Source: an uncultured Paracoccus sp. (GTDB lineage: Bacteria; Pseudomonadota; Alphaproteobacteria; Rhodobacterales; Rhodobacteraceae). Taken from it: a stretch of DNA of 64,000 nt. Of this stretch, positions 1-64,000 are shown one piece after another. The notes under the pieces are model-generated. The model was not told where the DNA came from and ran no database searches. It saw nothing but the letters and a program-made list of their open reading frames with translations. The stretch lies in assembly GCF_945915435.1 (NCBI RefSeq), contig NZ_CAMEFG010000016.1, forward strand, positions 1 to 64,000. Direction: 5' to 3'. A program made the position numbers and the translations under genes. Within the stretch, counting starts at the first letter, position 1; every line of letters starts with the position of its first letter.

Positions 1-19
1 ACCAAGGAGGAGGGGGCGC

Positions 20-1672
20 ATGTCCGCGGATACATTCGACCATATCGTGATCGGCGCAGGTTCGGCAGGCTGCCTGCTGGCCAACCGGCTGAGCGCGGAT
101 CCCTCGCGCCGGGTGCTGCTGCTGGAAGCGGGCAGGCGCGACAATTATCACTGGATCCACATCCCGGTCGGCTATCTTTATTGCATCGGCAATCCGCGCA
201 CCGACTGGCTGTATGAGACCGAACCCGATCCCGGCCTGAACGGGCGCAAGCTGCGCTATCCGCGCGGCAAGACGCTGGGGGGCTGTTCCTCGATCAACGG
301 CATGATCTATATGCGCGGGCAGGCGCGCGACTATGACGGCTGGGCCGAGGCCACCGGCGACACCGCCTGGAACTGGCAAAACAGCCTGCCCGATTTCAAG
401 GCGCATGAGGATCATTACCGGCTGGACGGCGGCGCCGATCCCGCGACCGGCGGCAACAGCCGATTCTCCGACCTGCACGGGCATGGCGGCGAATGGCGGG
501 TCGAAAAGCAGCGCCTGCGCTGGGATGTGCTGGACGATTTCGCCGAAGCAATGGTGCAGGCCGGCATCCCCCGCAGCGACGACTTCAACAGCGGCGACAA
601 TTCCGGCGTGGGCTATTTCGAGGTCAACCAGCGCTCGGGCTGGCGCTGGAACAGTTCGAAGGCCTTTCTGCGGCCCGCGAAATCCCGGTCGAACCTGACC
701 GTGCGGACCGAAGCCCATGTCCATCGCCTGCTGTTTGAAACCGGCGCGGACGGCCGCCCGCGCTGCACCGGCGTCCTGCTGCGGGGCGGGGCGATCCTGC
801 GCGCGCGGCGCGAGGTGATCCTGTCGGCGGGGGCGGTCAACACGCCCCAGATCCTGCAACTGTCGGGCATCGGGCCGGGCGCGCTGTTGCGCGAACACGG
901 CATCGAGGTGGTCCGGGACCTGCCCGGCGTTGGCGAGAATCTCCAGGACCATTTGCAGATCCGCGCCGTCTACAAGGTGACGGGGGCGAAGACGCTGAAC
1001 ACGCTGGCGGGCAGCATCTTCGGCAAGGGCAGGATCGGGCTGGAATACCTGCTGCGCCGGTCCGGCCCGATGAGCATGGCGCCCAGCCAGCTTGGCGCCT
1101 TCACCCGCTCGGACCCCGGCCAGCCCTGGCCCAACCTGGAATATCATGTCCAGCCGCTGAGCCTGGAGGCCTTTGGCGAGGGGTTGCACCCCTTCCCGGC
1201 GATCACCGCCAGCGTCTGCAACCTGAACCCGACCAGCCGGGGCCATGTGCGTATTCGTTCCGGCGATGCAGGCGATGCGCCGCTGATCGCGCCGAACTAC
1301 CTGTCCACCGACGAGGATCGCCGGATCGCGGCGGAAAGCCTGCGGCAGGTGCGCAAGGTCGTGGCGCAGGCCGCCTTCGCGAAATACCGGCCCGAGGAGT
1401 TCAGGCCCGGCCCGGAATACCAGACCGACGAGGAACTGGCGCGGCTGGCGGGCGATATCGCGACGACGATCTTCCATCCCACCGGCACGGCCCGCATGGG
1501 CCGCGCGGACGATGCGGGCGCGGTGGTGGACGCCCGGCTGCGCCTGCGCGGGATCGAGGGGCTGCGCGTCGTCGATGCCAGCGTGATGCCGGCGATCACC
1601 AGCGGCAACACCAACGCGCCGGTGCTGATGATCGCGGAAAAGGCCGCGCGCTTCATCCTCGGCGCGGCTTGA
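20..1672 (+). CDS. GMC-family FAD oxidoreductase (choline dehydrogenase-like)
   Basis: Flavin-dependent alcohol dehydrogenase of the glucose-methanol-choline family, 550 aa, a normal length. The N-terminal Rossmann motif GAGSAGC (about residues 12-18) binds FAD. The second GMC signature lies near SAGAVNTPQILQLSGIGP (about 273-290). The C-terminal catalytic region has FHPTGTARMG and GNTNAPVLMIAEKAA, giving the usual His/Asn active-site pair. A very strong ribosome site (AGGAGGAGG) precedes the ATG. The alcohol substrate cannot be read from sequence; choline is only one option. Its place at the edge of a sulfonate island allows a sulfonated or polyol alcohol, but that is inference. Genes upstream of the window would help decide. 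Confidence 0.85.
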   Translation: MSADTFDHIVIGAGSAGCLLANRLSADPSRRVLLLEAGRRDNYHWIHIPVGYLYCIGNPRTDWLYETEPDPGLNGRKLRYPRGKTLGGCSSINGMIYMRGQARDYDGWAEATGDTAWNWQNSLPDFKAHEDHYRLDGGADPATGGNSRFSDLHGHGGEWRVEKQRLRWDVLDDFAEAMVQAGIPRSDDFNSGDNSGVGYFEVNQRSGWRWNSSKAFLRPAKSRSNLTVRTEAHVHRLLFETGADGRPRCTGVLLRGGAILRARREVILSAGAVNTPQILQLSGIGPGALLREHGIEVVRDLPGVGENLQDHLQIRAVYKVTGAKTLNTLAGSIFGKGRIGLEYLLRRSGPMSMAPSQLGAFTRSDPGQPWPNLEYHVQPLSLEAFGEGLHPFPAITASVCNLNPTSRGHVRIRSGDAGDAPLIAPNYLSTDEDRRIAAESLRQVRKVVAQAAFAKYRPEEFRPGPEYQTDEELARLAGDIATTIFHPTGTARMGRADDAGAVVDARLRLRGIEGLRVVDASVMPAITSGNTNAPVLMIAEKAARFILGAA

Positions 1673-1849
1673 GCGTGGTTCTTCGTCAGGTGCTTCATAA
1701 AAGCTGCCCGGTGCCTGTCCTTTCATCACGCGGCCATGCGCACGGCATCTGTCGCGGCCCGGTTCCAGCACCGCGATGATCCGCCCAAGATCATCTTGTG
1801 CCGATCCGTGCGGCTGTGACTTGCCGGCCATCGCCAAGGCATGATTGGA

Positions 1850-2852
1850 CTACCCGCAGGCCATGACTTCACGCTCATGCGTCAGGTAGGCGGTGACCGC
1901 TTCGGGCAATTCGGCCATACCCAGCCCCGCGCGGTCCGGGACGTGCCACAATCCACCGCGCATATTCTCCGCCATCGGGCAGATCGCATCACGCAGCGGA
2001 TTGGGATTGATGTCCACCTCCAGCACACCCTGCCCGCCTGCCACCGCCAGAACATGGGCCGAGGCCAATAATCCGATACCGCCACCCAGGAAATGCGGAC
2101 AATAGGTTCGCCCTGCCGCCAAGGCTTGCCGCGCGACGGCAAGACAGCCGGTCACGCCGCCCCATTTGGCGACATCCGGCTGGATGAATTGCAGCGCCCC
2201 CGCAGCCAGTGCCTGCGCGAAATCCGCCGCTCCGGCAATGTTCTCGCCACCGGCCAGCGGAACGCCGAGACTTGCCAGCCTCTGCCAGTCGGCAGGCAAG
2301 GCATCGGCAGGGATCGGCTCTTCCATCCAGCCTAGGCCAAGGGGCGTGATATTGCGCAGGAATTTCTCGCCCTGATCGACATCCCACGCCTGGTTGGCAT
2401 CAGCGAAAAGGCGTTCACCCGGTCGCAGTCCGGCAGCCAGCGCCGCGAGCTTTTGCGGTTCCGTTCCAGTATCAAAGCCCACCTTGACCTTGAAGGCGGA
2501 AAAACCCAAGGCGCGGGCGCGAGGTATCTCGTGGCCCGCTGCATCGACATGGATACCGCTGGCATAGGCTGGCACCCGCAGGCCGCTATCCGCCGCCAGC
2601 ATCCGCGCGAGCGGCCTGCCAGCCCGCCGCGCGACCAGATCCCAGGCCGCGATATCCAGCGCCGCGATGACCTGCCGAAACGGTCCCGGTTCGCCGCATT
2701 GCAAGGCGCGGATGCGGGTCGCGGCTTCAAGCGCCGCGAACATCGCGGCAGGATCGGGCCAATCAGCACCCATCACCAAGTCGGCCACGTCGTCCAGCAG
2801 CAGGTTGACGCGATGCTCGGCCCCGGCCGCCGGCCAGTTGGCGAATGGACAT
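1850..2852 (-). pseudogene. Mandelate racemase/muconate lactonizing enzyme family protein, N-terminus lost by deletion and frameshift
   Basis: Enolase-superfamily sugar-acid dehydratase or racemase-like gene. The barrel domain is intact: KVK catalytic lysines (AFKVKVGF), metal ligands in DANQAW, EEP and GGENI, and the late His in CPHFLGGG. The family's N-terminal capping domain begins only at about NWPAAGAEHRV, so some 50 residues are missing. Upstream there is a good start signal (GGAGGAGAGGCAT then ATG, MSIRQ...) at 2852. That ATG is in a different frame from the downstream body, so start and body no longer connect. The 343-aa track ORF begins in the ribosome-site region with an arginine-rich artefact. 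A 12-bp palindrome just upstream and the divergent LacI gene suggest LacI control. I read it as a recent internal deletion of non-triplet length, or an assembly error. Confidence 0.7.
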
Positions 2853-2888
2853 ATGCCTCTCCTCCTCCGCCGTCCTCCCAAACGGCTA

Positions 2889-2900
2889 GTAACCGGTTAC
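2889..2900. promoter_or_regulatory. LacI-family operator palindrome
   Basis: GTAACCGGTTAC is a perfect 12-bp palindrome in the 148-bp space between the enolase-superfamily gene and the divergent LacI regulator. With flanks it fits TGTAANCGNTTACA apart from the last base. The same pattern recurs at 10395 and 11686. Likely bound by the LacI protein encoded at 3001 (inference). Confidence 0.65.
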
Positions 2901-3000
2901 ATATCAGCGATGCCGCGAATCGTCAATGTCGCTTTCACCACATGGCAAGACTTGTGCAAACGGACATGTATCGGAATAATCCCCGATTGGGAGATTGATC

Positions 3001-4047
3001 ATGTCCAAACATGCGGAAAACAGAAAAAACAGCCAGAAAGCCAGTGTGGGCATAAGAGATGTGGCACGTCACGCCAATGTCTCGACCGCTACGGTGTCCC
3101 GTGCGCTGAACAAACCCGAGCGTGTCAGCGCCGATCTGCGTGATCGTATTGCCCGCGTTATCTCAGAAATCGGTTACATTCCTGATGCTTCGGCGCGCGC
3201 TCTTTCGTCGCGACGGACCCGCACCATCGGGGCCATCGTGCCGACGATAGACAACGCCATGTTCGCGCAGGGCATTCAGGCGCTGCAAGGCTATCTGGCG
3301 ACGCAGGACTATCTGCTGCTGCTGGCGACGAACCAGTATGATCTGGAAACCGAGCTGAAACAGGCCCGCAACCTGATCGAGCGCGGCGTCGACGCGCTGA
3401 TCCTGCGCGGCGACGAACGCCATGCGGAATTGCGCCGCCTGCTGGCCGCCAAGGCGATCCCCTTCGTCAATGTCGGCGTCTACGAGCCGCACAAGCCCTA
3501 CCCTTCCATCGGGACCGACAATGCCGAGGCGGGGCGGGTCCTGGCGCGCTACGTCACCGGGCTGGGTCACCGCCGGATCGCCGTCGTGGCCGCCCATCAG
3601 CGCAACAACGACCGTGCGCAAGCGCGGCTGCGTGGCGTGATCGATGGTCTGGCCGAAAGCGGAACCACCCTGCGTCCCGAATGGCTGCTGCATGTGGAAT
3701 ATACGCTGGATGACGCCGGCAACGCCGCACGCGCCTTGTTGTTCGACAAGGATCGCCCAACCGCCGTGATCTGCGGCAATGACGTGATCGCCTATGGCGT
3801 CATGCTGGCAGCGATGCGGCAAGGCATCCGGGTTCCCGATCAGCTTTCCATCGTGGGCTTCGACGATCTGGAATGGAGCCGCCATCTGCAACCCAGCCTG
3901 ACCACCATCCATATGCCGACCAATGAAATATGGGTCAGGGCAGGAAAATACCTGGTCGACCTTCTGGCCGGACTCAGCCCGTTGAAGCATCAGAAGGTGG
4001 ATTTTTCCCTGATCGTCCGCGAATCCACCGCGCCCTTTTCCGAATGA
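3001..4047 (+). CDS. LacI-family transcriptional regulator
   Basis: DNA-binding repressor of 348 aa. The N-terminal helix-turn-helix shows the LacI signature (IRDVARHANVSTATVSRALN, then hinge helix ALSSRR). A periplasmic-binding-protein-like effector domain follows, with GHRRIAVVAA, AVICGNDVIAYG and the late signature SIVGFDDLEWS. I chose ATG 3001 rather than the TTG at 2995 used by the track, because GGGAG sits about 8 bases before the ATG. It is divergent from the broken enolase-superfamily gene with a palindromic operator between them, so it probably represses that gene and itself. It resembles the second LacI at 10562 in its effector domain start (SSRRTRTIGAIVPT against ASRRTGIIGAVVPT). 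The effector is unknown. Confidence 0.9.
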   Translation: MSKHAENRKNSQKASVGIRDVARHANVSTATVSRALNKPERVSADLRDRIARVISEIGYIPDASARALSSRRTRTIGAIVPTIDNAMFAQGIQALQGYLATQDYLLLLATNQYDLETELKQARNLIERGVDALILRGDERHAELRRLLAAKAIPFVNVGVYEPHKPYPSIGTDNAEAGRVLARYVTGLGHRRIAVVAAHQRNNDRAQARLRGVIDGLAESGTTLRPEWLLHVEYTLDDAGNAARALLFDKDRPTAVICGNDVIAYGVMLAAMRQGIRVPDQLSIVGFDDLEWSRHLQPSLTTIHMPTNEIWVRAGKYLVDLLAGLSPLKHQKVDFSLIVRESTAPFSE

Positions 4048-4151
4048 ACGCAGAGATCGGATCATCCTCGGCGCGGCCCTAGCATGGCACGCCTACGGGA
4101 TCGGCCCGGTTCATATCCACCGGGAATGGCGCGCGGCGGAACCTTGCGCCT

Positions 4152-5089
4152 TTACCCAAGCAGGTGAAGGCCAAAGAGGATGGTGGCGGCAAGGAAGACC
4201 GTCTCGGCCACGATCAGGGCGACGGCGCTGCCGCCGACCTCCATCATCCGCACGAGCGAGGTCTTGATCCCGACCGCAGCGATGGCGGTCAGAAGCGCCC
4301 AGCGGCTGAGTTCCTCGGCGGCATGGGCAACAAGGCCGGGGATGAGACCGAACAAGTTCACCGCCGCCAGAACCAGGAAACCTACGACGAAACCGGGCAG
4401 CAGAGGCGGACGTCCGCCGCCCTCGCCACCATCCAGCCCGCGCGCGCGGATCGCCAGCGAAAAGACCAGCACCACCGGGGCCAGCATGGCGACGCGAATC
4501 AGCTTAACCACGGTCGCGGTCTCGCCCACCTCGGGGCTGACAGAAAAGCCCGCGCCGACCACAGCACCGTGACGCCCATGACGGTAAAGGCCAGGTTGCG
4601 CTCGGACTTGTCGGTCCTGGGCAGGACGGCGGCAATGGCCATTGCCGCCGAGGCCCCGCAGATCGCCACCGCGCCGCCCGAAAGCAGCGCCATCCGCCAG
4701 CCGCGGCCAAAGAAGCGCGCGGCGATCAGGGCGAAAAGGATGGTCGCCACGACACCGCCGATCACTAGAAGGATCATCGCGCCGCCCAGATCGGTCAGCA
4801 TCCCGACCGAGATCCGCGCGCCCAGAAGCGCGACCCCCAGCCGCAGCACCGTGCGCGCCGCATATTCGACGCCCGCCTGCGTCCGCGTGCCGTTCTCGGC
4901 CAGGAAGTTCAACGCCAGCCCCATCAGCAGCGCCATCAGCATCGCGGGGGCGCCGTAATGATCGGACAGGAACTGCGCCGCAACCGCGACAAGAAGCGAG
5001 ACCGCGATGCCGGGAAACAGTTTCGGTCCGGCCGGCGTCCAGAAGATCCTGCGAGCCGGCGATTGCATCTGGTTTGCTGGTTTCGTCAT
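4152..5089 (-). pseudogene. suyZ: Broken SuyZ/YeiH-family sulfate-sulfite exporter
   Basis: Inner-membrane protein of the UPF0324/YeiH family, to which the SuyZ exporter of Paracoccus sulfolactate clusters belongs. The first half (MTKPANQ... to AFTVMGVTVL) and the second half (VVGAGFSVSPEVGETA... to LFGLHLLG) are in different frames. Against the intact copy at 18069-19079, about 35 residues are missing at the junction near 4558-4570: the stretch STLAMILYPII...IHDVAQ. The lesion is therefore a deletion of roughly 104 bases, not a single-base shift. The start is taken at ATG 5089; the longer track start has non-membrane sequence. The gene lies just downstream of suyB on the same strand, as in known suyABZ clusters. 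The intact paralogue may replace it. Confidence 0.8.
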
Positions 5090-5275
5090 TTGGATCGGGT
5101 CCAGGCGTGATAACCGTCCACAGCCATATCCTTCACGGCTGGAAAGATTGCGGGCAGGTGCCGCCCTGTTCTTGCCGCGTTTGAATTGCCACGTCAGGCG
5201 GCTGCAAGCGAAGGCCGGGGCCAAGCGCATCCGCCAGCCCTGCCGATCAGGGCTGGCGTTCATATCACCGGTCGC

Positions 5276-6457
5276 TCAGGCGCTGCGATAGAGCTTGGTC
5301 ATCGAGAATTCGCGATGCCCCAGCGCCTCGGCGGCGGTGGCGCGGCCGTTCGCGGTGCGGATGATCATCTCGATCAGCGCGTCGCCCGCCTGGTCGATGG
5401 TCATCTCGCGCGTCAGAACGCCGGTCACGTCCACGTCGATATGTTCGGACATGGTGCGCAGGGTGCGCGGGTTGCCCGAGATCTTGATGACCGGAACGAT
5501 CGGGTTGCCGACCACGTTGCCCTGCCCGGTCGGGAAGGTGTGGATGACATAGCCGCCCGCCGCCATCAGCGTGACGCATTCCGCCGCCGCCGAGGAACTG
5601 TCCATGAAGTAAAGCCCCGGCCCCTTTGCGGGCGCCTCGGCCGGACCCATCGCATCGATATAGGTCGAGGTGCGGCCGATCTTTTCCAGGTTGCCCAGCG
5701 CCTTTTCTTCGATGGTGGTCAGGCCGCCGAGGATGTTGCCCTTGGTCGGCTGGCTGTCCGAAAGGTCGTCGGTCTGGTGGGCAAAGATCACGTCATCCTG
5801 ATAGGCCTGCCAGATCTGCCTGAACTTCGCCGCCGCCTCGGGGTTGGCGGCGCGCTTTTCGCAGATATGTTCGGCCCCGGTGATCTCGGACGTCTCGCCG
5901 AAGCAGCCGTAGATCCCCTGCGGCAGCAGCTTGTCATACATGTTGCCCACGGTCGGGCAGGAGGACAGGCCGGTGGTCGTGTCGCTTTCGCCGCATTTGG
6001 TCGAGATCCACAGGTCGCTGATCGGGCAATCTTCCTTTTGCAACTCGGTCGCCCAGTGGACGTATTCCTTGGCCTTCCAGCTTGCCTGGCGTATGGTCTC
6101 GAAATCGCCCTTCTGCTCGATGGAAAAGCCCGCGACAGGCTTGCCGGTCCTGGCGATGCCGTCGACGATCACCTGCGTCCATTCCGGTTCGATCCCGATC
6201 ACGACGACGGCGGCGACGTTGGGGTTCGCGCCGGTGCCGATGATGGTGCGGAAATGCAGGTCCAGATCCTCGCCGAATTGCAGCCGGCCATAGGCATGCG
6301 GGATCGCCATCGTGCCCTTGACGTTGTTGGCCACCGCCTCGCAGGCGGCGTTCGAAATGTCGTCCACGGGCAGGATCAGGACATGGTTGCGCACACCGAC
6401 GCGGCCATTCTCGCGGCGCCATGCCTTGACGGTCGTATTGCTGAAATCAAGAGCCAT
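5276..6457 (-). CDS. suyB: (2R)-sulfolactate sulfo-lyase, large (beta) subunit
   Basis: Large subunit of the enzyme that cleaves (R)-3-sulfolactate to pyruvate and sulfite, 393 aa. It belongs to the UxaA/GarD hydro-lyase family: [13 protein letters not shown] near the start, conserved cysteines in [21 protein letters not shown], and [14 protein letters not shown] near the end. The family also includes altronate and galactarate dehydratases. The very close recall match to SuyB of Paracoccus, the separate small SAF subunit next door and the suyZ remnant downstream favour SuyB. suyA ends three bases before this ATG, so the two are co-translated. The protein is cytoplasmic. It is probably the terminal desulfonating step for the HpsN and SlcC/ComC products made from this island. 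Confidence 0.9.
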
Positions 6458-6460
6458 GAC

Positions 6461-6748
6461 TTACCACCGTTTCGTTTTGCAGTTGTGGGTGTGGACATGC
6501 TGTCCGACCTCGGCATCGCCGACCATCTTGCCGATATCCTCGCCGTATTTGATCACGGTATCGCCGGCCTTCAGCGGCTTCAGCGCGACCTTGTGGCCGA
6601 TGGGGATATCGGCCTTCGCAGTCAGGCGGAAATCCGAATTGTCGTGGGTGACGACGCAAAGCATCTCGGTTCCCGCCGAAAGGTTTTCGACGACGACGAC
6701 GCCGACGTTGTCCTCATGGTCGTGGACCAGAAGTTGTGGAATGCCCAA
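6461..6748 (-). CDS. suyA: (2R)-sulfolactate sulfo-lyase, small (alpha) subunit
   Basis: Small SAF-domain subunit of sulfolactate sulfo-lyase, 95 aa, the whole protein being one SAF fold (VLVHDHEDNVGVVVVE-like start, then IPIGHKVALKPLKAGDTVIKYGEDIG, typical of UxaA N-terminal domains). The start is TTG at 6748, supported by GGAGGAG five bases upstream; no in-frame ATG fits. First gene of the suyAB operon. A 20-bp palindrome and a promoter-like pair lie 45-75 bases upstream, so transcription is probably repressor-controlled. Confidence 0.9.
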   Translation of the reverse strand: MGIPQLLVHDHEDNVGVVVVENLSAGTEMLCVVTHDNSDFRLTAKADIPIGHKVALKPLKAGDTVIKYGEDIGKMVGDAEVGQHVHTHNCKTKRW

Positions 6749-6792
6749 TTGCTCCTCCTTTTTTTGATGGCAGCATCAAATCCGTGGTTGAT

Positions 6793-6821
6793 ATTTATCA
6801 TGTATAAGATGTCTTATACAA
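6793..6821 (-). promoter_or_regulatory. Putative suyAB promoter
   Basis: Read on the minus strand: TTGTAT, 17 bases, ATAAAT, giving a sigma-70-like -35/-10 pair with ideal spacing, about 38 bases or more before the suyA start. The spacer is occupied by the palindrome at 6801-6820, a classic repressor arrangement. Not tested experimentally. Confidence 0.4.
6801..6820. promoter_or_regulatory. 20-bp palindromic operator upstream of suyAB (GntR-like)
   Basis: TGTATAAGATGTCTTATACA consists of two perfect 9-base arms around a TG centre. The half-site TATAAGAT recurs twice between the GntR gene and slcH (27872-27886). The GntR/HutC regulator encoded at 27064 is therefore the best candidate to bind here. 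Confidence 0.6.
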
Positions 6822-6915
6822 GACTAATTCGTGGCTTTACCCGAATGGTTCCGTCTTGCCGGTCATTCGGCTGGCGATGGCCGGAGATTCCCGGCCAAAC
6901 CCCTTGGCAGGCTGC

Positions 6916-7935
6916 TTATTCCGCGTTGACGAAATCGGACAGCGCCTGATCCGCCGCGACGGCCAGCATGGGGCTGGGGTCGATGTAATCGCCCGCCTCG
7001 GGGGCCGTGGGGATCGTGCCCACGCTGGTCATGAACTCGGCGATCTGCGTCATCCAGCCATCGACATCGGACGCGCCATCGTCGCGGGCCATCATCGCCA
7101 CCTGTTCGTCCAGCGTGAAGATCGGGCGCAGTTCGAATTCGGCACTTACGCCCGCCTCGGAAATCTCGACCCCGCCCTCGGAATAGAAATCGACCAGCAT
7201 CTCGGTCGCTTCATCGGGGTTGGCCTTGATCCAGTTGATGCTTTTCAGATAGACGGCCAGGAACTTCTGGATGGCTTCGGGGTTTTCGGCGGCGAAATCC
7301 TCGCGCGCGACCAGCGCACCGGGAACGATGGCACCCGCATCCGCGCCCGAGCAAAGGTAATCGTAGCCCGCCCGTTCTTGCAGCGTATAGGTGTTCGGCG
7401 CCCAGACACCGGCGAAACGGCCGTTGCCGCTGATGACGGCGGAAATGATCTGGGCCTGCGCCAGATTGACGAACTCGACCGATCCGGGTTCGACGCCCCA
7501 GCTTTCCAGACAGGCGCGCGCGGTATAATCCACGGTCGAGTTGGTCGTCAGCAGCAGGCTGGTGATCTGGCCCGGGTCGGCCTTCACCGCCTCGATCTCA
7601 TCCGCCGGGGCCATGATCGCGTTGGTGCGCGATTCGTCATTGGTCAGGCCGATGGTCTTCAGTCCGAAACGCGACGCGCCAAGGATCGCGGGAACCGAGC
7701 CGGTCCCGCCCACGTCCCAGTCCCGCGCCTGCGCCGCCGCGATCTGCGGCGCGCCCGCGGGGAAGGTCACGAAGGACGGCTCAAGCCCGACCTCGGCCCA
7801 CCAGCCCTTTTCGGTCGCGACATGGAACGGCAAGGCCCAGTAGAGCGAGGGCTGATAGCTGACGGTGATCGCCTCGGCATGGGCGATCCCGCCCGTAAGC
7901 GCAAGCGCGAGGGCTGCGGAAATTCCGGTCTTCAT
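6916..7935 (-). CDS. NitT/TauT-type ABC transporter, periplasmic substrate-binding protein
   Basis: Periplasmic solute-binding protein of 339 aa from the taurine/nitrate/sulfonate class. It has a signal peptide (MKTGISAALALALTGGIAHAEA) and then the usual start of the SsuA/TauA fold (ITVSYQPSLYWALPFHVATEKGWW). DVGGTGSVPAILGASRFGLKTIG matches the family region that lines the ligand cleft. A GGGAGGAAG ribosome site fixes the start. It is the last gene of the operon permease, permease, ATPase, binding protein that starts at 10375. The neighbouring suyAB and hpsN suggest that the ligand is a C3 sulfonate such as dihydroxypropanesulfonate (inference). Confidence 0.85.
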   Translation of the reverse strand: MKTGISAALALALTGGIAHAEAITVSYQPSLYWALPFHVATEKGWWAEVGLEPSFVTFPAGAPQIAAAQARDWDVGGTGSVPAILGASRFGLKTIGLTNDESRTNAIMAPADEIEAVKADPGQITSLLLTTNSTVDYTARACLESWGVEPGSVEFVNLAQAQIISAVISGNGRFAGVWAPNTYTLQERAGYDYLCSGADAGAIVPGALVAREDFAAENPEAIQKFLAVYLKSINWIKANPDEATEMLVDFYSEGGVEISEAGVSAEFELRPIFTLDEQVAMMARDDGASDVDGWMTQIAEFMTSVGTIPTAPEAGDYIDPSPMLAVAADQALSDFVNAE

Positions 7936-7992
7936 CTTCTTCCTCCCAAGAATTGAATACGGGTTATTGTCCAGGGTGACGGGGGCACGGGG

Positions 7993-8790
7993 TCAGGCGA
8001 TCTCCATCGCCTTTTCCTCGCGCAGGCTTCGCCAGATCTGCGTGCGCAGGTGGACGAAGCTTTCCAGATCCATCACGTCCTCGATCTTTTCGTGGTCGTC
8101 CCAGCGCTCGGCCTCGCGGATCGTGCGGATGTCCACGATTTCCTTCACCCGGCCCGGCTGGCGGGCCATGATGGCCACGCGATCGGCCAGATAAACGGCT
8201 TCTTCGACGGCATGGGTGATGAACATCACCGTGCGCGGATTGCGGCGGGCAAGGCGGACCAGTTCCTCTTGCATGACGACGCGGGTCTGGGCGTCCAGCG
8301 CGCCGAAGGGTTCGTCCATCAGCAGGACCTCGGGGTCCAGCACATAGGCCCGCGCGATGGAAACCCGCTGCTGCATCCCGCCCGAAAGCTGATGCGGAAA
8401 GGCGTCGGCATAGCTGGTCAGGTTCATCAGCGCCAGGATGCGCTGGATGCGGTCGGCGCGCTCGGCCTTGGGCACGCGCTTGTTGCGCAGGCCCAGCTCG
8501 ATATTCTCGCGCACGGTCTTCCACGGCATCAGCGCGTATTGCTGGAACACCACCGCGCGGTCGGGGCCGGGGCTGGCGACCCTGACGCCATCGACGCTGA
8601 CGGTCCCCGAAGTCGGCTTGTCGAAGCCCGCGACGAAGCGCAGGCAGGTGGTCTTGCCGCAGCCCGAGGGACCGACGACGGCCATGAACTCCTTGTCCGC
8701 GATTTCGAGGTTCACGCCCTTCAGCGCCTCGAACCCCCCGGTCTTGTCGCCGTAGATGCGGCCGACATCGTCGAAGCGGATCTCTCCCAT
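7993..8790 (-). CDS. NitT/TauT-type ABC transporter, ATP-binding protein
   Basis: Cytoplasmic ATPase, 265 aa. Walker A is GPSGCGKTTCL (about residues 39-49), followed by the Q-loop in FQQYALMPW, signature LSGGMQQRVSIARA, Walker B VLLMDEPFGALD and the switch His in FITHAVEEA. It is most like SsuB/TauB proteins. It sits between the second permease and the binding protein with short gaps, so it energises that importer. Confidence 0.88.
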   Translation of the reverse strand: MGEIRFDDVGRIYGDKTGGFEALKGVNLEIADKEFMAVVGPSGCGKTTCLRFVAGFDKPTSGTVSVDGVRVASPGPDRAVVFQQYALMPWKTVRENIELGLRNKRVPKAERADRIQRILALMNLTSYADAFPHQLSGGMQQRVSIARAYVLDPEVLLMDEPFGALDAQTRVVMQEELVRLARRNPRTVMFITHAVEEAVYLADRVAIMARQPGRVKEIVDIRTIREAERWDDHEKIEDVMDLESFVHLRTQIWRSLREEKAMEIA

Positions 8791-8808
8791 CCGGTCATTC
8801 CTTCCGTT

Positions 8809-9591
8809 TCATGCCGACAGGCCCCGGCGGCGCAGGATGGCCTCTTCGACCTGCCGCAGAACCACGTCGATGATAAGTCCGATGATGCCGATGCCGATCA
8901 TCCCGGCCATGACGGTAGTGGTGGAAACGTTCCCCTGCCCCTGCACCATCATGTAGCCGATCCCGGTCGAGGCCACGATCAACTCGGCCCCGACCAGCGA
9001 CTGCCAGCCAAGCCCCGCCGAAATCCGCAGCCCGGCGATGATCGAGGGCACCGCCGAGGGCAGCAGCACCTCGGTGATCATGCGCCGGTCGGGGGTGCCC
9101 AGCATCCTTGCGGCCTCGATAAGGCGGGGGTCGGCGAATTTCGCACCACGATAGGCGTTGATCAGGCAGGGCGGAAACGCGCCCGCGAAGATGATCATGA
9201 TCGGCCCGCCGATGCCGGTGCCGAACCACAGCGCGGCAAAGGGCACCCAGGCGATCGGCGCGATGAAGCGCACCGCGTCAAAGAGCGGCGTCACGATATC
9301 GTCCAGCAGCCGGAACCAGCCCATCAGCAGGCCCAGCGGCACGCCCACCGCCACCGCCAGCCCGAAGCCGCCCGCGAAACGCAACATGCTGGCCCCAAGG
9401 TGGTCAAGCAGCGTGCCGCCTGCGAAGCGGTGGTCCAGCAGATAGATGAAACGCTCGATCACCGCCAGCGGCGAGGGCAGGAACAGGCTGGGGATCAGCC
9501 CCGAGACGCTGAGCAGCGTCCAGACCCCCAGAAAGGCGGAAAATCCGATCAGGCCCAGCAGCAGGTTGTTGGTGGTGTTGAAAATCCGCAT
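8809..9591 (-). CDS. NitT/TauT-type ABC transporter permease (second)
   Basis: Inner-membrane permease of about 260 aa with about six hydrophobic segments and the EAA loop (LIEAARMLGTPDRRMITEVLLPSAVPSIIAGLRI) that docks the ATPase. The start is MRIFNTTNN at 9591, four bases below the stop of the first permease; the track's longer N-terminus lies inside that gene. The two permeases are clearly related, so the importer is probably a heterodimer rather than the homodimer usual for SsuC/TauC. Confidence 0.85.
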   Translation of the reverse strand: MRIFNTTNNLLLGLIGFSAFLGVWTLLSVSGLIPSLFLPSPLAVIERFIYLLDHRFAGGTLLDHLGASMLRFAGGFGLAVAVGVPLGLLMGWFRLLDDIVTPLFDAVRFIAPIAWVPFAALWFGTGIGGPIMIIFAGAFPPCLINAYRGAKFADPRLIEAARMLGTPDRRMITEVLLPSAVPSIIAGLRISAGLGWQSLVGAELIVASTGIGYMMVQGQGNVSTTTVMAGMIGIGIIGLIIDVVLRQVEEAILRRRGLSA

Positions 9592-9595
9592 TACC

Positions 9596-10375
9596 TCAGT
9601 CCCTCGCCTGCGTCGCGGTGTTCCACGACAGCGCGCGGCGCTCGGCCACGCCAAGGGCGGCGGTCATCAGCCAGCCGCAAAGCGTGACGGCGATCATGCC
9701 GACAAGGATCATGCCGGGATACAGGTCCTGCTGCGCCGCGTTCAGCACCCGCCCCAAGCCTGTCATCGCACCGACCAGTTCCGCCGCGACCAGCGTGGTC
9801 CAGGATGCCTGCAAGGACAGGCGCAAGCCGGTGAAGATCATCGGGCTTGCGCCGGGCAGCAGCACCTCGCGCACGAAGGTCAGGAAGGGCGTGCCCAGCA
9901 TCTTCGCGGCCTCGATCAGCGTCCGGTCGAGGTTGCGCACCCCGGTATAGGCGTTGATGACCGAAGGGACGAAGGCCGCGAACCAGATCACCAGTATTTT
10001 CGCCGCATCCCCCAGCCCCAGCCACAGGATCGCCAGCGGAATCCAGGCCAGAGGCGGGATCGGGCGGATGATCAGAAAGACCGGATTGATCAGCGCCTCG
10101 GCCCTGCGGCTCCACCCCATCCACAGACCCAAGGGAACGCCGGTGCAGACCGCGACCACAAAGCCCAGGCTGACCAGCATGACCGAGCGCAGGACGTGAT
10201 CCAGCAGCACGCCGTTCGCATAGCCGGTGCCGGTGATCTGGCGGAACGCATCCCATGTATCGCCGGGCGACGGAAACCGCCCCGGAGAGATCATCTGCGT
10301 GACCGAGGTGGTCAGATACCAAAGGGCAAGGGCCGTGACGATCGTCGCGCCACCAACCATTGTCTTGCGTGACAT
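9596..10375 (-). CDS. NitT/TauT-type ABC transporter permease (first)
   Basis: Inner-membrane permease of about 259 aa. It carries the EAA motif LIEAAKMLGTPFLTFVREVLLPGASPMIFTGLRL and several membrane segments (first at VGGATIVTALALWYLT). I set the start at MSRKTMVGG (10375), preceded by GGGAGGAGAAG, rather than the track start at 10456, which would run through the operator. First gene of the four-gene importer operon. An 18-bp near-palindrome lies 18-35 bases upstream, so the operon is probably repressed by the LacI protein encoded just beyond it. Confidence 0.85.
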   Translation of the reverse strand: MSRKTMVGGATIVTALALWYLTTSVTQMISPGRFPSPGDTWDAFRQITGTGYANGVLLDHVLRSVMLVSLGFVVAVCTGVPLGLWMGWSRRAEALINPVFLIIRPIPPLAWIPLAILWLGLGDAAKILVIWFAAFVPSVINAYTGVRNLDRTLIEAAKMLGTPFLTFVREVLLPGASPMIFTGLRLSLQASWTTLVAAELVGAMTGLGRVLNAAQQDLYPGMILVGMIAVTLCGWLMTAALGVAERRALSWNTATQARD

Positions 10376-10394
10376 TCTTCTCCTCCCATCTCTA

Positions 10395-10408
10395 TGTAAG
10401 CGATTACA
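10395..10408. promoter_or_regulatory. LacI-family operator upstream of the ABC importer operon
   Basis: TGTAAGCGATTACA, extended to TATGTAA-GCGA-TTACATA, lies directly before the permease ribosome site. It matches the TGTAANCGNTTACA pattern also seen at 2887 and 11686. A TTGACT hexamer about 20 bases upstream (minus strand) may be the -35 box. Confidence 0.65.
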
Positions 10409-10561
10409 TAGGTAAAGGAGCCAGTCAATCTTTTTTCTTTCGGCAAGGGAAGACACACGGAAAATTCAGCGCCGCGTATCGTTATTTCATATTTATTCCA
10501 GCCAGTTGCAATCGAAAGGCGGTTCCGGCACCGGCGCGCACCCCGCCCCCATCGGCAAGAA

Positions 10562-11587
10562 TCACGCAGGCGCGGAAAGGTCCTTTCGCCGGGGCGGCGC
10601 ATGGGTGCCGCGCGCCATGAGGCGGGTCGGCAAAAGCACGCTTTCGCCCTCTTTTCCGTCGATGAGCTGCTGCAAGAGCCGTGCGGCTTCGCTGCCCATC
10701 CGACGGTGCGGAACCCGCACGGTCGTCAGTTCGGGATGGGTGATCGAGGCGATGTCGATATCGTCGAAGCCCGTGATCGTCACGTCCTGGGGCACACGCA
10801 AACCCATGCGATGCGCCGCGCGCAAGGCCCCCGCAGCCAGCACGTCGTTGCCGCATATGACCGCCGTGACAGGGTGATTCGCGATCAGGTCCTCGAACGC
10901 GCGCGCGCCGGTTTCCAGCCCATAGGGCACTTCGGCCACACCGCGAAAATCCAGCCCGGCCCCTGCAAGCGCGCGGCGCGCGCCCTCAAGGCGGCCCCGC
11001 GCCCGGTCGTTGCCCTCGGTCATGCCCGAGATCATGGCGATCTCGGTATGGCCCAGTTCAAGGACCATGCCGACCATCTCGGCAATGCCCGCCTCGTTGT
11101 CGAAACCCGCATAGGGCCGCGAATCACCGCTGGCCCATGCCAGAACATAGGGCACCCGCCGGTTTTTCAGCCATTCGTAGACCGCCGGGTCGCGGTCGAA
11201 ACCGACCAGCATCAGCCCGCTGGCGCCGCGCGCGACCAGCGCCTCGATCTGTTCCCTTTCGCGCTGCGGATCATAGCTCGAGGACGCGATCAGAAGCGCG
11301 AACTTACCGGGCGGAAAGGCTTGCTCGAACGCCTCGATCCCGTGGGCGAAAACCGCGTTTTCCAGCGTCGGCACGACCGCGCCGATGATCCCGGTCCTGC
11401 GCGAGGCCAGCGCCCGCGCCCCGAAATTCGGCGTGTAGTTCAAGGTGCGGATCGCCGCCATGACCTTTTCGCGGGTCGCCGGAATCACCCGCTCGGGCGC
11501 GTTCAGGCAGCGCGAGACGGTCGCCGTGGACACCCCCGCAAGCGCGGCCACGTCATCCACGGTGGCATGGGTCGTTTTTTCGCTCAA
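10562..11587 (-). CDS. LacI-family transcriptional regulator of the hps/ABC region
   Basis: Repressor of 341 aa: LacI helix-turn-helix (VDDVAALAGVSTATVSRCLN), hinge ALASRR, and effector domain ending with ITGFDDIDIASI. The start is TTG 11587 (MSEKTTHATV), with GAGG eight bases before it; the track's longer start runs into the opposite promoter. It lies between the importer operon (minus strand) and hpsN (plus strand). A matching operator stands in front of each (10395 and 11686), so it very probably controls both. The natural inducer would be a sulfonate or its oxidation product (inference). Confidence 0.9.
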   Translation of the reverse strand: MSEKTTHATVDDVAALAGVSTATVSRCLNAPERVIPATREKVMAAIRTLNYTPNFGARALASRRTGIIGAVVPTLENAVFAHGIEAFEQAFPPGKFALLIASSSYDPQREREQIEALVARGASGLMLVGFDRDPAVYEWLKNRRVPYVLAWASGDSRPYAGFDNEAGIAEMVGMVLELGHTEIAMISGMTEGNDRARGRLEGARRALAGAGLDFRGVAEVPYGLETGARAFEDLIANHPVTAVICGNDVLAAGALRAAHRMGLRVPQDVTITGFDDIDIASITHPELTTVRVPHRRMGSEAARLLQQLIDGKEGESVLLPTRLMARGTHAPPRRKDLSAPA

Positions 11588-11685
11588 ACCAACATCCTCG
11601 CTGAACCTTCCGGCTTGCCGTTCAATTTCGCAGCAAGCGCATGGTTTGGCCAGAACCGATCCCAAAGGGGCTTGCGCCGGATTTA

Positions 11686-11699
11686 TGAAAGCGCTTACA
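11686..11699. promoter_or_regulatory. LacI-family operator upstream of hpsN
   Basis: TGAAAGCGCTTACA is a near-perfect palindrome of the TGTAANCGNTTACA type, 85-98 bases before the hpsN ATG. A TTGCGC...TTACAT pair with 17-base spacing overlaps it and could be the promoter. Confidence 0.6.
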
Positions 11700-11783
11700 T
11701 ACGGTCGAAAGGCAGAAACCGCACCGCGGCAGGCTGATCCGCGCGGACGCAAGCCAGAGGCCAACCACAGAGGACCGAAGAAC

Positions 11784-13091
11784 ATGGCTGTGCATTACCT
11801 GAAAAAAGCGCCCAAGACCGCGACCAGCGACGCCGGCGAGACGCGGGGGATCGTCCAGAAGATCCTTGACGACATCGAAAAGGGCGGCGAGGAGGCCGCC
11901 CGCAAATATGCGCTGGATCTGGACAAATACGACGGCAACATCGTCCTGAGCCGCGACGAGATCGACGCCGCCAAGGCCCGGGTTCCGCAAAGGCTGCAAG
12001 ACGACATCCGCTTCGCCCATGACAACGTGCGCCGCTTTGCCCAGGCGCAAAAGGATTCGCTGCGCGATTTCTCGGTCGAACTGATGCCGGGGCTGACGAC
12101 CGGCCAGCGTTCGATCCCCTGTCGCTCGGTCGGGTGCTATGTGCCGGGCGGGCGCTACAGCCATGTCGCATCGGCGATCATGACGGTGACGACCGCCAAG
12201 GTCGCGGGTTGCCGGGACATCACCGCCTGTTCGCCCTCGCGCCCCGGCGCAGGGCTGAACCCCGCCATCGTCTATACGGCGGATCTGTGCGGCGCCGACC
12301 GGATCCTGGCGCTTGGCGGCGTGCAGGGGGTCGCGGCTATGGCCTTCGGGCTGTTCGGCAGTCCGCCCGCCGATATCCTGGTCGGCCCCGGCAACCAGTT
12401 CGTGGCCGAGGCCAAGCGGATCCTGTTCGGACGGGTCGGCATCGACATGTTCGCCGGTCCGACCGACAGCCTGATCCTTGCCGATGCCAGCGCCGACCCG
12501 ATGGTGGTCGCCGCCGATCTGGTCGGTCAGGCGGAACACGGTTATAATTCGCCGGTCTGGCTGGTCACCGACCACCAGCCGCTTGCCCGCGCCGTGATGG
12601 ACCTGGTTCCCCAACTGATCGCCGCGCTGCCCGAACTCAACCGCAAGAACGCCGAAGCCGCATGGCGCGACTATGCCGAGGTGATCCTTTGCGCCGACCG
12701 CGAGGAAATGGCCGCGGCGTCGGACGATTACGCGCCCGAACACCTGACGGTGCAGGCCGCGGACCTGGACTGGTGGCTGGACCGGCTGCAATGCTACGGC
12801 TCGCTGTTTCTGGGCGAGGAAACGACCGTCGCATTCGGCGACAAGGCGTCGGGTCCGAACCACGTCCTGCCGACCTCGGGGGCGGCGCGCTATACCGGGG
12901 GACTGTCGGTCCATAAATACATGAAAGTGGTCACTTGGCAGCGCGCCACCCGCGACGGCGCCCGCCCGATTGCCGAAGCAACCGCGCGCATCTCCCGTCT
13001 TGAAGGGATGGAGGGTCACGCCCGGACCGCCGATATCCGGCTGAAAAAATATTTCCCCGATACGCAATTCGATCTGGGCGCGGGTGGCTGA
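11784..13091 (+). CDS. hpsN: Sulfopropanediol (2,3-dihydroxypropane-1-sulfonate) 3-dehydrogenase
   Basis: NAD-dependent dehydrogenase that oxidises (R)-DHPS in two steps through sulfolactaldehyde to (R)-sulfolactate, 435 aa, cytoplasmic. The fold is that of histidinol dehydrogenase: CYVPGGRYSHVASAIMT, ILALGGVQGVAAMAFGLF, VGPGNQFVAEAKR, GIDMFAGPTDSL, QAEHG and the late zinc/catalytic stretch GLSVHKYMK. A biosynthetic HisD is unlikely: the gene lies in a sulfonate cluster, and residues of the histidinol pocket differ in the way recalled for HpsN (CRSVGCYVPGG). The start at MAVHYLKK (11784) follows AGAGGA; the track start lies within the LacI gene. Its product feeds SuyAB at 5276-6748. Confidence 0.88.
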   Translation: MAVHYLKKAPKTATSDAGETRGIVQKILDDIEKGGEEAARKYALDLDKYDGNIVLSRDEIDAAKARVPQRLQDDIRFAHDNVRRFAQAQKDSLRDFSVELMPGLTTGQRSIPCRSVGCYVPGGRYSHVASAIMTVTTAKVAGCRDITACSPSRPGAGLNPAIVYTADLCGADRILALGGVQGVAAMAFGLFGSPPADILVGPGNQFVAEAKRILFGRVGIDMFAGPTDSLILADASADPMVVAADLVGQAEHGYNSPVWLVTDHQPLARAVMDLVPQLIAALPELNRKNAEAAWRDYAEVILCADREEMAAASDDYAPEHLTVQAADLDWWLDRLQCYGSLFLGEETTVAFGDKASGPNHVLPTSGAARYTGGLSVHKYMKVVTWQRATRDGARPIAEATARISRLEGMEGHARTADIRLKKYFPDTQFDLGAGG

Positions 13092-13092
13092 C

Positions 13093-13848
13093 ATGGAACG
13101 GGACCTGTTTTCCGTCACCGGCCGCGTGGCCTGCGTGACCGGCGCCAGCAGCGGCCTGGGGCGCCAGGCCGCGCTGACGCTGGCGCGGCGCGGCGCGAAG
13201 GTCATAGCCATCGCCCGGCGCAAGGACGAACTGGCCGCGCTGGCCGATCAGGGCGAGGGGCGCATCCACCCCCTTGCCGCCGATCTGGCCGACCGCGACG
13301 CCATTGCCGGGATCGCGGCGCAGGCTGCCCGACCCTTCGGCGCGCCCGAGATCCTGATCAACGCGGCGGGCGTGAACACCCGCGAACATGCCGACAAGGT
13401 GACGCCGCGGGGCTGGGACCTGACGCTGATGCTGAACCTCTCGACCCCCTTCTTTCTGGCGCAGGCGCTGGTGCCGGGGATGCGCGAAAAGGGCCGGGGG
13501 CGGATCGTCAATTTCGCTTCGCTGCAATCCAGCCGCGCCTTTGCGGCGGGGATCGCCTATGGCGCCTCGAAAGGCGGGATCGCGCAACTGACCCGCGCGA
13601 TGGCAGAAGCATGGTCGCGCGACGGCATCACCGCCAACGCGCTTGGCCCCGGCTTCTTCCGCACGGAACTGACCGCCGCCATTTTCGCGGACGACGCCCT
13701 TGCCGGACGCAATGCCGCGCAGACCTGCGTCGGCCGCAATGGCGAACCCGAGGACATGGATGGGCCGCTGCTGTTTCTCTGCTCGGACGCCTCGGCCTAT
13801 GTGACGGGGCAGATACTCATGGTCGATGGGGGGTTCACCGCGAAATGA
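13093..13848 (+). CDS. Short-chain dehydrogenase, HpsO/HpsP-like DHPS 2-dehydrogenase
   Basis: Classical SDR of about 251 aa. It has the NAD(P) motif TGASSGLGRQ (about residues 14-23), NAAG, a catalytic Ser in FASLQSSRAF, the YGASK Tyr-Lys pair, and the C-terminal MVDGGF typical of the family. It starts at ATG 13093, one base after the hpsN stop (GTG 13084 is possible). In hpsNOP clusters of other bacteria two extra dehydrogenases are thought to interconvert DHPS enantiomers at C2, so that HpsN, which is stereospecific, can use both. This gene and the next fill those places. Which one is named O or P I cannot settle, so no symbol is given. Confidence 0.75.
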   Translation: MERDLFSVTGRVACVTGASSGLGRQAALTLARRGAKVIAIARRKDELAALADQGEGRIHPLAADLADRDAIAGIAAQAARPFGAPEILINAAGVNTREHADKVTPRGWDLTLMLNLSTPFFLAQALVPGMREKGRGRIVNFASLQSSRAFAAGIAYGASKGGIAQLTRAMAEAWSRDGITANALGPGFFRTELTAAIFADDALAGRNAAQTCVGRNGEPEDMDGPLLFLCSDASAYVTGQILMVDGGFTAK

Positions 13849-14822
13849 AGGCGCTTGTCTATACCGATACCGAAACGCTTGAAATGCGCGACATGCCCGA
13901 CCCGGTCCCCGGCAAGGGCGAGGCGCTGGTGCGGGTCGAGGCCGTGGGCATCTGCGGCTCGGACATGCACGCATGGCTGGGCCATGACGAGCGGCGGCCC
14001 GCGCCGCTGATCCTTGGCCACGAAGTCGCGGGCACCGTCGCCAGCGGTCCCCGCACGGGCCAGCGCGTCACGTTGAACCCGCTGGCGACCTGCGGCGCCT
14101 GCCCGGCCTGCCGCGCGGGGCGCGACAATCTCTGCCCCGACCGGCAGATCATCTCGATGCCCCCGCGAGAGGGCGGTTTCGCAGAACTGGTCCGCATACC
14201 CGAGCGCAACCTGGTGGCCCTGCCCGACCATGTGCCCGCCACCGCCGCCTGCATGGTCGAGCCGCTCGCCTGCGGATGGCACGCCCTGAGGCTGGCCCAT
14301 CGCGTGCTGGATGGCACGCCCGCCCGCGTCCTGATCCTGGGCGGCGGCGCGATCGGTTTCGGCGCGGCGCTGGCCGCGCGGGCGATGGGCAGCGCCGATA
14401 TCGCCATCGTCGAGCCGAACCCCGCCCGCCGCCGGCGCCTGTCCGAAATCGACCGCTTCACGATGCTGGAACGCGCGCCCACGGGTGCCGCGCCCGATCT
14501 GGTCGTCGATGCCGCAGGTTTCGCGGCGACACGCCAGACGGCTTCGGATCTGGTCGCGCCGGGCGGGGTCATCCTGCACATCGGCCTGGGCCAGCCGACC
14601 GAGGGGCTGAACATCCGCCGCATGACCCTGCAAGAGATCACCTTCATCGGCACCTATACCTATACCGCGCAGGATTTCCGCGATTGCGCACAAGCCCTGT
14701 TCGACGGGCGCCTTGGGCCATGCGATTGGGCCGAGACGCGCCCGCTGAACGAAGGGGCCGCCGCCTTTCGCGACATTCACGGCAATGCCGTCGCCGCGCC
14801 GAAGCTGGTGCTCGTGCCCTGA
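13845..14822 (+). CDS. Zinc-dependent alcohol dehydrogenase, HpsO/HpsP-like
   Basis: Medium-chain dehydrogenase of 325 aa, related to sorbitol and threonine dehydrogenases. The catalytic zinc site includes GICGSDMHAW and GHEVAG. The structural zinc loop shows CGACPACRAGRDNLC with four cysteines, and the nucleotide fold has LILGGGAIGFGAA. It overlaps the SDR gene by ATGA, so the two are translationally coupled and probably act on the same substrate. Likely role: the second C2 dehydrogenase of the DHPS enantiomer-interconversion pair. Confidence 0.75.
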   Translation: MKALVYTDTETLEMRDMPDPVPGKGEALVRVEAVGICGSDMHAWLGHDERRPAPLILGHEVAGTVASGPRTGQRVTLNPLATCGACPACRAGRDNLCPDRQIISMPPREGGFAELVRIPERNLVALPDHVPATAACMVEPLACGWHALRLAHRVLDGTPARVLILGGGAIGFGAALAARAMGSADIAIVEPNPARRRRLSEIDRFTMLERAPTGAAPDLVVDAAGFAATRQTASDLVAPGGVILHIGLGQPTEGLNIRRMTLQEITFIGTYTYTAQDFRDCAQALFDGRLGPCDWAETRPLNEGAAAFRDIHGNAVAAPKLVLVP

Positions 14823-14859
14823 CCCGCCGGGCGATCAGCAGCCGCAAAGGCCGCCATCC

Positions 14860-15759
14860 CTAGTCGTCGAAGGTCCTTGCCGGCAGCGCCGATCTGAGCC
14901 GCAGCGTTTCCAGAACGGCGGACCAATCCTTCGGCCCGAACCCATCCGCCCGCGACATGGCATAGACCTGGCTGGCCGCCGCCCCGACCCCAAGGGGAAC
15001 GTCCAGCCCGGCGGCATATGCCAGCGCAAGGCCAAGATCCTTCGACGCCAGCGCCAACCCGAACTCGGGCGAGATATCCCCGCTGAAGATCTTGCGATCA
15101 TAGGCGCCGGTCAGGAAACCCTTGCCCGCCGTGGTCCCGGCCAGGACCTTGACCGTGCGCATGACGTCAAGCCCGGCGGCCTCGGCAAAGGCCAGCGTCT
15201 CGGCGGTCAGCGCGTTCAGCACCGTGGACATGTAATTGTTGACCAGCTTGGTCCGCGTTCCCGCCCCTGCCGGTCCGCAATGGATCGTTTCACGGCCCAC
15301 CGCGTCGAATACCGGCAAGGCCGCCTGGACATCCTGCGGATCGCCACCGGCAAGGATCAGCAACTGTCCGCGCTCGGCGAATTCCGAGGTTCCGCCGACG
15401 GGCGCATCCACCATGCGGATCCCCATCGCCGACAGGCGCCCGGCAATCGCGTCGGTCGCCTCGGGGGCGACCGTGCTCATGTCGATGTAAAGCGTGTCCC
15501 TTGCCATCGCATTCGCCACGCCGGGCGCAGCGAACAGCACTTCCTCGACATCCGGGCCGTTGGGCAGCATCGTCACGACGAAATCGCGGCCCTGGGCAGC
15601 CTCTGCCGCGCTGGCGGCGGCGTGTCCGCCTGCCCCGGCGATCCGGTCGACCGCCGCGGGGTCGAGATCGAAGGCCCACAGATCATGTCCGGCCTCGATC
15701 AGCTTGCGCGACATGGCGCTGCCCATGCGTCCAAGCCCGATGAACCCGATACTGGCCAT
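14860..15759 (-). CDS. 3-sulfolactaldehyde reductase-like (YihU/SlaB family) beta-hydroxyacid dehydrogenase
   Basis: NAD(P)-dependent dehydrogenase of the HIBADH family, 299 aa. Its features are IGFIGLGRMGSAMS (Rossmann), TMLPNG, DAPVGGT, GAGTRTKLVNNYMS with the catalytic Lys, TTAGKG, and C-terminal KDLGLAL, VPLGVGAAASQVY and DWSAVLE. The last segments resemble E. coli YihU, the sulfolactaldehyde reductase of sulfoquinovose glycolysis, more than 3-hydroxyisobutyrate or tartronate semialdehyde enzymes. The start is MASIGF (15759) with AAGGGGGAA before it. It is convergent with the hps genes. It could reduce sulfolactaldehyde to DHPS, or oxidise DHPS in reverse. Confidence 0.7.
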   Translation of the reverse strand: MASIGFIGLGRMGSAMSRKLIEAGHDLWAFDLDPAAVDRIAGAGGHAAASAAEAAQGRDFVVTMLPNGPDVEEVLFAAPGVANAMARDTLYIDMSTVAPEATDAIAGRLSAMGIRMVDAPVGGTSEFAERGQLLILAGGDPQDVQAALPVFDAVGRETIHCGPAGAGTRTKLVNNYMSTVLNALTAETLAFAEAAGLDVMRTVKVLAGTTAGKGFLTGAYDRKIFSGDISPEFGLALASKDLGLALAYAAGLDVPLGVGAAASQVYAMSRADGFGPKDWSAVLETLRLRSALPARTFDD

Positions 15760-15887
15760 TCGTTCCCCCTTTTGCCGAATGCAGCCTGGCAATCCTTGAT
15801 CGAAAGACTGGCTAATTCAAATAAATAATACTTGCCGAAAGTGTAAGGGAAACTGCATGATTTTCGGGTTGGGGAAACGGGGCTGCC

Positions 15888-16799
15888 ATGACGATTCGAA
15901 TGCTCAGGACATTGATCGCGGTCGCCGATCACGGCACCTTCAGCGCGGCGGCGGATGCGGTTTTCGTCACCCATGCCGCCGTCAGCCAGCAGATGCGCGC
16001 GCTGGAGGCGGAATGGCAGGTCGCGATCTTCGACCGCTCGACCCGCACGCCGGAACTGACGCCCATCGGACGCGCCTTGCTGGCCAAGGCGCGCGAGGTG
16101 GTGCGCGCCTATGACGACATCGTGCCCTCGGTCCTTGGCGACGACGGGTTGAAGGGCGATTTCAGCCTTGGCGCGGTGCCCACGACCCTGACCGGACTGG
16201 TTCCCTTCGCGACCGCGATGCTGAAAGCGCAATGTCCCGAATTGCGCGTCGGGCTGTTTCCGGGCCTTTCCATCCCCCTGATCCATCAGGTCGAGCGGAA
16301 TGCGCTGGACGGCGCGCTGATCTCCAAGCCCGACATGCTGCCGCGCGGTCTGATCTGGCACCCGGTCGCCGCCGAAAGGCTGGTCCTGATCTGTTCGCAA
16401 AAGGTTCGGGACGACGATCCGGTGCGGATACTCAAGGAACACCCCTTCATCCGGTTCTCGCGCGATGCCGTGGTCGGCTCGATCATCGAGAAATGGTTGC
16501 TGGCCAACAACATATCCGTAAGCGACAGTATGGAGCTGGCCGGGCTTGAGGCGATCTACAGCATGGCGCTGGCCGGATTGGGCGTCTCGATCGTGCCCGA
16601 TTCCTGCGTCAGGATCGCCAGCCCGCCCGCCCTGCGCCGCATTCCACTGGCCCCCGAGGGCGGTCCCGCGCGGCACCTGGGGCTGGTCCAGCGCAAGGAC
16701 AGCACGAAAAGCCGCGTCATCCGCGAGATCGCCCGCGCGATGGAGCGCGCGGTCGAAGTGGGAACCTTCTCGCCCGAAACCATCGACCGGATCGCCTGA
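15888..16799 (+). CDS. LysR-family transcriptional regulator
   Basis: Regulator of 303 aa. The N-terminal winged helix (MLRTLIAVADHGTFSAAADAVFVTHAAVSQQMRALE) is followed by a type 2 periplasmic-binding effector domain (GDFSLGAVPTTLTGLVP...). It is divergent from the YihU-like gene across 128 bases and upstream of the TauE/SafE exporter gene on the same strand, so either or both may be its targets. Small-molecule effector unknown. Confidence 0.88.
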   Translation: MTIRMLRTLIAVADHGTFSAAADAVFVTHAAVSQQMRALEAEWQVAIFDRSTRTPELTPIGRALLAKAREVVRAYDDIVPSVLGDDGLKGDFSLGAVPTTLTGLVPFATAMLKAQCPELRVGLFPGLSIPLIHQVERNALDGALISKPDMLPRGLIWHPVAAERLVLICSQKVRDDDPVRILKEHPFIRFSRDAVVGSIIEKWLLANNISVSDSMELAGLEAIYSMALAGLGVSIVPDSCVRIASPPALRRIPLAPEGGPARHLGLVQRKDSTKSRVIREIARAMERAVEVGTFSPETIDRIA

Positions 16800-16845
16800 G
16801 CGCCGCAGCAGCGGACGGGCTTGCGATTGCCGCCGAACAGGGGCA

Positions 16846-16860
16846 ATGTAAAGATTACAT
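16846..16860. promoter_or_regulatory. Inverted repeat upstream of the TauE/SafE gene
   Basis: ATGTAA-AGA-TTACAT is a perfect pair of 6-base arms in the 154-bp AT-rich space between the LysR gene and the exporter. It resembles the LacI operators here but is one base shorter in the centre. It may be a regulator site; the binding protein is unknown. Confidence 0.4.
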
Positions 16861-16953
16861 GAATATTATAATAAAAACTTCATGTTCATGTAAGAAAATC
16901 TGTCGCCCCCCGGCGCATTCACCCCCTTCGAGATATGGAAGAGGCGAAACGAC

Positions 16954-17697
16954 ATGACAGCGGAATTCGTCGCGGTGCTTCTTGCCGGTGCATTTGCCGG
17001 AGGCTTCATCAACGGTCTGGCGGGATTCGGCACCGCGCTGCTTTCGCTGGGGCTGTGGTTGCAGATCATGCCGCCGCCGCAGGCCGTGGCGGTCGTGGTC
17101 GTCATGTCGGTGGTCAGCGGGTTGCAAGGGCTGTGGACCGTGCGGCGCGAAATCCGCGACCGTCCGGGCAGGCTGGCGCTGTTCCTGCTGCCGGGGCTGA
17201 TCGGGCTGCCGCTGGGGGTCACGCTGCTGAACGTGATCAGCGCGACGGCGCTGAAGCTGACGATCGCCGGTTTCATGGTCGCCTATGGCGGGTTCTTCAC
17301 CCTGCGCCGCTCATTGCCGCATTTCGACAGGCCGACGCCCGCCATCGATGGCGGGATCGGCTTTCTGGGCGGCGTCCTGGGCGGTGCGGCCTCGCTGTCG
17401 GGGGCGCTGCCGACGATGTGGTGCGCCATGCGCCCCTGGCCCAAGGGCGAAACCCGCGCGGTGCTGCAACCCTATAACGTGGGCATCCTGGGCGGGGCCA
17501 TCGTGCTGTTCGCCTTGCAGGGCCTTTACGACCGCGAAACCCTGCTGCTGGTCGCGCTGGCCCTGCCGGGCACGGTGATCGGCGCACAACTAGGCATCGC
17601 GCTCTTTCACCGGCTGAGCGATTCGCAATTCCGCCGCCTGCTGATTCTGGTGATGTTCGCCTCGGGCATGGCGCTGGCGCTGCGCGAGATGTTCTGA
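16954..17697 (+). CDS. TauE/SafE-family sulfite/organosulfonate exporter
   Basis: Inner-membrane protein of 247 aa with about eight hydrophobic segments (former DUF81). The two family half-motifs are visible: AGAFAGGFINGLAGFGTAL near the N-terminus and GFLGGVLGGAASLSGALPTMWC in the middle. Members next to desulfonating enzymes are thought to export sulfite. Here it stands between the sulfonate blocks and downstream of a LysR gene, so a third export route beside the two SuyZ copies is likely. The substrate cannot be told from sequence. Confidence 0.82.
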   Translation: MTAEFVAVLLAGAFAGGFINGLAGFGTALLSLGLWLQIMPPPQAVAVVVVMSVVSGLQGLWTVRREIRDRPGRLALFLLPGLIGLPLGVTLLNVISATALKLTIAGFMVAYGGFFTLRRSLPHFDRPTPAIDGGIGFLGGVLGGAASLSGALPTMWCAMRPWPKGETRAVLQPYNVGILGGAIVLFALQGLYDRETLLLVALALPGTVIGAQLGIALFHRLSDSQFRRLLILVMFASGMALALREMF

Positions 17698-17717
17698 AAA
17701 GGGCGGATCACCCGCCC
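17697..17717 (-). terminator. Intrinsic terminator of the NIPSNAP-suyZ operon
   Basis: On the minus strand GGGCGG-GTGAT-CCGCCC is followed by TTTT, 13 bases beyond the NIPSNAP stop codon. The stem is six GC pairs. It closes the minus-strand operon that begins at 23899. Confidence 0.6.
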
Positions 17718-17729
17718 CTCCGGCAGGCT

Positions 17730-18044
17730 TCAAGCCGGTTTGAAGAAAGGTGCGGGGATCAGGATCTTGTTCTCGATATGATCGACCAGCGGGCGCATCT
17801 GGACCGCATAGGCCTGCCATTCCTCGGATGCCTGCAACGCCTTGCGGCGGGTCCAGCGGTCGTCCATGCTGTCATAGCCCCACATGTGGACGACCTGGTT
17901 CAGCGGCCCGATATCGGTGAAGTAATAGCCGACCATATTGCCCAGGATGCGGGTCTGCACGGCCAGCCCTTCCTCTTGGTATAGCTTCAGGAATTTGGGG
18001 ACATTTCCGTTCTTCAGCGTGTAGATCCGCATGTCGATGAACAT
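17730..18044 (-). CDS. NIPSNAP-family protein
   Basis: Small cytoplasmic protein of 104 aa, with start MFIDMRIYTLKNGNVPKFLKLYQ and WGYDSMDDRWTRRKALQASEEW, typical of the NIPSNAP/dimeric alpha-beta barrel fold. No catalytic role is established for bacterial members; the fold is shared with small monooxygenases and mutarotases. The strong site AAAGGAGC precedes ATG 18044. It is the last gene of the operon with suyZ, fumarase subunits and the SDH-like complex, and so probably serves that pathway. Confidence 0.8.
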   Translation of the reverse strand: MFIDMRIYTLKNGNVPKFLKLYQEEGLAVQTRILGNMVGYYFTDIGPLNQVVHMWGYDSMDDRWTRRKALQASEEWQAYAVQMRPLVDHIENKILIPAPFFKPA

Positions 18045-18068
18045 CGCGATGCTCCTTTCGGGGGGGCG

Positions 18069-19079
18069 TCAGATATCAAGCAGGTGAATGGCGCATAGCG
18101 CGAAAACCGCCAGCAGCACGGTCAGGCCGCAAACGATGGCGATGGCGCCGCCGCCGACCTCGCCCAGCTTTTTCAGCGAGGTCTTCATGCCAAGCGCGGC
18201 GATGGCCGTGATCAGGCACCAGCGCGACAGTTCCAGCAGGATCGCGGTCGCCTGCGCCGGGATGATATCGGCGCTGCCGAGCAGCACCAGCGCGGCGAAG
18301 CCGATCACGAAGAACGGGATCGGCAGCGCGCCGCCCTGCCCCGCCGTGCGGCTTTTGAAGATGAGCGACAGGGCGACCACGACCGGCACCAGCAAAGCCA
18401 CGCGCAGCAGCTTGACGAAGGTTGCCGCCGCGCCCGCCTCGTCCGAGACCGAATAGCCTGCGCCGACCACCTGCGCCACGTCATGGATCGTCGCGCCGAA
18501 GAACACGCCCATCGCGTGGTCGGACAGGCCAAGCGCCGCGCCGATGATCGGATAGAGGATCATCGCCAGCGTCGAAAGCGCGGTGACGGCGATGACGGTA
18601 AAGATCGTGTCGCGCTCGTGGTTCGCATCGGTCTTGGGCAGGACCGAGGAAATCGCCAGCGCCGCCGAGGCGCCGCAGATCGCCACCGCGCCGCCGGTCA
18701 GCAGCCCGAAGGGCAGCGAACGGCCCAGCATCCGCGCTAGCACCACCCCCGCCCCGACCGTCAGCGCGACCCCGGCGAAGGTCACGACCACCACCCCGAT
18801 CCCGGCCGATGCGATCTGCTGCACCGTGATCCCCAGCCCCAGCAGCGCCACCCCGAAGCGCAGCAGCTTTCTGGCGGCGAATTCAATGCCTGGTTCCGCC
18901 GCCGATCCGGCTTCGGCAAGGAAAGTCAAGGCCATGCCCAGCAGCAGCGCCATCAGCATCACGGGCGCGCCGTAATGTTCCGAGATGAACTTCGCCGCCA
19001 GCGCCACCGTGACCGCCGAGACCAGCCCCGGAAACAGCAGCCGCAGGGTGCCGGGCATCGAGACGGCAAGCTGTCTCAT
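18069..19079 (-). CDS. suyZ: SuyZ/YeiH-family sulfate or sulfite exporter (intact)
   Basis: Inner-membrane protein of 336 aa with about ten hydrophobic segments, from the UPF0324/YeiH family. Conserved stretches are YGAPVMLMALLLGMAL, LTGGAVAICGASAALAISSVLP, FGATIHDVAQVVGAG and the C-terminal LSRWCLITAIAALGMKTSL. It is the undamaged paralogue of the gene at 4152-5089. Its ATG overlaps the fumarase beta stop (ATGA), so it is part of the SDH-like/fumarase operon. SuyZ proteins export the sulfur oxyanion left after desulfonation. Such close coupling implies that this operon's pathway also sets free sulfite or sulfate. An energy source (proton motive force) is assumed from the family. Confidence 0.85.
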   Translation of the reverse strand: MRQLAVSMPGTLRLLFPGLVSAVTVALAAKFISEHYGAPVMLMALLLGMALTFLAEAGSAAEPGIEFAARKLLRFGVALLGLGITVQQIASAGIGVVVVTFAGVALTVGAGVVLARMLGRSLPFGLLTGGAVAICGASAALAISSVLPKTDANHERDTIFTVIAVTALSTLAMILYPIIGAALGLSDHAMGVFFGATIHDVAQVVGAGYSVSDEAGAAATFVKLLRVALLVPVVVALSLIFKSRTAGQGGALPIPFFVIGFAALVLLGSADIIPAQATAILLELSRWCLITAIAALGMKTSLKKLGEVGGGAIAIVCGLTVLLAVFALCAIHLLDI

Positions 19080-19744
19080 CCGATCAATTCGTCCCGGCGG
19101 TCGTCGGTCTCGCCGAAGCGTTTCAGAACGGCGGGCCTGGTGCCTTCGTAGACGCGGGCCAGGTTCTCGGCGATCTTGGCGTTCTCGCGCTCGAACAGGC
19201 AGTTGCCTTCAAGGTCCGAGGCCACCAGGAACGGTCCCATCCGGTTGCAGCGGATCACCCACATCGCCTGGGCAAGGCCCAGTTCCTCGTTCCAATGCAC
19301 GGCCTCGACATTCTCGACCCCGCGGCCCAGCAGCGCGCCGGTGCCATAGCCCACGGTGGACAGGTAGACCGCGCCGTTCGGGACAAAATATTCCTTGTAG
19401 TCCCTGGACGACATGCCGCCCTTGCCGATGATCAGCTTGGCGCCGGTCCTGGCCATCCATTCGGGCAGCCACTTGGCAAAGCGAAAGCTGGCGGTGGCGG
19501 TCACTGCGCCCATGTCGAAGCTGCCGTCCTCGCGGATCGTGGCGGCGGGCGAGCAATGGAAATTCGCCGCGCTTTGCGAGGGCAGCTCCATCGGGATATT
19601 GGCCTGGTCTTCCAGCGCGCGCATATAGACGCCTTCGCGCGCGGTATACATCAGCCCGTTCAGATAAACGATGTCGCCCAGGCGCAGGGCGGCGATTTCC
19701 TCGGGCGTGGGGGTGGTGGACAGGATGACTTCACGCGGTTTCAT
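19076..19744 (-). CDS. Class I fumarase-type hydro-lyase, beta subunit
   Basis: C-terminal domain protein of the two-subunit iron-sulfur fumarase/L-tartrate dehydratase family, 222 aa. Family features are LRLGDIVYLNGLMYTARE near the N-terminus, TASFRFAKWLPEWMARTGAKLIIGKGG and PNGAVYLSTVGYGTG. The start is MKPREVIL (19744), overlapping the alpha subunit's stop by ATGA; the long track start lies inside that gene. It forms the lid over the [4Fe-4S] active site with the alpha subunit. Substrate may be fumarate, but a substituted dicarboxylate is possible given the neighbours. Confidence 0.85.
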   Translation of the reverse strand: MKPREVILSTTPTPEEIAALRLGDIVYLNGLMYTAREGVYMRALEDQANIPMELPSQSAANFHCSPAATIREDGSFDMGAVTATASFRFAKWLPEWMARTGAKLIIGKGGMSSRDYKEYFVPNGAVYLSTVGYGTGALLGRGVENVEAVHWNEELGLAQAMWVIRCNRMGPFLVASDLEGNCLFERENAKIAENLARVYEGTRPAVLKRFGETDDRRDELIG

Positions 19745-20712
19745 TCGGCGGCCTCCGTGGTGGCAGGCTGTTGGGTCACATCCCAGCCCACGGTCTCGCG
19801 GCGTTGATAGGGGGTGAACCAGTCGGGATCGGTGCGATGCTCGACCCGCCCATCGGGGAAGATGCGGGCCACGGCGCGGCGCGAGGACAGGCAGAAAGCA
19901 TGAACCGACATCTGCATGCCGCCGGTATGGCAATATCCGACCTCGATATGGGTATCGATCACCATGTTCTTGCCGACAAAGCCCATCGCGCCCATGCCGA
20001 TCGAGTTGCCCAGCTCCTTGAACTCTTCCTCAAGCGCGGCGATGCGCGGGTCGCTGTTGCGGTCGCCCACCGTGCGCAGGCAGGCGGCGCGCTTGCCCAG
20101 CACCATGCAACTGTCCTTGCAGCCGCCCAGGCCGATGCCGATGATCGCCGGCTGGCAGGCCAGCCCGCGCTTGCCAAAGGCCACGAGGCTGTCCAGATAG
20201 AACCGCTTGATCCCCTGAATCCCGTCCGAGGGGAACAGCATCCGGTAATCGGTCCCGAACAGCCCGCCCTTGTGGACGGTAATCAGGTCGATCCATTCGC
20301 CGCCCGGTTCATAGCCATATTCGATTTCCGGCGCGCCGATGCCGACGTTGTTGTCATGGTCGGTGCGCCACAGCGGATGCACCCGGTTGGGGCGCAGGGG
20401 CACGCCGTTCGTGGCGCTGGCGGTGGCGCGGCGCAAGGCCTCCTCCAGCGCGACGGGGCCGCCTTCGATGCGGGTGTCGTTGCCCATCTTGACATACCAG
20501 CGCGGGGTGCCGGTATCGCCGCACATGGCGCGGCGGTCCTGCTTGGCGGCCTCGTAATTCTCGAGCATCGCCTGCAAGACGAAAGAGGACAGGTCGCCGT
20601 CCTCGGTCTTTGCGGCGGCTTGCAGCCCTTGCAGGTAATCCTCGGGGATCTCGATGGCGGCCTTGGCCATCAGATCCTCGGCGGTGGACTGGATCAGGTT
20701 GATCGGTATCAC
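19741..20712 (-). CDS. Class I fumarase-type hydro-lyase, alpha subunit ([4Fe-4S])
   Basis: Catalytic subunit of 323 aa. Three cysteines expected to hold the [4Fe-4S] cluster are visible in AMCGDTGTP, GLGGCKDSCM and GYCHTGGMQ. VGIGAPEIEYGYEPGGEW and MGAMGFVGKN are further family blocks. The start is GTG 20712 with AAGGAAG upstream. It forms one enzyme with the beta subunit encoded next. It would add water across the double bond made by the SDH-like complex of the same operon. Fumarate, mesaconate and tartrate enzymes all share this fold, so substrate specificity is open. Confidence 0.87.
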   Translation of the reverse strand: MIPINLIQSTAEDLMAKAAIEIPEDYLQGLQAAAKTEDGDLSSFVLQAMLENYEAAKQDRRAMCGDTGTPRWYVKMGNDTRIEGGPVALEEALRRATASATNGVPLRPNRVHPLWRTDHDNNVGIGAPEIEYGYEPGGEWIDLITVHKGGLFGTDYRMLFPSDGIQGIKRFYLDSLVAFGKRGLACQPAIIGIGLGGCKDSCMVLGKRAACLRTVGDRNSDPRIAALEEEFKELGNSIGMGAMGFVGKNMVIDTHIEVGYCHTGGMQMSVHAFCLSSRRAVARIFPDGRVEHRTDPDWFTPYQRRETVGWDVTQQPATTEAAE

Positions 20713-20733
20713 GTTCGCTTCCTTCCTGATTGG

Positions 20734-22494
20734 CTATTGCGCGGCGACCAGCGTTTCGGGTTCATGCGCGGGCAGGATCGTCTCGCCCGGCCGGACGATG
20801 GTGAAGGCGACCTGTTCGCGGCTCAGCACCAGGTCATCGCCGCTTTTCCGCGCGAGGGTGAAATACGAAGTCTCAAGATCGCCGCTTTCGGGGAAATCCT
20901 CGCGGTAATGCGCCCCGCGAGAGTTCTCACGCAATTCGCCCGCCTTTGCTATGACCTCGGACACCTCAACCAGCGAAGCCATGTTCAGCCAGTCATGCCA
21001 AGTGAGATTAAAGGCCAGATTGGCCGGATCGACACCGGTTTCCATCAACTCGTCGCGGATCTCGGCGATGCGCTTCTGGCCGCGCTGCAAGCCGGGGCCG
21101 GTGCGCATGACGCCGACATCTTCCCACATCGCTTCCTGCAACTTGTGGCGCAGCGGCTGGATCGGCGCGGCGGGGCGCGAAAAGGGATGGCAGGCGCGTT
21201 CGATCTCGGCGGCCAGCACGGCCTTATCGGGATCGCGCAGCGACATGCGGCGCACATCCATGCCCATCACATCGCCCGCGATACCGCCAAAGACGGTCGA
21301 GTTCGCCACGCCATTGCCGCCCAGCCGGTTCGAGCCATGCGCGCCGCCCGCATCCTCGCCCGCGACATACAGCCCCTCCATCCCGGTGCGGGTGTCGGGA
21401 TCGACCACCACGCCGCCCATGAAGTAATGCGCGGTCGGCACCACCTCCACCTTGCCCGCCGCCAGATCGAAGCCGCTGTCGGCACAACGCTTGACCATGC
21501 CCGCGAATTTGCGGCGCACATTATCCGGCCCGAGATGGCCCATCGAGATGAACATGCCGACCTGGCTGGGGTCGTTCATCTTGCGCATCTCGGCATAGAT
21601 GCCGCGGCTGACCACATCGCGCGTGGCCCGTTCGCCCCGCGCGTCATAATCGAACATGAAGCGGTCGCCGCGCGCATTCAGCAACTGTCCGCCCGCACCA
21701 CGCAGACCCTCTTCCAGAACGGTGCCGGTCATGCGGGTATGGTCGCCCGCCAACAGGCCGGTGGGGTGGAACTGCACCATCTCCATATCGCGCAGCGGCA
21801 GGCCGATGCGCAGGGCCATCGCCAGCCCGTCCATCGTCTTGTCGCCCGAGGGCGTATGATACTTGTACATGGTCGGGCCGCCGCCCGTGCCCATCATCAC
21901 GCATTTGGCGCGGACAAAGCGGAAGCGGCCCGTGCGCATGTCGATGAACAGCACCCCCGACAGCGCCGTGCCGTCGGCGGTCGGGATCAGCCCGATGGCG
22001 CGGTGTTCCTGCAATTTGGCGATGGGACGGGCCAGCACCTGCTCCATCAAGCGGCTGATGATCTCGATGCCGGTCAGGTCGCCCTTGTGGACGGTGCGGT
22101 CGGCGGTCTGGCCGGCGAATGCCTTCTGGTGCAGCGTGCCGTCGGGGTTGCGGTCGAAGAAACAGCCGACCTCGTTTTCCAATTCGCGGATGCGGACCAC
22201 GGCCTGCTCGCACAGCCGCCAGGCCATGTCCTGGTTGGGCAGCCATTTTCCGCCGTTGATCGTGTCCATGAAGTGGCGCTCGACCGTGTCGCCGCCGCCA
22301 AGCGCGACGTTATAGCCGCCCTGCACCATGCGCGTGCAGCCGCATTTGCCGATCAGTCCCTTGACGGCCAGCGTGATCCGGGTGCCCGGCGGCGCGCTTT
22401 GCTGGGCGTGCAGCGCAGCGAACAGCCCCGCCCCGCCCGAGCCGAGGATCAGGATGTCGGTCTCATCCCGTTCGATGTCGAATTTCAATGGCAT
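20734..22494 (-). CDS. Succinate dehydrogenase/fumarate reductase-like flavoprotein subunit, divergent
   Basis: FAD subunit of 586 aa resembling SdhA/FrdA. Seen: LGSGGAGLFAALHA (FAD), FAGQTADRTVHKGD, HPTG (243-246), RDVVSR with Arg297, PTAHYFMGG with His356 and GSNRLGGNG with Arg390, so the core catalytic arginine and dicarboxylate ligands are kept. Two sites differ from E. coli SdhA. The residue aligned with the FAD-linking His (SHT) is Cys53 (GCT). The substrate Thr before the conserved Glu (TEG) is Glu261 (EEG), next to a six-residue insert after HPTG. This suggests non-standard flavin attachment and a substrate other than plain succinate. It sits between the anchor genes and fumarase. Confidence 0.85.
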   Translation of the reverse strand: MPLKFDIERDETDILILGSGGAGLFAALHAQQSAPPGTRITLAVKGLIGKCGCTRMVQGGYNVALGGGDTVERHFMDTINGGKWLPNQDMAWRLCEQAVVRIRELENEVGCFFDRNPDGTLHQKAFAGQTADRTVHKGDLTGIEIISRLMEQVLARPIAKLQEHRAIGLIPTADGTALSGVLFIDMRTGRFRFVRAKCVMMGTGGGPTMYKYHTPSGDKTMDGLAMALRIGLPLRDMEMVQFHPTGLLAGDHTRMTGTVLEEGLRGAGGQLLNARGDRFMFDYDARGERATRDVVSRGIYAEMRKMNDPSQVGMFISMGHLGPDNVRRKFAGMVKRCADSGFDLAAGKVEVVPTAHYFMGGVVVDPDTRTGMEGLYVAGEDAGGAHGSNRLGGNGVANSTVFGGIAGDVMGMDVRRMSLRDPDKAVLAAEIERACHPFSRPAAPIQPLRHKLQEAMWEDVGVMRTGPGLQRGQKRIAEIRDELMETGVDPANLAFNLTWHDWLNMASLVEVSEVIAKAGELRENSRGAHYREDFPESGDLETSYFTLARKSGDDLVLSREQVAFTIVRPGETILPAHEPETLVAAQ

Positions 22495-22497
22495 GGT

Positions 22498-22842
22498 TCA
22501 CACCGCCCGCAGAAGAAAGGTTGCAGAGATCAGGAAGGCGCCCGCCACCGCCCCGGCGGCCAGGCTTTTCTGGCGCGGCGACCAGGGCAGGAACTCCAGC
22601 GCCAAGAGGCGCAGCCCACCGAAGAAATGCACCGCCAGCAGAAAGACCAGCCCGAATTCCGCCAGCTTCACCAACGGGTTGTCGGCAAGGCTAAGGAAGT
22701 GGTCGAGTTGCCGGGGTCGCGTCAGCGCCAGCGACAGCATGTAGAAATGCGCGGGCAGGAACAGCGCCAGTGCCAGGCCCGACAGGCGATGCAGCATATA
22801 GGCCAGCCACAGCGGATGCCTGCGATGCGGCCTGACCATCAT
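22498..22842 (-). CDS. SDH/FRD-like membrane anchor subunit (cytochrome b type)
   Basis: Membrane protein of 114 aa with three hydrophobic helices. HRLSGLALALFLPAHFYML and AVHFFGGLRLLALEF carry the histidines and HxxGGxR pattern typical of SdhC-type heme b and quinone-binding anchors. Its ATG overlaps the stop of the partner anchor. It passes electrons from the iron-sulfur subunit to quinone. Confidence 0.8.
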   Translation of the reverse strand: MMVRPHRRHPLWLAYMLHRLSGLALALFLPAHFYMLSLALTRPRQLDHFLSLADNPLVKLAEFGLVFLLAVHFFGGLRLLALEFLPWSPRQKSLAAGAVAGAFLISATFLLRAV

Positions 22843-23174
22843 GGCATGGTCACGGCCAGAACGGCGCGTGCCCCCATGAACAGCAAGGCGGCGCCCGTGC
22901 CCCAGGTAAAGACCTCAAGCCAGCGCCCCGCGAGGCCGGTGACCTCATGCACGATCACCCGCAACCCGATGGCGGCGTGGATCGAGACGGCGACGACGAA
23001 AGCGCCGTAGAACAGGAACCAGGCGATGCTGCCCTGCGTGCGGGACAGGATCTCGGCGCTGCTCAGCCCGCCCTGGATGGCATAGATCATGACGGCCAGA
23101 TGCCCCAGAACCAGCGGCCCCATGACCATCGCGCTCAGCCGCTGCGCCATGTAGTAACGAAGATCAAGCATCAT
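22839..23174 (-). CDS. SDH/FRD-like membrane anchor subunit (second)
   Basis: Membrane protein of 111 aa with three hydrophobic helices. QRLSAMVMGPLVLGHLAVMIY and VVAVSIHAAIGLRVIVHEVTG mirror the heme-ligand pattern of the other anchor. The gene overlaps both neighbours by a few bases. With the preceding subunit it forms a two-anchor complex, so electrons probably go to the quinone pool. Confidence 0.8.
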   Translation of the reverse strand: MMLDLRYYMAQRLSAMVMGPLVLGHLAVMIYAIQGGLSSAEILSRTQGSIAWFLFYGAFVVAVSIHAAIGLRVIVHEVTGLAGRWLEVFTWGTGAALLFMGARAVLAVTMP

Positions 23175-23899
23175 CCCCTCCCCTTCAGGAACGACCGCGC
23201 GGCGGCGCGCTTCAGCCCGGCGATGGCGCTCAGCGGGTCCAGCTCATTGGGGCAAAAGCGCGTGCAACTGCCCTGCGAATGGCAGTTCATGCAGCCGCCG
23301 GTGCCGGTGACGGCATCAAGGACGGACTGCCGGTCCTGAACCTTGACGTCGTTATACAGCGTCCAGGCGCGTTGCAGCGCCGCCGGACCGAGGTAATCGG
23401 GATTGCCCGCCACCGTGTCGCAGGCCGCATAGCAGACCGAGCAGTTGATGCATTCGATCGCCGTATTCGCGACGACGCGGCCCGGATCGTCGGGGCTGAC
23501 CTCTTGAATCGGTTCCTCGCGCGTTCGGCTGGGCTTGTGGACGCCGCCCGCCTTGACCCATTTGTCGAAGAACGGGTCCATGTCCGCCACCAGGTCCTTG
23601 ATCACCGGCAGATTCCGCAGGGGACCGATCTGCAACCTGCCATCCGCCAGCACGCGCTTGACATGCGTCCGGCAGGTCCAGCGCGGCTGGCCGTTGACCA
23701 TCATCGCGCAAGAGCCGCACATGCCGACACGGCAGGCATAGCGGTAGGTCAGCGACGGATCGACCGCCTGCTGGATCCAGCTTACGACATCAAGCACGGT
23801 CTGGTTGTCATGGGCAGGCACGGAAAAGGTCTGGTAGGCGCCCCGATCCCCCGATCCGCGCCAGACCGCAACCTCCATTGTCTTTGCATTCTCGCTCAC
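23171..23899 (-). CDS. SDH/FRD-like iron-sulfur subunit
   Basis: Electron-transfer subunit of 242 aa. The plant-type [2Fe-2S] site is YRYACRVGMCGSCAMMVNG plus a later Cys (WTCRTH). The [4Fe-4S] motif is CINCSVCYAAC, and the third cluster region CMNCHSQGSCTRFCP is slightly longer than in E. coli SdhB. The start is GTG 23899 with AGGA upstream; an internal ATG at codon 8 has no good ribosome site. First gene of the eight-gene minus-strand operon that ends at 17730. Confidence 0.85.
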   Translation of the reverse strand: MSENAKTMEVAVWRGSGDRGAYQTFSVPAHDNQTVLDVVSWIQQAVDPSLTYRYACRVGMCGSCAMMVNGQPRWTCRTHVKRVLADGRLQIGPLRNLPVIKDLVADMDPFFDKWVKAGGVHKPSRTREEPIQEVSPDDPGRVVANTAIECINCSVCYAACDTVAGNPDYLGPAALQRAWTLYNDVKVQDRQSVLDAVTGTGGCMNCHSQGSCTRFCPNELDPLSAIAGLKRAAARSFLKGRG

Positions 23900-24224
23900 A
23901 GCGCATCCTGTTGGCTCAGTTCACGGGCCAAGTTTATTCACCAAAATATCTAACATAAAGGAACTAATTCTAAATTATATTGTAAATTATACTAACAGTT
24001 TATCCGCATGGATTCGTAAATCCAACTTACGATAAACATAAGAATTAATCAGTTTGAGGCAGTAAAATTTGCAAATAGACTGCCCGCAACAGGGCAGCAT
24101 CTTGCCCTGACTGGCTTGCGCAAGGAGGAAAGCGCGGGATCCGGTATCCGCCTCCCGCAAGGGGGTCCAGCATCACGGCGGCCCGGAAAACGGGACGCGC
24201 GCCAGAAAACCATAGGGAGGAGAC
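23900..24224. other. AT-rich divergent promoter region between the SDH-like operon and the second ABC importer
   Basis: A 325-bp non-coding stretch, strikingly AT-rich around 23935-24070 in contrast to its surroundings. It must hold the promoters for both divergent operons. An inverted repeat CAGGGCA-GCATCT-TGCCCTG is at 24090-24109. No copy of the TATAAGAT or TGTAANCGNTTACA sites is visible. The ribosome site GGGAGGAG for the ATPase gene ends it. Confidence 0.6.
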
Positions 24225-24995
24225 ATGCAGCATCAGGATCCGCTGCTTGCCGTTCGGGGCGTCACGTTGCAATACAAGACGCCCCATCACCTGATAACGG
24301 CAACCTATCGCGTCAGCTTCGATGTCCAACAGGGTGACCGCTTCATCCTGCTGGGTCCGTCGGGTTGCGGCAAATCCACGCTTCAGAAGGCCGTCGGGGG
24401 CTATATCACGCCCACCGAGGGGGACATGACGCTGAAGGGCCGCAAGATCACCCAGCCCGGTCCCGACCGGATGATGGTGTTCCAGGAATTCGACCAGCTT
24501 CTGCCGTGGAAGACCGTCAAGCAGAACGTGGCCTTCGCCCTGCAAAACGCCAAGCGCATGTCCCGCCGGCAGGCCGAGGAAAAGGCGATGGAATATGTCG
24601 AAAAGGTGGGCCTGGGCAAGTTCGCCGACAGCCATCCGCATATGCTGTCGGGCGGCATGAAGCAGCGCGTCGCCATCGCCCGCGGCATGGCGATGGAGCC
24701 GGACATCCTGCTGATGGACGAACCCTTTGCCGCGCTGGACGCCCTGACCCGGCGCAAGATGCAGGACGAATTGCTGAAACTGTGGGACGACACGCGCTTC
24801 ACCGTGCTGTTCGTCACCCATTCCATCGCCGAGGCGATCAAGATCGGCAACCGCATCCTGCTGCTGTCGCCCCATCCGGGCCGGGTCAAGGCCGAGTTGA
24901 ACAGCACCACCGACCCGCGCGAGGCCGCCGAGCTGGAGCGCCACATCCACCAGATGCTTTTCGCCCACGAACCCGAGGAGATGGAGCATGCCTGA
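24225..24995 (+). CDS. Taurine/sulfonate-type ABC transporter ATP-binding protein
   Basis: ATPase of 256 aa. Walker A is GPSGCGKSTLQ, the Q-loop lies in FQEFDQLLPW, the signature is LSGGMKQRVAIARG, Walker B is ILLMDEPFAALD and the switch His is in FVTHSIAEA. It is TauB/SsuB-like. The start after GGGAGGAGAC is clear. It overlaps the permease gene (ATGCCTGA) and is divergent from the SDH-like operon, so the importer probably supplies that pathway. Confidence 0.88.
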   Translation: MQHQDPLLAVRGVTLQYKTPHHLITATYRVSFDVQQGDRFILLGPSGCGKSTLQKAVGGYITPTEGDMTLKGRKITQPGPDRMMVFQEFDQLLPWKTVKQNVAFALQNAKRMSRRQAEEKAMEYVEKVGLGKFADSHPHMLSGGMKQRVAIARGMAMEPDILLMDEPFAALDALTRRKMQDELLKLWDDTRFTVLFVTHSIAEAIKIGNRILLLSPHPGRVKAELNSTTDPREAAELERHIHQMLFAHEPEEMEHA

Positions 24996-25890
24996 AGCGA
25001 CCGCCCGCGTCCTGCCCCTGCGCAACGGCGCCACCACCGAGCGCCCCGAGATCTATCACGACGATGTCGAGGGCGGCGAGTTGACGATCATCGAACAGCC
25101 GCTTTCCACCTTCGAGACCTTCTATCGCGAACCCTGGCTGCGCAAGCTGTTCATTCTGGTCGTGCTGGCCTGTATCTGGGAAATCTATGGCCGGGTGCTG
25201 AACAACGACCTGCTGTTTCCGACCTTCACCGCCACGGCGGGCGCGTTCTTCGGCGCGCTGATGAACGGCACCCTGCCCTCGGCGGCGTGGGTTTCGCTCA
25301 AGGTCCTGGTCACGGGTTATGTCATCGGCATCGCGCTGGCAGCCGCGCTGACCGCACTGGCGATGGCGTCGCGGATCGGGACCGACTTCCTGGAAACCAT
25401 GACCTCGATGTTCAACCCGCTGCCCGCCATCGCACTCTTGCCGCTGGCGCTGATCTGGTTCGGGCTTGGCAATGCCAGCCTGGTCTTCGTGCTGGTCCAT
25501 TCGGTCACCTGGGCCATCGCGCTGAACACGCATTCGGGTTTTCTCAGCGTCAGCAAGACACTGAAGATGGTCGGACGGAACTATGGCCTGAAGGGATTCG
25601 GCTTCATCACCAAGGTCCTGATTCCGGCGGCATTCCCCAGCATCCTGACCGGCCTCAAGATCGGCTGGGCCTTTGCCTGGCGGACCCTGATCGCGGCGGA
25701 ACTGGTCTTCGGCGTCAGTTCCGGCTCGGGCGGTCTTGGCTGGTTCATCTTTGAGAACAAGAACCTGCTGGACATCCCCAAGGTCTTCGCGGGTCTGCTG
25801 ACCGTCATCGTCATCGGGCTGGTGGTCGAAAACCTGATCTTCCGCACCATCGAGCGCTGCACGATCCAGCGCTGGGGCGTGCAGCACTGA
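24988..25890 (+). CDS. Taurine/sulfonate-type ABC transporter permease
   Basis: Inner-membrane permease of 300 aa. A cytoplasmic N-terminal extension of about 50 residues precedes about six membrane helices. The ATPase-docking loop appears in LKMVGRNYGLKGFGFITKVLIPAAFPSILTGLKI. One permease only, so a homodimer is expected, unlike the importer at 6916-10375. Two GC-rich hairpins separate it from the binding-protein gene. Confidence 0.85.
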   Translation: MPEATARVLPLRNGATTERPEIYHDDVEGGELTIIEQPLSTFETFYREPWLRKLFILVVLACIWEIYGRVLNNDLLFPTFTATAGAFFGALMNGTLPSAAWVSLKVLVTGYVIGIALAAALTALAMASRIGTDFLETMTSMFNPLPAIALLPLALIWFGLGNASLVFVLVHSVTWAIALNTHSGFLSVSKTLKMVGRNYGLKGFGFITKVLIPAAFPSILTGLKIGWAFAWRTLIAAELVFGVSSGSGGLGWFIFENKNLLDIPKVFAGLLTVIVIGLVVENLIFRTIERCTIQRWGVQH

Positions 25891-25896
25891 AATCGC

Positions 25897-25919
25897 GGCC
25901 CGTCCCGATGGGGCGGGCC
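25897..25919 (+). other. GC-rich hairpin between permease and binding-protein genes
   Basis: GGCCCGTCCC-GAT-GGGGCGGGCC forms a 10-pair stem with one G-T wobble, followed by TGTTTG only. A second stem, CCACGG...CCGTGG, lies at 25926-25946. It is more likely an mRNA-processing or partial-termination element that tunes binding-protein level than a full terminator. Confidence 0.45.
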
Positions 25920-25965
25920 TGTTTGCCACGGAACGGGAAACCGTGGCTTTCGGGAGGAAAAAAGA

Positions 25966-26970
25966 ATGAACAACTTCAAGCTGTCCGTCGCCCTTGGCGC
26001 GGCTTTGTCGGTCTTCGGGGCGCTGCCCTCGATCGCCGAAACCGTCAATGTCCGGCTGGCCCGCCAGTTCGGCATCGGCTACATGCCCCTGACGCTGGTG
26101 CAGGAACAGGGCCTGCTGGAAAAGCACGCGCAAGAGGCCGGTGTGGACGTCACCACCGAATGGCTGCGCTTCACCGGCGGATCGGGCATGAACGAGGCGC
26201 TGCTTTCGGGCAACCTGGACATCGCGGCGGGCGGCACGACGCCCATGCTGACGATCTGGGCGCGCACGCAGAACAACCTGGGGATCAAGGGGTTGGCCGC
26301 GCTTTCCTCGATGCCCTTGCACCTGGTCACGACGAATCCCGAGGTCGAATCCATCGCCGACTTCTCGCGCGGGGACAAGATCGCGCTGCCGGCGGTCAAG
26401 ACCTCGATCCAGGCCATCACCCTGCAAATGGCGGCCGAGAAATATCTGGGCGAAGGCAGGCACGCCGATCTTGACGCCTTCACCGTTTCGATGGGCCATC
26501 CCGACGCGCAACTTGCCCTGATGGGCGGCCAATCCGAGATCAACGCGCATTTCGGATCACCCCCCTTCCAGAACCTTGAAATAAAGGATCCGCGCGCGCG
26601 GAAGGTCCTGGACAGCTACGACGTTCTGGACGGTCCCCATACCTTCACCGTCATCTGGGCCAAGAACGACTTTGTAGAAGGCAATCCCGAAATCGTCGCC
26701 GCGCTGATGGCCGCGCTTGAGGAAAGCATCAGTTTCATCCAGGAAAACCCCGAGGAAGCCGCGCGCATCTGGGCCGCTGCCGAAAGCACCAACCTGACGC
26801 ATGAGGAAATCGTGGCCCTGATCCAGGACCCGCAAACCAGGTGGACGACCACGCCCCAGCGCCTGCTGCCCTATGTGAACTACATGGCCCGCGTCGGCCT
26901 GATCACCCAGGACACCGACGACTGGCGCGACCTGTTCTTCGACACCGTCAGGGACAGCGACGGAAGCTGA
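25966..26970 (+). CDS. Taurine/sulfonate-type ABC transporter substrate-binding protein
   Basis: Periplasmic binding protein of 334 aa. The signal peptide is MNNFKLSVALGAALSVFGALPSIA and is followed by ETVNVRLARQFGIGYMPLTLVQEQGLLEKHA, the typical start of SsuA/TauA-like proteins. LDIAAGGTTPMLTIWAR corresponds to the ligand cleft. GGGAGG lies nine bases before the ATG. Ligand unknown; a sulfonated acid is likely from context. Confidence 0.85.
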   Translation: MNNFKLSVALGAALSVFGALPSIAETVNVRLARQFGIGYMPLTLVQEQGLLEKHAQEAGVDVTTEWLRFTGGSGMNEALLSGNLDIAAGGTTPMLTIWARTQNNLGIKGLAALSSMPLHLVTTNPEVESIADFSRGDKIALPAVKTSIQAITLQMAAEKYLGEGRHADLDAFTVSMGHPDAQLALMGGQSEINAHFGSPPFQNLEIKDPRARKVLDSYDVLDGPHTFTVIWAKNDFVEGNPEIVAALMAALEESISFIQENPEEAARIWAAAESTNLTHEEIVALIQDPQTRWTTTPQRLLPYVNYMARVGLITQDTDDWRDLFFDTVRDSDGS

Positions 26971-27018
26971 ACGCGCTCGCCGGTCGGCCTTGCCGTGATC
27001 GCGGCAAGGCAAGGCCCC

Positions 27019-27046
27019 GGAAAGCCCGCGTTGCTGCGGGCTTTCC
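27019..27046. terminator. Terminator between the ABC operon and the convergent GntR gene
   Basis: GGAAAGCCCGC-GTTGCT-GCGGGCTTTCC is a perfect 11-pair stem in the 93-bp space between convergent genes. Another hairpin, CCTTGCCG...CGGCAAGG, lies at 26988-27009. T tracts are short, so termination in both directions is probable but not certain. Confidence 0.55.
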
Positions 27047-27063
27047 CCATCCCGGCACCGGCC

Positions 27064-27801
27064 TCAGCGCAGATCGACGCTGTAGTGAAAGCTTTCGGTC
27101 GCGCATCTGCTGATCCGCAATTCGACGGGCCGGTCTTCCAGCGAATAGGCGATGCGGCTGATTTGCAGCACTGGCGCACCGGGGGCAAGCGACAGCAGTT
27201 CGGCCTCGCGGGCACTGGCGTCGACGGCCTTGAGCCGCTCGGTCGAACGCATGATCACCACCCCGAAACTGACCGCGAAAAGACCGTAGAGGTTGTTGGG
27301 CAGTTCCATCCCCTGCAATGCGCCGAAAATATCGGCGGGAAGGATGACCGTCTCGACGATGGCGGGCATTCCGCCGATCGACCGCAGCCTTTCGATGCGG
27401 ATGACCTGCGCGGCGGGCGCAAGACCCAGGGCCTTCTGCTCTTCGACGCTGGCCGGAAAGGTGCCGGTGGACAGGATGGCGCTGTCGGGGAACTTCTGCT
27501 CGCCCGCATCGGGCGTAAGGCGAAAGAACTGGAACATGATGCGTTCATCGTCATGGCGCGCAACGAAGGTGCCCCGCCCCTGCTTGCGCACGACCAGGTT
27601 TTCAGCCGCCATCGCGTCCAGCGCCTTGCGCACCGTGCCCTGGCTGACGCCAAGCTCGGCGGCAAGCTGCATCTCGCTTGGCAGGATGTCGCCGGGCGCC
27701 CAGACCCCGTCCACCAGCCGGCGCAGCAGCTTTTCGCGCACCTGCACATAAAGTGGCCGCAGGCCGAGACCCGTCGTTTCATCCGCCCTGGCTGTCGTCA
27801 T
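27064..27801 (-). CDS. GntR-family (HutC/UTRA) transcriptional regulator
   Basis: Regulator of 245 aa. The N-terminal winged helix is GntR type (PLYVQVREKLLRRLVDGVWAPGDILPSEMQLAAELGVSQGTVRKAL), followed by a UTRA ligand domain (LRSIGGMPAIVETVILP, ending EDRPVELRISRCATESFHYSVDL). An AGGA site precedes ATG 27801. It is divergent from the slcH-slcC-comC genes. TATAAGAT repeats between them recur in a palindrome before suyAB, so it may control the whole sulfolactate regulon. Confidence 0.88.
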   Translation of the reverse strand: MTTARADETTGLGLRPLYVQVREKLLRRLVDGVWAPGDILPSEMQLAAELGVSQGTVRKALDAMAAENLVVRKQGRGTFVARHDDERIMFQFFRLTPDAGEQKFPDSAILSTGTFPASVEEQKALGLAPAAQVIRIERLRSIGGMPAIVETVILPADIFGALQGMELPNNLYGLFAVSFGVVIMRSTERLKAVDASAREAELLSLAPGAPVLQISRIAYSLEDRPVELRISRCATESFHYSVDLR

Positions 27802-27871
27802 GCTGTCCTGCCCCTTGTTGCCCTTGCAATCTAGGCGCTTGGCGCGCCGGTGAGAAGAGGCTTGACTATTA

Positions 27872-27886
27872 TATAAGATATAAGAT
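27872..27886. promoter_or_regulatory. Repeated GntR half-sites upstream of slcH
   Basis: TATAAGAT occurs twice with a 7-base period in an AT-rich patch (27862-27900). A near-palindrome ATAAGATAGCTATTATAT covers the next bases. The same half-site forms the suyAB palindrome at 6801-6820. A TTGACT at 27862 may be a -35 box. Binding by the GntR protein is inferred. Confidence 0.5.
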
Positions 27887-28022
27887 AGCTATTATATGAT
27901 GAAAGATCCGGTCCGGGCGGGGAAACGCCTTCCCTGTCCGTCGTGAAAATCCCTGACCCCTTTCCACCCACAAGTCCGGGGCCTTCTTCACCGACCGGGA
28001 CCGCAGGCACGACAGCAAGGCC

Positions 28023-28051
28023 GCGCGGGCATCGAGGAGGAATGCCCGCGC
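28023..28051 (+). other. Perfect 10-bp inverted repeat in the slcH leader
   Basis: GCGCGGGCAT-CGAGGAGGA-ATGCCCGCGC lies 33-62 bases before the slcH ATG. The loop holds a Shine-Dalgarno-like GAGGAGG. It could stabilise or regulate the leader; no known riboswitch is recognised. Confidence 0.5.
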
Positions 28052-28084
28052 AGCCCGATCACGGCCAACCACTGGGAGGAAAAC

Positions 28085-29065
28085 ATGATTTCAAGACTTC
28101 AATCCGCGGCACTCGCCTTGATCGGCGCTGGCGCACTGGCTGCGCCGGTGCTTGCCCAGGACTATCCGACGCAGCCAGTCACCATCGTCGTGCCTTTTTC
28201 GGCGGGCGGGCCAAGCGACACCGTGGCCAGGGTCATCGCCCATTCGATGGGGCGCGAGATGGGCCAGCAGGTCCTGGTGCAGAACGTCGGCGGTGCGGGT
28301 GGAACGCTTGGCTCGGCGCAGGTCGCACATGCGGCGCCCGATGGGTATAACCTGCTGATCAACCATATCGCGATGGCGGTTTCCGGCGCGCTTTATGCCA
28401 ACCTGCCCTATTCCACGACCCAGGACTTCACCCCCATCGGCCTGGCTACCGACGCGCCGATGGTGATCACCGGCAGGCCCGGCCTCGGGGCCGACAGCAT
28501 CGAGGAACTGCTGGACCTGATCCGCGCGGAAGGCGAGGCCATGACCATCGCGCATGGCGGCATCGGCGGTGCGGCGCATCTGTGCGGAATGCTGATCCAG
28601 GAATCCCTGGGCATCGAGATGATCACCGTCCCCTATCAGGGAACCGGCCCCGCGATGACCGACCTGATGGGCAACCAGGTGGATGTCATGTGCGATCAGG
28701 CGACAACCACCGTTTCGCCCATTCGCAATGGCAGCATCAAGGCCTATGCGGTGACCTCGCAGGAACGTATCGACAGCCTGCCCGACCTGCCCACCACCGC
28801 CGAGGCGGATATCGCAGCCGTTCAGATCGGCGTCTGGCACGGCCTTTACGGTCCCGCCGGAATGGATGAAGCGGTGGTCACCAGGCTGGAGACCGCGTTG
28901 CAGACCGCCCTTCAGGATCCCGATGTGATCGCGCGGCTGGCGGATATCGGCACCGTCCCCATGCCCATCGAACAGGCCAATCCCGAAGGGCTGCGCCAGA
29001 TGCTGGAAGCGCAGATCGCCCTGTGGGAGCCGATCATCGACCGGGCGGGCATCTTCGCGCAATAA
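28085..29065 (+). CDS. Tripartite tricarboxylate transporter (TctC/Bug) binding protein, SlcH-like
   Basis: Periplasmic binding protein of 326 aa: signal peptide ending GALAAPVLAQ, then DYPTQPVTIVVPFSAGGPSDTVAR, the hallmark of the TctC family. A GGGAGGA site precedes ATG 28085. In sulfolactate degraders the slcHFG genes encode such a transporter. Here only the binding protein is present beside slcC, and no TctA or TctB-like membrane gene lies in the window. It either works with membrane subunits encoded elsewhere or is a ligand sensor. Confidence 0.82.
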   Translation: MISRLQSAALALIGAGALAAPVLAQDYPTQPVTIVVPFSAGGPSDTVARVIAHSMGREMGQQVLVQNVGGAGGTLGSAQVAHAAPDGYNLLINHIAMAVSGALYANLPYSTTQDFTPIGLATDAPMVITGRPGLGADSIEELLDLIRAEGEAMTIAHGGIGGAAHLCGMLIQESLGIEMITVPYQGTGPAMTDLMGNQVDVMCDQATTTVSPIRNGSIKAYAVTSQERIDSLPDLPTTAEADIAAVQIGVWHGLYGPAGMDEAVVTRLETALQTALQDPDVIARLADIGTVPMPIEQANPEGLRQMLEAQIALWEPIIDRAGIFAQ

Positions 29066-29116
29066 TCGCCACGCATATCGCAGCCACCCGCGCCCCCAAT
29101 AACGGAGGAGACCAGT

Positions 29117-30061
29117 TTGAAGGCAGTCGTATCGGAATTCATGGAAGAGGACATCCTGCGCGACGGGCTGGCGTCCTGGGATATCGTCTATCGCCCCGAA
29201 CTGGTGGACGACCGGCAGGGGCTGCTCGATGCCCTTGCCGAGGCCGATGCCCTGATCGTCAGGAACCGCACGCAGGTCAACGCGGAACTGCTGGCCCGCG
29301 CGCCCCGGCTGCGTGTCGTGGGCCGGTTGGGCGTGGGTCTGGACAATATCGACCTCGCCGCCTGCAAGGCCGCCGGTGTCGCGGTCTGTCCGGCGACGGG
29401 GGCGAATGACGTCTCGGTCGCCGAATATGTCATCGGCGCGGCGATGGTGCTGCTGCGGGGCGTCTTCGCGACCCCCTCGCGGCTGGCCGGGGGCGATTGG
29501 GCGCGAAATGCGCTGATGAACGGGCGCGAGATACAGGGCAAGCGGCTGGGACTGGTCGGCTTCGGCTCGATCGCGCGGGAAACGGCGGCGCGCGGGCTGG
29601 CGATGGGGATGCGCGTCGCGGCCCACGACCCGTTCGTGGCGGCGGACGATCCGGCCTGGACGACGCCGCTTGGCCGCGTCGAACCGGCCAGCCTTGACCA
29701 GATCGTGGGGCAAAGCGACGTGATCTCGCTGCATGTTCCGCTGACCGATGCGACCCGCCACCTGATCGGGACCAAGGCCATCGCCGCGATGAAAAAGGAC
29801 GCGATCCTGATCAACGCCGCGCGCGGCGGGGTCGTGGACGAATCCGCACTGGCGCAGGCGCTGGCCGCAGGCAGGCTTGGCGGCGCGGCGCTGGACGTGT
29901 TCGAGACCGAGCCGCTGCCCGCCGATCAGGCCGCGGGTTTCGCGGGGCTGCCCAACGTCATCCTGACCCCGCATATCGCCGGGCTGAGCCGGGAATCGAA
30001 CCACCGCGTTTCTCAGGTCACCGTCGCCTCGGTGCGCGCGCATCTGACGGGGGACGTTTAG
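29117..30061 (+). CDS. slcC: (S)-sulfolactate dehydrogenase, D-isomer 2-hydroxyacid dehydrogenase family
   Basis: NAD-dependent 2-hydroxyacid dehydrogenase of 314 aa. LGVGLDNIDL, LGLVGFGSIARE (Rossmann), INAARGGVVDESAL (Arg), FETEPLP (Glu) and LTPHIAGLS (His) supply cofactor and catalytic sites. It starts with TTG 29117 after GGAGGAG. SlcC of Chromohalobacter belongs to this family and oxidises (S)-sulfolactate to sulfopyruvate. Direct coupling to a ComC-like gene and the nearby suyAB support that assignment over phosphoglycerate dehydrogenase. Confidence 0.8.
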   Translation: MKAVVSEFMEEDILRDGLASWDIVYRPELVDDRQGLLDALAEADALIVRNRTQVNAELLARAPRLRVVGRLGVGLDNIDLAACKAAGVAVCPATGANDVSVAEYVIGAAMVLLRGVFATPSRLAGGDWARNALMNGREIQGKRLGLVGFGSIARETAARGLAMGMRVAAHDPFVAADDPAWTTPLGRVEPASLDQIVGQSDVISLHVPLTDATRHLIGTKAIAAMKKDAILINAARGGVVDESALAQALAAGRLGGAALDVFETEPLPADQAAGFAGLPNVILTPHIAGLSRESNHRVSQVTVASVRAHLTGDV

Positions 30062-31051
30062 ATGACCCGGTTGTCATTGCAGGACGCCCAGGACCTCGCC
30101 AGCGCCGCACTGATCCGCAACGGCGCGGCGGCGCCTGTCGCGCAAAGCGTGGCGGGCGCGCTGGTGCGGGCCGAGGCGGACGGCTTCAAGGGGCACGGGC
30201 TGGGGCGGTTGCCGTCCTATATCGCGCAGTTGCGGGCGGGCAAGGTCAACGCCTCGGCCAATATCCGGCCCTCGCGCCCCCGTCCCGGCGCCCTGCTGGT
30301 CGATGCCGATCACGGTTTCGCCTATCCGGCGCTGGACCTCGCGGTCGGCGAACTGCCCGACATGGCGCGGGCGCAGGGCATCGCCTGCGCCGCCATCGCC
30401 CGCTCGCATCATTGCGGCGCGGCGGGACTGTTCGTCGAGGCGCTGGCCCGGCAGGGGCTGATCGCGCTGCTGTTCGCCAATACCCCCGCCGCGATGGCGC
30501 CCTGGGGCGGCAATCGCGCGGTCCTTGGCACCAACCCCATCGCCTTCGCCTGCCCCCGCAGCGCCGAGGACCCCATCGTCATCGACATGGCCCTGTCCAA
30601 GGTCGCACGCGGCAATATCGCCGCCGCGGCCAGGCGCGGCGAGGTAATTCCATCGGATTGGGCCTTCGACAGCAACGGGCAGCCGACGACCGACGCCAAA
30701 CGCGCCCTGCAAGGCACGATGGCGCCCCTTGGCGATGCCAAGGGCATCGCGCTGGCGCTGATGGTCGAACTGCTCGCCGCGGGCATGACCGGCTCGAACT
30801 ACGCGGCCGAGGCGTCCTCGTTCCTGGATGCCGAAGGCACACCGCCGGGCACCGGGCAATTCCTCATCGCCATCGACCCGCTGGCGTTCTCGCCCGGCAC
30901 CCCCGACCGCTTCGCCGTCCTGGCGCAGGCCATCGAAGGGCAGGAAGGGGCAAGGCTGCCCGGTGCAAGGCGTTTCGCCATGCGCGCCGAGGCCGAGAGG
31001 CGGGGCATCATGGTGAACGGTGATCTGCTGAACGAAATCGCCGCGCTGTGA
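30062..31051 (+). CDS. comC: (R)-sulfolactate dehydrogenase, malate/L-lactate dehydrogenase (LDH2) family
   Basis: NAD(P)-dependent dehydrogenase of 329 aa from the LDH2/MdhG family, with a fold unrelated to classical lactate dehydrogenase. Seen: RAEADGFKGHGLGRLPSYI, AIARSHHCGAAGLFVEALA, WGGNRAVLGTNPIAFACP and the loop MALSKVARGN. Its ATG follows the slcC stop directly. ComC reduces sulfopyruvate to (R)-sulfolactate, so with SlcC it makes a two-step racemase that feeds SuyAB. Confidence 0.8.
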   Translation: MTRLSLQDAQDLASAALIRNGAAAPVAQSVAGALVRAEADGFKGHGLGRLPSYIAQLRAGKVNASANIRPSRPRPGALLVDADHGFAYPALDLAVGELPDMARAQGIACAAIARSHHCGAAGLFVEALARQGLIALLFANTPAAMAPWGGNRAVLGTNPIAFACPRSAEDPIVIDMALSKVARGNIAAAARRGEVIPSDWAFDSNGQPTTDAKRALQGTMAPLGDAKGIALALMVELLAAGMTGSNYAAEASSFLDAEGTPPGTGQFLIAIDPLAFSPGTPDRFAVLAQAIEGQEGARLPGARRFAMRAEAERRGIMVNGDLLNEIAAL

Positions 31052-31105
31052 TCCACGGCGGGGGGTCGGGCAGAGCCATGACTGCGCCGCCCGGTCCCCA
31101 CCGGA

Positions 31106-32761
31106 TCAGGCAGGGCGTTCGGGTTCGCGCATTTCCCGGCCGGGTCCGTCCTCGGGCAGGTCGAGACCCGAGGCGATGTCACCGATCGAGCCATCGAATT
31201 TCATCCCCAGTTCATCCCCGATCTGCTTGAGGATCGGCATCGCCACCGCATTGGTGCGCATTCCGCTGAACAGGCTGTCCATCACCCCGTCGCCGGTCTT
31301 GTCGGCAGCCGAGCCCCCGGTCAGCCCGCCCACGCCCGTGACCTGATGGACGCGGAAGGATTCGATATGGCGCGCAGGCTCGACCATCGCCGAGATGATG
31401 GCGGGCAGCGCCTCGATCTTGGCCAGCCGCTCCTTATGGGCCATGACCTCGGGCGAGATGCGGTTTTCGGCCTCGACCCGCGCGGCGATGGCGTCGGCCT
31501 CGGCCTGGCCCTTGTCGCGGATGGCGGCGGCAGAAATCTTGATCGCCTGCGCGTCGGCCTCGGCCTTGGCGATCACGGCGGCGGCCTGGTCCTCGGCGGC
31601 TTCGCGTTCGACCCGCGCCTGGACGCGCAGGGCGGTGGCGCGCTGCTCGGCCTCTTGCTCGGCGACCATGACCGCAACGTCCTTTTCGCGTTCTGCCACG
31701 GCAAGGATGCGCGCGGTGTTCACGCCCTCGGCAGCGGCGATGGCCTTGGCGCGCGCCTCGGCGGCGGCGGCTTCGGCCTGGCTTTGCCGTTCCGAACTGA
31801 TCGCGACTTCGGCGGCCTTCAACTGCTCGGCCAGTTCGATGGACTGCTGGCTGGCGATGTCGGCGGCGCGGATCTGCTTGTCGCTTTCGATCTCGTTCTC
31901 GCGCACGGCGCGCTCGCGCTCGATCCGCGCCCTTTCGCGGGCAAGCGCGGTTTCCTCGGCAATCTTGGCCTCTTCCCGCTCGGTATTGGCGGTCATATTG
32001 GCGACTTCCAACCGCTGCGACTGGGTCGCGTCATGTTCCTCGCGCTCGACCTGAAGGCGGCGGACCCGGTTTTCCTTCTGGGTCCGGGCGATCTCCAGCG
32101 CGGCCTCTTCCTCGATGGCGACGCGGGCCTTGCGCTGTTCCTCGACCGTGGCGGCGCGGGCGCGCAGGCCGGTGATGTCGAAAGAGTTGTTTTCGTCCAG
32201 CCGCGACAGCGGGGTTTCGTCCAGCTTGGTCAGCGCGACGCTTTCCAGTTCAAGGCCGTTGGGCTCCAGGTCCTTATTCAGCGTCTGCTGGACCTTCTGC
32301 ACGAAATCCGCGCGCGAGCGGTGCAGTTCGATCAGGTCCATGCCGGCGGTGATGGCGCGCATGGTGTCCTGCACCTTGCCCTCCAGCAGGCTGCGGATCG
32401 CCGCGACGTCATTGGTGTTCTGGCCAAGCGATTGCGCCGCCGCCGCGATGGCCTGCGCGTTCGAGCCGACGCGGATGAAGAACTGCGCCTCGGCATCGAC
32501 CCGGCGGCTGTCCTTGGTGATCAGCCCCTCGCCGCCGTTCACGGTGATGGTCATGGTCTTCATGTTCACGCGCAAGAGGTCGTGCAGCCCCGGAACCACC
32601 AGGACCCCGCCGCCCGTCACGACCTTCAGCCCACCGACGCCGGTGCGCACCAGCGCGGTTTCGGGGTTCGATTTCTTGTAGAGCCGGACAAGGACCATGC
32701 CCGAGGCCAGCAGCGCGACCAGCAGGATCAGCGCAGGAAGAAGAATGCCGAGATAGGCCAT
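31106..32761 (-). CDS. Flotillin-like SPFH protein (YqiK-type)
   Basis: Membrane-associated scaffold protein of 551 aa: one N-terminal membrane segment (LGILLPALILLVALLASGMVLV), an SPFH/Band 7 domain (about 40-190), a long Ala/Glu-rich coiled coil (about 205-450) typical of flotillins, and a charged C-terminus. It probably organises membrane microdomains. It follows the YqiJ-like gene by 17 bases, the usual pairing. No pathway link to the sulfonate genes is apparent. Confidence 0.88.
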   Translation of the reverse strand: MAYLGILLPALILLVALLASGMVLVRLYKKSNPETALVRTGVGGLKVVTGGGVLVVPGLHDLLRVNMKTMTITVNGGEGLITKDSRRVDAEAQFFIRVGSNAQAIAAAAQSLGQNTNDVAAIRSLLEGKVQDTMRAITAGMDLIELHRSRADFVQKVQQTLNKDLEPNGLELESVALTKLDETPLSRLDENNSFDITGLRARAATVEEQRKARVAIEEEAALEIARTQKENRVRRLQVEREEHDATQSQRLEVANMTANTEREEAKIAEETALARERARIERERAVRENEIESDKQIRAADIASQQSIELAEQLKAAEVAISSERQSQAEAAAAEARAKAIAAAEGVNTARILAVAEREKDVAVMVAEQEAEQRATALRVQARVEREAAEDQAAAVIAKAEADAQAIKISAAAIRDKGQAEADAIAARVEAENRISPEVMAHKERLAKIEALPAIISAMVEPARHIESFRVHQVTGVGGLTGGSAADKTGDGVMDSLFSGMRTNAVAMPILKQIGDELGMKFDGSIGDIASGLDLPEDGPGREMREPERPA

Positions 32762-32778
32762 ATGCTATGCCTTTCCTT

Positions 32779-33528
32779 TCAATAACTTGCAAGTTGGTTG
32801 GGCCCTTCCGTCCGCGCGACGATGCGGGGTTGCATCTGCCGGGTGCGGACAAGAAGAACCTTCGTGCCCTCGGGGATCGCATCGGTTTCGCGGAAGGGTT
32901 CGGCCATGATGTTGTGCATGGTGCCGTAAAGGTCATACCAGCGGACCTGCGCGGGATAACCGGCGCGGGCGGTGCCGGTCACGACAACGCCGTAGCGGCC
33001 GTTGTAGGTCTTGGCGGAAATGGCCTGGCTTTCAAAGGTCGGGATCAGGCGCGACAGCCAGCGCGTCATGCCCCCCGCCATGCGCAGGCCGGGGATCAGG
33101 ACGATCAGCAGCGCCACCACCCCCGGCAGCATGAAGCCCAGCAGGCTGTCCAGCGCGGCTTGCAGGGCGAAGCCAAGGGCGCACACGCAGGCCGACATGC
33201 ACGACAGCGCCACCAGCAGCGGGCCGTTGCCGATCCCGATGCTGGACAGGATGGCGCGGCGGCGCGACGGGCGGGGGCGCAACATTTCAGCGCGTTCGTC
33301 GCGGGGCAGGTCGAGGCTCGCGATCTCATCGGCGCTGAACAGGTCCAGATCGGCGGGCTGGATGCCCGACTCCATCCCCTCGGCGTCCAGGTCGAAATCG
33401 GCGCCTTCGCCATCATCGCCGCTGGACAGGCCAAGGACCATCAGCAGCACCTCGAACAGTGCCAGGACCAGCGTGATGCCCGCGATGATGCTGAAGGGTC
33501 TGAGTTCCGCGCCCAGAAAGATCTCCAT
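32779..33528 (-). CDS. YqiJ-like membrane protein with OB-fold domain
   Basis: Integral membrane protein of 249 aa: hydrophobic N-terminus (FSIIAGITLVLALFEVLLMVLGL), an acidic loop (SSGDDGEGADFDLDAEG), two further helices around residues 100-150, then a C-terminal OB-like domain (GRYGVVVTGTARAGYPAQVRW) like NfeD/YqiJ proteins. Such proteins are encoded with flotillins and are thought to act with them at the membrane. Confidence 0.8.
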   Translation of the reverse strand: MEIFLGAELRPFSIIAGITLVLALFEVLLMVLGLSSGDDGEGADFDLDAEGMESGIQPADLDLFSADEIASLDLPRDERAEMLRPRPSRRRAILSSIGIGNGPLLVALSCMSACVCALGFALQAALDSLLGFMLPGVVALLIVLIPGLRMAGGMTRWLSRLIPTFESQAISAKTYNGRYGVVVTGTARAGYPAQVRWYDLYGTMHNIMAEPFRETDAIPEGTKVLLVRTRQMQPRIVARTEGPNQLASY

Positions 33529-33668
33529 TCAGAAAAGCCTTTCGATTCCCGGTCGGTCAGATCGCCGCCGAACCCCGATCCGGTCGTCCTGCGGAAGCAG
33601 CGGGGACGGCATCGCCCCGTTCATGGCGCGATCACGCCAGCGGCGCAAGATGCCGAAGCGACCGGCCT

Positions 33669-34433
33669 TCAAAGCACGATGGCCGAGATCAGCCGTCCGT
33701 AATCGGCGGCCCCTTCATGGGTCGCACGGCGATAGGAAAAGAACCGCTGCGGGTCCGAATAGGTGCAATGCCCGATCCATTCGGCTTCGACCCCTGCATC
33801 GCGCAGGCGCATCAGGCCGTAGGACGGCAGGTCGAACATGGGCCGCCCGTTCGGCCCGCCCGTGAAAAAGCGGTGCCAGTCGGGGTCCTCGGCCAGGAAT
33901 TCGTCCATGAAATCCTCGCCCACCTCATAGACCCGCTGGCTGATCGTGGGACCGATGACGGCGCGGATGCGGGTCGCGCCAAGGTCCTGCATGGCGCCGA
34001 CGGTGGCCTCGATCACGCCGCTCAGCGCGCCTTTCCAGCCGGCATGGGCCGCGCCGATGACGCCGGCCTGCGCGTCGGCCAGCAGGATCGGCTGGCAATC
34101 GGCGGTCAGCACGGCCAGCGCGCGGCCCGGCACGTTGGTCACGATCGCGTCCGCGGGGCGGCTGGCCAACTGGGCGGGATCGTCGCCTTCGGTCACGGTC
34201 ACGACATCGGCGGAATGGGTCTGGTTGACGGTGACCAGCGCGCCCGGGGCCACGCCCATCGCCTCGGCCACGCGGGCGCGGTTGATCGCCACGATCTCGG
34301 CCTGGTCGCTGGACCCGCGCCCGCAGTTCAGCCCCGCGAACAGGCCCGAACTTGCCCCGCCCTTGCGCGTGAAGAACCCGTGACGGACGGGGGAAAGCAG
34401 GTTCTGGGTCAGGATCTCAATCGTGGTCTGCAT
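33669..34433 (-). CDS. pgeF: Polyphenol oxidase / YfiH-family purine nucleoside phosphorylase-like protein
   Basis: Cytoplasmic protein of 254 aa from the YfiH/LACC1 (CNF1-like) family. Motifs: HGFFTRKGGASSG, NQTHSADVV, LTADCQPILLAD and GAAHAGWKGAL, with the conserved His/Cys/His zinc set. Members cleave purine nucleosides or edit peptidoglycan precursors. Its start lies 17 bases inside the end of the methyltransferase gene, so the lgt, methyltransferase and pgeF genes form one coupled operon. Confidence 0.85.
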   Translation of the reverse strand: MQTTIEILTQNLLSPVRHGFFTRKGGASSGLFAGLNCGRGSSDQAEIVAINRARVAEAMGVAPGALVTVNQTHSADVVTVTEGDDPAQLASRPADAIVTNVPGRALAVLTADCQPILLADAQAGVIGAAHAGWKGALSGVIEATVGAMQDLGATRIRAVIGPTISQRVYEVGEDFMDEFLAEDPDWHRFFTGGPNGRPMFDLPSYGLMRLRDAGVEAEWIGHCTYSDPQRFFSYRRATHEGAADYGRLISAIVL

Positions 34434-35478
34434 GAGCGTCCAGGGGTTCGAATCCGGGCGGCGGGACTGCCTGGCGCGGCCAGATCGCCAGCGCCTTGAA
34501 CAACTGTCCCATTTCTTCGGCGTGGGTCAAGCGGTGAAGCGCCCCAGCCGCGCCGCCGTCCCCCGCCGCGCCAAGCCTTGCCGCCCGCCCGGCCATGCCA
34601 AGCGACAGAAGCCACGGCCCTTGCGCGACCAACCTGGACGCCTGCGCGCCCGCCGCGATGGCCGCGCGGGCAAGGGGCGCGAAATCGACATGCGCGGTCA
34701 GGTCGACCTGTCCGGGATGGGCCAGCACATCCTCGGGGCGGTGATTGCGCAGGGCCTGGAAGGTGTCGCCCGCGCCGTCCCATCCGCCATAGTCGATCAC
34801 CAGCGCGCAGCCGCCGAAACGCGCGATCAGGCTGGCGATCCGGGTCATGATGGGGGCGGCGGCGGGGCAGATTTCGCGCACATCGCCCAGTTGGCCAGGC
34901 AGGTCCAGAGGCTGCGGCGCGGCAAGGCCAAGGGTCAGATCGCCCGCGGGGTCGATGCCCACGATCCGCTCGGCCCAGCCTTCGGGCTGGCGCTGGAACT
35001 GGCGAATGGGCAGGGCGTCGAAGAATTCGTTCGCGACAAGGAAAAGGGGCGCATCCGGCAAGCTGCCGACATCATCCAGATGCAGGGCCTGCCCCAGCCT
35101 GTCGCGCTGGATGCCGCGCAGATGGGCCGATGCCTCGACCAGCGTTACGCGGGCGGCATCCAACATCCCCGGAACGATTCGGATCGCGCGCAGGATGTCG
35201 GCCATCAGCGTGCCGCGCCCCGGCCCGACCTCGGCCAGCGTGAAGGGGGTGGGCGCGCCCTGATCCAGCCACGCCTGCGCCAGCGCAAGGCCGACCATCT
35301 CGCCGAACATCTGGCTGATTTCCGGCGCGGTGGTGAAATCGCCCGATGCGCCGAAAGGGTCGCGCGTGGCGTAATAGCCGTGCTGCGGATGCAGCAGGCA
35401 AAGCTGCATGTATTCGTCCAGCCGCATCGGTCCGCCTGCGCGGATACGGGCCGCGATCAGGCGTCCAAGCGCAGTCAC
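34417..35478 (-). CDS. MidA/NDUFAF7-family SAM-dependent methyltransferase
   Basis: Class I methyltransferase of 353 aa (former DUF185), related to the mitochondrial complex I assembly factor NDUFAF7, which methylates an arginine of a 49-kDa subunit. Seen: [46 protein letters not shown] (SAM), [15 protein letters not shown] and LVIDYGG. The start is GTG 35478, overlapping the lgt stop; the 757-aa track ORF runs upstream through lgt in a wrong frame. Bacterial substrate unproved. Confidence 0.85.
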
Positions 35479-36356
35479 GGCCCGACCGCTGGCCGCCGCA
35501 ACGCAAGGGCAACAAAGGCCAGCCCGACCAGCACCATCGGCAGCGACAGAAGCTGGCCCATCGTCACGCCCCAGACCGGGCCGCCGATGACATGGCCCAG
35601 CGGGTTGTCGGCCGTGATGAAGCGGGCATCGGCCTGGCGGAAGAACTCGACCACGAAACGCGAAAGCCCGTAACCGGCGACAAAGACGCCAAGCGCCAGG
35701 CCCGGACGGCGCAGCCCCCCCGCGCGCACGATGGCCAGCAGGACCAGCAGCAGCAGGACGCCCTCCAGCGCGGCCTCGTAAAGCTGGCTGGGGTGGCGGG
35801 CGCAGAGGCCGGTGACGCCGGGGCAGAACTGCGCGGCCTGACCGGGAAAGACCACGCCCCAGGGCAGGTCGGTGGGACGGCCCCACAGTTCGGCGTTGAT
35901 GAAGTTCGCGACCCGGCCCAGCCCAAGCCCTACCGGCGTCGCCACCGCCAGCGCATCGGCCAGGCGCAGGGTCGCGATGCCGTTGCGGCGGCAGAATATC
36001 CAGGACGCGATCACCACGCCAAGGAAACCGCCGTGAAAGGACATGCCGCCCTGATCGATGCGGATGATCTGGCCCGGATTGGCCAGATAGGTCGCGGGTT
36101 CGTAAAACAGCACGAAGCCAAGCCGCCCGCCGACGATGACGCCGCCGATCACCCATGTCAGCAGTTCCTCGGCCTTGCCCGGCGCCATCGGCGCGGTGCC
36201 GCCCCAAAGATGCGGGCGGCGCATCAGCGCGGCGATGATCCACCAGCCGACCAGCAACCCGACCAGATAGGCCAGCGCATACCAGCGCAGCGACAAGGCC
36301 GTGCCGAAGATGTGGATCGTGAAAATTTCGGGCGAAATCTCGGGGAAGGGGATCAT
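35475..36356 (-). CDS. lgt: Prolipoprotein diacylglyceryl transferase
   Basis: Inner-membrane enzyme of 293 aa that moves diacylglycerol from phosphatidylglycerol to the lipobox cysteine of prelipoproteins. Seven hydrophobic segments, the signature [25 protein letters not shown] with its key Arg, and HPSQLYEA in the periplasmic head are present. It would act on lipoproteins such as those encoded at 50313 and 60848. First gene of a three-gene operon. Confidence 0.93.
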
Positions 36357-36454
36357 GGCGCGCCTTGGTTTTCGGTTTTCCGGTTCGGCGGGGAATTGAA
36401 CCCGGCCCTGATGGGGGCCATATAGAAGACCAGTCCATTCCGAAAGGCCCCAGC

Positions 36455-36709
36455 ATGTCCTCGCAGAACCGTATGTTCGACGATCTCTCGAAATTGATGA
36501 CCAACGCGATGGGCGTGGCCCAGGGCGCCCGGTCCGAGGCGCAGACGGCCTTCAACGGCTGGATCGACCGCTGGCTGGCCGAGCGCGACTTCGTCACCCG
36601 CGAGGAATTCGAGGCCGTGCGCGAGATGGCCATCAAGGCGCGCACCGAAAACGCCGAATTGCGCGCAAGGCTCGACGCGCTGGAAGGCAAGCCGGCCGAT
36701 CAGGGCTGA
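36455..36709 (+). CDS. ubiK: UbiK-family (BMFP) ubiquinone biosynthesis accessory factor
   Basis: Small protein of 84 aa: [24 protein letters not shown] followed by a C-terminal coiled coil ([30 protein letters not shown]). This architecture is typical of BMFP/UbiK trimers that assist ubiquinone synthesis. I start at MSSQNRM (36455), not the track start. Its last 10 bases overlap the end of the convergent DUF6476 gene. Confidence 0.82.
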
Positions 36710-37002
36710 AGCCTGCCCCGCAGCACGCCATCATGGTCGTAAAGCAGCACCTCGCCCGACCCGGTCACGACGACGATCCAGTCGCGGGCGAAGGTCAGCG
36801 CCTCGACCGCGCTGCCTTGGGGCAGTTCGATCCCGGCGGGCAGTTCGGGCAGGGGCGCGGGTGCGCTCAGCCTCAGCCACAGGATGGCCGCGATGGCGAT
36901 CATCCCCAGGGCCATGACCACCGCAAGCAGGGTGACAAGCGCGCGCAGATAGCGCAGCATGGGCACCATTGGCGCATCTTCCCGATCTTCGACCCGCTTC
37001 AT
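36700..37002 (-). CDS. DUF6476-family single-pass membrane protein
   Basis: Small Rhodobacterales protein of about 100 aa: short charged N-terminus, one membrane helix (LRALVTLLAVVMALGMIAIAAILWLRL), then a periplasmic tail with LPQGSAVEALTFARDWIVVVTGSGEVLLYDHDG. Function unknown. I start at MKRVEDRED (37002), with GAGG six bases upstream; MVPMLRYL at 36969 is an alternative. The chosen ATG shares two bases with the divergent rluD ATG (CATG). Confidence 0.72.
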   Translation of the reverse strand: MKRVEDREDAPMVPMLRYLRALVTLLAVVMALGMIAIAAILWLRLSAPAPLPELPAGIELPQGSAVEALTFARDWIVVVTGSGEVLLYDHDGVLRGRLQP

Positions 37003-38026
37003 GTCCGACCTCATCATCACCCTGCCCGCAGACAGCCCGCCCGAACGGCTTGATAAGGCCCTTGCCGCCGCCGCGCCAGAGGATGCGTCGCTTTCCCGCT
37101 CGCGCCTTGCGCGGCTGATCGCCGAGGGCGCGGTCGCGGGACCCGAGGGCGTGGTGACCGACATCCGCGCGAAAGTGACGGGCGGCGCGTTCCGCATCAC
37201 GCTGGCCGCGCCCGAACCGATCGAGGCGCAGCCGCAGGCGATACCGCTGAACGTCATCCACGAGGACGACGACCTGATCGTGATCGACAAGCCCGCGGGC
37301 ATGGTCGTCCACCCTGCCCCCGGATCGCCCGACGGCACGCTGGTCAACGCGCTTCTGGCCCATTGCGCGGGCAGCCTGTCGGGGATCGGCGGCGCGGCAA
37401 GGCCGGGGATCGTGCATCGCATCGACAAGGACACCTCGGGCCTTCTGGTCGTGGCCAAGACCGACCGCGCCCACCACGGGCTGGCCGCCCAATTCGCCGC
37501 CCATGACATCGACCGCCGCTATCTGGCGCTGGCGCATGGGGCGATCGACCCCGCCGATCCGCGCCTGCGGGGGTTGCGCGGCATCGCCTTCGAGCCGGGC
37601 GGCGTCTTGCGCATCACCACCATGCTGGGCCGCCATCCGACCGACCGGCAGCGGCAGGCGGTCAGCTTCGACCGGGGCCGCCACGCGGTCACGCGGGCGC
37701 GGATGGTGCAGGCTTTCGGCACACCCCCCGGCGCGATGCTGGCCGAATGCCGGCTGGAAACCGGGCGCACCCATCAGATCCGCGTCCATATGTCCCACGC
37801 CGGACTGGGGCTGATCGGCGACCCGGTCTATGGCGGCGCGCGGCGCGCCTCGACCCGTGCGCTTGGGCCGGAGGCGGCGCAGATGATCGCGGCTTTTCCG
37901 CGCCAGGCGCTGCATGCGGCGCATCTGGGCTTTGTCCATCCGGTCAACGGACAGTTACTGGCCTTCGACAGCCCCTTGCCCCAAGATATGGACCAACTGC
38001 TGCAAATCCTGCGGCAACCGGCGTAA
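37001..38026 (+). CDS. rluD: Large-subunit rRNA pseudouridine synthase, RluA/RluD family
   Basis: Pseudouridine synthase of 341 aa: N-terminal S4-like domain (PERLDKALAAA...SRSRLARLIAEGAV), catalytic domain with HRIDKDTSGLLVVAK (catalytic Asp), then GRTHQIRVHMSHAGLGLIGDPVYG. RluD of E. coli modifies 23S rRNA helix 69, and family members also act on other sites, so the D assignment is likely but not certain. No clear ribosome site precedes ATG 37001. Confidence 0.85.
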   Translation: MSDLIITLPADSPPERLDKALAAAAPEDASLSRSRLARLIAEGAVAGPEGVVTDIRAKVTGGAFRITLAAPEPIEAQPQAIPLNVIHEDDDLIVIDKPAGMVVHPAPGSPDGTLVNALLAHCAGSLSGIGGAARPGIVHRIDKDTSGLLVVAKTDRAHHGLAAQFAAHDIDRRYLALAHGAIDPADPRLRGLRGIAFEPGGVLRITTMLGRHPTDRQRQAVSFDRGRHAVTRARMVQAFGTPPGAMLAECRLETGRTHQIRVHMSHAGLGLIGDPVYGGARRASTRALGPEAAQMIAAFPRQALHAAHLGFVHPVNGQLLAFDSPLPQDMDQLLQILRQPA

Positions 38027-38107
38027 GTTGCAGAACAAAACGGAACCGCCGCCGATCTGGCGCGTTTTCGGACAAACCCGCGAAACCCGTGGGATCAGGG
38101 AAATACG

Positions 38108-39013
38108 ATGGCGAATTTTTCAAATCTTCCGGCCCTCAACCCAGAACAGGGCCTCAACAGATATCTTCAGGAAATCAGGAAGTTCCCCCTTCTTGAACCG
38201 GAAGAGGAATATATGCTGGCCAAGCGTTGGGTCGATCACGAGGACCCCGAGGCCGCCGAAAAGCTGGTCACCAGCCACCTGCGGCTGGCCGCCAAGATCG
38301 CGATGGGCTATCGCGGCTACGGCCTGCCCCAGGCCGAGGTGATATCCGAGGCCAACGTCGGCCTGATGCAGGCCGTCAAGCGATTCGACCCCGAAAAGGG
38401 CTTTCGGTTGGCGACCTATGCGATGTGGTGGATCCGCGCCTCGATCCAGGAATATATCCTGCGGTCGTGGTCGCTGGTGAAAATGGGCACGACCAGCGCA
38501 CAGAAGAAACTGTTCTTCAACCTGCGCAAGGCCAAGGCCAAGCTGGGTGCCTTCGAGGAAGGCGACCTGCGGCCCGAAAACGTCCAGCAGATCGCCCATG
38601 ACCTGAACGTGACCGAGCAAGAGGTCATCGACATGAACCGCCGCCTGTCGGGGGGCGATGCCTCGCTGAACGCGACGGTGGGTTCGGCCGATGGCGATGC
38701 GACCGCGCAATGGCAGGACTGGCTGGAAGACGAGACCGCCGATCAGGCCGGAAGCTACGCCGAAGCGGATGAGCTTTCGACCCGCCGCGACATGCTGATC
38801 GGCGCGATGGGTGTGCTGAACGACCGCGAAAAGGACATCCTGATGGAGCGCCGCCTGCGCGACGACCCGATGACGCTGGAAGAACTGTCCGAACGCTATG
38901 GCGTCTCGCGCGAGCGCATCCGCCAGATCGAGGTCCGCGCCTTCGAAAAGCTGCAAGACCGCATGCGCAGCCTTGCGCGGGAAAAGGGCATGGCCGTGCC
39001 GCAGCGCGACTGA
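38108..39013 (+). CDS. rpoH: RNA polymerase sigma-32 (heat-shock) factor
   Basis: Sigma factor of 301 aa of the RpoH type: N-terminal NPEQGLNRYLQEIRKFPLLEPEEEYMLAKRW, region 2 with FRLATYAMWWIRASIQEYILRSWSLVKMGTT, the RpoH box QKKLFFNLRKAK, and region 4 helix-turn-helix LEELSERYGVSRERIRQIE. It directs transcription of heat-shock genes. Rhodobacterales often carry two rpoH genes; which of them this is cannot be told. Confidence 0.93.
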   Translation: MANFSNLPALNPEQGLNRYLQEIRKFPLLEPEEEYMLAKRWVDHEDPEAAEKLVTSHLRLAAKIAMGYRGYGLPQAEVISEANVGLMQAVKRFDPEKGFRLATYAMWWIRASIQEYILRSWSLVKMGTTSAQKKLFFNLRKAKAKLGAFEEGDLRPENVQQIAHDLNVTEQEVIDMNRRLSGGDASLNATVGSADGDATAQWQDWLEDETADQAGSYAEADELSTRRDMLIGAMGVLNDREKDILMERRLRDDPMTLEELSERYGVSRERIRQIEVRAFEKLQDRMRSLAREKGMAVPQRD

Positions 39014-39201
39014 GCGCCAGGCCGCACAAGGCAGTCGGGGAAAGCTTGCGGCAGTTTTCGGGGTCCGGGGCGACCAACTTGGGGCGCCCTGAATTCGCCC
39101 GCCGCCCCGGATGAGTGTCCCGCCACGGACCGCATTGCCCCCGTGGTCCTTGGCCCGATGCAGTGACGCGGCGCCTTGCAAAACCATCGGATTTTGCCGG
39201 A

Positions 39202-39246
<45 letters not shown>

Positions 39247-39788
39247 CGTTCCCATCATCGGCGCGCGCCGCTCAAGACCTTCCGGCGCGCTGATCTGCGG
39301 CTTTCCTTCCTTGGCCCGACCGGCAAGGGTTTCCCTTCAACAAGATCGCCCGATCTGACGGCGACCTACCTGCAACCACCCAAGGCGGTCCCTCGTAAAA
39401 ATACACGCCATCCCCACCCTGGACAGCGGCATGATATCGGAAAATCGCTCCTGCAGCAGGGGGACATGCGGGCCGCCCTATCATCGCGATCCATTCGGTC
39501 ACGCCAAAGCAGGTTCTGCATGCCGTCGCGCAAACTGTTGATAGTTATATGATAGACTGGCAAGCTATGGGGGAAAGGGATGCTGAAAAGTATCGCGGAA
39601 GAACTCTGCGCCTGATGAAAATCAACCCGAAAAGATGGCATTCTTCGACCGATTCGAGAAAATTTCCGCCTTCAAGACCAGTTTGCCCTGCTGCGCAGAC
39701 CATTTCGGCCGCCTATCAAGGGATGTCGGTCGGTATTCCCCTCTCGTTCAGCCGCACAGGCCGGCGACACGGGTTCGACCCAGCTACG

Positions 39789-40030
39789 CCGCATCGGACA
39801 AGCCGTTCAACGCCCCATCAGGCGATGCCGATCAGGTATTTGCGCTTCAGACGTCCCATGCAACGGATTGCCCACCCGGCTCGGGCCGAATCGCACCGCA
39901 TCGGACAAGCCCTTCAACGCCCCTCAGGCGATGCCGATCCGCTATTCGCCCTTCAGGCGCACCACGCAACGGGGCGCCCGCACGGCTCGGGCATGGTCAT
40001 GCGACATTGGACAGATCGTTCAGCGTCCCT
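39789..40030. repeat. Imperfect ~107-bp tandem repeat, about 2.3 copies
   Basis: CCGCATCGGACAAGCC recurs at 39789 and 39896, and a diverged form (GACATTGGACAGATCG) near 40003, each 107 bases apart. Inside the units CAGGCGATGCCGATC and CTCGGGC also recur in register. A still weaker copy may precede at about 39682. Non-coding; origin unknown. Confidence 0.7.
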
Positions 40031-40269
40031 TGCCCCTTCACGGTCCCGGCATCCGCACACCTGCCACAACCGTTACGGCTTTCGCGATCGGTGCCGCCGA
40101 CAGCCAGCCCGCCCGGCAAGCCGACAGTCGGGCAGATCGGGTTTGCATTCCCTGCCACGGGATCAGGGGGTTGCCCATGCCATCCGCGCCACCTTGCCGC
40201 TGGCCGGTTGACCGCCGCCGCGCAAGCCCTATGGTCAGGTGAAACATCACCTGAACCAACCGCTTAACC

Positions 40270-41292
40270 ATGACCGCGCTGAACCAGTATGAACGGCTAG
40301 AAGCCTCGGGTATCTGGCGCGAGACGCCCGAGGCGCAGCGGCGTGATGTCATTGTTTCCTTTGGCGATGCGACGCTGGTGCTGACCGATCCGCGCTCGGA
40401 CACTCCGCTTGCGCATTGGTCGCTGCCCGCGGTCACCCGCCTGAACCCCGGCCAGATGCCCGCGCTTTATTCCCCCGGCGGCGATGGGGCGGACGAAGAA
40501 CTTGAGGTCGAGGACGACCTGATGATCTCGGCCATCGAGAAGGTCCATCGGGTGATCGAGGCGCGCCGTCCCCACCCCGGCAGGCTGCGCCAGGGAATCA
40601 CCCTGGCCGGAGCCCTGGCGATGCTGGCGGCGGCGGTCCTGTGGCTGCCCCCGGCGATGATCCGCCACGCCGCCAAGGTCGCACCCCCTGCGCAGCAAAG
40701 CGATATCGGCGCCAGGGTTCTGGCCCAGATCGAACAGACCACCGGCACAGCCTGCCATCGCCCTTCGGCGGATGCATTGTCCGGGCAGTTTGCAGAGCGG
40801 CTGCTTGGCCCGGGCCACAGCCTGCATATCGTGCCCACCGCGCTGGACCGCGCCCTTGCCCTGCCCGGCAAGATCACGGTCGTCGGCGACAGGCTGGTGT
40901 CGGGGCAGGCCGATCCCGAAGTCACCGCCGGGCATGTTCTGGCCGCACAGGCGACCGCCCAACGCGACGACCCGCTGTTGCAAGCCCTGCGCTATGCGGG
41001 CGCAAGGGCGAGCTTTTACCTGCTGACGACCGGTGCCCTGCCCGAGGGTGCGCTGGACGGATATGGCGAGGTTCTCTTGACCCAGGAACCTGCGCCGCCG
41101 GGGGATGAGCCGTTGCTGGCGCTTTTTTCCCGTGCGGGCGTTCCCAGCCAGCCCTATGCGCGCGACCTGGACCCGACGGGCGAAGCGACGCTGGCACTGA
41201 TCGAGGCCGATCCCTATCGCACCGCCCCCCCGGCCGCCCCGGTGATCGAGGAACGCTATTGGACGGTGCTGCGCACCATCTGCGCCGACTAG
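40270..41292 (+). CDS. Hypothetical membrane-anchored protein, possibly degenerate M48 peptidase-like
   Basis: Protein of 340 aa with a cytoplasmic N-terminal part (about 1-108), one membrane helix (GITLAGALAMLAAAVLWLPP, about 108-128) and a C-terminal domain. The segment ALDRALALPGKITVVGDRLVSGQADPEVTAGHVLAAQ is reminiscent of the M48 peptidase core (ALPGG...VTxGL...HExxH), but the HExxH zinc motif is replaced by GHVLAAQ, so no protease activity is expected if the resemblance is real. I do not recognise the family otherwise. No clear ribosome site is seen. Confidence 0.65.
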   Translation: MTALNQYERLEASGIWRETPEAQRRDVIVSFGDATLVLTDPRSDTPLAHWSLPAVTRLNPGQMPALYSPGGDGADEELEVEDDLMISAIEKVHRVIEARRPHPGRLRQGITLAGALAMLAAAVLWLPPAMIRHAAKVAPPAQQSDIGARVLAQIEQTTGTACHRPSADALSGQFAERLLGPGHSLHIVPTALDRALALPGKITVVGDRLVSGQADPEVTAGHVLAAQATAQRDDPLLQALRYAGARASFYLLTTGALPEGALDGYGEVLLTQEPAPPGDEPLLALFSRAGVPSQPYARDLDPTGEATLALIEADPYRTAPPAAPVIEERYWTVLRTICAD

Positions 41293-41311
41293 ACCAGCGA
41301 CGCGCGCGCCT

Positions 41312-42367
41312 TCATCGCGGCATGGCGTCGCGAAACCCGGCCCTGCGCAATCGGTCCAGGGCGATCACGATGGACTGGCGATCGTCGAACGGACCCGCCA
41401 GCAGGACCTGCGGACCATCGGCGCCGTCGGATCCGGGCTTGAGGCGGTGGGGGCGATAACCCAGCGCAAGGATGTGCCGGGCGACCTGATCGGCCTCTGC
41501 CGCACTATGCACGGTGGCAAGCTGCACGAATCTTGCGCCGGGTGGGATACCATCGACAAAGGCAGCCCGCCGCCCCCCCGCGTGAGAGGCAGCCGCGGAC
41601 GGGATCGGCGTCGCAACAGCGGGCGAGGCGGCAGGCCGGGGTGACGCGGCCCCCGCAGGCGGGGCGGCGGGCTGGGCGTTCGCGGCCAACTGCGGGGCCT
41701 TGTCTTGCGGGGCCGGTTCCGTGGGATCAGGCGCTGGCCCGGCTTCGGGCGGCTGCGGCAATGTGGCAGGGCGGGCGAAGGCCAGGCGCGACAGCGCGGC
41801 ACCCGGCAGCGCATCGCAGAACCCTTCGGTCGGGTCCTGCCCGATCCGGCCCGGTTCCGGCCCATCGCCCGGCCCGTCATGGCCCAGCAACCGGCAGAGG
41901 TTGCGATTCGGCCTCAGCCCGCCCGCCATGCTGCGGCGGATCTGCGGTTGCGCCGCGATTTCGGCTTGCAGGGCAAGCGCCGGCGCGTCCGAGGCAGGCT
42001 CGGGTCCCATGTCGGGCAATGGCCGGAAGGGTTGGGCAGAGCCTTCCAGCTCACCATCGCGCAGCCCTGCAAACAGCGTTTCCGCCAGCACCTGTTCGAC
42101 CTGGCGACCGCGCGCGGGATCGGGCGGCCTTGATGCAAGCTGGCGCACCGACAGGGTGGGCGGATAGCCGCAAAGCAATTCGCCATCATAGAGGCGCGGC
42201 ACCCAACCGCCTGCCCCGTCGGCCATGAAGATGCAGCCACGGCTGTCGATATATTGCCTGCCCGCGAAATCCGGCGGAGGCGGTTCCGCCGGTTGCAGCA
42301 CCGACGCCGCCAGCGCCCCGCAACACAGCCAGAAGGCCGCAAGGCCCTGCCACAGCCGAAATCCCAT
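41312..42367 (-). CDS. Exported protein with C-terminal SPOR domain
   Basis: Secreted protein of 351 aa: signal peptide (LWQGLAAFWLCCGALAAS), a middle region with several cysteines (GCIFMADG, LLCGYPP, NLCRLLG, GFCDAL), an Ala/Pro-rich linker (about 215-270) and a C-terminal SPOR domain (ARFVQLATVHSAAEADQVARHILALGYRP...VLLAGPFDD). SPOR domains bind denuded peptidoglycan, often at the division site. The start at 42367 follows GGGGGAAGGAAG. Confidence 0.8.
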   Translation of the reverse strand: MGFRLWQGLAAFWLCCGALAASVLQPAEPPPPDFAGRQYIDSRGCIFMADGAGGWVPRLYDGELLCGYPPTLSVRQLASRPPDPARGRQVEQVLAETLFAGLRDGELEGSAQPFRPLPDMGPEPASDAPALALQAEIAAQPQIRRSMAGGLRPNRNLCRLLGHDGPGDGPEPGRIGQDPTEGFCDALPGAALSRLAFARPATLPQPPEAGPAPDPTEPAPQDKAPQLAANAQPAAPPAGAASPRPAASPAVATPIPSAAASHAGGRRAAFVDGIPPGARFVQLATVHSAAEADQVARHILALGYRPHRLKPGSDGADGPQVLLAGPFDDRQSIVIALDRLRRAGFRDAMPR

Positions 42368-42440
42368 CTTCCTTCCCCCGATCGCACAGGTAACGGGGCA
42401 AGGCATAAGGCCAAAACCTGAACGCCCGGTTAACGCGCGA

Positions 42441-43073
42441 TCATTTCGTCCCGAACAGCCGGTCGCCCGCATCGCCCAGACCGGGCAGGATATAGCCGTG
42501 GTCGTCCAGCCCCTGATCCAGCGCGGCGGTGACGATGGGCACATCGGGATGGGCTTCGCGCATCCGCGCCACCCCTTCGGGGGCGGCCAGCAGGCACAGG
42601 AAGCGGATATTGCGCGCGCCTTCCTGCTTCAGCAGGTCGATCGCCGCGACGGTCGAGTTCCCGGTCGCCAGCATCGGATCGACCACGATCGTCATGCGCG
42701 CGTCCAACTGATTGGGAACCTTGGCATAATATTGCACGGGCCGCAGCGTTTCGGGGTCGCGATACAGCCCGACAAAGCCCACGCGGGCCGCCGGGATCAG
42801 TTCCAGGATCCCGTCCATCAGCCCGTTTCCCGCCCGCAGGATCGAGATCAGCGCCAGCTTCTTGCCTTCCAGCGTCGGGGCCTCCATCTGCTGCATGGGC
42901 GTCTCGACGGTGGTGGTGGTCAGGTCCAGTTCGCGCGTGATCTCATAGGCCAGAAGCAGGCTGATTTCGCGTAAGAGCCTGCGAAATCCCCCGGTCGAGG
43001 TGTTCTTGTCGCGCATGATCGTCAGCTTGTGCTGGACAAGCGGATGATTCACGACGGTCAGATGCGGGGTCAT
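42441..43073 (-). CDS. upp: Uracil phosphoribosyltransferase
   Basis: Salvage enzyme of 210 aa making UMP from uracil and PRPP. Seen: [57 protein letters not shown], the PRPP loop [20 protein letters not shown] and the C-terminal [12 protein letters not shown] that binds uracil. Its ATG overlaps the add stop (ATGA). Last gene of the nucleoside salvage operon. Confidence 0.95.
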
Positions 43074-44029
43074 GTCAGTTCCTTTCGCAGGTGTTCCTTG
43101 ACCTCTTCCTTACAGAAAGCCGCGTCGATCGCCCACTGGTTCATCTGCGTGAATTCGGCCTCGGCCCAGCCGAAGGCATCGGCAAGCCCCTGATATTCGC
43201 GGCGCAGGTCGGTGCGAAAAAACGGCGGATCGTCGGTCGAGACGGTGACGCGCACCCCCGCATCGGCCAGTTGCGCAATGGGGTGGGCGCGCAGGTCGCG
43301 GCAAAGCCCAAGCGCCACGTTCGAGCCGGGGCAGCATTCCAGCGTGATCCCCGATTCGGCCAGGTGGCGGACCAGCGCGGGATCCTCGACCGCGCGGATG
43401 CCGTGGCCGATGCGGGTGACGCCCAGCGACAGCGCCTCGCGGATCGAGGACGGGCCACCCCATTCCCCGGCGTGGCAGGTCAGGCCCAGCCCCGCCTCGC
43501 GCGCGCAATCGAAGGCCCAGGCGAAATCGCGGGCGGGGGCGGCGGTCTCGGCCCCTGCCATGCCAAAGCCCGCGACCCAATCCCCCGCCGTTTCCGCTGC
43601 GCAGATCGCGGCCTTCTTCGACTGCGCGGGGTCCAGATGGCGCAGCGCGGTCAGGATCGCCGAACTGCCGATCCCTTGCGCGCGCATGTCGCGGGCGACC
43701 TCCTCCATCGCGGCAAGATGATCGCGCCAGGCGGGCAGATCGCCGCCCCCGCAAAAATCGGGCGAGACGAAAAGCTCGACATGGATCGCGCCGTTTTCCG
43801 CGCATTCCTCCAGCACCACGCGCAGCAGCCGGGCATAGTCGCGCGGGCCTTGCAGGGTTGCGCTGACGGCGTCGTAGACCCGCAGGAAGTCGCGGAATCC
43901 GTCAAAACGGTAATTGCCGCCTTCATCGAAGATCGCGGGCAAGGCATGGCTCTTTTCGGCGGCCAAGCCGCGAATGAAGGCGGGCGGGGCCGCGCCTTCC
44001 AGATGCAGGTGCAATTCGATCTTCTTCAT
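43070..44029 (-). CDS. add: Adenosine deaminase family protein
   Basis: Zinc amidohydrolase of 319 aa: N-terminal [11 protein letters not shown] (zinc His-x-His), [10 protein letters not shown] (His and Glu), RIGHGIRA and VSTDDPPFF (zinc Asp). It deaminates adenosine to inosine; some relatives act on adenine or cytokinin-like compounds. The start is MKKIEL (44029) after GGAGAG, overlapping the deoB stop. Lies between deoB and upp. Confidence 0.9.
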
Positions 44030-45213
44030 CTCTCCTCCAGAAACGAGCGTCCGGCATCGGGCGGGGGCAGGCCCAAATGGGCCAGGACCGAGGCCCCCAC
44101 ATCCGCGAAACCCACCTTGCCGATGGCGCGCGACCCGACGCCCCAACCCAGCACCGGCACGCATTCGCGGGTGTGATCGGTGCCGTGCCAGGTGGGGTCG
44201 TTGCCGTGATCGGCGGTGAACAGCGCCAGGTCGCCGGGCCGCAGCCGCGCCAGAAACTGTCCGGCCACGGTGTCGAACCATTCCAGCGCGCTGCCATAGC
44301 CCAGGGCGTCGCGGCGGTGGCCATACAGGCTGTCGAACTCGACGAAATTGGCAAAGACCAGCGCGCCGTCCCCCGCCTGGTCGGCCAGCCGCAGCAAGTG
44401 ACCGGCAAGTTCGGCGTCCGTGGCCCCCTTGTGCAGCCGCCCGACCCCGCGATGCGAAAAGATATCGCCGATCTTGCCCAGCGCGTGGGTCTCGCGCCCG
44501 GCCTTCCGCGCAATGTCCAGGATGGTGCGGCCCGGCACCGGCAGGGCGTAATCGCGGCGGTTGCCGGTCCGCGCGAAACCGCCCGGCTGGCCAAGGAAGG
44601 GCCGCGCGATGACCCGGCCTACCCGCATCGGATGGACCAGCGCGGCGACGCCCTCGCACAGGCGATACAGCCGGTCGAGACCGAAGGCTTCCTCATGCGC
44701 GGCGATCTGCAACACGCTGTCGGCCGAGGTGTAGCAGATCGGCCAGCCGCTGGTCAGATGCGCCTCGCCCAGCCTTGCGACGATCTCGGTCCCCGAGGCA
44801 TGGCAGTCGCCCAGGATGCCCTCGGTCTCGGCCAGTTCCGCGATGGCGCGCCCAAGGGTTTGGGGAAAGGCCGGGCTGCCCTTGGGGAAATAATGCCAGT
44901 CCCACGGCACGGACACGCCCGCCAGTTCCCAATGCCCCGAGGGCGTGTCCTTCCCCTTCGAGCTTTCGACGCCCACGCCCCACAGCCCAAGCGGCGCCTG
45001 CCCCAGCCCCGGCGCGTCTTCCCCCGAGGCCAGCCGCACCGCCGCCCCCAGCCCCAGGCGGTCGAGGTTGGGCATATGCAGCCCGCGCGCCTGCGCGATA
45101 TGGGCAATGGTATTGGCGCCCGTGTCGGGCAGGCCATCGTTGAAATAGGCGCCGGCATCGGGCGCGCCACCGATGCCCACGCTGTCCATCACCACCAGGA
45201 AGGCCCGGCTCAT
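44026..45213 (-). CDS. deoB: Phosphopentomutase
   Basis: Alkaline-phosphatase-superfamily enzyme of 395 aa interconverting ribose (or deoxyribose) 1-phosphate and 5-phosphate. Seen: RAFLVVMDSVGIGGAPDA (metal Asp), DTGANTIAHIA (catalytic Thr), KDTPSGHWELAG, FVEFDSLYGHRRD and ADHGNDPTWHGTDHTRE. The start is MSRAFLVV (45213). It overlaps a 56-codon ORF upstream and the add gene downstream by ATGA, so translation is coupled along the salvage operon. Confidence 0.93.
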   Translation of the reverse strand: MSRAFLVVMDSVGIGGAPDAGAYFNDGLPDTGANTIAHIAQARGLHMPNLDRLGLGAAVRLASGEDAPGLGQAPLGLWGVGVESSKGKDTPSGHWELAGVSVPWDWHYFPKGSPAFPQTLGRAIAELAETEGILGDCHASGTEIVARLGEAHLTSGWPICYTSADSVLQIAAHEEAFGLDRLYRLCEGVAALVHPMRVGRVIARPFLGQPGGFARTGNRRDYALPVPGRTILDIARKAGRETHALGKIGDIFSHRGVGRLHKGATDAELAGHLLRLADQAGDGALVFANFVEFDSLYGHRRDALGYGSALEWFDTVAGQFLARLRPGDLALFTADHGNDPTWHGTDHTRECVPVLGWGVGSRAIGKVGFADVGASVLAHLGLPPPDAGRSFLEER

Positions 45214-45380
45214 GCCGCCGGCCTTTCCAGGCCCCGCGGCCGGACGGCGGCCACCGCGCCCGAGGCGCAAGCCTCGCTGGCCCGCGCCGGGTCGATCCCG
45301 GCACGGGGCAGGGCCCCGCCCGGAAGAACCGGCGCCAGACCACGCGCGGGGCAGCGACCCAGGGGGCGGGAATCAACCAT
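45210..45380 (-). other. 56-codon ORF coupled between cdd and deoB, possible gene remnant
   Basis: An open frame starts with ATG eight bases inside the end of cdd (MVDSRPLGRC...) and ends in a TGA overlapping the deoB ATG (...LERPAA). It is absent from the ORF track. The 56 residues match nothing I recognise. Many relatives have deoA (thymidine phosphorylase) between cdd and deoB, so this may be a remnant of such a gene that keeps translational coupling; that is only a guess. Confidence 0.35.
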
Positions 45381-45771
45381 CGCGGCGCATGAGGTGATCG
45401 GTCCCGAAACGGCCCGGCAGCAATTCGCCGATCGTCGTCCGCAAGGTCGCGCCGGACAGGGTGGCCAGCAGGATCGGGGTTTCCGGCCCGCCGAATTCCG
45501 CCAGCTTCTGGCGGCAACCCCCGCATGGGGGCACGGGCGCAGGGCCGCCGGCCATCACGCAGACCTCGACCAGCTCCGTCTCGCCCGCCGCGATCATGGC
45601 GGCGATGGCACCCGCCTCGGCACAGGTGCCTTCGGGATAGGCCACGTTCTCGACATTGCAGCCGCGATAGATCGCACCCGACGCGCCGCGCACCGCCGCA
45701 CCGACCTTGAAACGCGAATAGGGCGCATAGGCATTTTCGCGAACCTCGCGGGCTGCTAACATGATGTTCAT
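45373..45771 (-). CDS. cdd: Cytidine deaminase
   Basis: Zinc enzyme of 132 aa converting cytidine and deoxycytidine to the uridine forms. Seen: NAYAPYSRFKVGAAV, CNVENVAYPEGTCAEAGAI (zinc Cys and catalytic Glu) and VPPCGGCRQKLAEF (two zinc cysteines). The start MNIMLAARE (45771) follows GAGG by five bases. First gene of the salvage operon; divergent from maeB. Confidence 0.93.
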   Translation of the reverse strand: MNIMLAAREVRENAYAPYSRFKVGAAVRGASGAIYRGCNVENVAYPEGTCAEAGAIAAMIAAGETELVEVCVMAGGPAPVPPCGGCRQKLAEFGGPETPILLATLSGATLRTTIGELLPGRFGTDHLMRRDG

Positions 45772-45893
45772 CTTTACCTCATAGGCTTGGGGGCAAATCT
45801 GCGCGCGACGGAAAAATCTTGCAAGCGTCACCCGGCTCTGTTCGTCGCGGAAAAAATAGTTTAACGATGAACCATCTTTTTGGAGGGGCAGAA

Positions 45894-48173
45894 ATGGAAG
45901 AACGCAGACAGGATAGCGCCAGGCAGGCCGCATTGGATTATCACGAATTTCCTCGCCCCGGAAAGCTGGAGATCCGGGCGACCAAGCCGCTTGCCAACGG
46001 GCGCGACCTGTCGCGCGCCTATTCGCCGGGCGTGGCCGAGGCCTGCCTGGAAATCCAGGCCGATCCCCATGACGCGGCGCGCTATACCGCGCGCGGCAAC
46101 CTGGTCGCCGTGGTCTCGAACGGCACGGCGGTGCTGGGGCTGGGCAATATCGGTGCGCTGGCCAGCAAACCGGTCATGGAAGGCAAGGCGGTCCTGTTCA
46201 AGAAATTCGCCGATATCGACTGTTTCGATATCGAGGTGAACGAAACCGACCCCGAGAAACTGGCCGATATCGTCTGTGCGCTGGAACCCACCTTCGGCGC
46301 GATCAACCTTGAAGACATCAAGGCGCCCGACTGCTTCATCGTGGAAAAGCTGTGCCGCGAACGCATGAACATTCCCGTCTTCCACGACGACCAGCACGGC
46401 ACCGCTATCGTCGTGGGGGCCGCCGCGACCAATGCGCTGCATGTCTCGGGGCGGCGGTTCGAGGATATCAAGGTCGTCTCGACCGGCGGCGGCGCGGCAG
46501 GCATCGCCTGCCTGAACATGCTGCTGAAGCTGGGGGTCCGGCGCGAAAACGTCTGGCTTTGCGATATCGAGGGGCTGGTCCACGAAGGCCGCGAGGCGCA
46601 GATGACTCCGCAAAAGGCCGAATATGCACAGAAGAGCGATCTGCGCACGCTGGATCAGGTGATCGAGGGCGCGGACCTGTTCCTGGGCCTGTCGGGTCCC
46701 AATGTGCTGACGCCCCAGATGGTTTCGCGCATGAAGCCGCAGCCGATCATCTTCGCGCTGGCCAACCCGACGCCGGAAATCCTGCCCGACGACGCGCGCG
46801 CCGTGGCGCCCGATGCGATCATCGCCACGGGCCGGTCGGATTTTCCCAACCAGGTCAACAACGTGCTGTGCTTCCCCTTCATCTTCCGGGGTGCGCTGGA
46901 CGTGGGTGCGACCACGATCAACGACGAAATGCAGATCGCCTGCATCCAGGCCATCGCCCAGCTTGCCCGCGCCACCACCAGCGCAGAAGCCGCCGCCGCC
47001 TATCAGGGTGAGCGGCTCACCTTCGGGCCGGACTACCTGATTCCCAAGCCCTTCGATCCCCGCCTGATCGGCACCGTCGCCTCGGCCGTGGCGCGCGCCG
47101 CAATCGAGACCGGCGTGGCCGCCCGCCCGCTGGACGACCTGGCGGCCTACAAGCAGAAGCTGGACGGCTCGGTTTTCCGCTCGGCCCTGATCATGCGTCC
47201 GGTCTTCGAGGCCGCCGCCACCGCCAAGCGCCGCATCGTCTTTGCCGAGGGCGAGGATGAGCGCGTGTTGCGCGCCGCCAATGCGATGATCGAGGAAACG
47301 ACCGATGTTCCGATCCTCATCGGCCGCCCCGAGGTGATCGAGCGCCGCGCCGAACGCGCCGGCCTGCCGATCCGTCCCAATGTCGATTTCCAGATCGTGA
47401 ACCCCGAAAACGATCCCCGCTATCGCGATTACTGGGGCACCTATCACGAGTTGATGGCCCGGCAGGGCGTCACCCCCGACATCGCCCGCGCGATCATGCG
47501 CACCAACACCACCGCCATCGGCGCGGTCATGGTCCATCGCGGCGAAGCGGACAGCATGATCTGCGGCACCTTCGGCCAGTTTTCCTGGCATCTGAACTAT
47601 GTCCGCCAGATCCTTGCCCGCGACGGCCTGCGCCCCGTGGGCGCGCTGTCGCTGATGATCCTGGAAGACGGGCCGTTGTTCGTCGCCGATACGCAGGTCA
47701 ACCACCACCCCACCCCCGAGCAGGTAGCCGAAGCCGCCATCGGCGCCGCCCGGCATGTCCGCCGTTTCGGCGTCACCCCCAAGGTCGCCCTGTGCAGCCA
47801 TTCCCAATTCGGCAACCTGCAAACGGATTCCGGCAACCGCATGCGCGCCGCGATGGAGATCCTGCACAAGCGCGGCGCAGATTTCATCTTCGACGGCGAG
47901 ATGCATGTCGATTCGGCGCTGGACCCTGCCATTCGCGAACGGCTGATGCCGAATTCCCGTATCGAGGGCGCGGCGAACGTGCTGGTCTTTTCGGGGACCG
48001 ACTCGGCCTCGGGCGTGCGCAACGCGCTCAAGCTCAAGGCCAAGGGGCTTGAGGTCGGGCCGATCCTGATGGGCATGGGCAACCGCGTGCATATCGTCAC
48101 CCCCTCGATCACCGCGCGCGGCCTTCTGAACATGAGCGCGATCGCAGGCACCCCGGTCGGACATTACCAGTAA
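45894..48173 (+). CDS. maeB: NADP-dependent malic enzyme with C-terminal phosphotransacetylase domain
   Basis: Large malic enzyme of 759 aa making pyruvate from malate. The N-terminal catalytic part shows [25 protein letters not shown]-like [27 protein letters not shown] (nucleotide) and [11 protein letters not shown]. The C-terminal part from about residue 430 resembles phosphate acetyltransferase ([16 protein letters not shown]...[16 protein letters not shown]) and usually has a regulatory role. The start is MEERRQD (45894) after GGAGGGG; the earlier ATG codons lack a site. A long hairpin follows the stop. Confidence 0.93.
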
Positions 48174-48199
48174 GCCCCTGCGAAAGCGGTCCGGCTACA

Positions 48200-48233
48200 G
48201 CATCGCGCCGATTTCCACGAATCGGTGCGATGC
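48200..48233. terminator. Long hairpin downstream of maeB
   Basis: GCATCGCGCCGATT-TCCACG-AATCGGTGCGATGC forms a 14-pair stem with one G-T wobble, 27 bases after the maeB stop. No T tract follows. It may slow transcription or protect the mRNA end; intrinsic termination is uncertain. Confidence 0.45.
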
Positions 48234-48358
48234 GCCGCCTCCCCATGACATAGCGCAAAGACCGGCGGTTTTCCGGCCCCTATCCTGACCTCTGCGCAGT
48301 ATTGTTGCGTGAACCAAGGTTCTCGCGTAACAAGCTGTCATTGAGTGAGGAGGATCAC

Positions 48359-50251
48359 TTGGGTTATACCGACGTTTACGAAAGCTGGAAGGCCGATCCC
48401 GAAGGTTTCTGGATGGCTGCCGCTCAGGGCATCGACTGGGTGCGCCCGCCTTCCAAGGCGCTTTTCGACGAAAAGGCGCCGATCTACGAATGGTTCTCGG
48501 ACGGGCTGGTCAACACCTGCTGGAACGCGGTGGACCGCCATGTCGAGGCAGGCCGGGGCGACCAGCTTGCCCTGATCCACGACAGCCCCGTCACCCGCTC
48601 GACCAAGGGGCTGACCTATGGCGAATTGCGCGACCGGGTGGCCAGCCTGGCGGGCGCGCTGCGCGCCAAGGGCATCGAAAAGGGCGACCGCGTGATCATC
48701 TACATGCCGATGATCCCCGAGGCGGTCGAGGCGATGCTGGCCTGCGCGCGCATCGGCGCGATCCATTCGGTCGTCTTCGGCGGTTTCGCCGCGAATGAAC
48801 TGGCCGTGCGCATCGACGATTGCACCCCCAAGGCGATCATCGCCGCCTCTTGCGGGATCGAGCCGGGGCGCATCGTCCATTACAAGCCGCTCCTGGACCG
48901 CGCATTGGAACAAGCCAGCCACCAGCCCGATTTCTGCGTGATCTTCCAGCGCGAGCAAGAGGTCTGCAAGCTGACCCCCGGACGCGACGTCGCCTGGCAC
49001 AGCTTCCAATACGGGGTCGAGCCTGCCGAATGCGTCCCGGTCGAGGGCAACCACCCCGCCTATATCCTCTATACCTCGGGCACGACCGGCCAGCCCAAGG
49101 GCGTCGTGCGCCATACCGCGGGCCACCTCGTCGCGCTGAACTGGACGATGCCCAACATCTACGGCATCCAGCCCGGCGACGTGTTCTGGGCGGCCTCGGA
49201 CGTGGGCTGGGTCGTGGGGCACAGTTATATCTGCTACGGCCCGCTGATCTCGGGCGCGACCAGCATCGTCTTCGAGGGCAAGCCCGTCGGCACGCCCGAC
49301 GCCGGCACCTTCTGGCGCGTGATCCAGAACCACAAGGTGAAAAGCTTCTTCACCGCCCCCACCGCCATCCGCGCCGTCAAACGCGAGGACCCGGACGGGG
49401 AACTGATCGGCGATTACAACCTGCGCGGCCTGCAAGCCGTCTTCCTGGCGGGCGAGCGCGCCGATCCCGACACGATCCAGTGGCTCGAGGACAAGCTGGG
49501 CCTGCCCGTCATCGACCATTGGTGGCAGACGGAAACCGGCTGGGCCATCGCCGCCAACCCCTTCGGCATCGGCACCCTGCCGGTCAAGAGGGGCAGCCCC
49601 GCCAAGCCGATGCCCGGCTATGACGTGCATGTGCTGGACGAGGCGGGCCACCCGGTTCCCCCCGGAACGCTGGGCGCCATCGCGATCAGGCTGCCCCTGC
49701 CGCCGGGCACGCTGCCGACGCTGTGGAACGCCGAGCCGCGATTCCTCAAATCCTACCTCGACCACTTCCCCGGCTATTACGAAACCGGCGACGCGGGCTA
49801 TATCGACGAGGACGGCTATCTCTACATCATGGCGCGCACCGACGACGTCATCAACGTCGCGGGCCACCGCCTGTCCACCGGCGCGATGGAGGAAGTGCTG
49901 TCCAGCCATCCCGACGTCGCCGAATGCGCGGTGATCGGGGTTGCGGACAAGTTGAAGGGGCAGATGCCGCTGGGTTTCCTCTGCCTCAGGAAAGGGGCGG
50001 CGAACCCGCCCGAAACCGTCGTCAGCGAGGTCGTCGCCCTGGTGCGCGAGCGGATCGGCCCGGTCGCGGCCTTCAAGTCGGCCTGCGTCGTGGATCGCCT
50101 GCCCAAGACCCGCTCGGGCAAGATCCTGCGCGCAACGATGGCGAAGATCGCCGATGGCGAGGAATACCGCATGCCCGCCACCATCGACGACCCCGCCATC
50201 CTGGACGAAATCCGCGAGGCGCTGAACGATATCGGGCAGGTCCCGAAATAG
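48359..50251 (+). CDS. prpE: Propionyl-CoA synthetase
   Basis: Acyl-adenylating enzyme of 630 aa activating propionate (and probably other short acids) to CoA thioesters. Seen: A3 loop YILYTSGTTGQPKGV, WWQTETGWAI, YETGDAGYID, ARTDDVINVAGHRLSTGAMEE and the C-terminal acetylatable lysine context RLPKTRSGKILR. The start is TTG 48359 (GYTDVYESW), preceded by GAGGAGG; the track ATG upstream lacks a site. It belongs with mce in propionyl/methylmalonyl-CoA metabolism. Confidence 0.9.
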   Translation: MGYTDVYESWKADPEGFWMAAAQGIDWVRPPSKALFDEKAPIYEWFSDGLVNTCWNAVDRHVEAGRGDQLALIHDSPVTRSTKGLTYGELRDRVASLAGALRAKGIEKGDRVIIYMPMIPEAVEAMLACARIGAIHSVVFGGFAANELAVRIDDCTPKAIIAASCGIEPGRIVHYKPLLDRALEQASHQPDFCVIFQREQEVCKLTPGRDVAWHSFQYGVEPAECVPVEGNHPAYILYTSGTTGQPKGVVRHTAGHLVALNWTMPNIYGIQPGDVFWAASDVGWVVGHSYICYGPLISGATSIVFEGKPVGTPDAGTFWRVIQNHKVKSFFTAPTAIRAVKREDPDGELIGDYNLRGLQAVFLAGERADPDTIQWLEDKLGLPVIDHWWQTETGWAIAANPFGIGTLPVKRGSPAKPMPGYDVHVLDEAGHPVPPGTLGAIAIRLPLPPGTLPTLWNAEPRFLKSYLDHFPGYYETGDAGYIDEDGYLYIMARTDDVINVAGHRLSTGAMEEVLSSHPDVAECAVIGVADKLKGQMPLGFLCLRKGAANPPETVVSEVVALVRERIGPVAAFKSACVVDRLPKTRSGKILRATMAKIADGEEYRMPATIDDPAILDEIREALNDIGQVPK

Positions 50252-50267
50252 GCCCACGAAAAGGTGC

Positions 50268-50294
50268 AAAAACCCGCAATCCTGCGGGTTTTTT
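50268..50294. terminator. Bidirectional intrinsic terminator after prpE
   Basis: AACCCGCA-ATCC-TGCGGGTT is followed by TTTT on the plus strand and by a T-rich run (TTTTTGC) on the minus strand. It lies between convergent prpE and the M48 peptidase gene and would end both transcripts. Confidence 0.85.
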
Positions 50295-50312
50295 CATTGT
50301 GGTTGGCGTTCG

Positions 50313-51071
50313 CTAGCGGAAACGGCCCGAACGGTAGTCGCCGATCGCCCGCTCGACCTGCCCCATGCGCGAGGCTGTCGAGGGATGAGTGCCCAGGATC
50401 TTGTCGCCCGGATCGGGGATGCGGCGGAAGAACTGCGCGCCGTTGCGCGGATCGAAGCCCGCGTTCAAGGCGATGATCGCACCCAGATAATCGGCCTCCA
50501 GTTCCCACTCCTGCGAATAGTAGCGCGCACCGACCTGCGCGCCCAGGTTCTGCGCGCTCTGGATCGCGATCTCGCTGGCGCCATAGGCTGACGCCAGCCC
50601 GCCCAGGATCACTGCCCCGGCGGTGGCCGCGCTGCTCTTGCGGTTCAGGTGGCCCAGGATGTGATGGCTGGCCTCGTGACCGACGACAAAGGCCAGTTCG
50701 TCGGCGTTACGGGCCTCGTCGATCAGCGACAGGGTAAAGCCCACGATCGGGCGGCCATTGTCGTCCACGGTCTGAAAGGCGTTCGGTTCCAGCCCCGGAC
50801 GGCTGTCGACGATGAACTGGAAATCGCAACTGATCGGACCGCCGCGCCGCTGCATGCATTCACGCTCGACCGCGGGTTCCATGTCGCGGATGACCTGCGC
50901 GAAGGCGCGCGCCTTTTCCGCAGGCCCGCCCGCGATATCCGGCGAAGGCGGCGCAACCACGGGCGGCTGCGCGGGCGAACCGGGCAGCGACGGCATCGGA
51001 CCGGGGCCGACACAGCCCGAAAGCGCCAGCATCACGGCCAAGGCGATACCCGTTGCGCGCATTTTCGCCAT
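50313..51071 (-). CDS. M48-family metalloprotease lipoprotein
   Basis: Periplasmic lipoprotein of 252 aa: signal peptide with lipobox LALSGC, Pro-rich linker, then a zinc peptidase domain with ADELAFVVGHEASHHILGHL (HExxH) and EWELEADYLGAIIALNAGFDP (third zinc ligand Glu). It resembles LoiP/BepA-type proteases that watch over outer-membrane assembly. The start MAKMRATG (51071) follows GAGGG. Substrates unknown. Confidence 0.87.
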   Translation of the reverse strand: MAKMRATGIALAVMLALSGCVGPGPMPSLPGSPAQPPVVAPPSPDIAGGPAEKARAFAQVIRDMEPAVERECMQRRGGPISCDFQFIVDSRPGLEPNAFQTVDDNGRPIVGFTLSLIDEARNADELAFVVGHEASHHILGHLNRKSSAATAGAVILGGLASAYGASEIAIQSAQNLGAQVGARYYSQEWELEADYLGAIIALNAGFDPRNGAQFFRRIPDPGDKILGTHPSTASRMGQVERAIGDYRSGRFR

Positions 51072-51207
51072 CCTGTCATCCCTCGTTACATCGGGCATCC
51101 GTCCCAAGCGCGCCCATTTATCCGCAAGCCGCCCCGCTCGCCAAGGGTGACGCTTGCAACTTGCCCCGATTTCACGGGAAAGTTTCCAAAACCAGCAGGA
51201 GGAGCGG

Positions 51208-51453
51208 ATGTTCACCATCGAACACGAATTCGACGCCACGATCATCACCCTGATCGACGAGAACGAGCCGAACCAAGGCCCCTTGTCCGAGGACATCACC
51301 ATCCTGACCTTCGACGACCGCGTGATCGTGGAGCAGGCCGACGCCGATGGCCAGGGCGTGTCGCGGGTCGTCTTCAGCATGGTCCAGTTGAACGAATTGC
51401 GCGCCGCCCTGAACCTGCCCGAAGGCAACTATCGCCTGCAACGCGACGGCTAG
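51208..51453 (+). CDS. Conserved hypothetical protein
   Basis: Small acidic protein of 81 aa (MFTIEHEFDATIITLIDENEP...) with a strong ribosome site (AGGAGGAG). No signal peptide or membrane helix. I do not recognise a family, but codon usage and the good start argue for a real gene. Its stop codon shares the CTAG with the convergent DUF167 gene's stop. Confidence 0.7.
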   Translation: MFTIEHEFDATIITLIDENEPNQGPLSEDITILTFDDRVIVEQADADGQGVSRVVFSMVQLNELRAALNLPEGNYRLQRDG

Positions 51454-51698
51454 TCGATCTGGAACAGCTTGTCGCGCCCGCTGGCACCGCGCAGCAGCGT
51501 CAGCCGCGACTTGGCGATGCCAAGCGCCTTGGACAGGTGGCGCTGGACCTCGGCATTGGCCTTGCCGCCCTCGGGGACGGTGGTCACCATCACCCGCACC
51601 AGATCGCCGTCCAGCATCACGGCATTGCGCGAGGCGCGGGGTGTCACGCGAACCGAAAGGCGGCGGCCGGGTTGTGCAAGGTGCGAAAGATCGGTCAT
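51450..51698 (-). CDS. DUF167 (YggU) family protein
   Basis: Cytoplasmic protein of 82 aa: RRLSVRVTPRASRNAV, VRVMVTTVPEGGKANAEVQRHLSKALGIAKSRLTLLRGASGRDKLF, the typical DUF167 pattern. Function unknown despite known folds. The start MTDLSHLA (51698) is preferred over the track's earlier one. Confidence 0.85.
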   Translation of the reverse strand: MTDLSHLAQPGRRLSVRVTPRASRNAVMLDGDLVRVMVTTVPEGGKANAEVQRHLSKALGIAKSRLTLLRGASGRDKLFQID

Positions 51699-51732
51699 GC
51701 TTCCTGCAAACACATGACGAGGCGGAAAATCA

Positions 51733-52830
51733 ATGCAAAAGCCCACGGGTTTCTTCCATGATGAACGCTGCATGTGGCACGGGGGCGGCGATTACGTCCT
51801 GACCGTGCCGGCCGGCGGCTTGGTCCAGCCCGGCAGCGGCCTGCCCGAAAGCCCCGAGACCAAGCGGCGGCTGGTCAACCTGTTGCGGGTGACCGGGCTG
51901 ATGACACAGTTGCAGGAACGCACGGCCCCCGCCGCCACCCGGCAGGACCTGCTGCGCGTCCACCCGGCCAGCTATCTGGATGCGTTCAAGACCATGTCCG
52001 ACGGCATGGGCGGGGACCTGGGCCTGCGCGCGCCCTTCCTGAAGGGCGGATACGAGATCGCAGCCCTTTCGGCGGGGCTTGCGCAGGCGGCGCTGGCCGA
52101 GGTGCTGACCGGCAGGGCGCGGAACGCCTATGCGCTCTCGCGTCCGCCCGGCCATCACGCCCTGCCCGACTTTCCCAACGGCTTCTGCCTGCTGGCCAAT
52201 ATCGCCGTCGCCATCCGCTCGGCCCGTGCCGCCGGGCTGGCGCAGCGCGTGGCGGTTCTGGACTGGGACGTTCACCACGGCAACGGGACCGAGGCGATCT
52301 TTCTGGACGACCCCGACGTGCTGACCATCTCGATCCACCAGGACCGCAACTATCCGCTGGATACCGGCGGGGCGGATGTGCGGGGCGCGCAGGCCAGCAA
52401 CATCAACATCCCCCTGCCCCCCGGCGCGGGCCAGCAGACCTATCTTGAGGCGGTCGAGCGGATCGTCCTGCCCTCGCTGCGCCGTTTCGCGCCCGAGGTC
52501 ATCGTCATCGCCTGCGGCTACGACGCCTCGGCGATGGACCCGCTGGGGCGCATGGTGCTGAGCGCGGACAGTTTCGCCCGCATGACCGCGCTGGTGATGG
52601 ATGCCGCAGGCCAGCTTTGCGCGGGGCGGCTGGTCGCCGTCCACGAAGGCGGCTATTCCGAGTTGCACGTCCCCTTCTGCGGCCATGCGGTCGTCCAGGT
52701 GCTGGCAGGTTCCCCAACCCATGCGCCGGACCCGCTGCAAGCAACCATCGACCTGCGCCAGCCGCCGCAGTTCCTTGTCAACCACCTGTCGGCCTACCTG
52801 AAGGAACTGGCCGAATTCTTCGAGGTCTGA
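51733..52830 (+). CDS. Histone deacetylase-family amidohydrolase
   Basis: Zinc amidohydrolase of 365 aa of the class II HDAC/acetylpolyamine amidohydrolase family. Seen: RPPGHHAL (catalytic His pair), GFCLLANIAVA, VLDWDVHHGNGTEAIF (zinc Asp/His), ISIHQDRNYP, GYDASAMDPLG (zinc Asp) and VHEGGYS. Bacterial members remove acyl groups from polyamines or other amines; the substrate here is unknown. Followed closely by a nitroreductase gene. Confidence 0.88.
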   Translation: MQKPTGFFHDERCMWHGGGDYVLTVPAGGLVQPGSGLPESPETKRRLVNLLRVTGLMTQLQERTAPAATRQDLLRVHPASYLDAFKTMSDGMGGDLGLRAPFLKGGYEIAALSAGLAQAALAEVLTGRARNAYALSRPPGHHALPDFPNGFCLLANIAVAIRSARAAGLAQRVAVLDWDVHHGNGTEAIFLDDPDVLTISIHQDRNYPLDTGGADVRGAQASNINIPLPPGAGQQTYLEAVERIVLPSLRRFAPEVIVIACGYDASAMDPLGRMVLSADSFARMTALVMDAAGQLCAGRLVAVHEGGYSELHVPFCGHAVVQVLAGSPTHAPDPLQATIDLRQPPQFLVNHLSAYLKELAEFFEV

Positions 52831-52833
52831 ACG

Positions 52834-53415
52834 ATGTCCGAACATGAAAACCACGGCAATGACACAGCGTTGGAGTTCCTGCGCACCCGCCGCTCGCACC
52901 CGCCCAAGATGCTGCAAGGTCCCGCGCCGGATCGCGAAGAGCTGCGCGAGTTGCTGACCATCGCCGCCCGCGTGCCCGATCACGGCAAGCTGGAGCCTTG
53001 GCGCTTCATCGTGCTGGAGCGCGCGGCGCTGGACCGGCTGGCACCCCTGCTGGCCGATCATGTCGCCGCGCAGGGCGGGGACGAGGCCGCGGTGGCCAAG
53101 GCCCGCTCGGGCATGGAATCGCCGCTGATCGTGGCGGTGGTGTCCTCGCCCGTCGCCAGCGACAAGATCCCGCAATGGGAACAGTTCCTGTCGGCGGGGG
53201 CGGTCTGCCTGCAACTGGTCAATGCGGCGCTGGCCCAAGGGCTTGGCGCGGCATGGCTGACAGGTCCCGCCAGCCAGCCCGAATTCGCCGGGCCGCATCT
53301 GGGCCTGGGCGAACACGAACGTATCACGGGCTTTGTCCATATCGGCCAGCGCGGCAAGACCCCACCCGAGCGCCCGCGCCCCGATATCGACGCCAGGACC
53401 AGTTTCGCGCAATGA
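52834..53415 (+). CDS. Nitroreductase-family FMN enzyme
   Basis: FMN-dependent reductase of 193 aa, similar to YdjA: LRTRRSHPPKML (FMN phosphate), AARVPDHGKLEPWRFIV, QLVNAALAQGLGAAWLTG and GFVHIG. Reduces nitro groups or quinones with NAD(P)H; physiological substrate unknown. Start four bases after the preceding stop and coupled by ATGA to the next gene. Confidence 0.87.
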   Translation: MSEHENHGNDTALEFLRTRRSHPPKMLQGPAPDREELRELLTIAARVPDHGKLEPWRFIVLERAALDRLAPLLADHVAAQGGDEAAVAKARSGMESPLIVAVVSSPVASDKIPQWEQFLSAGAVCLQLVNAALAQGLGAAWLTGPASQPEFAGPHLGLGEHERITGFVHIGQRGKTPPERPRPDIDARTSFAQ

Positions 53416-54113
53416 GCCTGCGCGCCCTGATCCTTGCCTGGCGCGACCTTCTGCATCCGCGCATCCTGTCGGTCGTGCTGGCGGGGACAGGGCTGACGCT
53501 TGCGCTGCTGGTGGCCGTGCAGGCGCTGGTCTTCTGGGCGATCCGCTGGTTCTCGCCCGAGACCGTCACCCTGCCCTGGCTGGGCCAGGTGCCGCTTGGC
53601 AGCTACCTGTCCTGGGGGTCGATCCTGCTGCTGCCGGTGATGGCGGTCTTCCTGATGGCCCCGGTCGCCGCCGCCTTTTCAGGGCTGTTCGCCGAAAGGG
53701 TGGCCGTGGCGGTCGAGGAAACCCACTATCCCGATCAACGCGGCCAGCCGCTGGATTTCTGGGACGGGCTGCTGGAATCGCTGGCGGTGACGGGGGCGGT
53801 CGTGCTGGTGGGGCTGGGCACGATGCTGCTGACGCCCTTCCTTGGCCCGCTGGCGCCGCTGGTCTGGTTCACCGCCAACGGCTGGCTGCTGGGGCTCGAG
53901 TTCTTCCAGATGGCCGCCCGCCGCCACCTGCCCCGCGAACGCGCCGCCGAGATGCATCGCGCGCTGAACCTGCGGGTCACCGCGCTTGGCGTGATGATCG
54001 CCGTCCTGCTGGTCGTGCCGGTGCTGAACATCGCCGTCCCGGTGCTGGCGGCGGCGGGCTTTACCCATCTTTTCCAGCTTAGCCGAACATCCTTTCCAGA
54101 TCGGCGCGGGTGA
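53412..54113 (+). CDS. EI24/CysZ-like membrane protein
   Basis: Integral membrane protein of 233 aa with about five hydrophobic stretches (ILSVVLAGTGLTLALLVAVQALVFWAIRWF; SILLLPVMAVFLMAPVAAAFSGLF and later pairs) and ERVAVAVEETHYP between them, as in EI24-domain proteins. CysZ of this fold moves sulfate, but no direct evidence of that exists here. Overlaps the nitroreductase stop, and its 3' end overlaps the DUF1467 gene by 35 bases. Confidence 0.78.
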   Translation: MSLRALILAWRDLLHPRILSVVLAGTGLTLALLVAVQALVFWAIRWFSPETVTLPWLGQVPLGSYLSWGSILLLPVMAVFLMAPVAAAFSGLFAERVAVAVEETHYPDQRGQPLDFWDGLLESLAVTGAVVLVGLGTMLLTPFLGPLAPLVWFTANGWLLGLEFFQMAARRHLPRERAAEMHRALNLRVTALGVMIAVLLVVPVLNIAVPVLAAAGFTHLFQLSRTSFPDRRG

Positions 54114-54339
54114 TGATGTCGGCAAAGATGATGAAGGCGATGATCCCCCACAGGATGGCCGAGATCACCGTCGTCCACAGCGCCTTTTTCTTCAACTGGG
54201 GTTCGTGCGGGGCGCCTGCGGGGGTGCCGGGGACGACCTCTCCGGCATCGGCCTGGCTTTTCTGGCCGATCGGCAAAAGCACGAACAGCACGAGAAACCA
54301 CAGCATCGAGTAAAGGACGAATGCGCCGGTAATGCTCAT
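54079..54339 (-). CDS. DUF1467-family small membrane protein
   Basis: Protein of 86 aa with two membrane helices (GAFVLYSMLWFLVLFVLLPIG and LWTTVISAILWGIIAFIIFADII) separated by a loop (GEVVPGTPAGAPHEPQLKKK), the usual DUF1467 layout in alphaproteobacteria. Function unknown. Its ATG overlaps the mce stop, a common pairing. Confidence 0.83.
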   Translation of the reverse strand: MSITGAFVLYSMLWFLVLFVLLPIGQKSQADAGEVVPGTPAGAPHEPQLKKKALWTTVISAILWGIIAFIIFADIITRADLERMFG

Positions 54340-54743
54340 TTGACTTGCTCCAATTCGATCAGGGTGCCGTTGAAATCCTTGGGATGCAGGAACAGGACCG
54401 GCAGGCCGTGGGCGCCGGTCCTGGGTTGCCCGTCGCCCAGCACCCGCGCGCCCTGCGTCACCAGCCGGTCGCGCGCGGCCAGGATATCCTCGACCTCAAA
54501 GCACAGGTGATGAATCCCGCCCGCGGGATTTCTGTCCAGGAACGCCCGGATCGGGCTGTTTTCGCCCAGGGGATAAAGCAGTTCCAGCTTGGTGTTCGGC
54601 AGTTCGATGAAAACGACCGTGACGCCATGTTCGGGCTGATCCAGCGGCGCGCCGACGCGCGCGCCAAGCGTATCGCGATATTGCGCGACGGCCGCTTGCA
54701 GGTCGGGCACGGCAATCGCGACGTGATTGAGACGACCGATCAT
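54336..54743 (-). CDS. mce: Methylmalonyl-CoA epimerase
   Basis: Glyoxalase-fold metalloenzyme of 135 aa that interconverts (R)- and (S)-methylmalonyl-CoA. Seen: GRLNHVAIAVPDLQAAVAQYRDTLGA, ELPNTKLELLYPLGENSPI, GGIHHLCFEVEDI (metal His) and FLHPKDFNGTLIELEQ (metal Glu). The start MIGRLNHV (54743) follows GGAGG. It works with propionyl-CoA carboxylase and mutase, which are not in the window. Confidence 0.92.
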   Translation of the reverse strand: MIGRLNHVAIAVPDLQAAVAQYRDTLGARVGAPLDQPEHGVTVVFIELPNTKLELLYPLGENSPIRAFLDRNPAGGIHHLCFEVEDILAARDRLVTQGARVLGDGQPRTGAHGLPVLFLHPKDFNGTLIELEQVK

Positions 54744-54875
54744 CTGATCCTCCGGGTTTTGGGGTGTTTTAGGCCCGATACAGCCGAAGTGAAAGGGAAA
54801 GAGCTGCGGCATTAACCGCATATTAGGGGAATCAGCCGATCCTGCGGACAAGCGGCGATTGTGAAAGGTGATTCC

Positions 54876-55613
54876 ATGCTGGGTTCCGAAGAGGCGTTTT
54901 TCAAACCTGAACGATCCGTCTGGCCTGCGGCTGGCCAGCCGGACAGGCCCCTTGCGGGGCTGACGATGCTGGTGGTCGAGGACAGCCGCTATGCGTCCGA
55001 GGCGCTGCGGCTGCTCTGCCTGCGCTCGGGCGCACGGATCAGGCGGGCCGATACGCTGAAGGCCGCGATGCGGCATCTGCAAACCTATCGTCCCGGCGCG
55101 CTGATGGTGGACATGGGCCTGCCCGATGGGGACGGTGCCGAACTGATCCGGACGCTGGCGGACACGGCCCCGCGCGTGCCGGTCCTGATCGGCATCTCGG
55201 GCGATCCCGAAAACCAGGAGACAGCCATGCAGGCCGGTGCCGATGCCTTCCTGGCCAAGCCCATCGAAAGCCTGGCCCTGTTCCAGCAGACGGTGCTGAA
55301 CGCCCTTCCGCCACAGGAACGCCCGCGCGGGCTGCGCCTGATCTCGAATGACACGGTGTCGCCCGACAGCACGGCGCTGTGCGACGATCTGATGCATGCG
55401 GCGGATGTGCTGGCGCATTCGCGCGATACGGCGACGCTCGACTATATCGCGCGGTTTCTGGCGGGGGTGGCGCGTTCGGCCCATGATCCGACCTTGGAAG
55501 CGGCGGCCTTCTCGCTGACGCGCGATCGGCACGACGGCCCGCAAACGGCATCGAATCTGGCGCGAATCAGCGGGCTGGTCGAAGACCGGCTGGCGACGGC
55601 ACGCCATGTCTGA
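54876..55613 (+). CDS. Response-regulator receiver-domain protein
   Basis: Protein of 245 aa with a CheY-like receiver (about 28-145): LTMLVVEDSRYASEAL (acidic pocket), LMVDMGLPDGDG (phospho-Asp), IGISGDP and ADAFLAKPI (Lys). The C-terminal about 100 residues are helical and lack a DNA-binding motif I recognise. I start at MLGSEEAF (54876) with GAAAGG upstream; GTG 54861 is possible. No histidine kinase gene is near. Confidence 0.83.
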   Translation: MLGSEEAFFKPERSVWPAAGQPDRPLAGLTMLVVEDSRYASEALRLLCLRSGARIRRADTLKAAMRHLQTYRPGALMVDMGLPDGDGAELIRTLADTAPRVPVLIGISGDPENQETAMQAGADAFLAKPIESLALFQQTVLNALPPQERPRGLRLISNDTVSPDSTALCDDLMHAADVLAHSRDTATLDYIARFLAGVARSAHDPTLEAAAFSLTRDRHDGPQTASNLARISGLVEDRLATARHV

Positions 55614-55619
55614 AACCCG

Positions 55620-56789
55620 TCACGCCAGGAAATGCGGATCGGCGCCAAGGTCCAGGCCGGGAAAGATGCTGCGCTCCAACAGGCCGGATTCGATGCCGTA
55701 AAGGTTGCGCATCGCCCACGCCGCATAGGCACGGATATCGCGCAGGGGCATCAGGTCGCGACCGGCGTAAAGCTGCCCTTCGCCAAGGCCCGGCCATTCG
55801 CCATAGGCCCGCCCGCCGCGAATCGCCCCGCCCGCCATCAGCAGGGCGCCCGCGGTTCCGTGATCGGTGCCCCCCGTGCCGTTTTCGCGAACCGTGCGCC
55901 CGAATTCGGTCATGGCAAGGATGGTGGTCTTTTGCCAATTGCCGCCCAGCCCTTCGCGCAGGGCCAGGATGGCAGCGGACAGGCGGGCCAGGGCGCGGGT
56001 GATGACGGCCTCTTGCCGGGCATGGCTGTCCCATCCGGCGATGGAAAAGGCCGCGATGCGGGTCTGCATGTTCAGGCGGCTGGCGGCGAACAGACCAAGC
56101 GCGCGGGCATCGCCTTCGGGTCCCTTCTCGCGCCCGGTGCCCTGATCGGCCAGTTCGATGGCGTCCTGCGCCGCCTGACGAAACAGCGGGTCGTCGTGAT
56201 AGACGTCCTCCAACAGCCGCTGCGCCTGCGCGGACAGGCGCAGTTCGGCCTCGGGCGCCCAGCTTTTATGGCGCGCCTCGCCGCCAAGGATCTTCATCTC
56301 GTCCGTGCCGACGGCATAGGCGGTTTCCGACTGCGCGCCGGGCATCGCCCGCAACAGACGGTTCAGCCAGCCGCCGATGCGATGATCCGCACCGACATCC
56401 TCGCCCGTGCCGGCCTCGAGCAGGTCCTGCCCGTCGAAATGGCTGCGCTTGTCGCGATAGGGGGTCGAAACGGCATGGGCAAAGGCCAGCTCGCCCCCCT
56501 GCCACAGGGGCAGCAACGGCTCCAGCGCGGGATGCAGCGCGAAAAAGCCGTCAAGGTCGAAGGCCCCGCCCTCGGGTCCGACCGAGATCGTCCGCCGCAG
56601 CTTGCGCAGCATCGGGTCGCCATAGGGCTGGAAAACGTCCAGCCCGTCCATCGCGCCGCGCAGGATGATGACCACCAGCCGGTTCTCACCCGGCGCGGAT
56701 GCGAAACTCATCGTCGTCAGCAAGGGATGCGCCGCTGCCGAACAGCCGATCAGCGCCCCGCTTTTCAGAAACATTCGCCTGCTGAGCAT
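55620..56789 (-). CDS. DUF1501 protein, Tat-exported
   Basis: Exported protein of 389 aa with a perfect twin-arginine motif (SRRMFLK) in its signal peptide. The body has LVVIILRGAMDGLDVFQPYGDP, SHFDGQDLLEAGTG, WDSHARQE, MTEFGRTVRENGTGGTDHGTAGALLMAGG, the sulfatase-like DUF1501 pattern with several candidate metal ligands. Activity unproved. It follows the DUF1800 gene by nine bases, the usual pair. Confidence 0.87.
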   Translation of the reverse strand: MLSRRMFLKSGALIGCSAAAHPLLTTMSFASAPGENRLVVIILRGAMDGLDVFQPYGDPMLRKLRRTISVGPEGGAFDLDGFFALHPALEPLLPLWQGGELAFAHAVSTPYRDKRSHFDGQDLLEAGTGEDVGADHRIGGWLNRLLRAMPGAQSETAYAVGTDEMKILGGEARHKSWAPEAELRLSAQAQRLLEDVYHDDPLFRQAAQDAIELADQGTGREKGPEGDARALGLFAASRLNMQTRIAAFSIAGWDSHARQEAVITRALARLSAAILALREGLGGNWQKTTILAMTEFGRTVRENGTGGTDHGTAGALLMAGGAIRGGRAYGEWPGLGEGQLYAGRDLMPLRDIRAYAAWAMRNLYGIESGLLERSIFPGLDLGADPHFLA

Positions 56790-56798
56790 CGCCTTCCC

Positions 56799-58163
56799 CT
56801 AACGTCGGTTGAAATCGGTCGAGGCCAGAACCAGCGCCACCCCTTCGCGCGCGCTTTCGGCGCGGGGCACGGCACGGGCCAGCGCCTCGGAGCGGCTGCC
56901 GCGCAGGGTTGCGCGCATCAGTTCCCGCGGGTCGGGCAGCGGGTCGAACAGATGCGCCGGAACCCGCGTGGCCCACGAGATCCGCGCGGCCAGAAGTTGC
57001 GGCGTGATCCAGGCGCCGACCTCTTCCGGCCAGCCGTTCGGGCCGGCAGGCTCACCCCATTTCTGACCCATCTGCCCCAGCGGAAGGTAAAGGAAACGGT
57101 TGATCTCGGGCCGCTGCAAGGCACGCAATTCATCGCCCCGCATTCCCAGCCCCCGCAGGCAGGCCGCAAGATAATCGAAGGGCTGGCGCGCCTTTTGCCG
57201 AAATCCGTCGGCCAGCGCGGGATGGGTGATCATCGCATGACAGACCTGCGGCAAATGCCCGTCCGACCGCCGCCAGGCCGCCACCATCGCAGCGACCAAC
57301 CCGTCGTCGGGATCGTCGCTGACGAAATGCACCGCCAGCTTGCGCGAGACATGGCGCGCCGTCGCAGGGTGGCGCGCGATATCGACCATGACGGCGCGAA
57401 TATCGTCGATATTGGCCTGATGGTCGCCGCCATAGGACTGGCCAAGGACCGTCTCGGCCCCCGGTTCGGCCATGCCGGGGCGAAAGGTGACATCGTTGCG
57501 GGTGTTGTAGGTCAGCCCGGTCAGCAGCTTGGCCAGTTGCCGCACATCGGCCTGGGAATAATCCGCGCCCACGCCAAGCGTGTGAAGTTCAAGGATTTCA
57601 CGCGCCAGATTTTCATTCAACCCGCGGGCTTCATTCTGCCGCGCCATCCGCGAATTCGGCCCGACGCTCACATGCTGGTCCAGATAGAGCAGCATCATCG
57701 GATGGGTATCGGCGGCAAACAGCAGATCCTCGAACCGGCCATTCAGATGGGGGCGGATCGCCTCATCGACGAAGGCCAGCGCAAGGCGCTGCGCGCCCGC
57801 GCCATCCGCGCGGACCGTGAAATGATCGGACCAGAACTGCACCAGCCTTTCGCCGAAACCCGAGGGCGCATCGACAGCGCGCGCGATGCGATGGGCCAGG
57901 CCGAACCAGCGCGAATCGCGCAACTGGCGGGCGAATTCGACGCGAGCGCGAGCCTCGGCCTCACCCCCTTCGACCCTCGCCTTGCCCAGTTCGGCCAGCT
58001 TCTGCGCGCTGTCGCGGGCGTCCTGGGTGCTGGTCGCCTCGGGTCCCGGCCCGGCCACGGCGACGCTGGCCAGGATCGCGTCGGCATCGGCGGGCGGCTC
58101 CATATGGGGCGAAAGTCCGAAACCCAGCCGAATCGCGGCAAGTTCGGGAAATCCGAATTCCAA
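56799..58163 (-). CDS. DUF1800-family protein
   Basis: Protein of 454 aa: RLGFGLSP near the N-terminus, LVQFWSDHFTV, NENLAREILELHTLGVGADYSQADVRQLAKLLTGL and ISWATRVPAHLFDPLPDPREL, the standard DUF1800 blocks. Function unknown; almost always encoded with DUF1501. The start appears to be TTG 58163 with GGGGGCG upstream. No clear signal peptide. Confidence 0.85.
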   Translation of the reverse strand: MEFGFPELAAIRLGFGLSPHMEPPADADAILASVAVAGPGPEATSTQDARDSAQKLAELGKARVEGGEAEARARVEFARQLRDSRWFGLAHRIARAVDAPSGFGERLVQFWSDHFTVRADGAGAQRLALAFVDEAIRPHLNGRFEDLLFAADTHPMMLLYLDQHVSVGPNSRMARQNEARGLNENLAREILELHTLGVGADYSQADVRQLAKLLTGLTYNTRNDVTFRPGMAEPGAETVLGQSYGGDHQANIDDIRAVMVDIARHPATARHVSRKLAVHFVSDDPDDGLVAAMVAAWRRSDGHLPQVCHAMITHPALADGFRQKARQPFDYLAACLRGLGMRGDELRALQRPEINRFLYLPLGQMGQKWGEPAGPNGWPEEVGAWITPQLLAARISWATRVPAHLFDPLPDPRELMRATLRGSRSEALARAVPRAESAREGVALVLASTDFNRR

Positions 58164-58226
58164 CAGGCGCCCCCATCATCGTCGCTACCAGTCCCGATCA
58201 TGGCACGGAACCGGCAGGGGGTCAGA

Positions 58227-60155
58227 TCACTCTTTCGGCAGAACCCGCAGGCGCAGGTCGCGCAACTGTTCATTGGAGGGTTCCGACGGGGCACCCATCA
58301 TCAGGTCCTCGGCGCGCTGGTTCATCGGGAACATGATGACTTCGCGGATGTTCTGCTCATCGGCCAGCAGCATCACGATCCGGTCGATCCCCGCCGCGCA
58401 ACCGCCGTGGGGGGGTGCGCCGTAGCGGAAGGCCTTGACCATGCCGCCAAACCGCTTTTCGACCTCATCCTTGCCGTAACCGGCCAGTTCGAAGGCCTTG
58501 AACATGATCTCGGGCTGGTGGTTGCGGATCGCGCCGGAAACCAGCTCATACCCGTTGCAGGCAAGGTCGTATTGATAGCCCTTGACGGCCAGCGGATCGC
58601 CCTCCAGCGCCTCCATCCCACCCTGCGGCATGCTGAAGGGGTTGTGGCTGAAGTCGATCTTGCCGTCATCGCCGCGCTCATACATCGGGAAATCGACGAT
58701 CCAGGCGAATTTGAACTGGTTTTCCTGGGTCAGGCCAAGTTCGCGGCCGATCTCGGTCCGGGCACGGCCCGCGACGGATTCGAAGGCTTCGGGCTTGCCG
58801 CCGAGGAAAAAGGCCGCGTCGCCCTCGCTCAGGCCAAGCTGGGTGCGGATCGCCTCGGTCTTCTCGGGGCCGAGGGCCTTGGCGATGGGGCCGGCGGCTT
58901 CGACATCGTAATCTATCTTAGCAAGTTCTGCCTTCAACTGCTCAAGGATGTAATTTCTCTCACCTTGCAGTTTTTTCCCATCATGCGTTTGGATTGTGAT
59001 CTGAGTGCCAGCTTCAAATTGAGAACTAATATCGCGTATTCTAGTGAGTAAGATCGCCGCCGCTTCGCTATTTGGGCGCCAGAAGATATAGCCCATCCCC
59101 GGCAGGCCCTGCTGTTGCGCGAAGGCGTTCATGCGGTCGGCGAACTTACGCGAGCCGCCACCGGGCGCGGGGATGGCGCGGACCTCGGTGCCGTCCTGTT
59201 CCAGCAGTTTCGCGAAGATCGCGAAGCCCGATCCGCGGAAGTGGTCGCTGACCACCTGCATCTCGATCGGGTTGCGCAGGTCGGGCTTGTCGGTGCCGTA
59301 TTTCAGCATCGATTCCGCATAGGGGATCAGCGGCCATTCGCTGTCGACAGGGCGCCCGCCCCCGAATTCCTCGAACAACCCCTGGATGACGGGCTGGATG
59401 GCGGCGAAAACGTCCTTTTGTTCGACAAAGGACATCTCGACGTCAAGCTGGTAGAAATCGGTGGGCGAGCGGTCGGCGCGCGGATCCTCGTCGCGGAAAC
59501 ACGGCGCGATCTGGAAATACTTGTCGAAGCCCGCCACCATGATCAACTGCTTGAACTGCTGGGGCGCCTGCGGCAGCGCATAGAACTTGCCCGGATGCAA
59601 CCGCGAGGGCACGAGGAAGTCGCGCGCGCCTTCGGGGCTGGATGCGGTAATGATCGGGGTCTGGAATTCGGTGAAGCCGCCGTCCCACATCGCGTCACGC
59701 AGCCATTTGACCACGCGCGAACGCAGCATGATGTTGCCATGCAGGCTTTCGCGGCGCAGGTCCAGGAAGCGATAGGCCAGCCGCGTTTCCTCGGGATAGT
59801 CCTGGTCGCCGAAGACCGGCAGCGGCAGGTCGTCCGAGGGGCCGAGGATCTCGGTTCCGGTGACGTAGACCTCGATCTCGCCGGTGGGCAGCTTGGGGTT
59901 GATCAGGCTGGCGTCGCGCAGTTTCACCCGCCCGTCGATGCGGATGACGGTTTCGGCGCGCAGACGCTCCAACGTGGAAAAGGCGGGGGAATCGCTGTCG
60001 GCGATCACCTGGGTCATGCCGTAGTGGTCGCGCAGGTCGATGAACAGCACCCCGCCGTGGTCGCGGACGCGGTGGACCCAACCCGACAGGCGGACCTCGG
60101 TCCCGGCATTGGCGGCGGTCAGTTCGCCGCAGGTGTGGCTGCGATAGACGCTCAT
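58227..60155 (-). CDS. aspS: Aspartyl-tRNA synthetase with an AT-rich in-frame insert
   Basis: Class II synthetase of 642 aa charging tRNA-Asp (perhaps also tRNA-Asn). An N-terminal OB domain ([23 protein letters not shown]), motif 2 ([21 protein letters not shown]), a GAD-type insertion and motif 3 (GIDRIVMLL) are present. The start is MSVYRSHTC (60155). It is about 50 residues longer than the roughly 590 usual for relatives. The extra segment ([14 protein letters not shown]... to ...[12 protein letters not shown]) lies between GYIFWR and EAAGP, and its DNA (58902-59075) is clearly AT-richer with atypical codons (ATA, AGA, TTA). The reading frame stays open. Confidence 0.93.
58902..59075 (-). 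other. AT-rich in-frame insertion in aspS
   Basis: About 170 bases with base composition and codons unlike the rest of aspS. They encode [14 protein letters not shown]...DIDYDV-type residues, where relatives have only a few residues between GYIFWR and EAAGP. The edges carry similar GAAGCSGC sequences (SEAAA and VEAAG), like a short direct repeat. No inverted repeats or transposase were seen. Confidence 0.65.
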
Positions 60156-60215
60156 CGGTAATCCCCTTGATATCCGGCCTCGCATGAACCGTGCCGTGAC
60201 GGGGAAGTCAAGCGA

Positions 60216-60872
60216 TCAGAAGGGCCTGATGACGTTGCCGGTCCAGAAATAATAGCCCATTCCCACGGTAAACAGCACATTTCCCGCAACCCCGTGCAGG
60301 ATCCACGCGGTCGGAAAGCCGTGGCGCACATAGCTGAGCGCAAAGACCAGCCCGCCGATGAAGGTCAGCACCAGCACCGTCGCCGACCAATACATCAGAT
60401 GGGCAAAGGAAAACAGCGCGGCATTGACCAGCAACCCGATCCGCTGGTCGGGAAACAGCACGCTGTAGCGGTGAAAGAACAGGACGCGGAAGATCAGCTC
60501 CTGCGGCAGGGCCGACAGCAGCGGGTAAAGCAGCCACAACAGGATCAGGAAGCGGAACCGCTCGACCGTCAGCAGGCGGATGTATTCGGGCGCGGTCATC
60601 TGCATGATCGCCCAGCCCGTCGCCCCCACGACCGCGCCGAACAGCACGACCTTCAGCCAGGGCACCCGCGACCAGTGGCTGACAAGGGCGCGCCACTCAT
60701 ACCCGCCGGTCATCCACAGCAGGGCCAGCCCGACGACCGTGAAGCCGAACAATGCCGCGAACATCAGGTTCAGCGGCATGAACAGCGCGATCAGCAACGG
60801 AATCGCGATGAACAGCGCCCCGAACTCGGCCCAGAGCCGGGCCCGGTTCACTGCATGCGGCGGTTGAGCCAT
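60216..60872 (-). CDS. CPBP-family intramembrane protease
   Basis: Membrane protein of 218 aa with about six helices and CPBP (Rce1-like) motifs: PLLSALPQELIFRVLFFHRY (EExxxR-like, here QELIFR), FSFAHLMYW (FxxxH) and the late HGVAGNVLF. The first motif has QE instead of EE. The start MAQPPHAVN (60872) overlaps the GH25 gene's end; MASMAQ nine bases earlier is possible. Role unknown. Confidence 0.83.
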   Translation of the reverse strand: MAQPPHAVNRARLWAEFGALFIAIPLLIALFMPLNLMFAALFGFTVVGLALLWMTGGYEWRALVSHWSRVPWLKVVLFGAVVGATGWAIMQMTAPEYIRLLTVERFRFLILLWLLYPLLSALPQELIFRVLFFHRYSVLFPDQRIGLLVNAALFSFAHLMYWSATVLVLTFIGGLVFALSYVRHGFPTAWILHGVAGNVLFTVGMGYYFWTGNVIRPF

Positions 60873-61633
60873 TGACGCCATTGCAGCGGGCTTCCGTTGA
60901 AAACGTTGATGTCGGTGTTGCCGCGGATGCCGGGAACGATGCCGGTGCCGGTATATTGCCAGAAGGTCCATCTCTGGCCGGGATAGACGATGCGGGGATG
61001 GCCCGCGACGCTGCGCAGCCAGAACTCTTCGTTCCACGAACCCAGGTTGTTGTCGCGGTAGAAATCCACCGTCGTGTAGATGACGGGGCGCTGGCCGTAA
61101 TGGCGGTGCAGCGTATCCATGAAGACGCGGGCCTCGCGCTGGACCTCGGCGGGGGGCGGGCGGCGCGGACAGTTGCGCGAGGCGGTCCACTCCAGGTCGA
61201 GGACCGGCGGCAGCGCGCCGCGTTCACGCGGGACATTGGCGATGAACCATGCCGCTTGCTGGGCGCCGGTGCGGCAGAAATAGTAATAATGATAGGCGCC
61301 GCGCGGAATGCGGGCCTGCCCCGCCTCGGCCCAGTAGCGGCGGAAGGCGGGGTCCGAGTGGTCGCCCCCTTCCGTCGCCTTGATGAAGGCGAAGCTGACG
61401 CCCGAGCGCGCGACGGTGCGCCAGTCGATATCGCCCTGCCAGCGCGACACGTCGATGCCCTGGACCGGGTGGTCGTAGGGATGGCCGCCGACCCAGGGGT
61501 GCGGCGCCGAATCGCCGAATTTCGGCCCCTGTCCCTGCCCGACCATCACCGGCCTTCCGCCGCCCGGCGCGCCGACGCAGGCCGCCAGCGAAAGCACCGT
61601 CAGCAGCGCCAATATCCTGCCCAGTAGATTCAT
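60848..61633 (-). CDS. GH25 lysozyme-like lipoprotein
   Basis: Exported lipoprotein of 261 aa (lipobox LSLAAC) with a glycoside hydrolase 25 domain: VQGIDVSRWQGDIDWRTV, FAFIKATEGGDHSDPAF, GAYHYYYFCRTGAQQAAWFI, LPPVLDLEWTA (catalytic acidic pair) and WTFWQYTGTGIVPGI. It would cut peptidoglycan between MurNAc and GlcNAc. Probably cell-wall maintenance rather than phage origin, given the lipobox and quiet neighbourhood. Confidence 0.9.
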   Translation of the reverse strand: MNLLGRILALLTVLSLAACVGAPGGGRPVMVGQGQGPKFGDSAPHPWVGGHPYDHPVQGIDVSRWQGDIDWRTVARSGVSFAFIKATEGGDHSDPAFRRYWAEAGQARIPRGAYHYYYFCRTGAQQAAWFIANVPRERGALPPVLDLEWTASRNCPRRPPPAEVQREARVFMDTLHRHYGQRPVIYTTVDFYRDNNLGSWNEEFWLRSVAGHPRIVYPGQRWTFWQYTGTGIVPGIRGNTDINVFNGSPLQWRQWLNRRMQ

Positions 61634-61763
61634 GAACCCTCGCCCTCATAGGCGCGCCTTGGATGGCGCTTGCTTCCTTATCGCAAAGCGGATCGGCAAA
61701 GTCATCCCGAGGCGGCATGCGCCGCTTTCACCGCCCATCACGAATATGTCAGGCCCAGGGGCC

Positions 61764-63143
61764 TCAGAGCTCGTCGGGCAGCATCTTGCCGGGGTTGAGG
61801 ATGTTCCTGGGATCCAGCGCCTGCTTGACGGCGGCCATCGCCTGGCAGGCCTCGCCATGCTGGGCGGCCATATAGGCCCGCTTGCCCAGCCCGACGCCAT
61901 GCTCTCCGCTGATCGTGCCGCCGACAGCGATGGCGCGGCTGGCCATGCGCCCGGCGACGCGCTTGGCGGCGGCCAGTTCCTCGGGGCGGTCGGGGTCGAT
62001 CAGCAGGGTGGCGTGGAAATTGCCGTCGCCCACATGGCCGAGGATCGGGCCAAGCAACCCCTCGGCGGCGATATCGTCGCGCGCGGCGGTGACCGCGGCG
62101 GCCAGTTCGGACATGGGCACGCAGATGTCGGTGACCACCGCCGTCGCGCCGGGGCGCAGCGAAAGGCAGGCCGGATAGGCGCCGTGGCGCATCTTCCACA
62201 GCCGCGCGCGTTCCTCGGGGGTGCTGGCCCAGTCGAAGCCGCGCCCGCCGAAATCGCCCGCGATATCGCCGAAACGCGCGGCGTCCTCGCGCACCGATTC
62301 GGCCGAGCCGTGGAACTCGACCAGCAGGTGCGGACGGGCCGGCAGGTCGGTCCCGGCATGGCTGTTGAAGGCGCGGGCGGTGTCCTCGTCCACGAATTCG
62401 ATCCGCGCCATCGGAACACCCGACTGGATGGTGGCGGTGACGCATTCCACCGCATCCTCCAGCGAATCGAAGGCGCAGATCGCGGCGGCGACATCCTCGG
62501 GCTGGCCGTGCAGGCGCAGGGTCAGTTCGGTGATGATCGCCAGCGTGCCCTCGGAACCCACCAGCAGCGCCGTCAGGTCCAGCCCCGCGCTGGATTTCGC
62601 GGCGCGCGTGCCGGTGCGGATGATGCGCCCATCCGCCAGCACGGCCTCAAGCGCCAGCACATTGTCGCGCATCGTGCCGTAGCGCACCGCCGTCGTGCCG
62701 CTGGCACGGGTCGCGGCCATACCGCCAAGCGTCGCGTTCGCGCCGGGATCGACGGGGAAGAACAGCCCGGTCGCGCGCAGGTCGGCATTCAGCGCCTCAC
62801 GCGTGACGCCGGGCTGGACGACGGCCAGCATGTCCTCGGGGCGGGTCTCGATCACGCGGTCCATGCGGCTCATGTTCAGCGTGATGCCGCCCCGCACCGC
62901 CAGCGCCTGCCCTTCCAGCGAGGTGCCCACCCCCCAGCCGATCACCGGGATGTCATGGGCATTGCACAGCGACAGGATGAACGAGACCTCGGCGGTCGTC
63001 TCGGGCCATGCCACCGCATCGGGCGGCGGGGCGCGGTGAAAGCTCTCGGATCCGGCATGTTGCGCGCGCACCCCGCTGGCGGTCGAGAAACGCGCGCCGA
63101 GACGGTCGGCCAGCTCATCAAGGACAAACTCGGGTATGGTCAT
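61764..63143 (-). CDS. FAD-linked oxidase, D-lactate/glycolate dehydrogenase (GlcD-like)
   Basis: Flavoprotein of 459 aa: FAD-binding PCMH domain (IPVIGWGVGTSLEGQALAVRGGITLNMSRMDRVIE, VDPGANATLGGMAATRASGTTAVRYGTMRDNVLALEAVLADG) and FAD-oxidase C-terminal domain ending GTISGEHGVGLGKRAYM...ALDPRNILNPGKML. Likely a D-lactate dehydrogenase (cytochrome) or related 2-hydroxyacid dehydrogenase. No partner FeS subunit gene is adjacent. Confidence 0.88.
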   Translation of the reverse strand: MTIPEFVLDELADRLGARFSTASGVRAQHAGSESFHRAPPPDAVAWPETTAEVSFILSLCNAHDIPVIGWGVGTSLEGQALAVRGGITLNMSRMDRVIETRPEDMLAVVQPGVTREALNADLRATGLFFPVDPGANATLGGMAATRASGTTAVRYGTMRDNVLALEAVLADGRIIRTGTRAAKSSAGLDLTALLVGSEGTLAIITELTLRLHGQPEDVAAAICAFDSLEDAVECVTATIQSGVPMARIEFVDEDTARAFNSHAGTDLPARPHLLVEFHGSAESVREDAARFGDIAGDFGGRGFDWASTPEERARLWKMRHGAYPACLSLRPGATAVVTDICVPMSELAAAVTAARDDIAAEGLLGPILGHVGDGNFHATLLIDPDRPEELAAAKRVAGRMASRAIAVGGTISGEHGVGLGKRAYMAAQHGEACQAMAAVKQALDPRNILNPGKMLPDEL

Positions 63144-63212
63144 CGGATCGCTTCCCGTCGCAAGGTCTGGCCCCGACTATCCTACCGGCGGGGTCCCGGC
63201 ACAAGGCCCGGA

Positions 63213-64000
63213 TCAATGCGCCTCGATCCGCTGACCGCTTTCGGCGTCGAACAGATGGACCGCGCCCGGCTCGGCGGCCAGGTGCAGCGTCTCGCCCAGG
63301 GGATACTGGTTCGACAGCGAGACGGTCAGCAACTGATCGCCCACCATGCCGTGAACCAGCCGCGAGACCCCCAGTTCCTCGATCGCGCGGACCTGCATCG
63401 CGATCTGGCCGCTGTCCGAGGGCTTGAGGTCCTCGGGGCGGATGCCCACCAGCCCGGCATGGGCGCTGCCCGGCAGATGGGGCACCGCATGGGCGGGCAG
63501 AAGGTTCATCGCGGGCGATCCGATGAAGCCCGCGACGAAGGCGCTGGCGGGCTTGCGGTAGACGTCAAGCGGCGTGCCGATCTGCTCGATCCGCCCGCCG
63601 TTCAGCACGACCAGCCGGTCGGCCAGCGTCATCGCCTCTAGCTGGTCATGGGTCACATAGATCGAAGTCGTGCCAAGCCTGCGCTGCAAGTCCTTGATTT
63701 CCAGGCGCATCGTCGCGCGCAGCTTGGCGTCCAGGTTCGACAGCGGTTCGTCGAACAGAAAGGCCGCCGGTTCGCGCACGATGGCGCGGCCCATTGCGAC
63801 GCGCTGGCGCTGGCCGCCCGAAAGCGCGCGGGGCTTGCGGTCCAGGTAATCCCCGATTTGCAGGATCTGCGCCACTTCCGCCACGCGGCGGTCGATCTCG
63901 GCGCGCGGGGTGCCGCGGTTCTTCAGCCCATAGGCCAGGTTCTGGCGCACCGTCATATGCGGATAAAGCGCATAGTTCTGGAACACCATTGCGATGTCGC
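63213..64000 (-). CDS. UgpC/MalK-family ABC transporter ATP-binding protein, cut by the window end
   Basis: Partial ATPase lacking its N-terminus and Walker A, which lie beyond 64000. Seen: Q-loop [14 protein letters not shown], signature [19 protein letters not shown], Walker [16 protein letters not shown], switch His [15 protein letters not shown] and a C-terminal TOBE-like domain ([14 protein letters not shown]...). The class serves sugar and polyol importers. The partner genes are outside the window. Confidence 0.85.

Follow-up and report, generated by a model that had tools for sequence, protein, structure and literature searches.

In Chromohalobacter and Paracoccus pantotrophus, the described SlcC/ComC/SuyAB/SuyZ pathway has sulfolactate, cysteate or DHPS as its entry point. 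Homotaurine breakdown is a recognised source of 3-sulfopropanoate, as is the fermentation of sulfoquinovose and DHPS. Cupriavidus necator H16 and the homotaurine Burkholderia excrete 3-sulfopropanoate, and Bilophila wadsworthia uses it. Degradation of 3-sulfopropanoate by bacteria was described in a 2024 paper as unreported save for a thesis (PMC11489063), which is cited there for a homotaurine route in Roseovarius nubinhibens ISM that runs via 3-sulfopropanoate, sulfoacrylate and sulfolactate; the genes of this route are not named in the literature we found. For Bilophila, the mechanism of 3-sulfopropanoate degradation remains unclear according to a 2026 review (PMC12890257). Sulfoacrylate also arises in bacterial coenzyme M synthesis, where it is formed by XcbC (PMC8727900).

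The window analysed here, a stretch of 64,000 nucleotides from an uncultured Paracoccus sp., carries homologues of all SlcC/ComC/SuyAB/SuyZ components, as do clusters in relatives. In contrast to the described pathway, it adds a putative two-step entry from 3-sulfopropanoate, encoded with an exporter in an operon of eight minus-strand genes (17730-23899) that faces a divergent importer:

23171..23899, minus strand: SDH/FRD-type iron-sulfur (FeS) subunit (PF13085; TIGR00384 at 177 bits, above the cut-off of 88)
22839..23174, minus strand: SdhD-like membrane anchor, anchor 2 (PF01127; weak TIGR02968)
22498..22842, minus strand: SdhC-like membrane anchor, anchor 1 (PF01127; TIGR02970 above cut-off)
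20734..22494, minus strand: flavoprotein from a separate clade, proposed as a subunit of 3-sulfopropanoate dehydrogenase (PF00890 and PF02910)
19741..20712, minus strand: class I fumarase-like alpha subunit (FumA), proposed 3-sulfoacrylate hydratase (PF05681, E 2.6e-65)
19076..19744, minus strand: class I fumarase-like beta subunit (FumB; PF05683; ATG start at 19744)
18069..19079, minus strand: SuyZ-like sulfur-oxyanion exporter (PF03601, E 3.9e-64; TIGR00698 at 133 bits, under the cut-off of 232.6)
17730..18044, minus strand: NIPSNAP protein (PF07978)
17697..17717, minus strand: terminator-like hairpin, GGGCGG-GTGAT-CCGCCC then TTTT, found by eye directly 3′ of the NIPSNAP gene
24225..26970, plus strand: TauB/TauC/TauA-like ABC importer (PF00005, PF00528, PF09084)

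The coupled gene order, the terminal hairpin and the divergent importer of the original prediction are all borne out. Junctions measure −4 nt (FeS/anchor 2), −4 nt (anchor 2/anchor 1), +3 nt (anchor 1/flavoprotein), +21 nt (flavoprotein/FumA), −4 nt (FumA/FumB, calculated with the FumB start at ATG 19744 and not TTG 19933), −4 nt (FumB/SuyZ) and +24 nt (SuyZ/NIPSNAP). The hairpin, with a T-run of just four, is missing from a consensus scan for promoters and terminators, which gave nothing informative.

Beyond the operon and its importer, the window holds these further genes:

5276..6457, minus strand: SuyB-like sulfolactate sulfo-lyase subunit (PF04295 and PF20629; sole PF04295 match in the genome)
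6461..6748, minus strand: SuyA-like subunit adjoining SuyB (N-terminal part of TIGR03248)
6916..10456, minus strand: second sulfonate-type ABC importer with an SsuA-family binding protein
11445..14822, plus strand: HpsN-, HpsO- and HpsP-like genes (histidinol-dehydrogenase family, SDR, zinc ADH)
14860..15792, minus strand: 3-hydroxyisobutyrate-dehydrogenase-family protein (PF03446 and PF14833)
15888..16799, plus strand: LysR regulator (PF03466 and PF00126)
16954..17697, plus strand: TauE/SafE sulfite exporter (PF01925, E 4.8e-33)
28085..29065, plus strand: TctC-type binding protein (PF03401)
29117..30061, plus strand: SlcC-like D-2-hydroxyacid dehydrogenase (PF02826)
30062..31051, plus strand: ComC-like sulfolactate dehydrogenase (PF02615)

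Together, the predicted SuyAB, SlcC and ComC, the HpsN/O/P-like genes, TauE and the additional importers make the window a C3-sulfonate island, which the original prediction had overlooked. The Hps-like genes presumably serve dihydroxypropanesulfonate oxidation, a role we assign from knowledge of the Hps families. SuyB is 97% identical to a copy on a P. versutus plasmid, and the SlcC-like protein is at least 50% identical to genes adjoining ComC in 6 relatives. Of the NCBIfam models, NF040650 (L-sulfolactate dehydrogenase) fits the ComC-like protein best, at 198 bits against a cut-off of 500. Homologues of SuyAB, SlcC and ComC thus share one genome region, and the predicted exporter SuyZ has its PF03601 domain beside desulfonation genes. 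No Xsc was found in the source genome, which makes SuyAB its candidate desulfonation enzyme.

The putative dehydrogenase resembles complex II (SDH/FRD) in its subunit set, its FAD_binding_2 and Succ_DH_flav_C domains and its catalytic residues, with Arg288, His233, His356 and Arg391 (FrdA gene numbering) all kept. In contrast to complex II, however, the operon is joined to hydratase genes, and its flavoprotein is 33-37% identical to canonical SdhA, scores under the cut-offs of every listed SdhA/FrdA/NadB model and belongs to a clade of 41 sequences (support 1.0) apart from the Sdh/Frd clade (support 0.995). Hosts of this clade include Alpha-, Beta- and Gammaproteobacteria, Rhodococcus and haloarchaea. 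Cys53 stands at the position of the covalent FAD-binding His; 109 of 109 family members have Cys at this site, and so do the haloarchaeal and Rhodococcus proteins. Glu261 replaces the active-site Thr of the Thr-Glu motif (T245 in FrdA gene numbering, SdhA T254) and is invariant across the family members checked; the canonical SdhA found elsewhere in the source genome (C25) has the usual motif. E. coli FrdA mutants without covalent FAD still reduce fumarate, but their succinate oxidation is impaired. Loss of covalent FAD would therefore make oxidation at a succinate-like potential harder, which counts against the explanation we favour below.

Like the two-subunit class I fumarases and L-tartrate dehydratase TtdAB, the putative hydratase is built of an alpha and a beta subunit, has three cysteines for the cluster and keeps the conserved core. 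Unlike these enzymes, it falls far under the curated NCBIfam fumarase and TtdA/TtdB equivalog cut-offs (196.6 versus 276, 135.8 versus 365 and 117.7 versus 264 bits) and has two altered pocket motifs: CQDTG becomes C[GA]DTG in FumA, and TATASFRF replaces GPTTxxRM in FumB. Our literature search found no tested activity for enzymes of the distinct clade described above.

The order FeS-anchor-anchor-flavoprotein-FumA-FumB recurs in about 100 independent loci at 55-97% protein identity, and is therefore beyond chance. The flavoprotein occurs in about 8% of sampled genomes of the source's class (32/385); the operon was absent from 24 same-genus genomes. Within those 385 genomes, SuyB is present in 20 of 32 with the flavoprotein versus 14 of 353 without it (p 1.6e-16), an association that persists at family level (12/18 versus 9/148, p 6e-9), and SuyB or Xsc occurs in 26/32 versus 43/353. 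Complete single clusters of complex, hydratase, SlcC, ComC, SuyAB and TauE are found on a Methylobacterium radiotolerans plasmid, at loci L079 and L082 and in Paracoccus sp. IB05. Against the explanation favoured below, SuyAB lies within 10 kb of the operon in just 5 of 111 loci at the threshold used, plus two haloarchaea; many loci have TauE and TctABC as their sole partners, and 45 of the 111, many of them truncated, have no sulfite marker. A NIPSNAP gene adjoins the operon in 13/111 loci. The suyZ adjacency on which the original prediction leaned extends beyond the source genome: SuyZ is encoded near the operon at 11 of 111 loci, which belong to both Alpha- and Gammaproteobacteria. A thiamine-diphosphate enzyme near 23 loci was considered as Xsc and ruled out by score. 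In the two haloarchaea, the flavoprotein and FeS subunit accompany SuyAB and TauE, and an argH-like protein of the aspartase/fumarase superfamily, which also matches XcbC (257 bits), replaces the class I fumarase. The XcbC/XcbD system thus shares a sulfoacrylate intermediate and a superfamily with this haloarchaeal hydratase candidate, but is biosynthetic and has no link to an SDH-like complex.

The window and the single clusters in relatives hold SuyAB, SlcC, ComC and TauE, and a role of the operon in sulfonate breakdown is supported. SSADH-like genes occur at 8 loci, and in NT-26 and at L160 one stands together with a sulfolactaldehyde-reductase-like gene and a TRAP importer; these neighbours point to a C3 substrate and would fit conversion of 3-sulfopropanal to 3-sulfopropanoate. 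Overall, sequence and context suggest that the operon probably encodes a 3-sulfopropanoate dehydrogenase and a 3-sulfoacrylate hydratase that feed sulfolactate desulfonation. We infer the substrate, direction, regiochemistry and quinone coupling of the following scheme. The membrane-bound SDH-like complex would oxidise 3-sulfopropanoate to 3-sulfoacrylate, passing electrons to quinone, and the fumarase-like heterodimer would place a hydroxyl group on C2 to give 3-sulfolactate, a sulfonate mimic of succinate to fumarate to malate. SlcC and ComC would invert sulfolactate via sulfopyruvate, SuyAB would split (R)-sulfolactate into pyruvate and sulfite, and the oxyanion would leave the cell through SuyZ and TauE. 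Organisms without SuyAB may use Xsc instead; CuyA, known from the literature, could also serve. R. nubinhibens ISM, whose genome has Xsc and lacks SuyB, carries the operon (L104) at 83% identity, and the intermediates of its homotaurine route are those proposed here; for that route, reported without named genes, the operon is a candidate.

The dehydrogenation and hydration of the original prediction remain the likely chemistry on these data, but with another substrate and outcome. It had sulfosuccinate oxidised to sulfofumarate and hydrated at the sulfonate-bearing carbon, with loss of sulfite to leave oxaloacetate. Translational coupling of SuyZ to FumB, the many loci without SuyAB and the TctABC-type importers near 33 loci, which would suit a tri-anion, speak for this route, which we nevertheless consider very unlikely. 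SlcC, ComC and SuyAB, needed for sulfolactate, would be superfluous for a route to oxaloacetate and sulfite, yet they cluster with the operon in several independent, distant lineages and strongly co-occur with it; the SSADH-like and sulfolactaldehyde-reductase-like neighbours suit a C3 substrate, and the literature search found no tie between sulfosuccinate and fumarase or succinate dehydrogenase genes. Sulfite could also be lost directly if 3-sulfoacrylate were hydrated at C3, the resulting alpha-hydroxysulfonate collapsing to sulfite and malonate semialdehyde, which MmsA would take up. In Pseudomonas MPC6 a CoA-acylating methylmalonate-semialdehyde dehydrogenase (MmsA) lies directly 3′ of FumB, in Cupriavidus P-10 MmsA is near the operon, and in Methylobacterium nodulans sulfite dehydrogenases, not SuyAB, are nearby. 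This route is improbable: MmsA is near just 2/111 loci, the operon is strongly associated with sulfolactate enzymes, and a sulfolactate intermediate is reported for R. nubinhibens (PMC11489063).

It is unlikely, too, that the enzymes use another sulfonate or run in reverse, taking sulfolactate via sulfoacrylate to 3-sulfopropanoate as an electron sink. The probable non-covalent FAD (His to Cys) is the form that favours fumarate reduction in the FrdA mutants, and in Paracoccus wurundjeri on sulfofucose a cluster labelled 'fumarate and tartrate', which includes a TauE gene, is up together with SlcC/ComC/SuyAB (PMC12421959). From its annotation, this cluster appears to be a counterpart of the operon; since the sulfofucose route passes through sulfolactate and bypasses 3-sulfopropanoate, its induction must count as gratuitous if the operon oxidises 3-sulfopropanoate. 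A reductive branch, however, would waste the substrate of SuyAB, and what lies beside the operon in its hosts, namely importers, SSADH-like genes and exporters or dehydrogenases of sulfite, suits an external sulfonate as carbon source. Hardly credible is the reading of the operon as a redundant succinate dehydrogenase and fumarase of the TCA cycle placed by chance in a sulfonate island, despite family-level homology and FumA being the sole PF05681 match in the genome. In line with the original prediction, which found ordinary TCA enzymes hard to reconcile with the coupled SuyZ, we reject such a duplicate: the flavoprotein forms a separate clade whose FAD and substrate sites carry invariant substitutions, a canonical SdhA exists elsewhere, the operon is absent from the 24 same-genus genomes, and none of its sulfonate partners occurs in 20 canonical SDH neighbourhoods.

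On balance, we lean towards the view that 3-sulfopropanoate mineralisation has its genetic basis in the two-step module, for which bacteria and haloarchaea would have recruited hydratases of two unrelated folds. Pseudomonas and Cupriavidus may have a branch in which the hydratase itself frees sulfite and malonate semialdehyde. Genes for microbial degradation of 3-sulfopropanoate were not known before, and the operon is a directly testable candidate. If this assignment is true, many operons now labelled 'succinate dehydrogenase/fumarate hydratase' would have their annotation corrected, and the module would constitute a sulfonate counterpart of a central segment of the TCA cycle.

Profile searches of the window bore out the eight minus-strand genes of the original prediction in both content and coordinates (17730-23899): an FeS subunit, two anchors, a flavoprotein, the fumarase-like subunits FumA and FumB, SuyZ and NIPSNAP. 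The close coupling claimed for them is also evident, as five of seven junctions are a 4-nt overlap or a 3-nt gap and the remaining two measure 21 and 24 nt; SuyZ and the fumarase beta gene therefore overlap by 4 nt. A terminator-like hairpin and four T follow the last gene, and the divergent TauBCA-like importer is present. NIPSNAP (17730-18044), which has no obvious role, lies near the operon in 13 of 111 surveyed operon-bearing loci (L handles below), in Alpha- and Gammaproteobacteria. The window holds more sulfonate genes than previously listed:

4152-5263, minus strand: second SuyZ, interrupted
5276-6748: SuyA and SuyB
6916-10456: SsuA-type importer
11445-14822: HpsN/HpsO/HpsP-like genes
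16954-17697: TauE
28085-31051: TctC, then SlcC-like and ComC-like sulfolactate dehydrogenases

The second SuyZ, adjoining SuyB, occupies two frames with ~35 middle codons missing and is decayed or misassembled; its P. versutus counterpart is intact, and the operon's intact SuyZ may have taken over from it. The whole genome encodes a single PF04295 protein, SuyB; canonical SdhA is encoded separately on contig C25, and the closest plasmid relatives are Paracoccus (flavoprotein identity 94%).

Assignment of the flavoprotein as SdhA was rejected on the basis of scores below the curated cut-offs of every listed SdhA, FrdA and NadB model, only 33-37% identity to canonical SdhA, two changed residues, and placement in its own clade (support 1.0), whose members come from the Alpha-, Beta- and Gammaproteobacteria, from Rhodococcus and from two haloarchaea. 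All of 109/109 proteobacterial members, the haloarchaea and Rhodococcus have Cys where SdhA carries its covalent-FAD His, and Glu where it carries the Thr of the active-site pair Thr-Glu; the catalytic Arg and His are unaltered. The fumarase-like subunits retain the cluster cysteines of class I fumarase, but CQDTG becomes C[GA]DTG and GPTTxxRM becomes TATASFRF. Judged from sequence, these changes may tune binding of one acid group.

3-Sulfopropanoate differs from succinate solely in the replacement of one carboxylate by sulfonate. Dehydrogenation of the SDH type would convert 3-sulfopropanoate to 3-sulfoacrylate, fumarase-type hydration at C2 would give 3-sulfolactate, and SlcC/ComC with SuyAB would release pyruvate and sulfite. 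Upstream, 3-hydroxypropanesulfonate or homotaurine could enter via 3-sulfopropanal; this fits the neighbourhoods NT-26 and L160, where an SSADH-like dehydrogenase, a sulfolactaldehyde-reductase-like enzyme and a TRAP importer adjoin the operon.

Among 385 class genomes, 32 encode the flavoprotein (E 1e-100 or better) and 34 encode SuyB. SuyB occurs in 20/32 flavoprotein-positive versus 14/353 negative genomes (Fisher p 1.6e-16, ignoring kinship), or 12/18 versus 9/148 when collapsed by family (p 6e-9, ignoring kinship above family level; the total of 166 is the highest family number shown). Corresponding values are 13/32 versus 34/353 for Xsc and 26/32 versus 43/353 for either enzyme. The original prediction had a sulfonated dicarboxylate such as sulfosuccinate yielding oxaloacetate and sulfite, but a module forming oxaloacetate would have no need of SuyB or Xsc. 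The flavoprotein was absent from 24 same-genus genomes searched, which hold canonical SdhA only; its distribution is therefore patchy and it is probably mobile. It is frequently plasmid-borne, and the order FeS-anchor-anchor-flavoprotein-FumA-FumB is kept in ~100 loci.

Neighbours across the 111 loci, many incomplete owing to draft contigs, include TauE (61), TctA (33), a ThDP enzyme (23), SorA/SoxC-type sulfite dehydrogenase (13), SuyZ and TauABC (11 each), SSADH-like (8), SlcC and ComC (6 each) and SuyAB (5). No sulfite marker was found in the stretch examined for 45/111 of these often incomplete loci. None of the partners, NIPSNAP included, occurred in the 14-20 kb surrounding each of 20 canonical SDH loci. 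The complex, hydratase, SlcC, ComC, SuyAB and TauE occur together in M. radiotolerans, L079, L082 and Paracoccus sp. IB05; the first three have a second layout with another class I fumarase pair bearing CQDTG. The recurrent ThDP enzyme is full-length and acetolactate-synthase-like (L085:7404-9005, L171:11648-13273 and 21 other loci); Xsc was rejected by score, and a sulfopyruvate decarboxylase or carboligase is possible.

CoA-acylating methylmalonate-semialdehyde dehydrogenase (MmsA) adjoins the operon in Pseudomonas MPC6 (L087:13409-14899) and Cupriavidus P-10 (L090), and may mark a variant yielding malonate semialdehyde. These neighbours and the FAD of the flavoprotein, likely non-covalent, are the main loose ends of the 3-sulfopropanoate reading. 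In Methylobacterium nodulans, FumB is followed by an amidohydrolase-family gene (L088:13685-14524), and Cupriavidus (L090) has a 60% homologue in the equivalent position. The unannotated Rhodococcus jostii RHA1 pRHL1 record (L204) carries FeS-flavoprotein-anchor-FumA-FumB, a lone SuyA-like match and an MFS transporter. In the two haloarchaea, flavoprotein and FeS genes lie alongside SuyAB and TauE (and a ComC-like gene in Haloarcula), and an 'argH' protein fills the hydratase slot (L203:6371-7873; L172:6281-7783). XcbC is the sulfoacrylate-forming enzyme of bacterial coenzyme M synthesis (PMC8727900); the match to it (257 bits, under its cut-off) is only suggestive of a sulfoacrylate link because ArgH scores higher (323 bits). 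The label 'argininosuccinate lyase' on these genes is probably a misannotation of aspartase/fumarase-superfamily hydratases.

Roseovarius nubinhibens ISM carries the operon at 83% (L104), adjoining TctABC and TauE. Its genome encodes Xsc, and SuyB was not found there, in line with the bifurcated sulfolactate route known in R. nubinhibens. The 3-sulfopropanoate hypothesis was set down ahead of the genome scan that revealed this operon. According to a 2024 paper (PMC11489063), 3-sulfopropanoate degradation was unreported save for a thesis on this strain, in which homotaurine breakdown passes through 3-sulfopropanoate, then sulfoacrylate, then sulfolactate. When Paracoccus wurundjeri grows on sulfofucose, a 'fumarate and tartrate metabolism' cluster that includes a TauE gene goes up along with SlcC/ComC/SuyAB, and the authors of that study suggested a Krebs-cycle link; judged by annotation, this sulfofucose-induced cluster (loci MDP0926751-0926761) is probably the same operon (PMC12421959).
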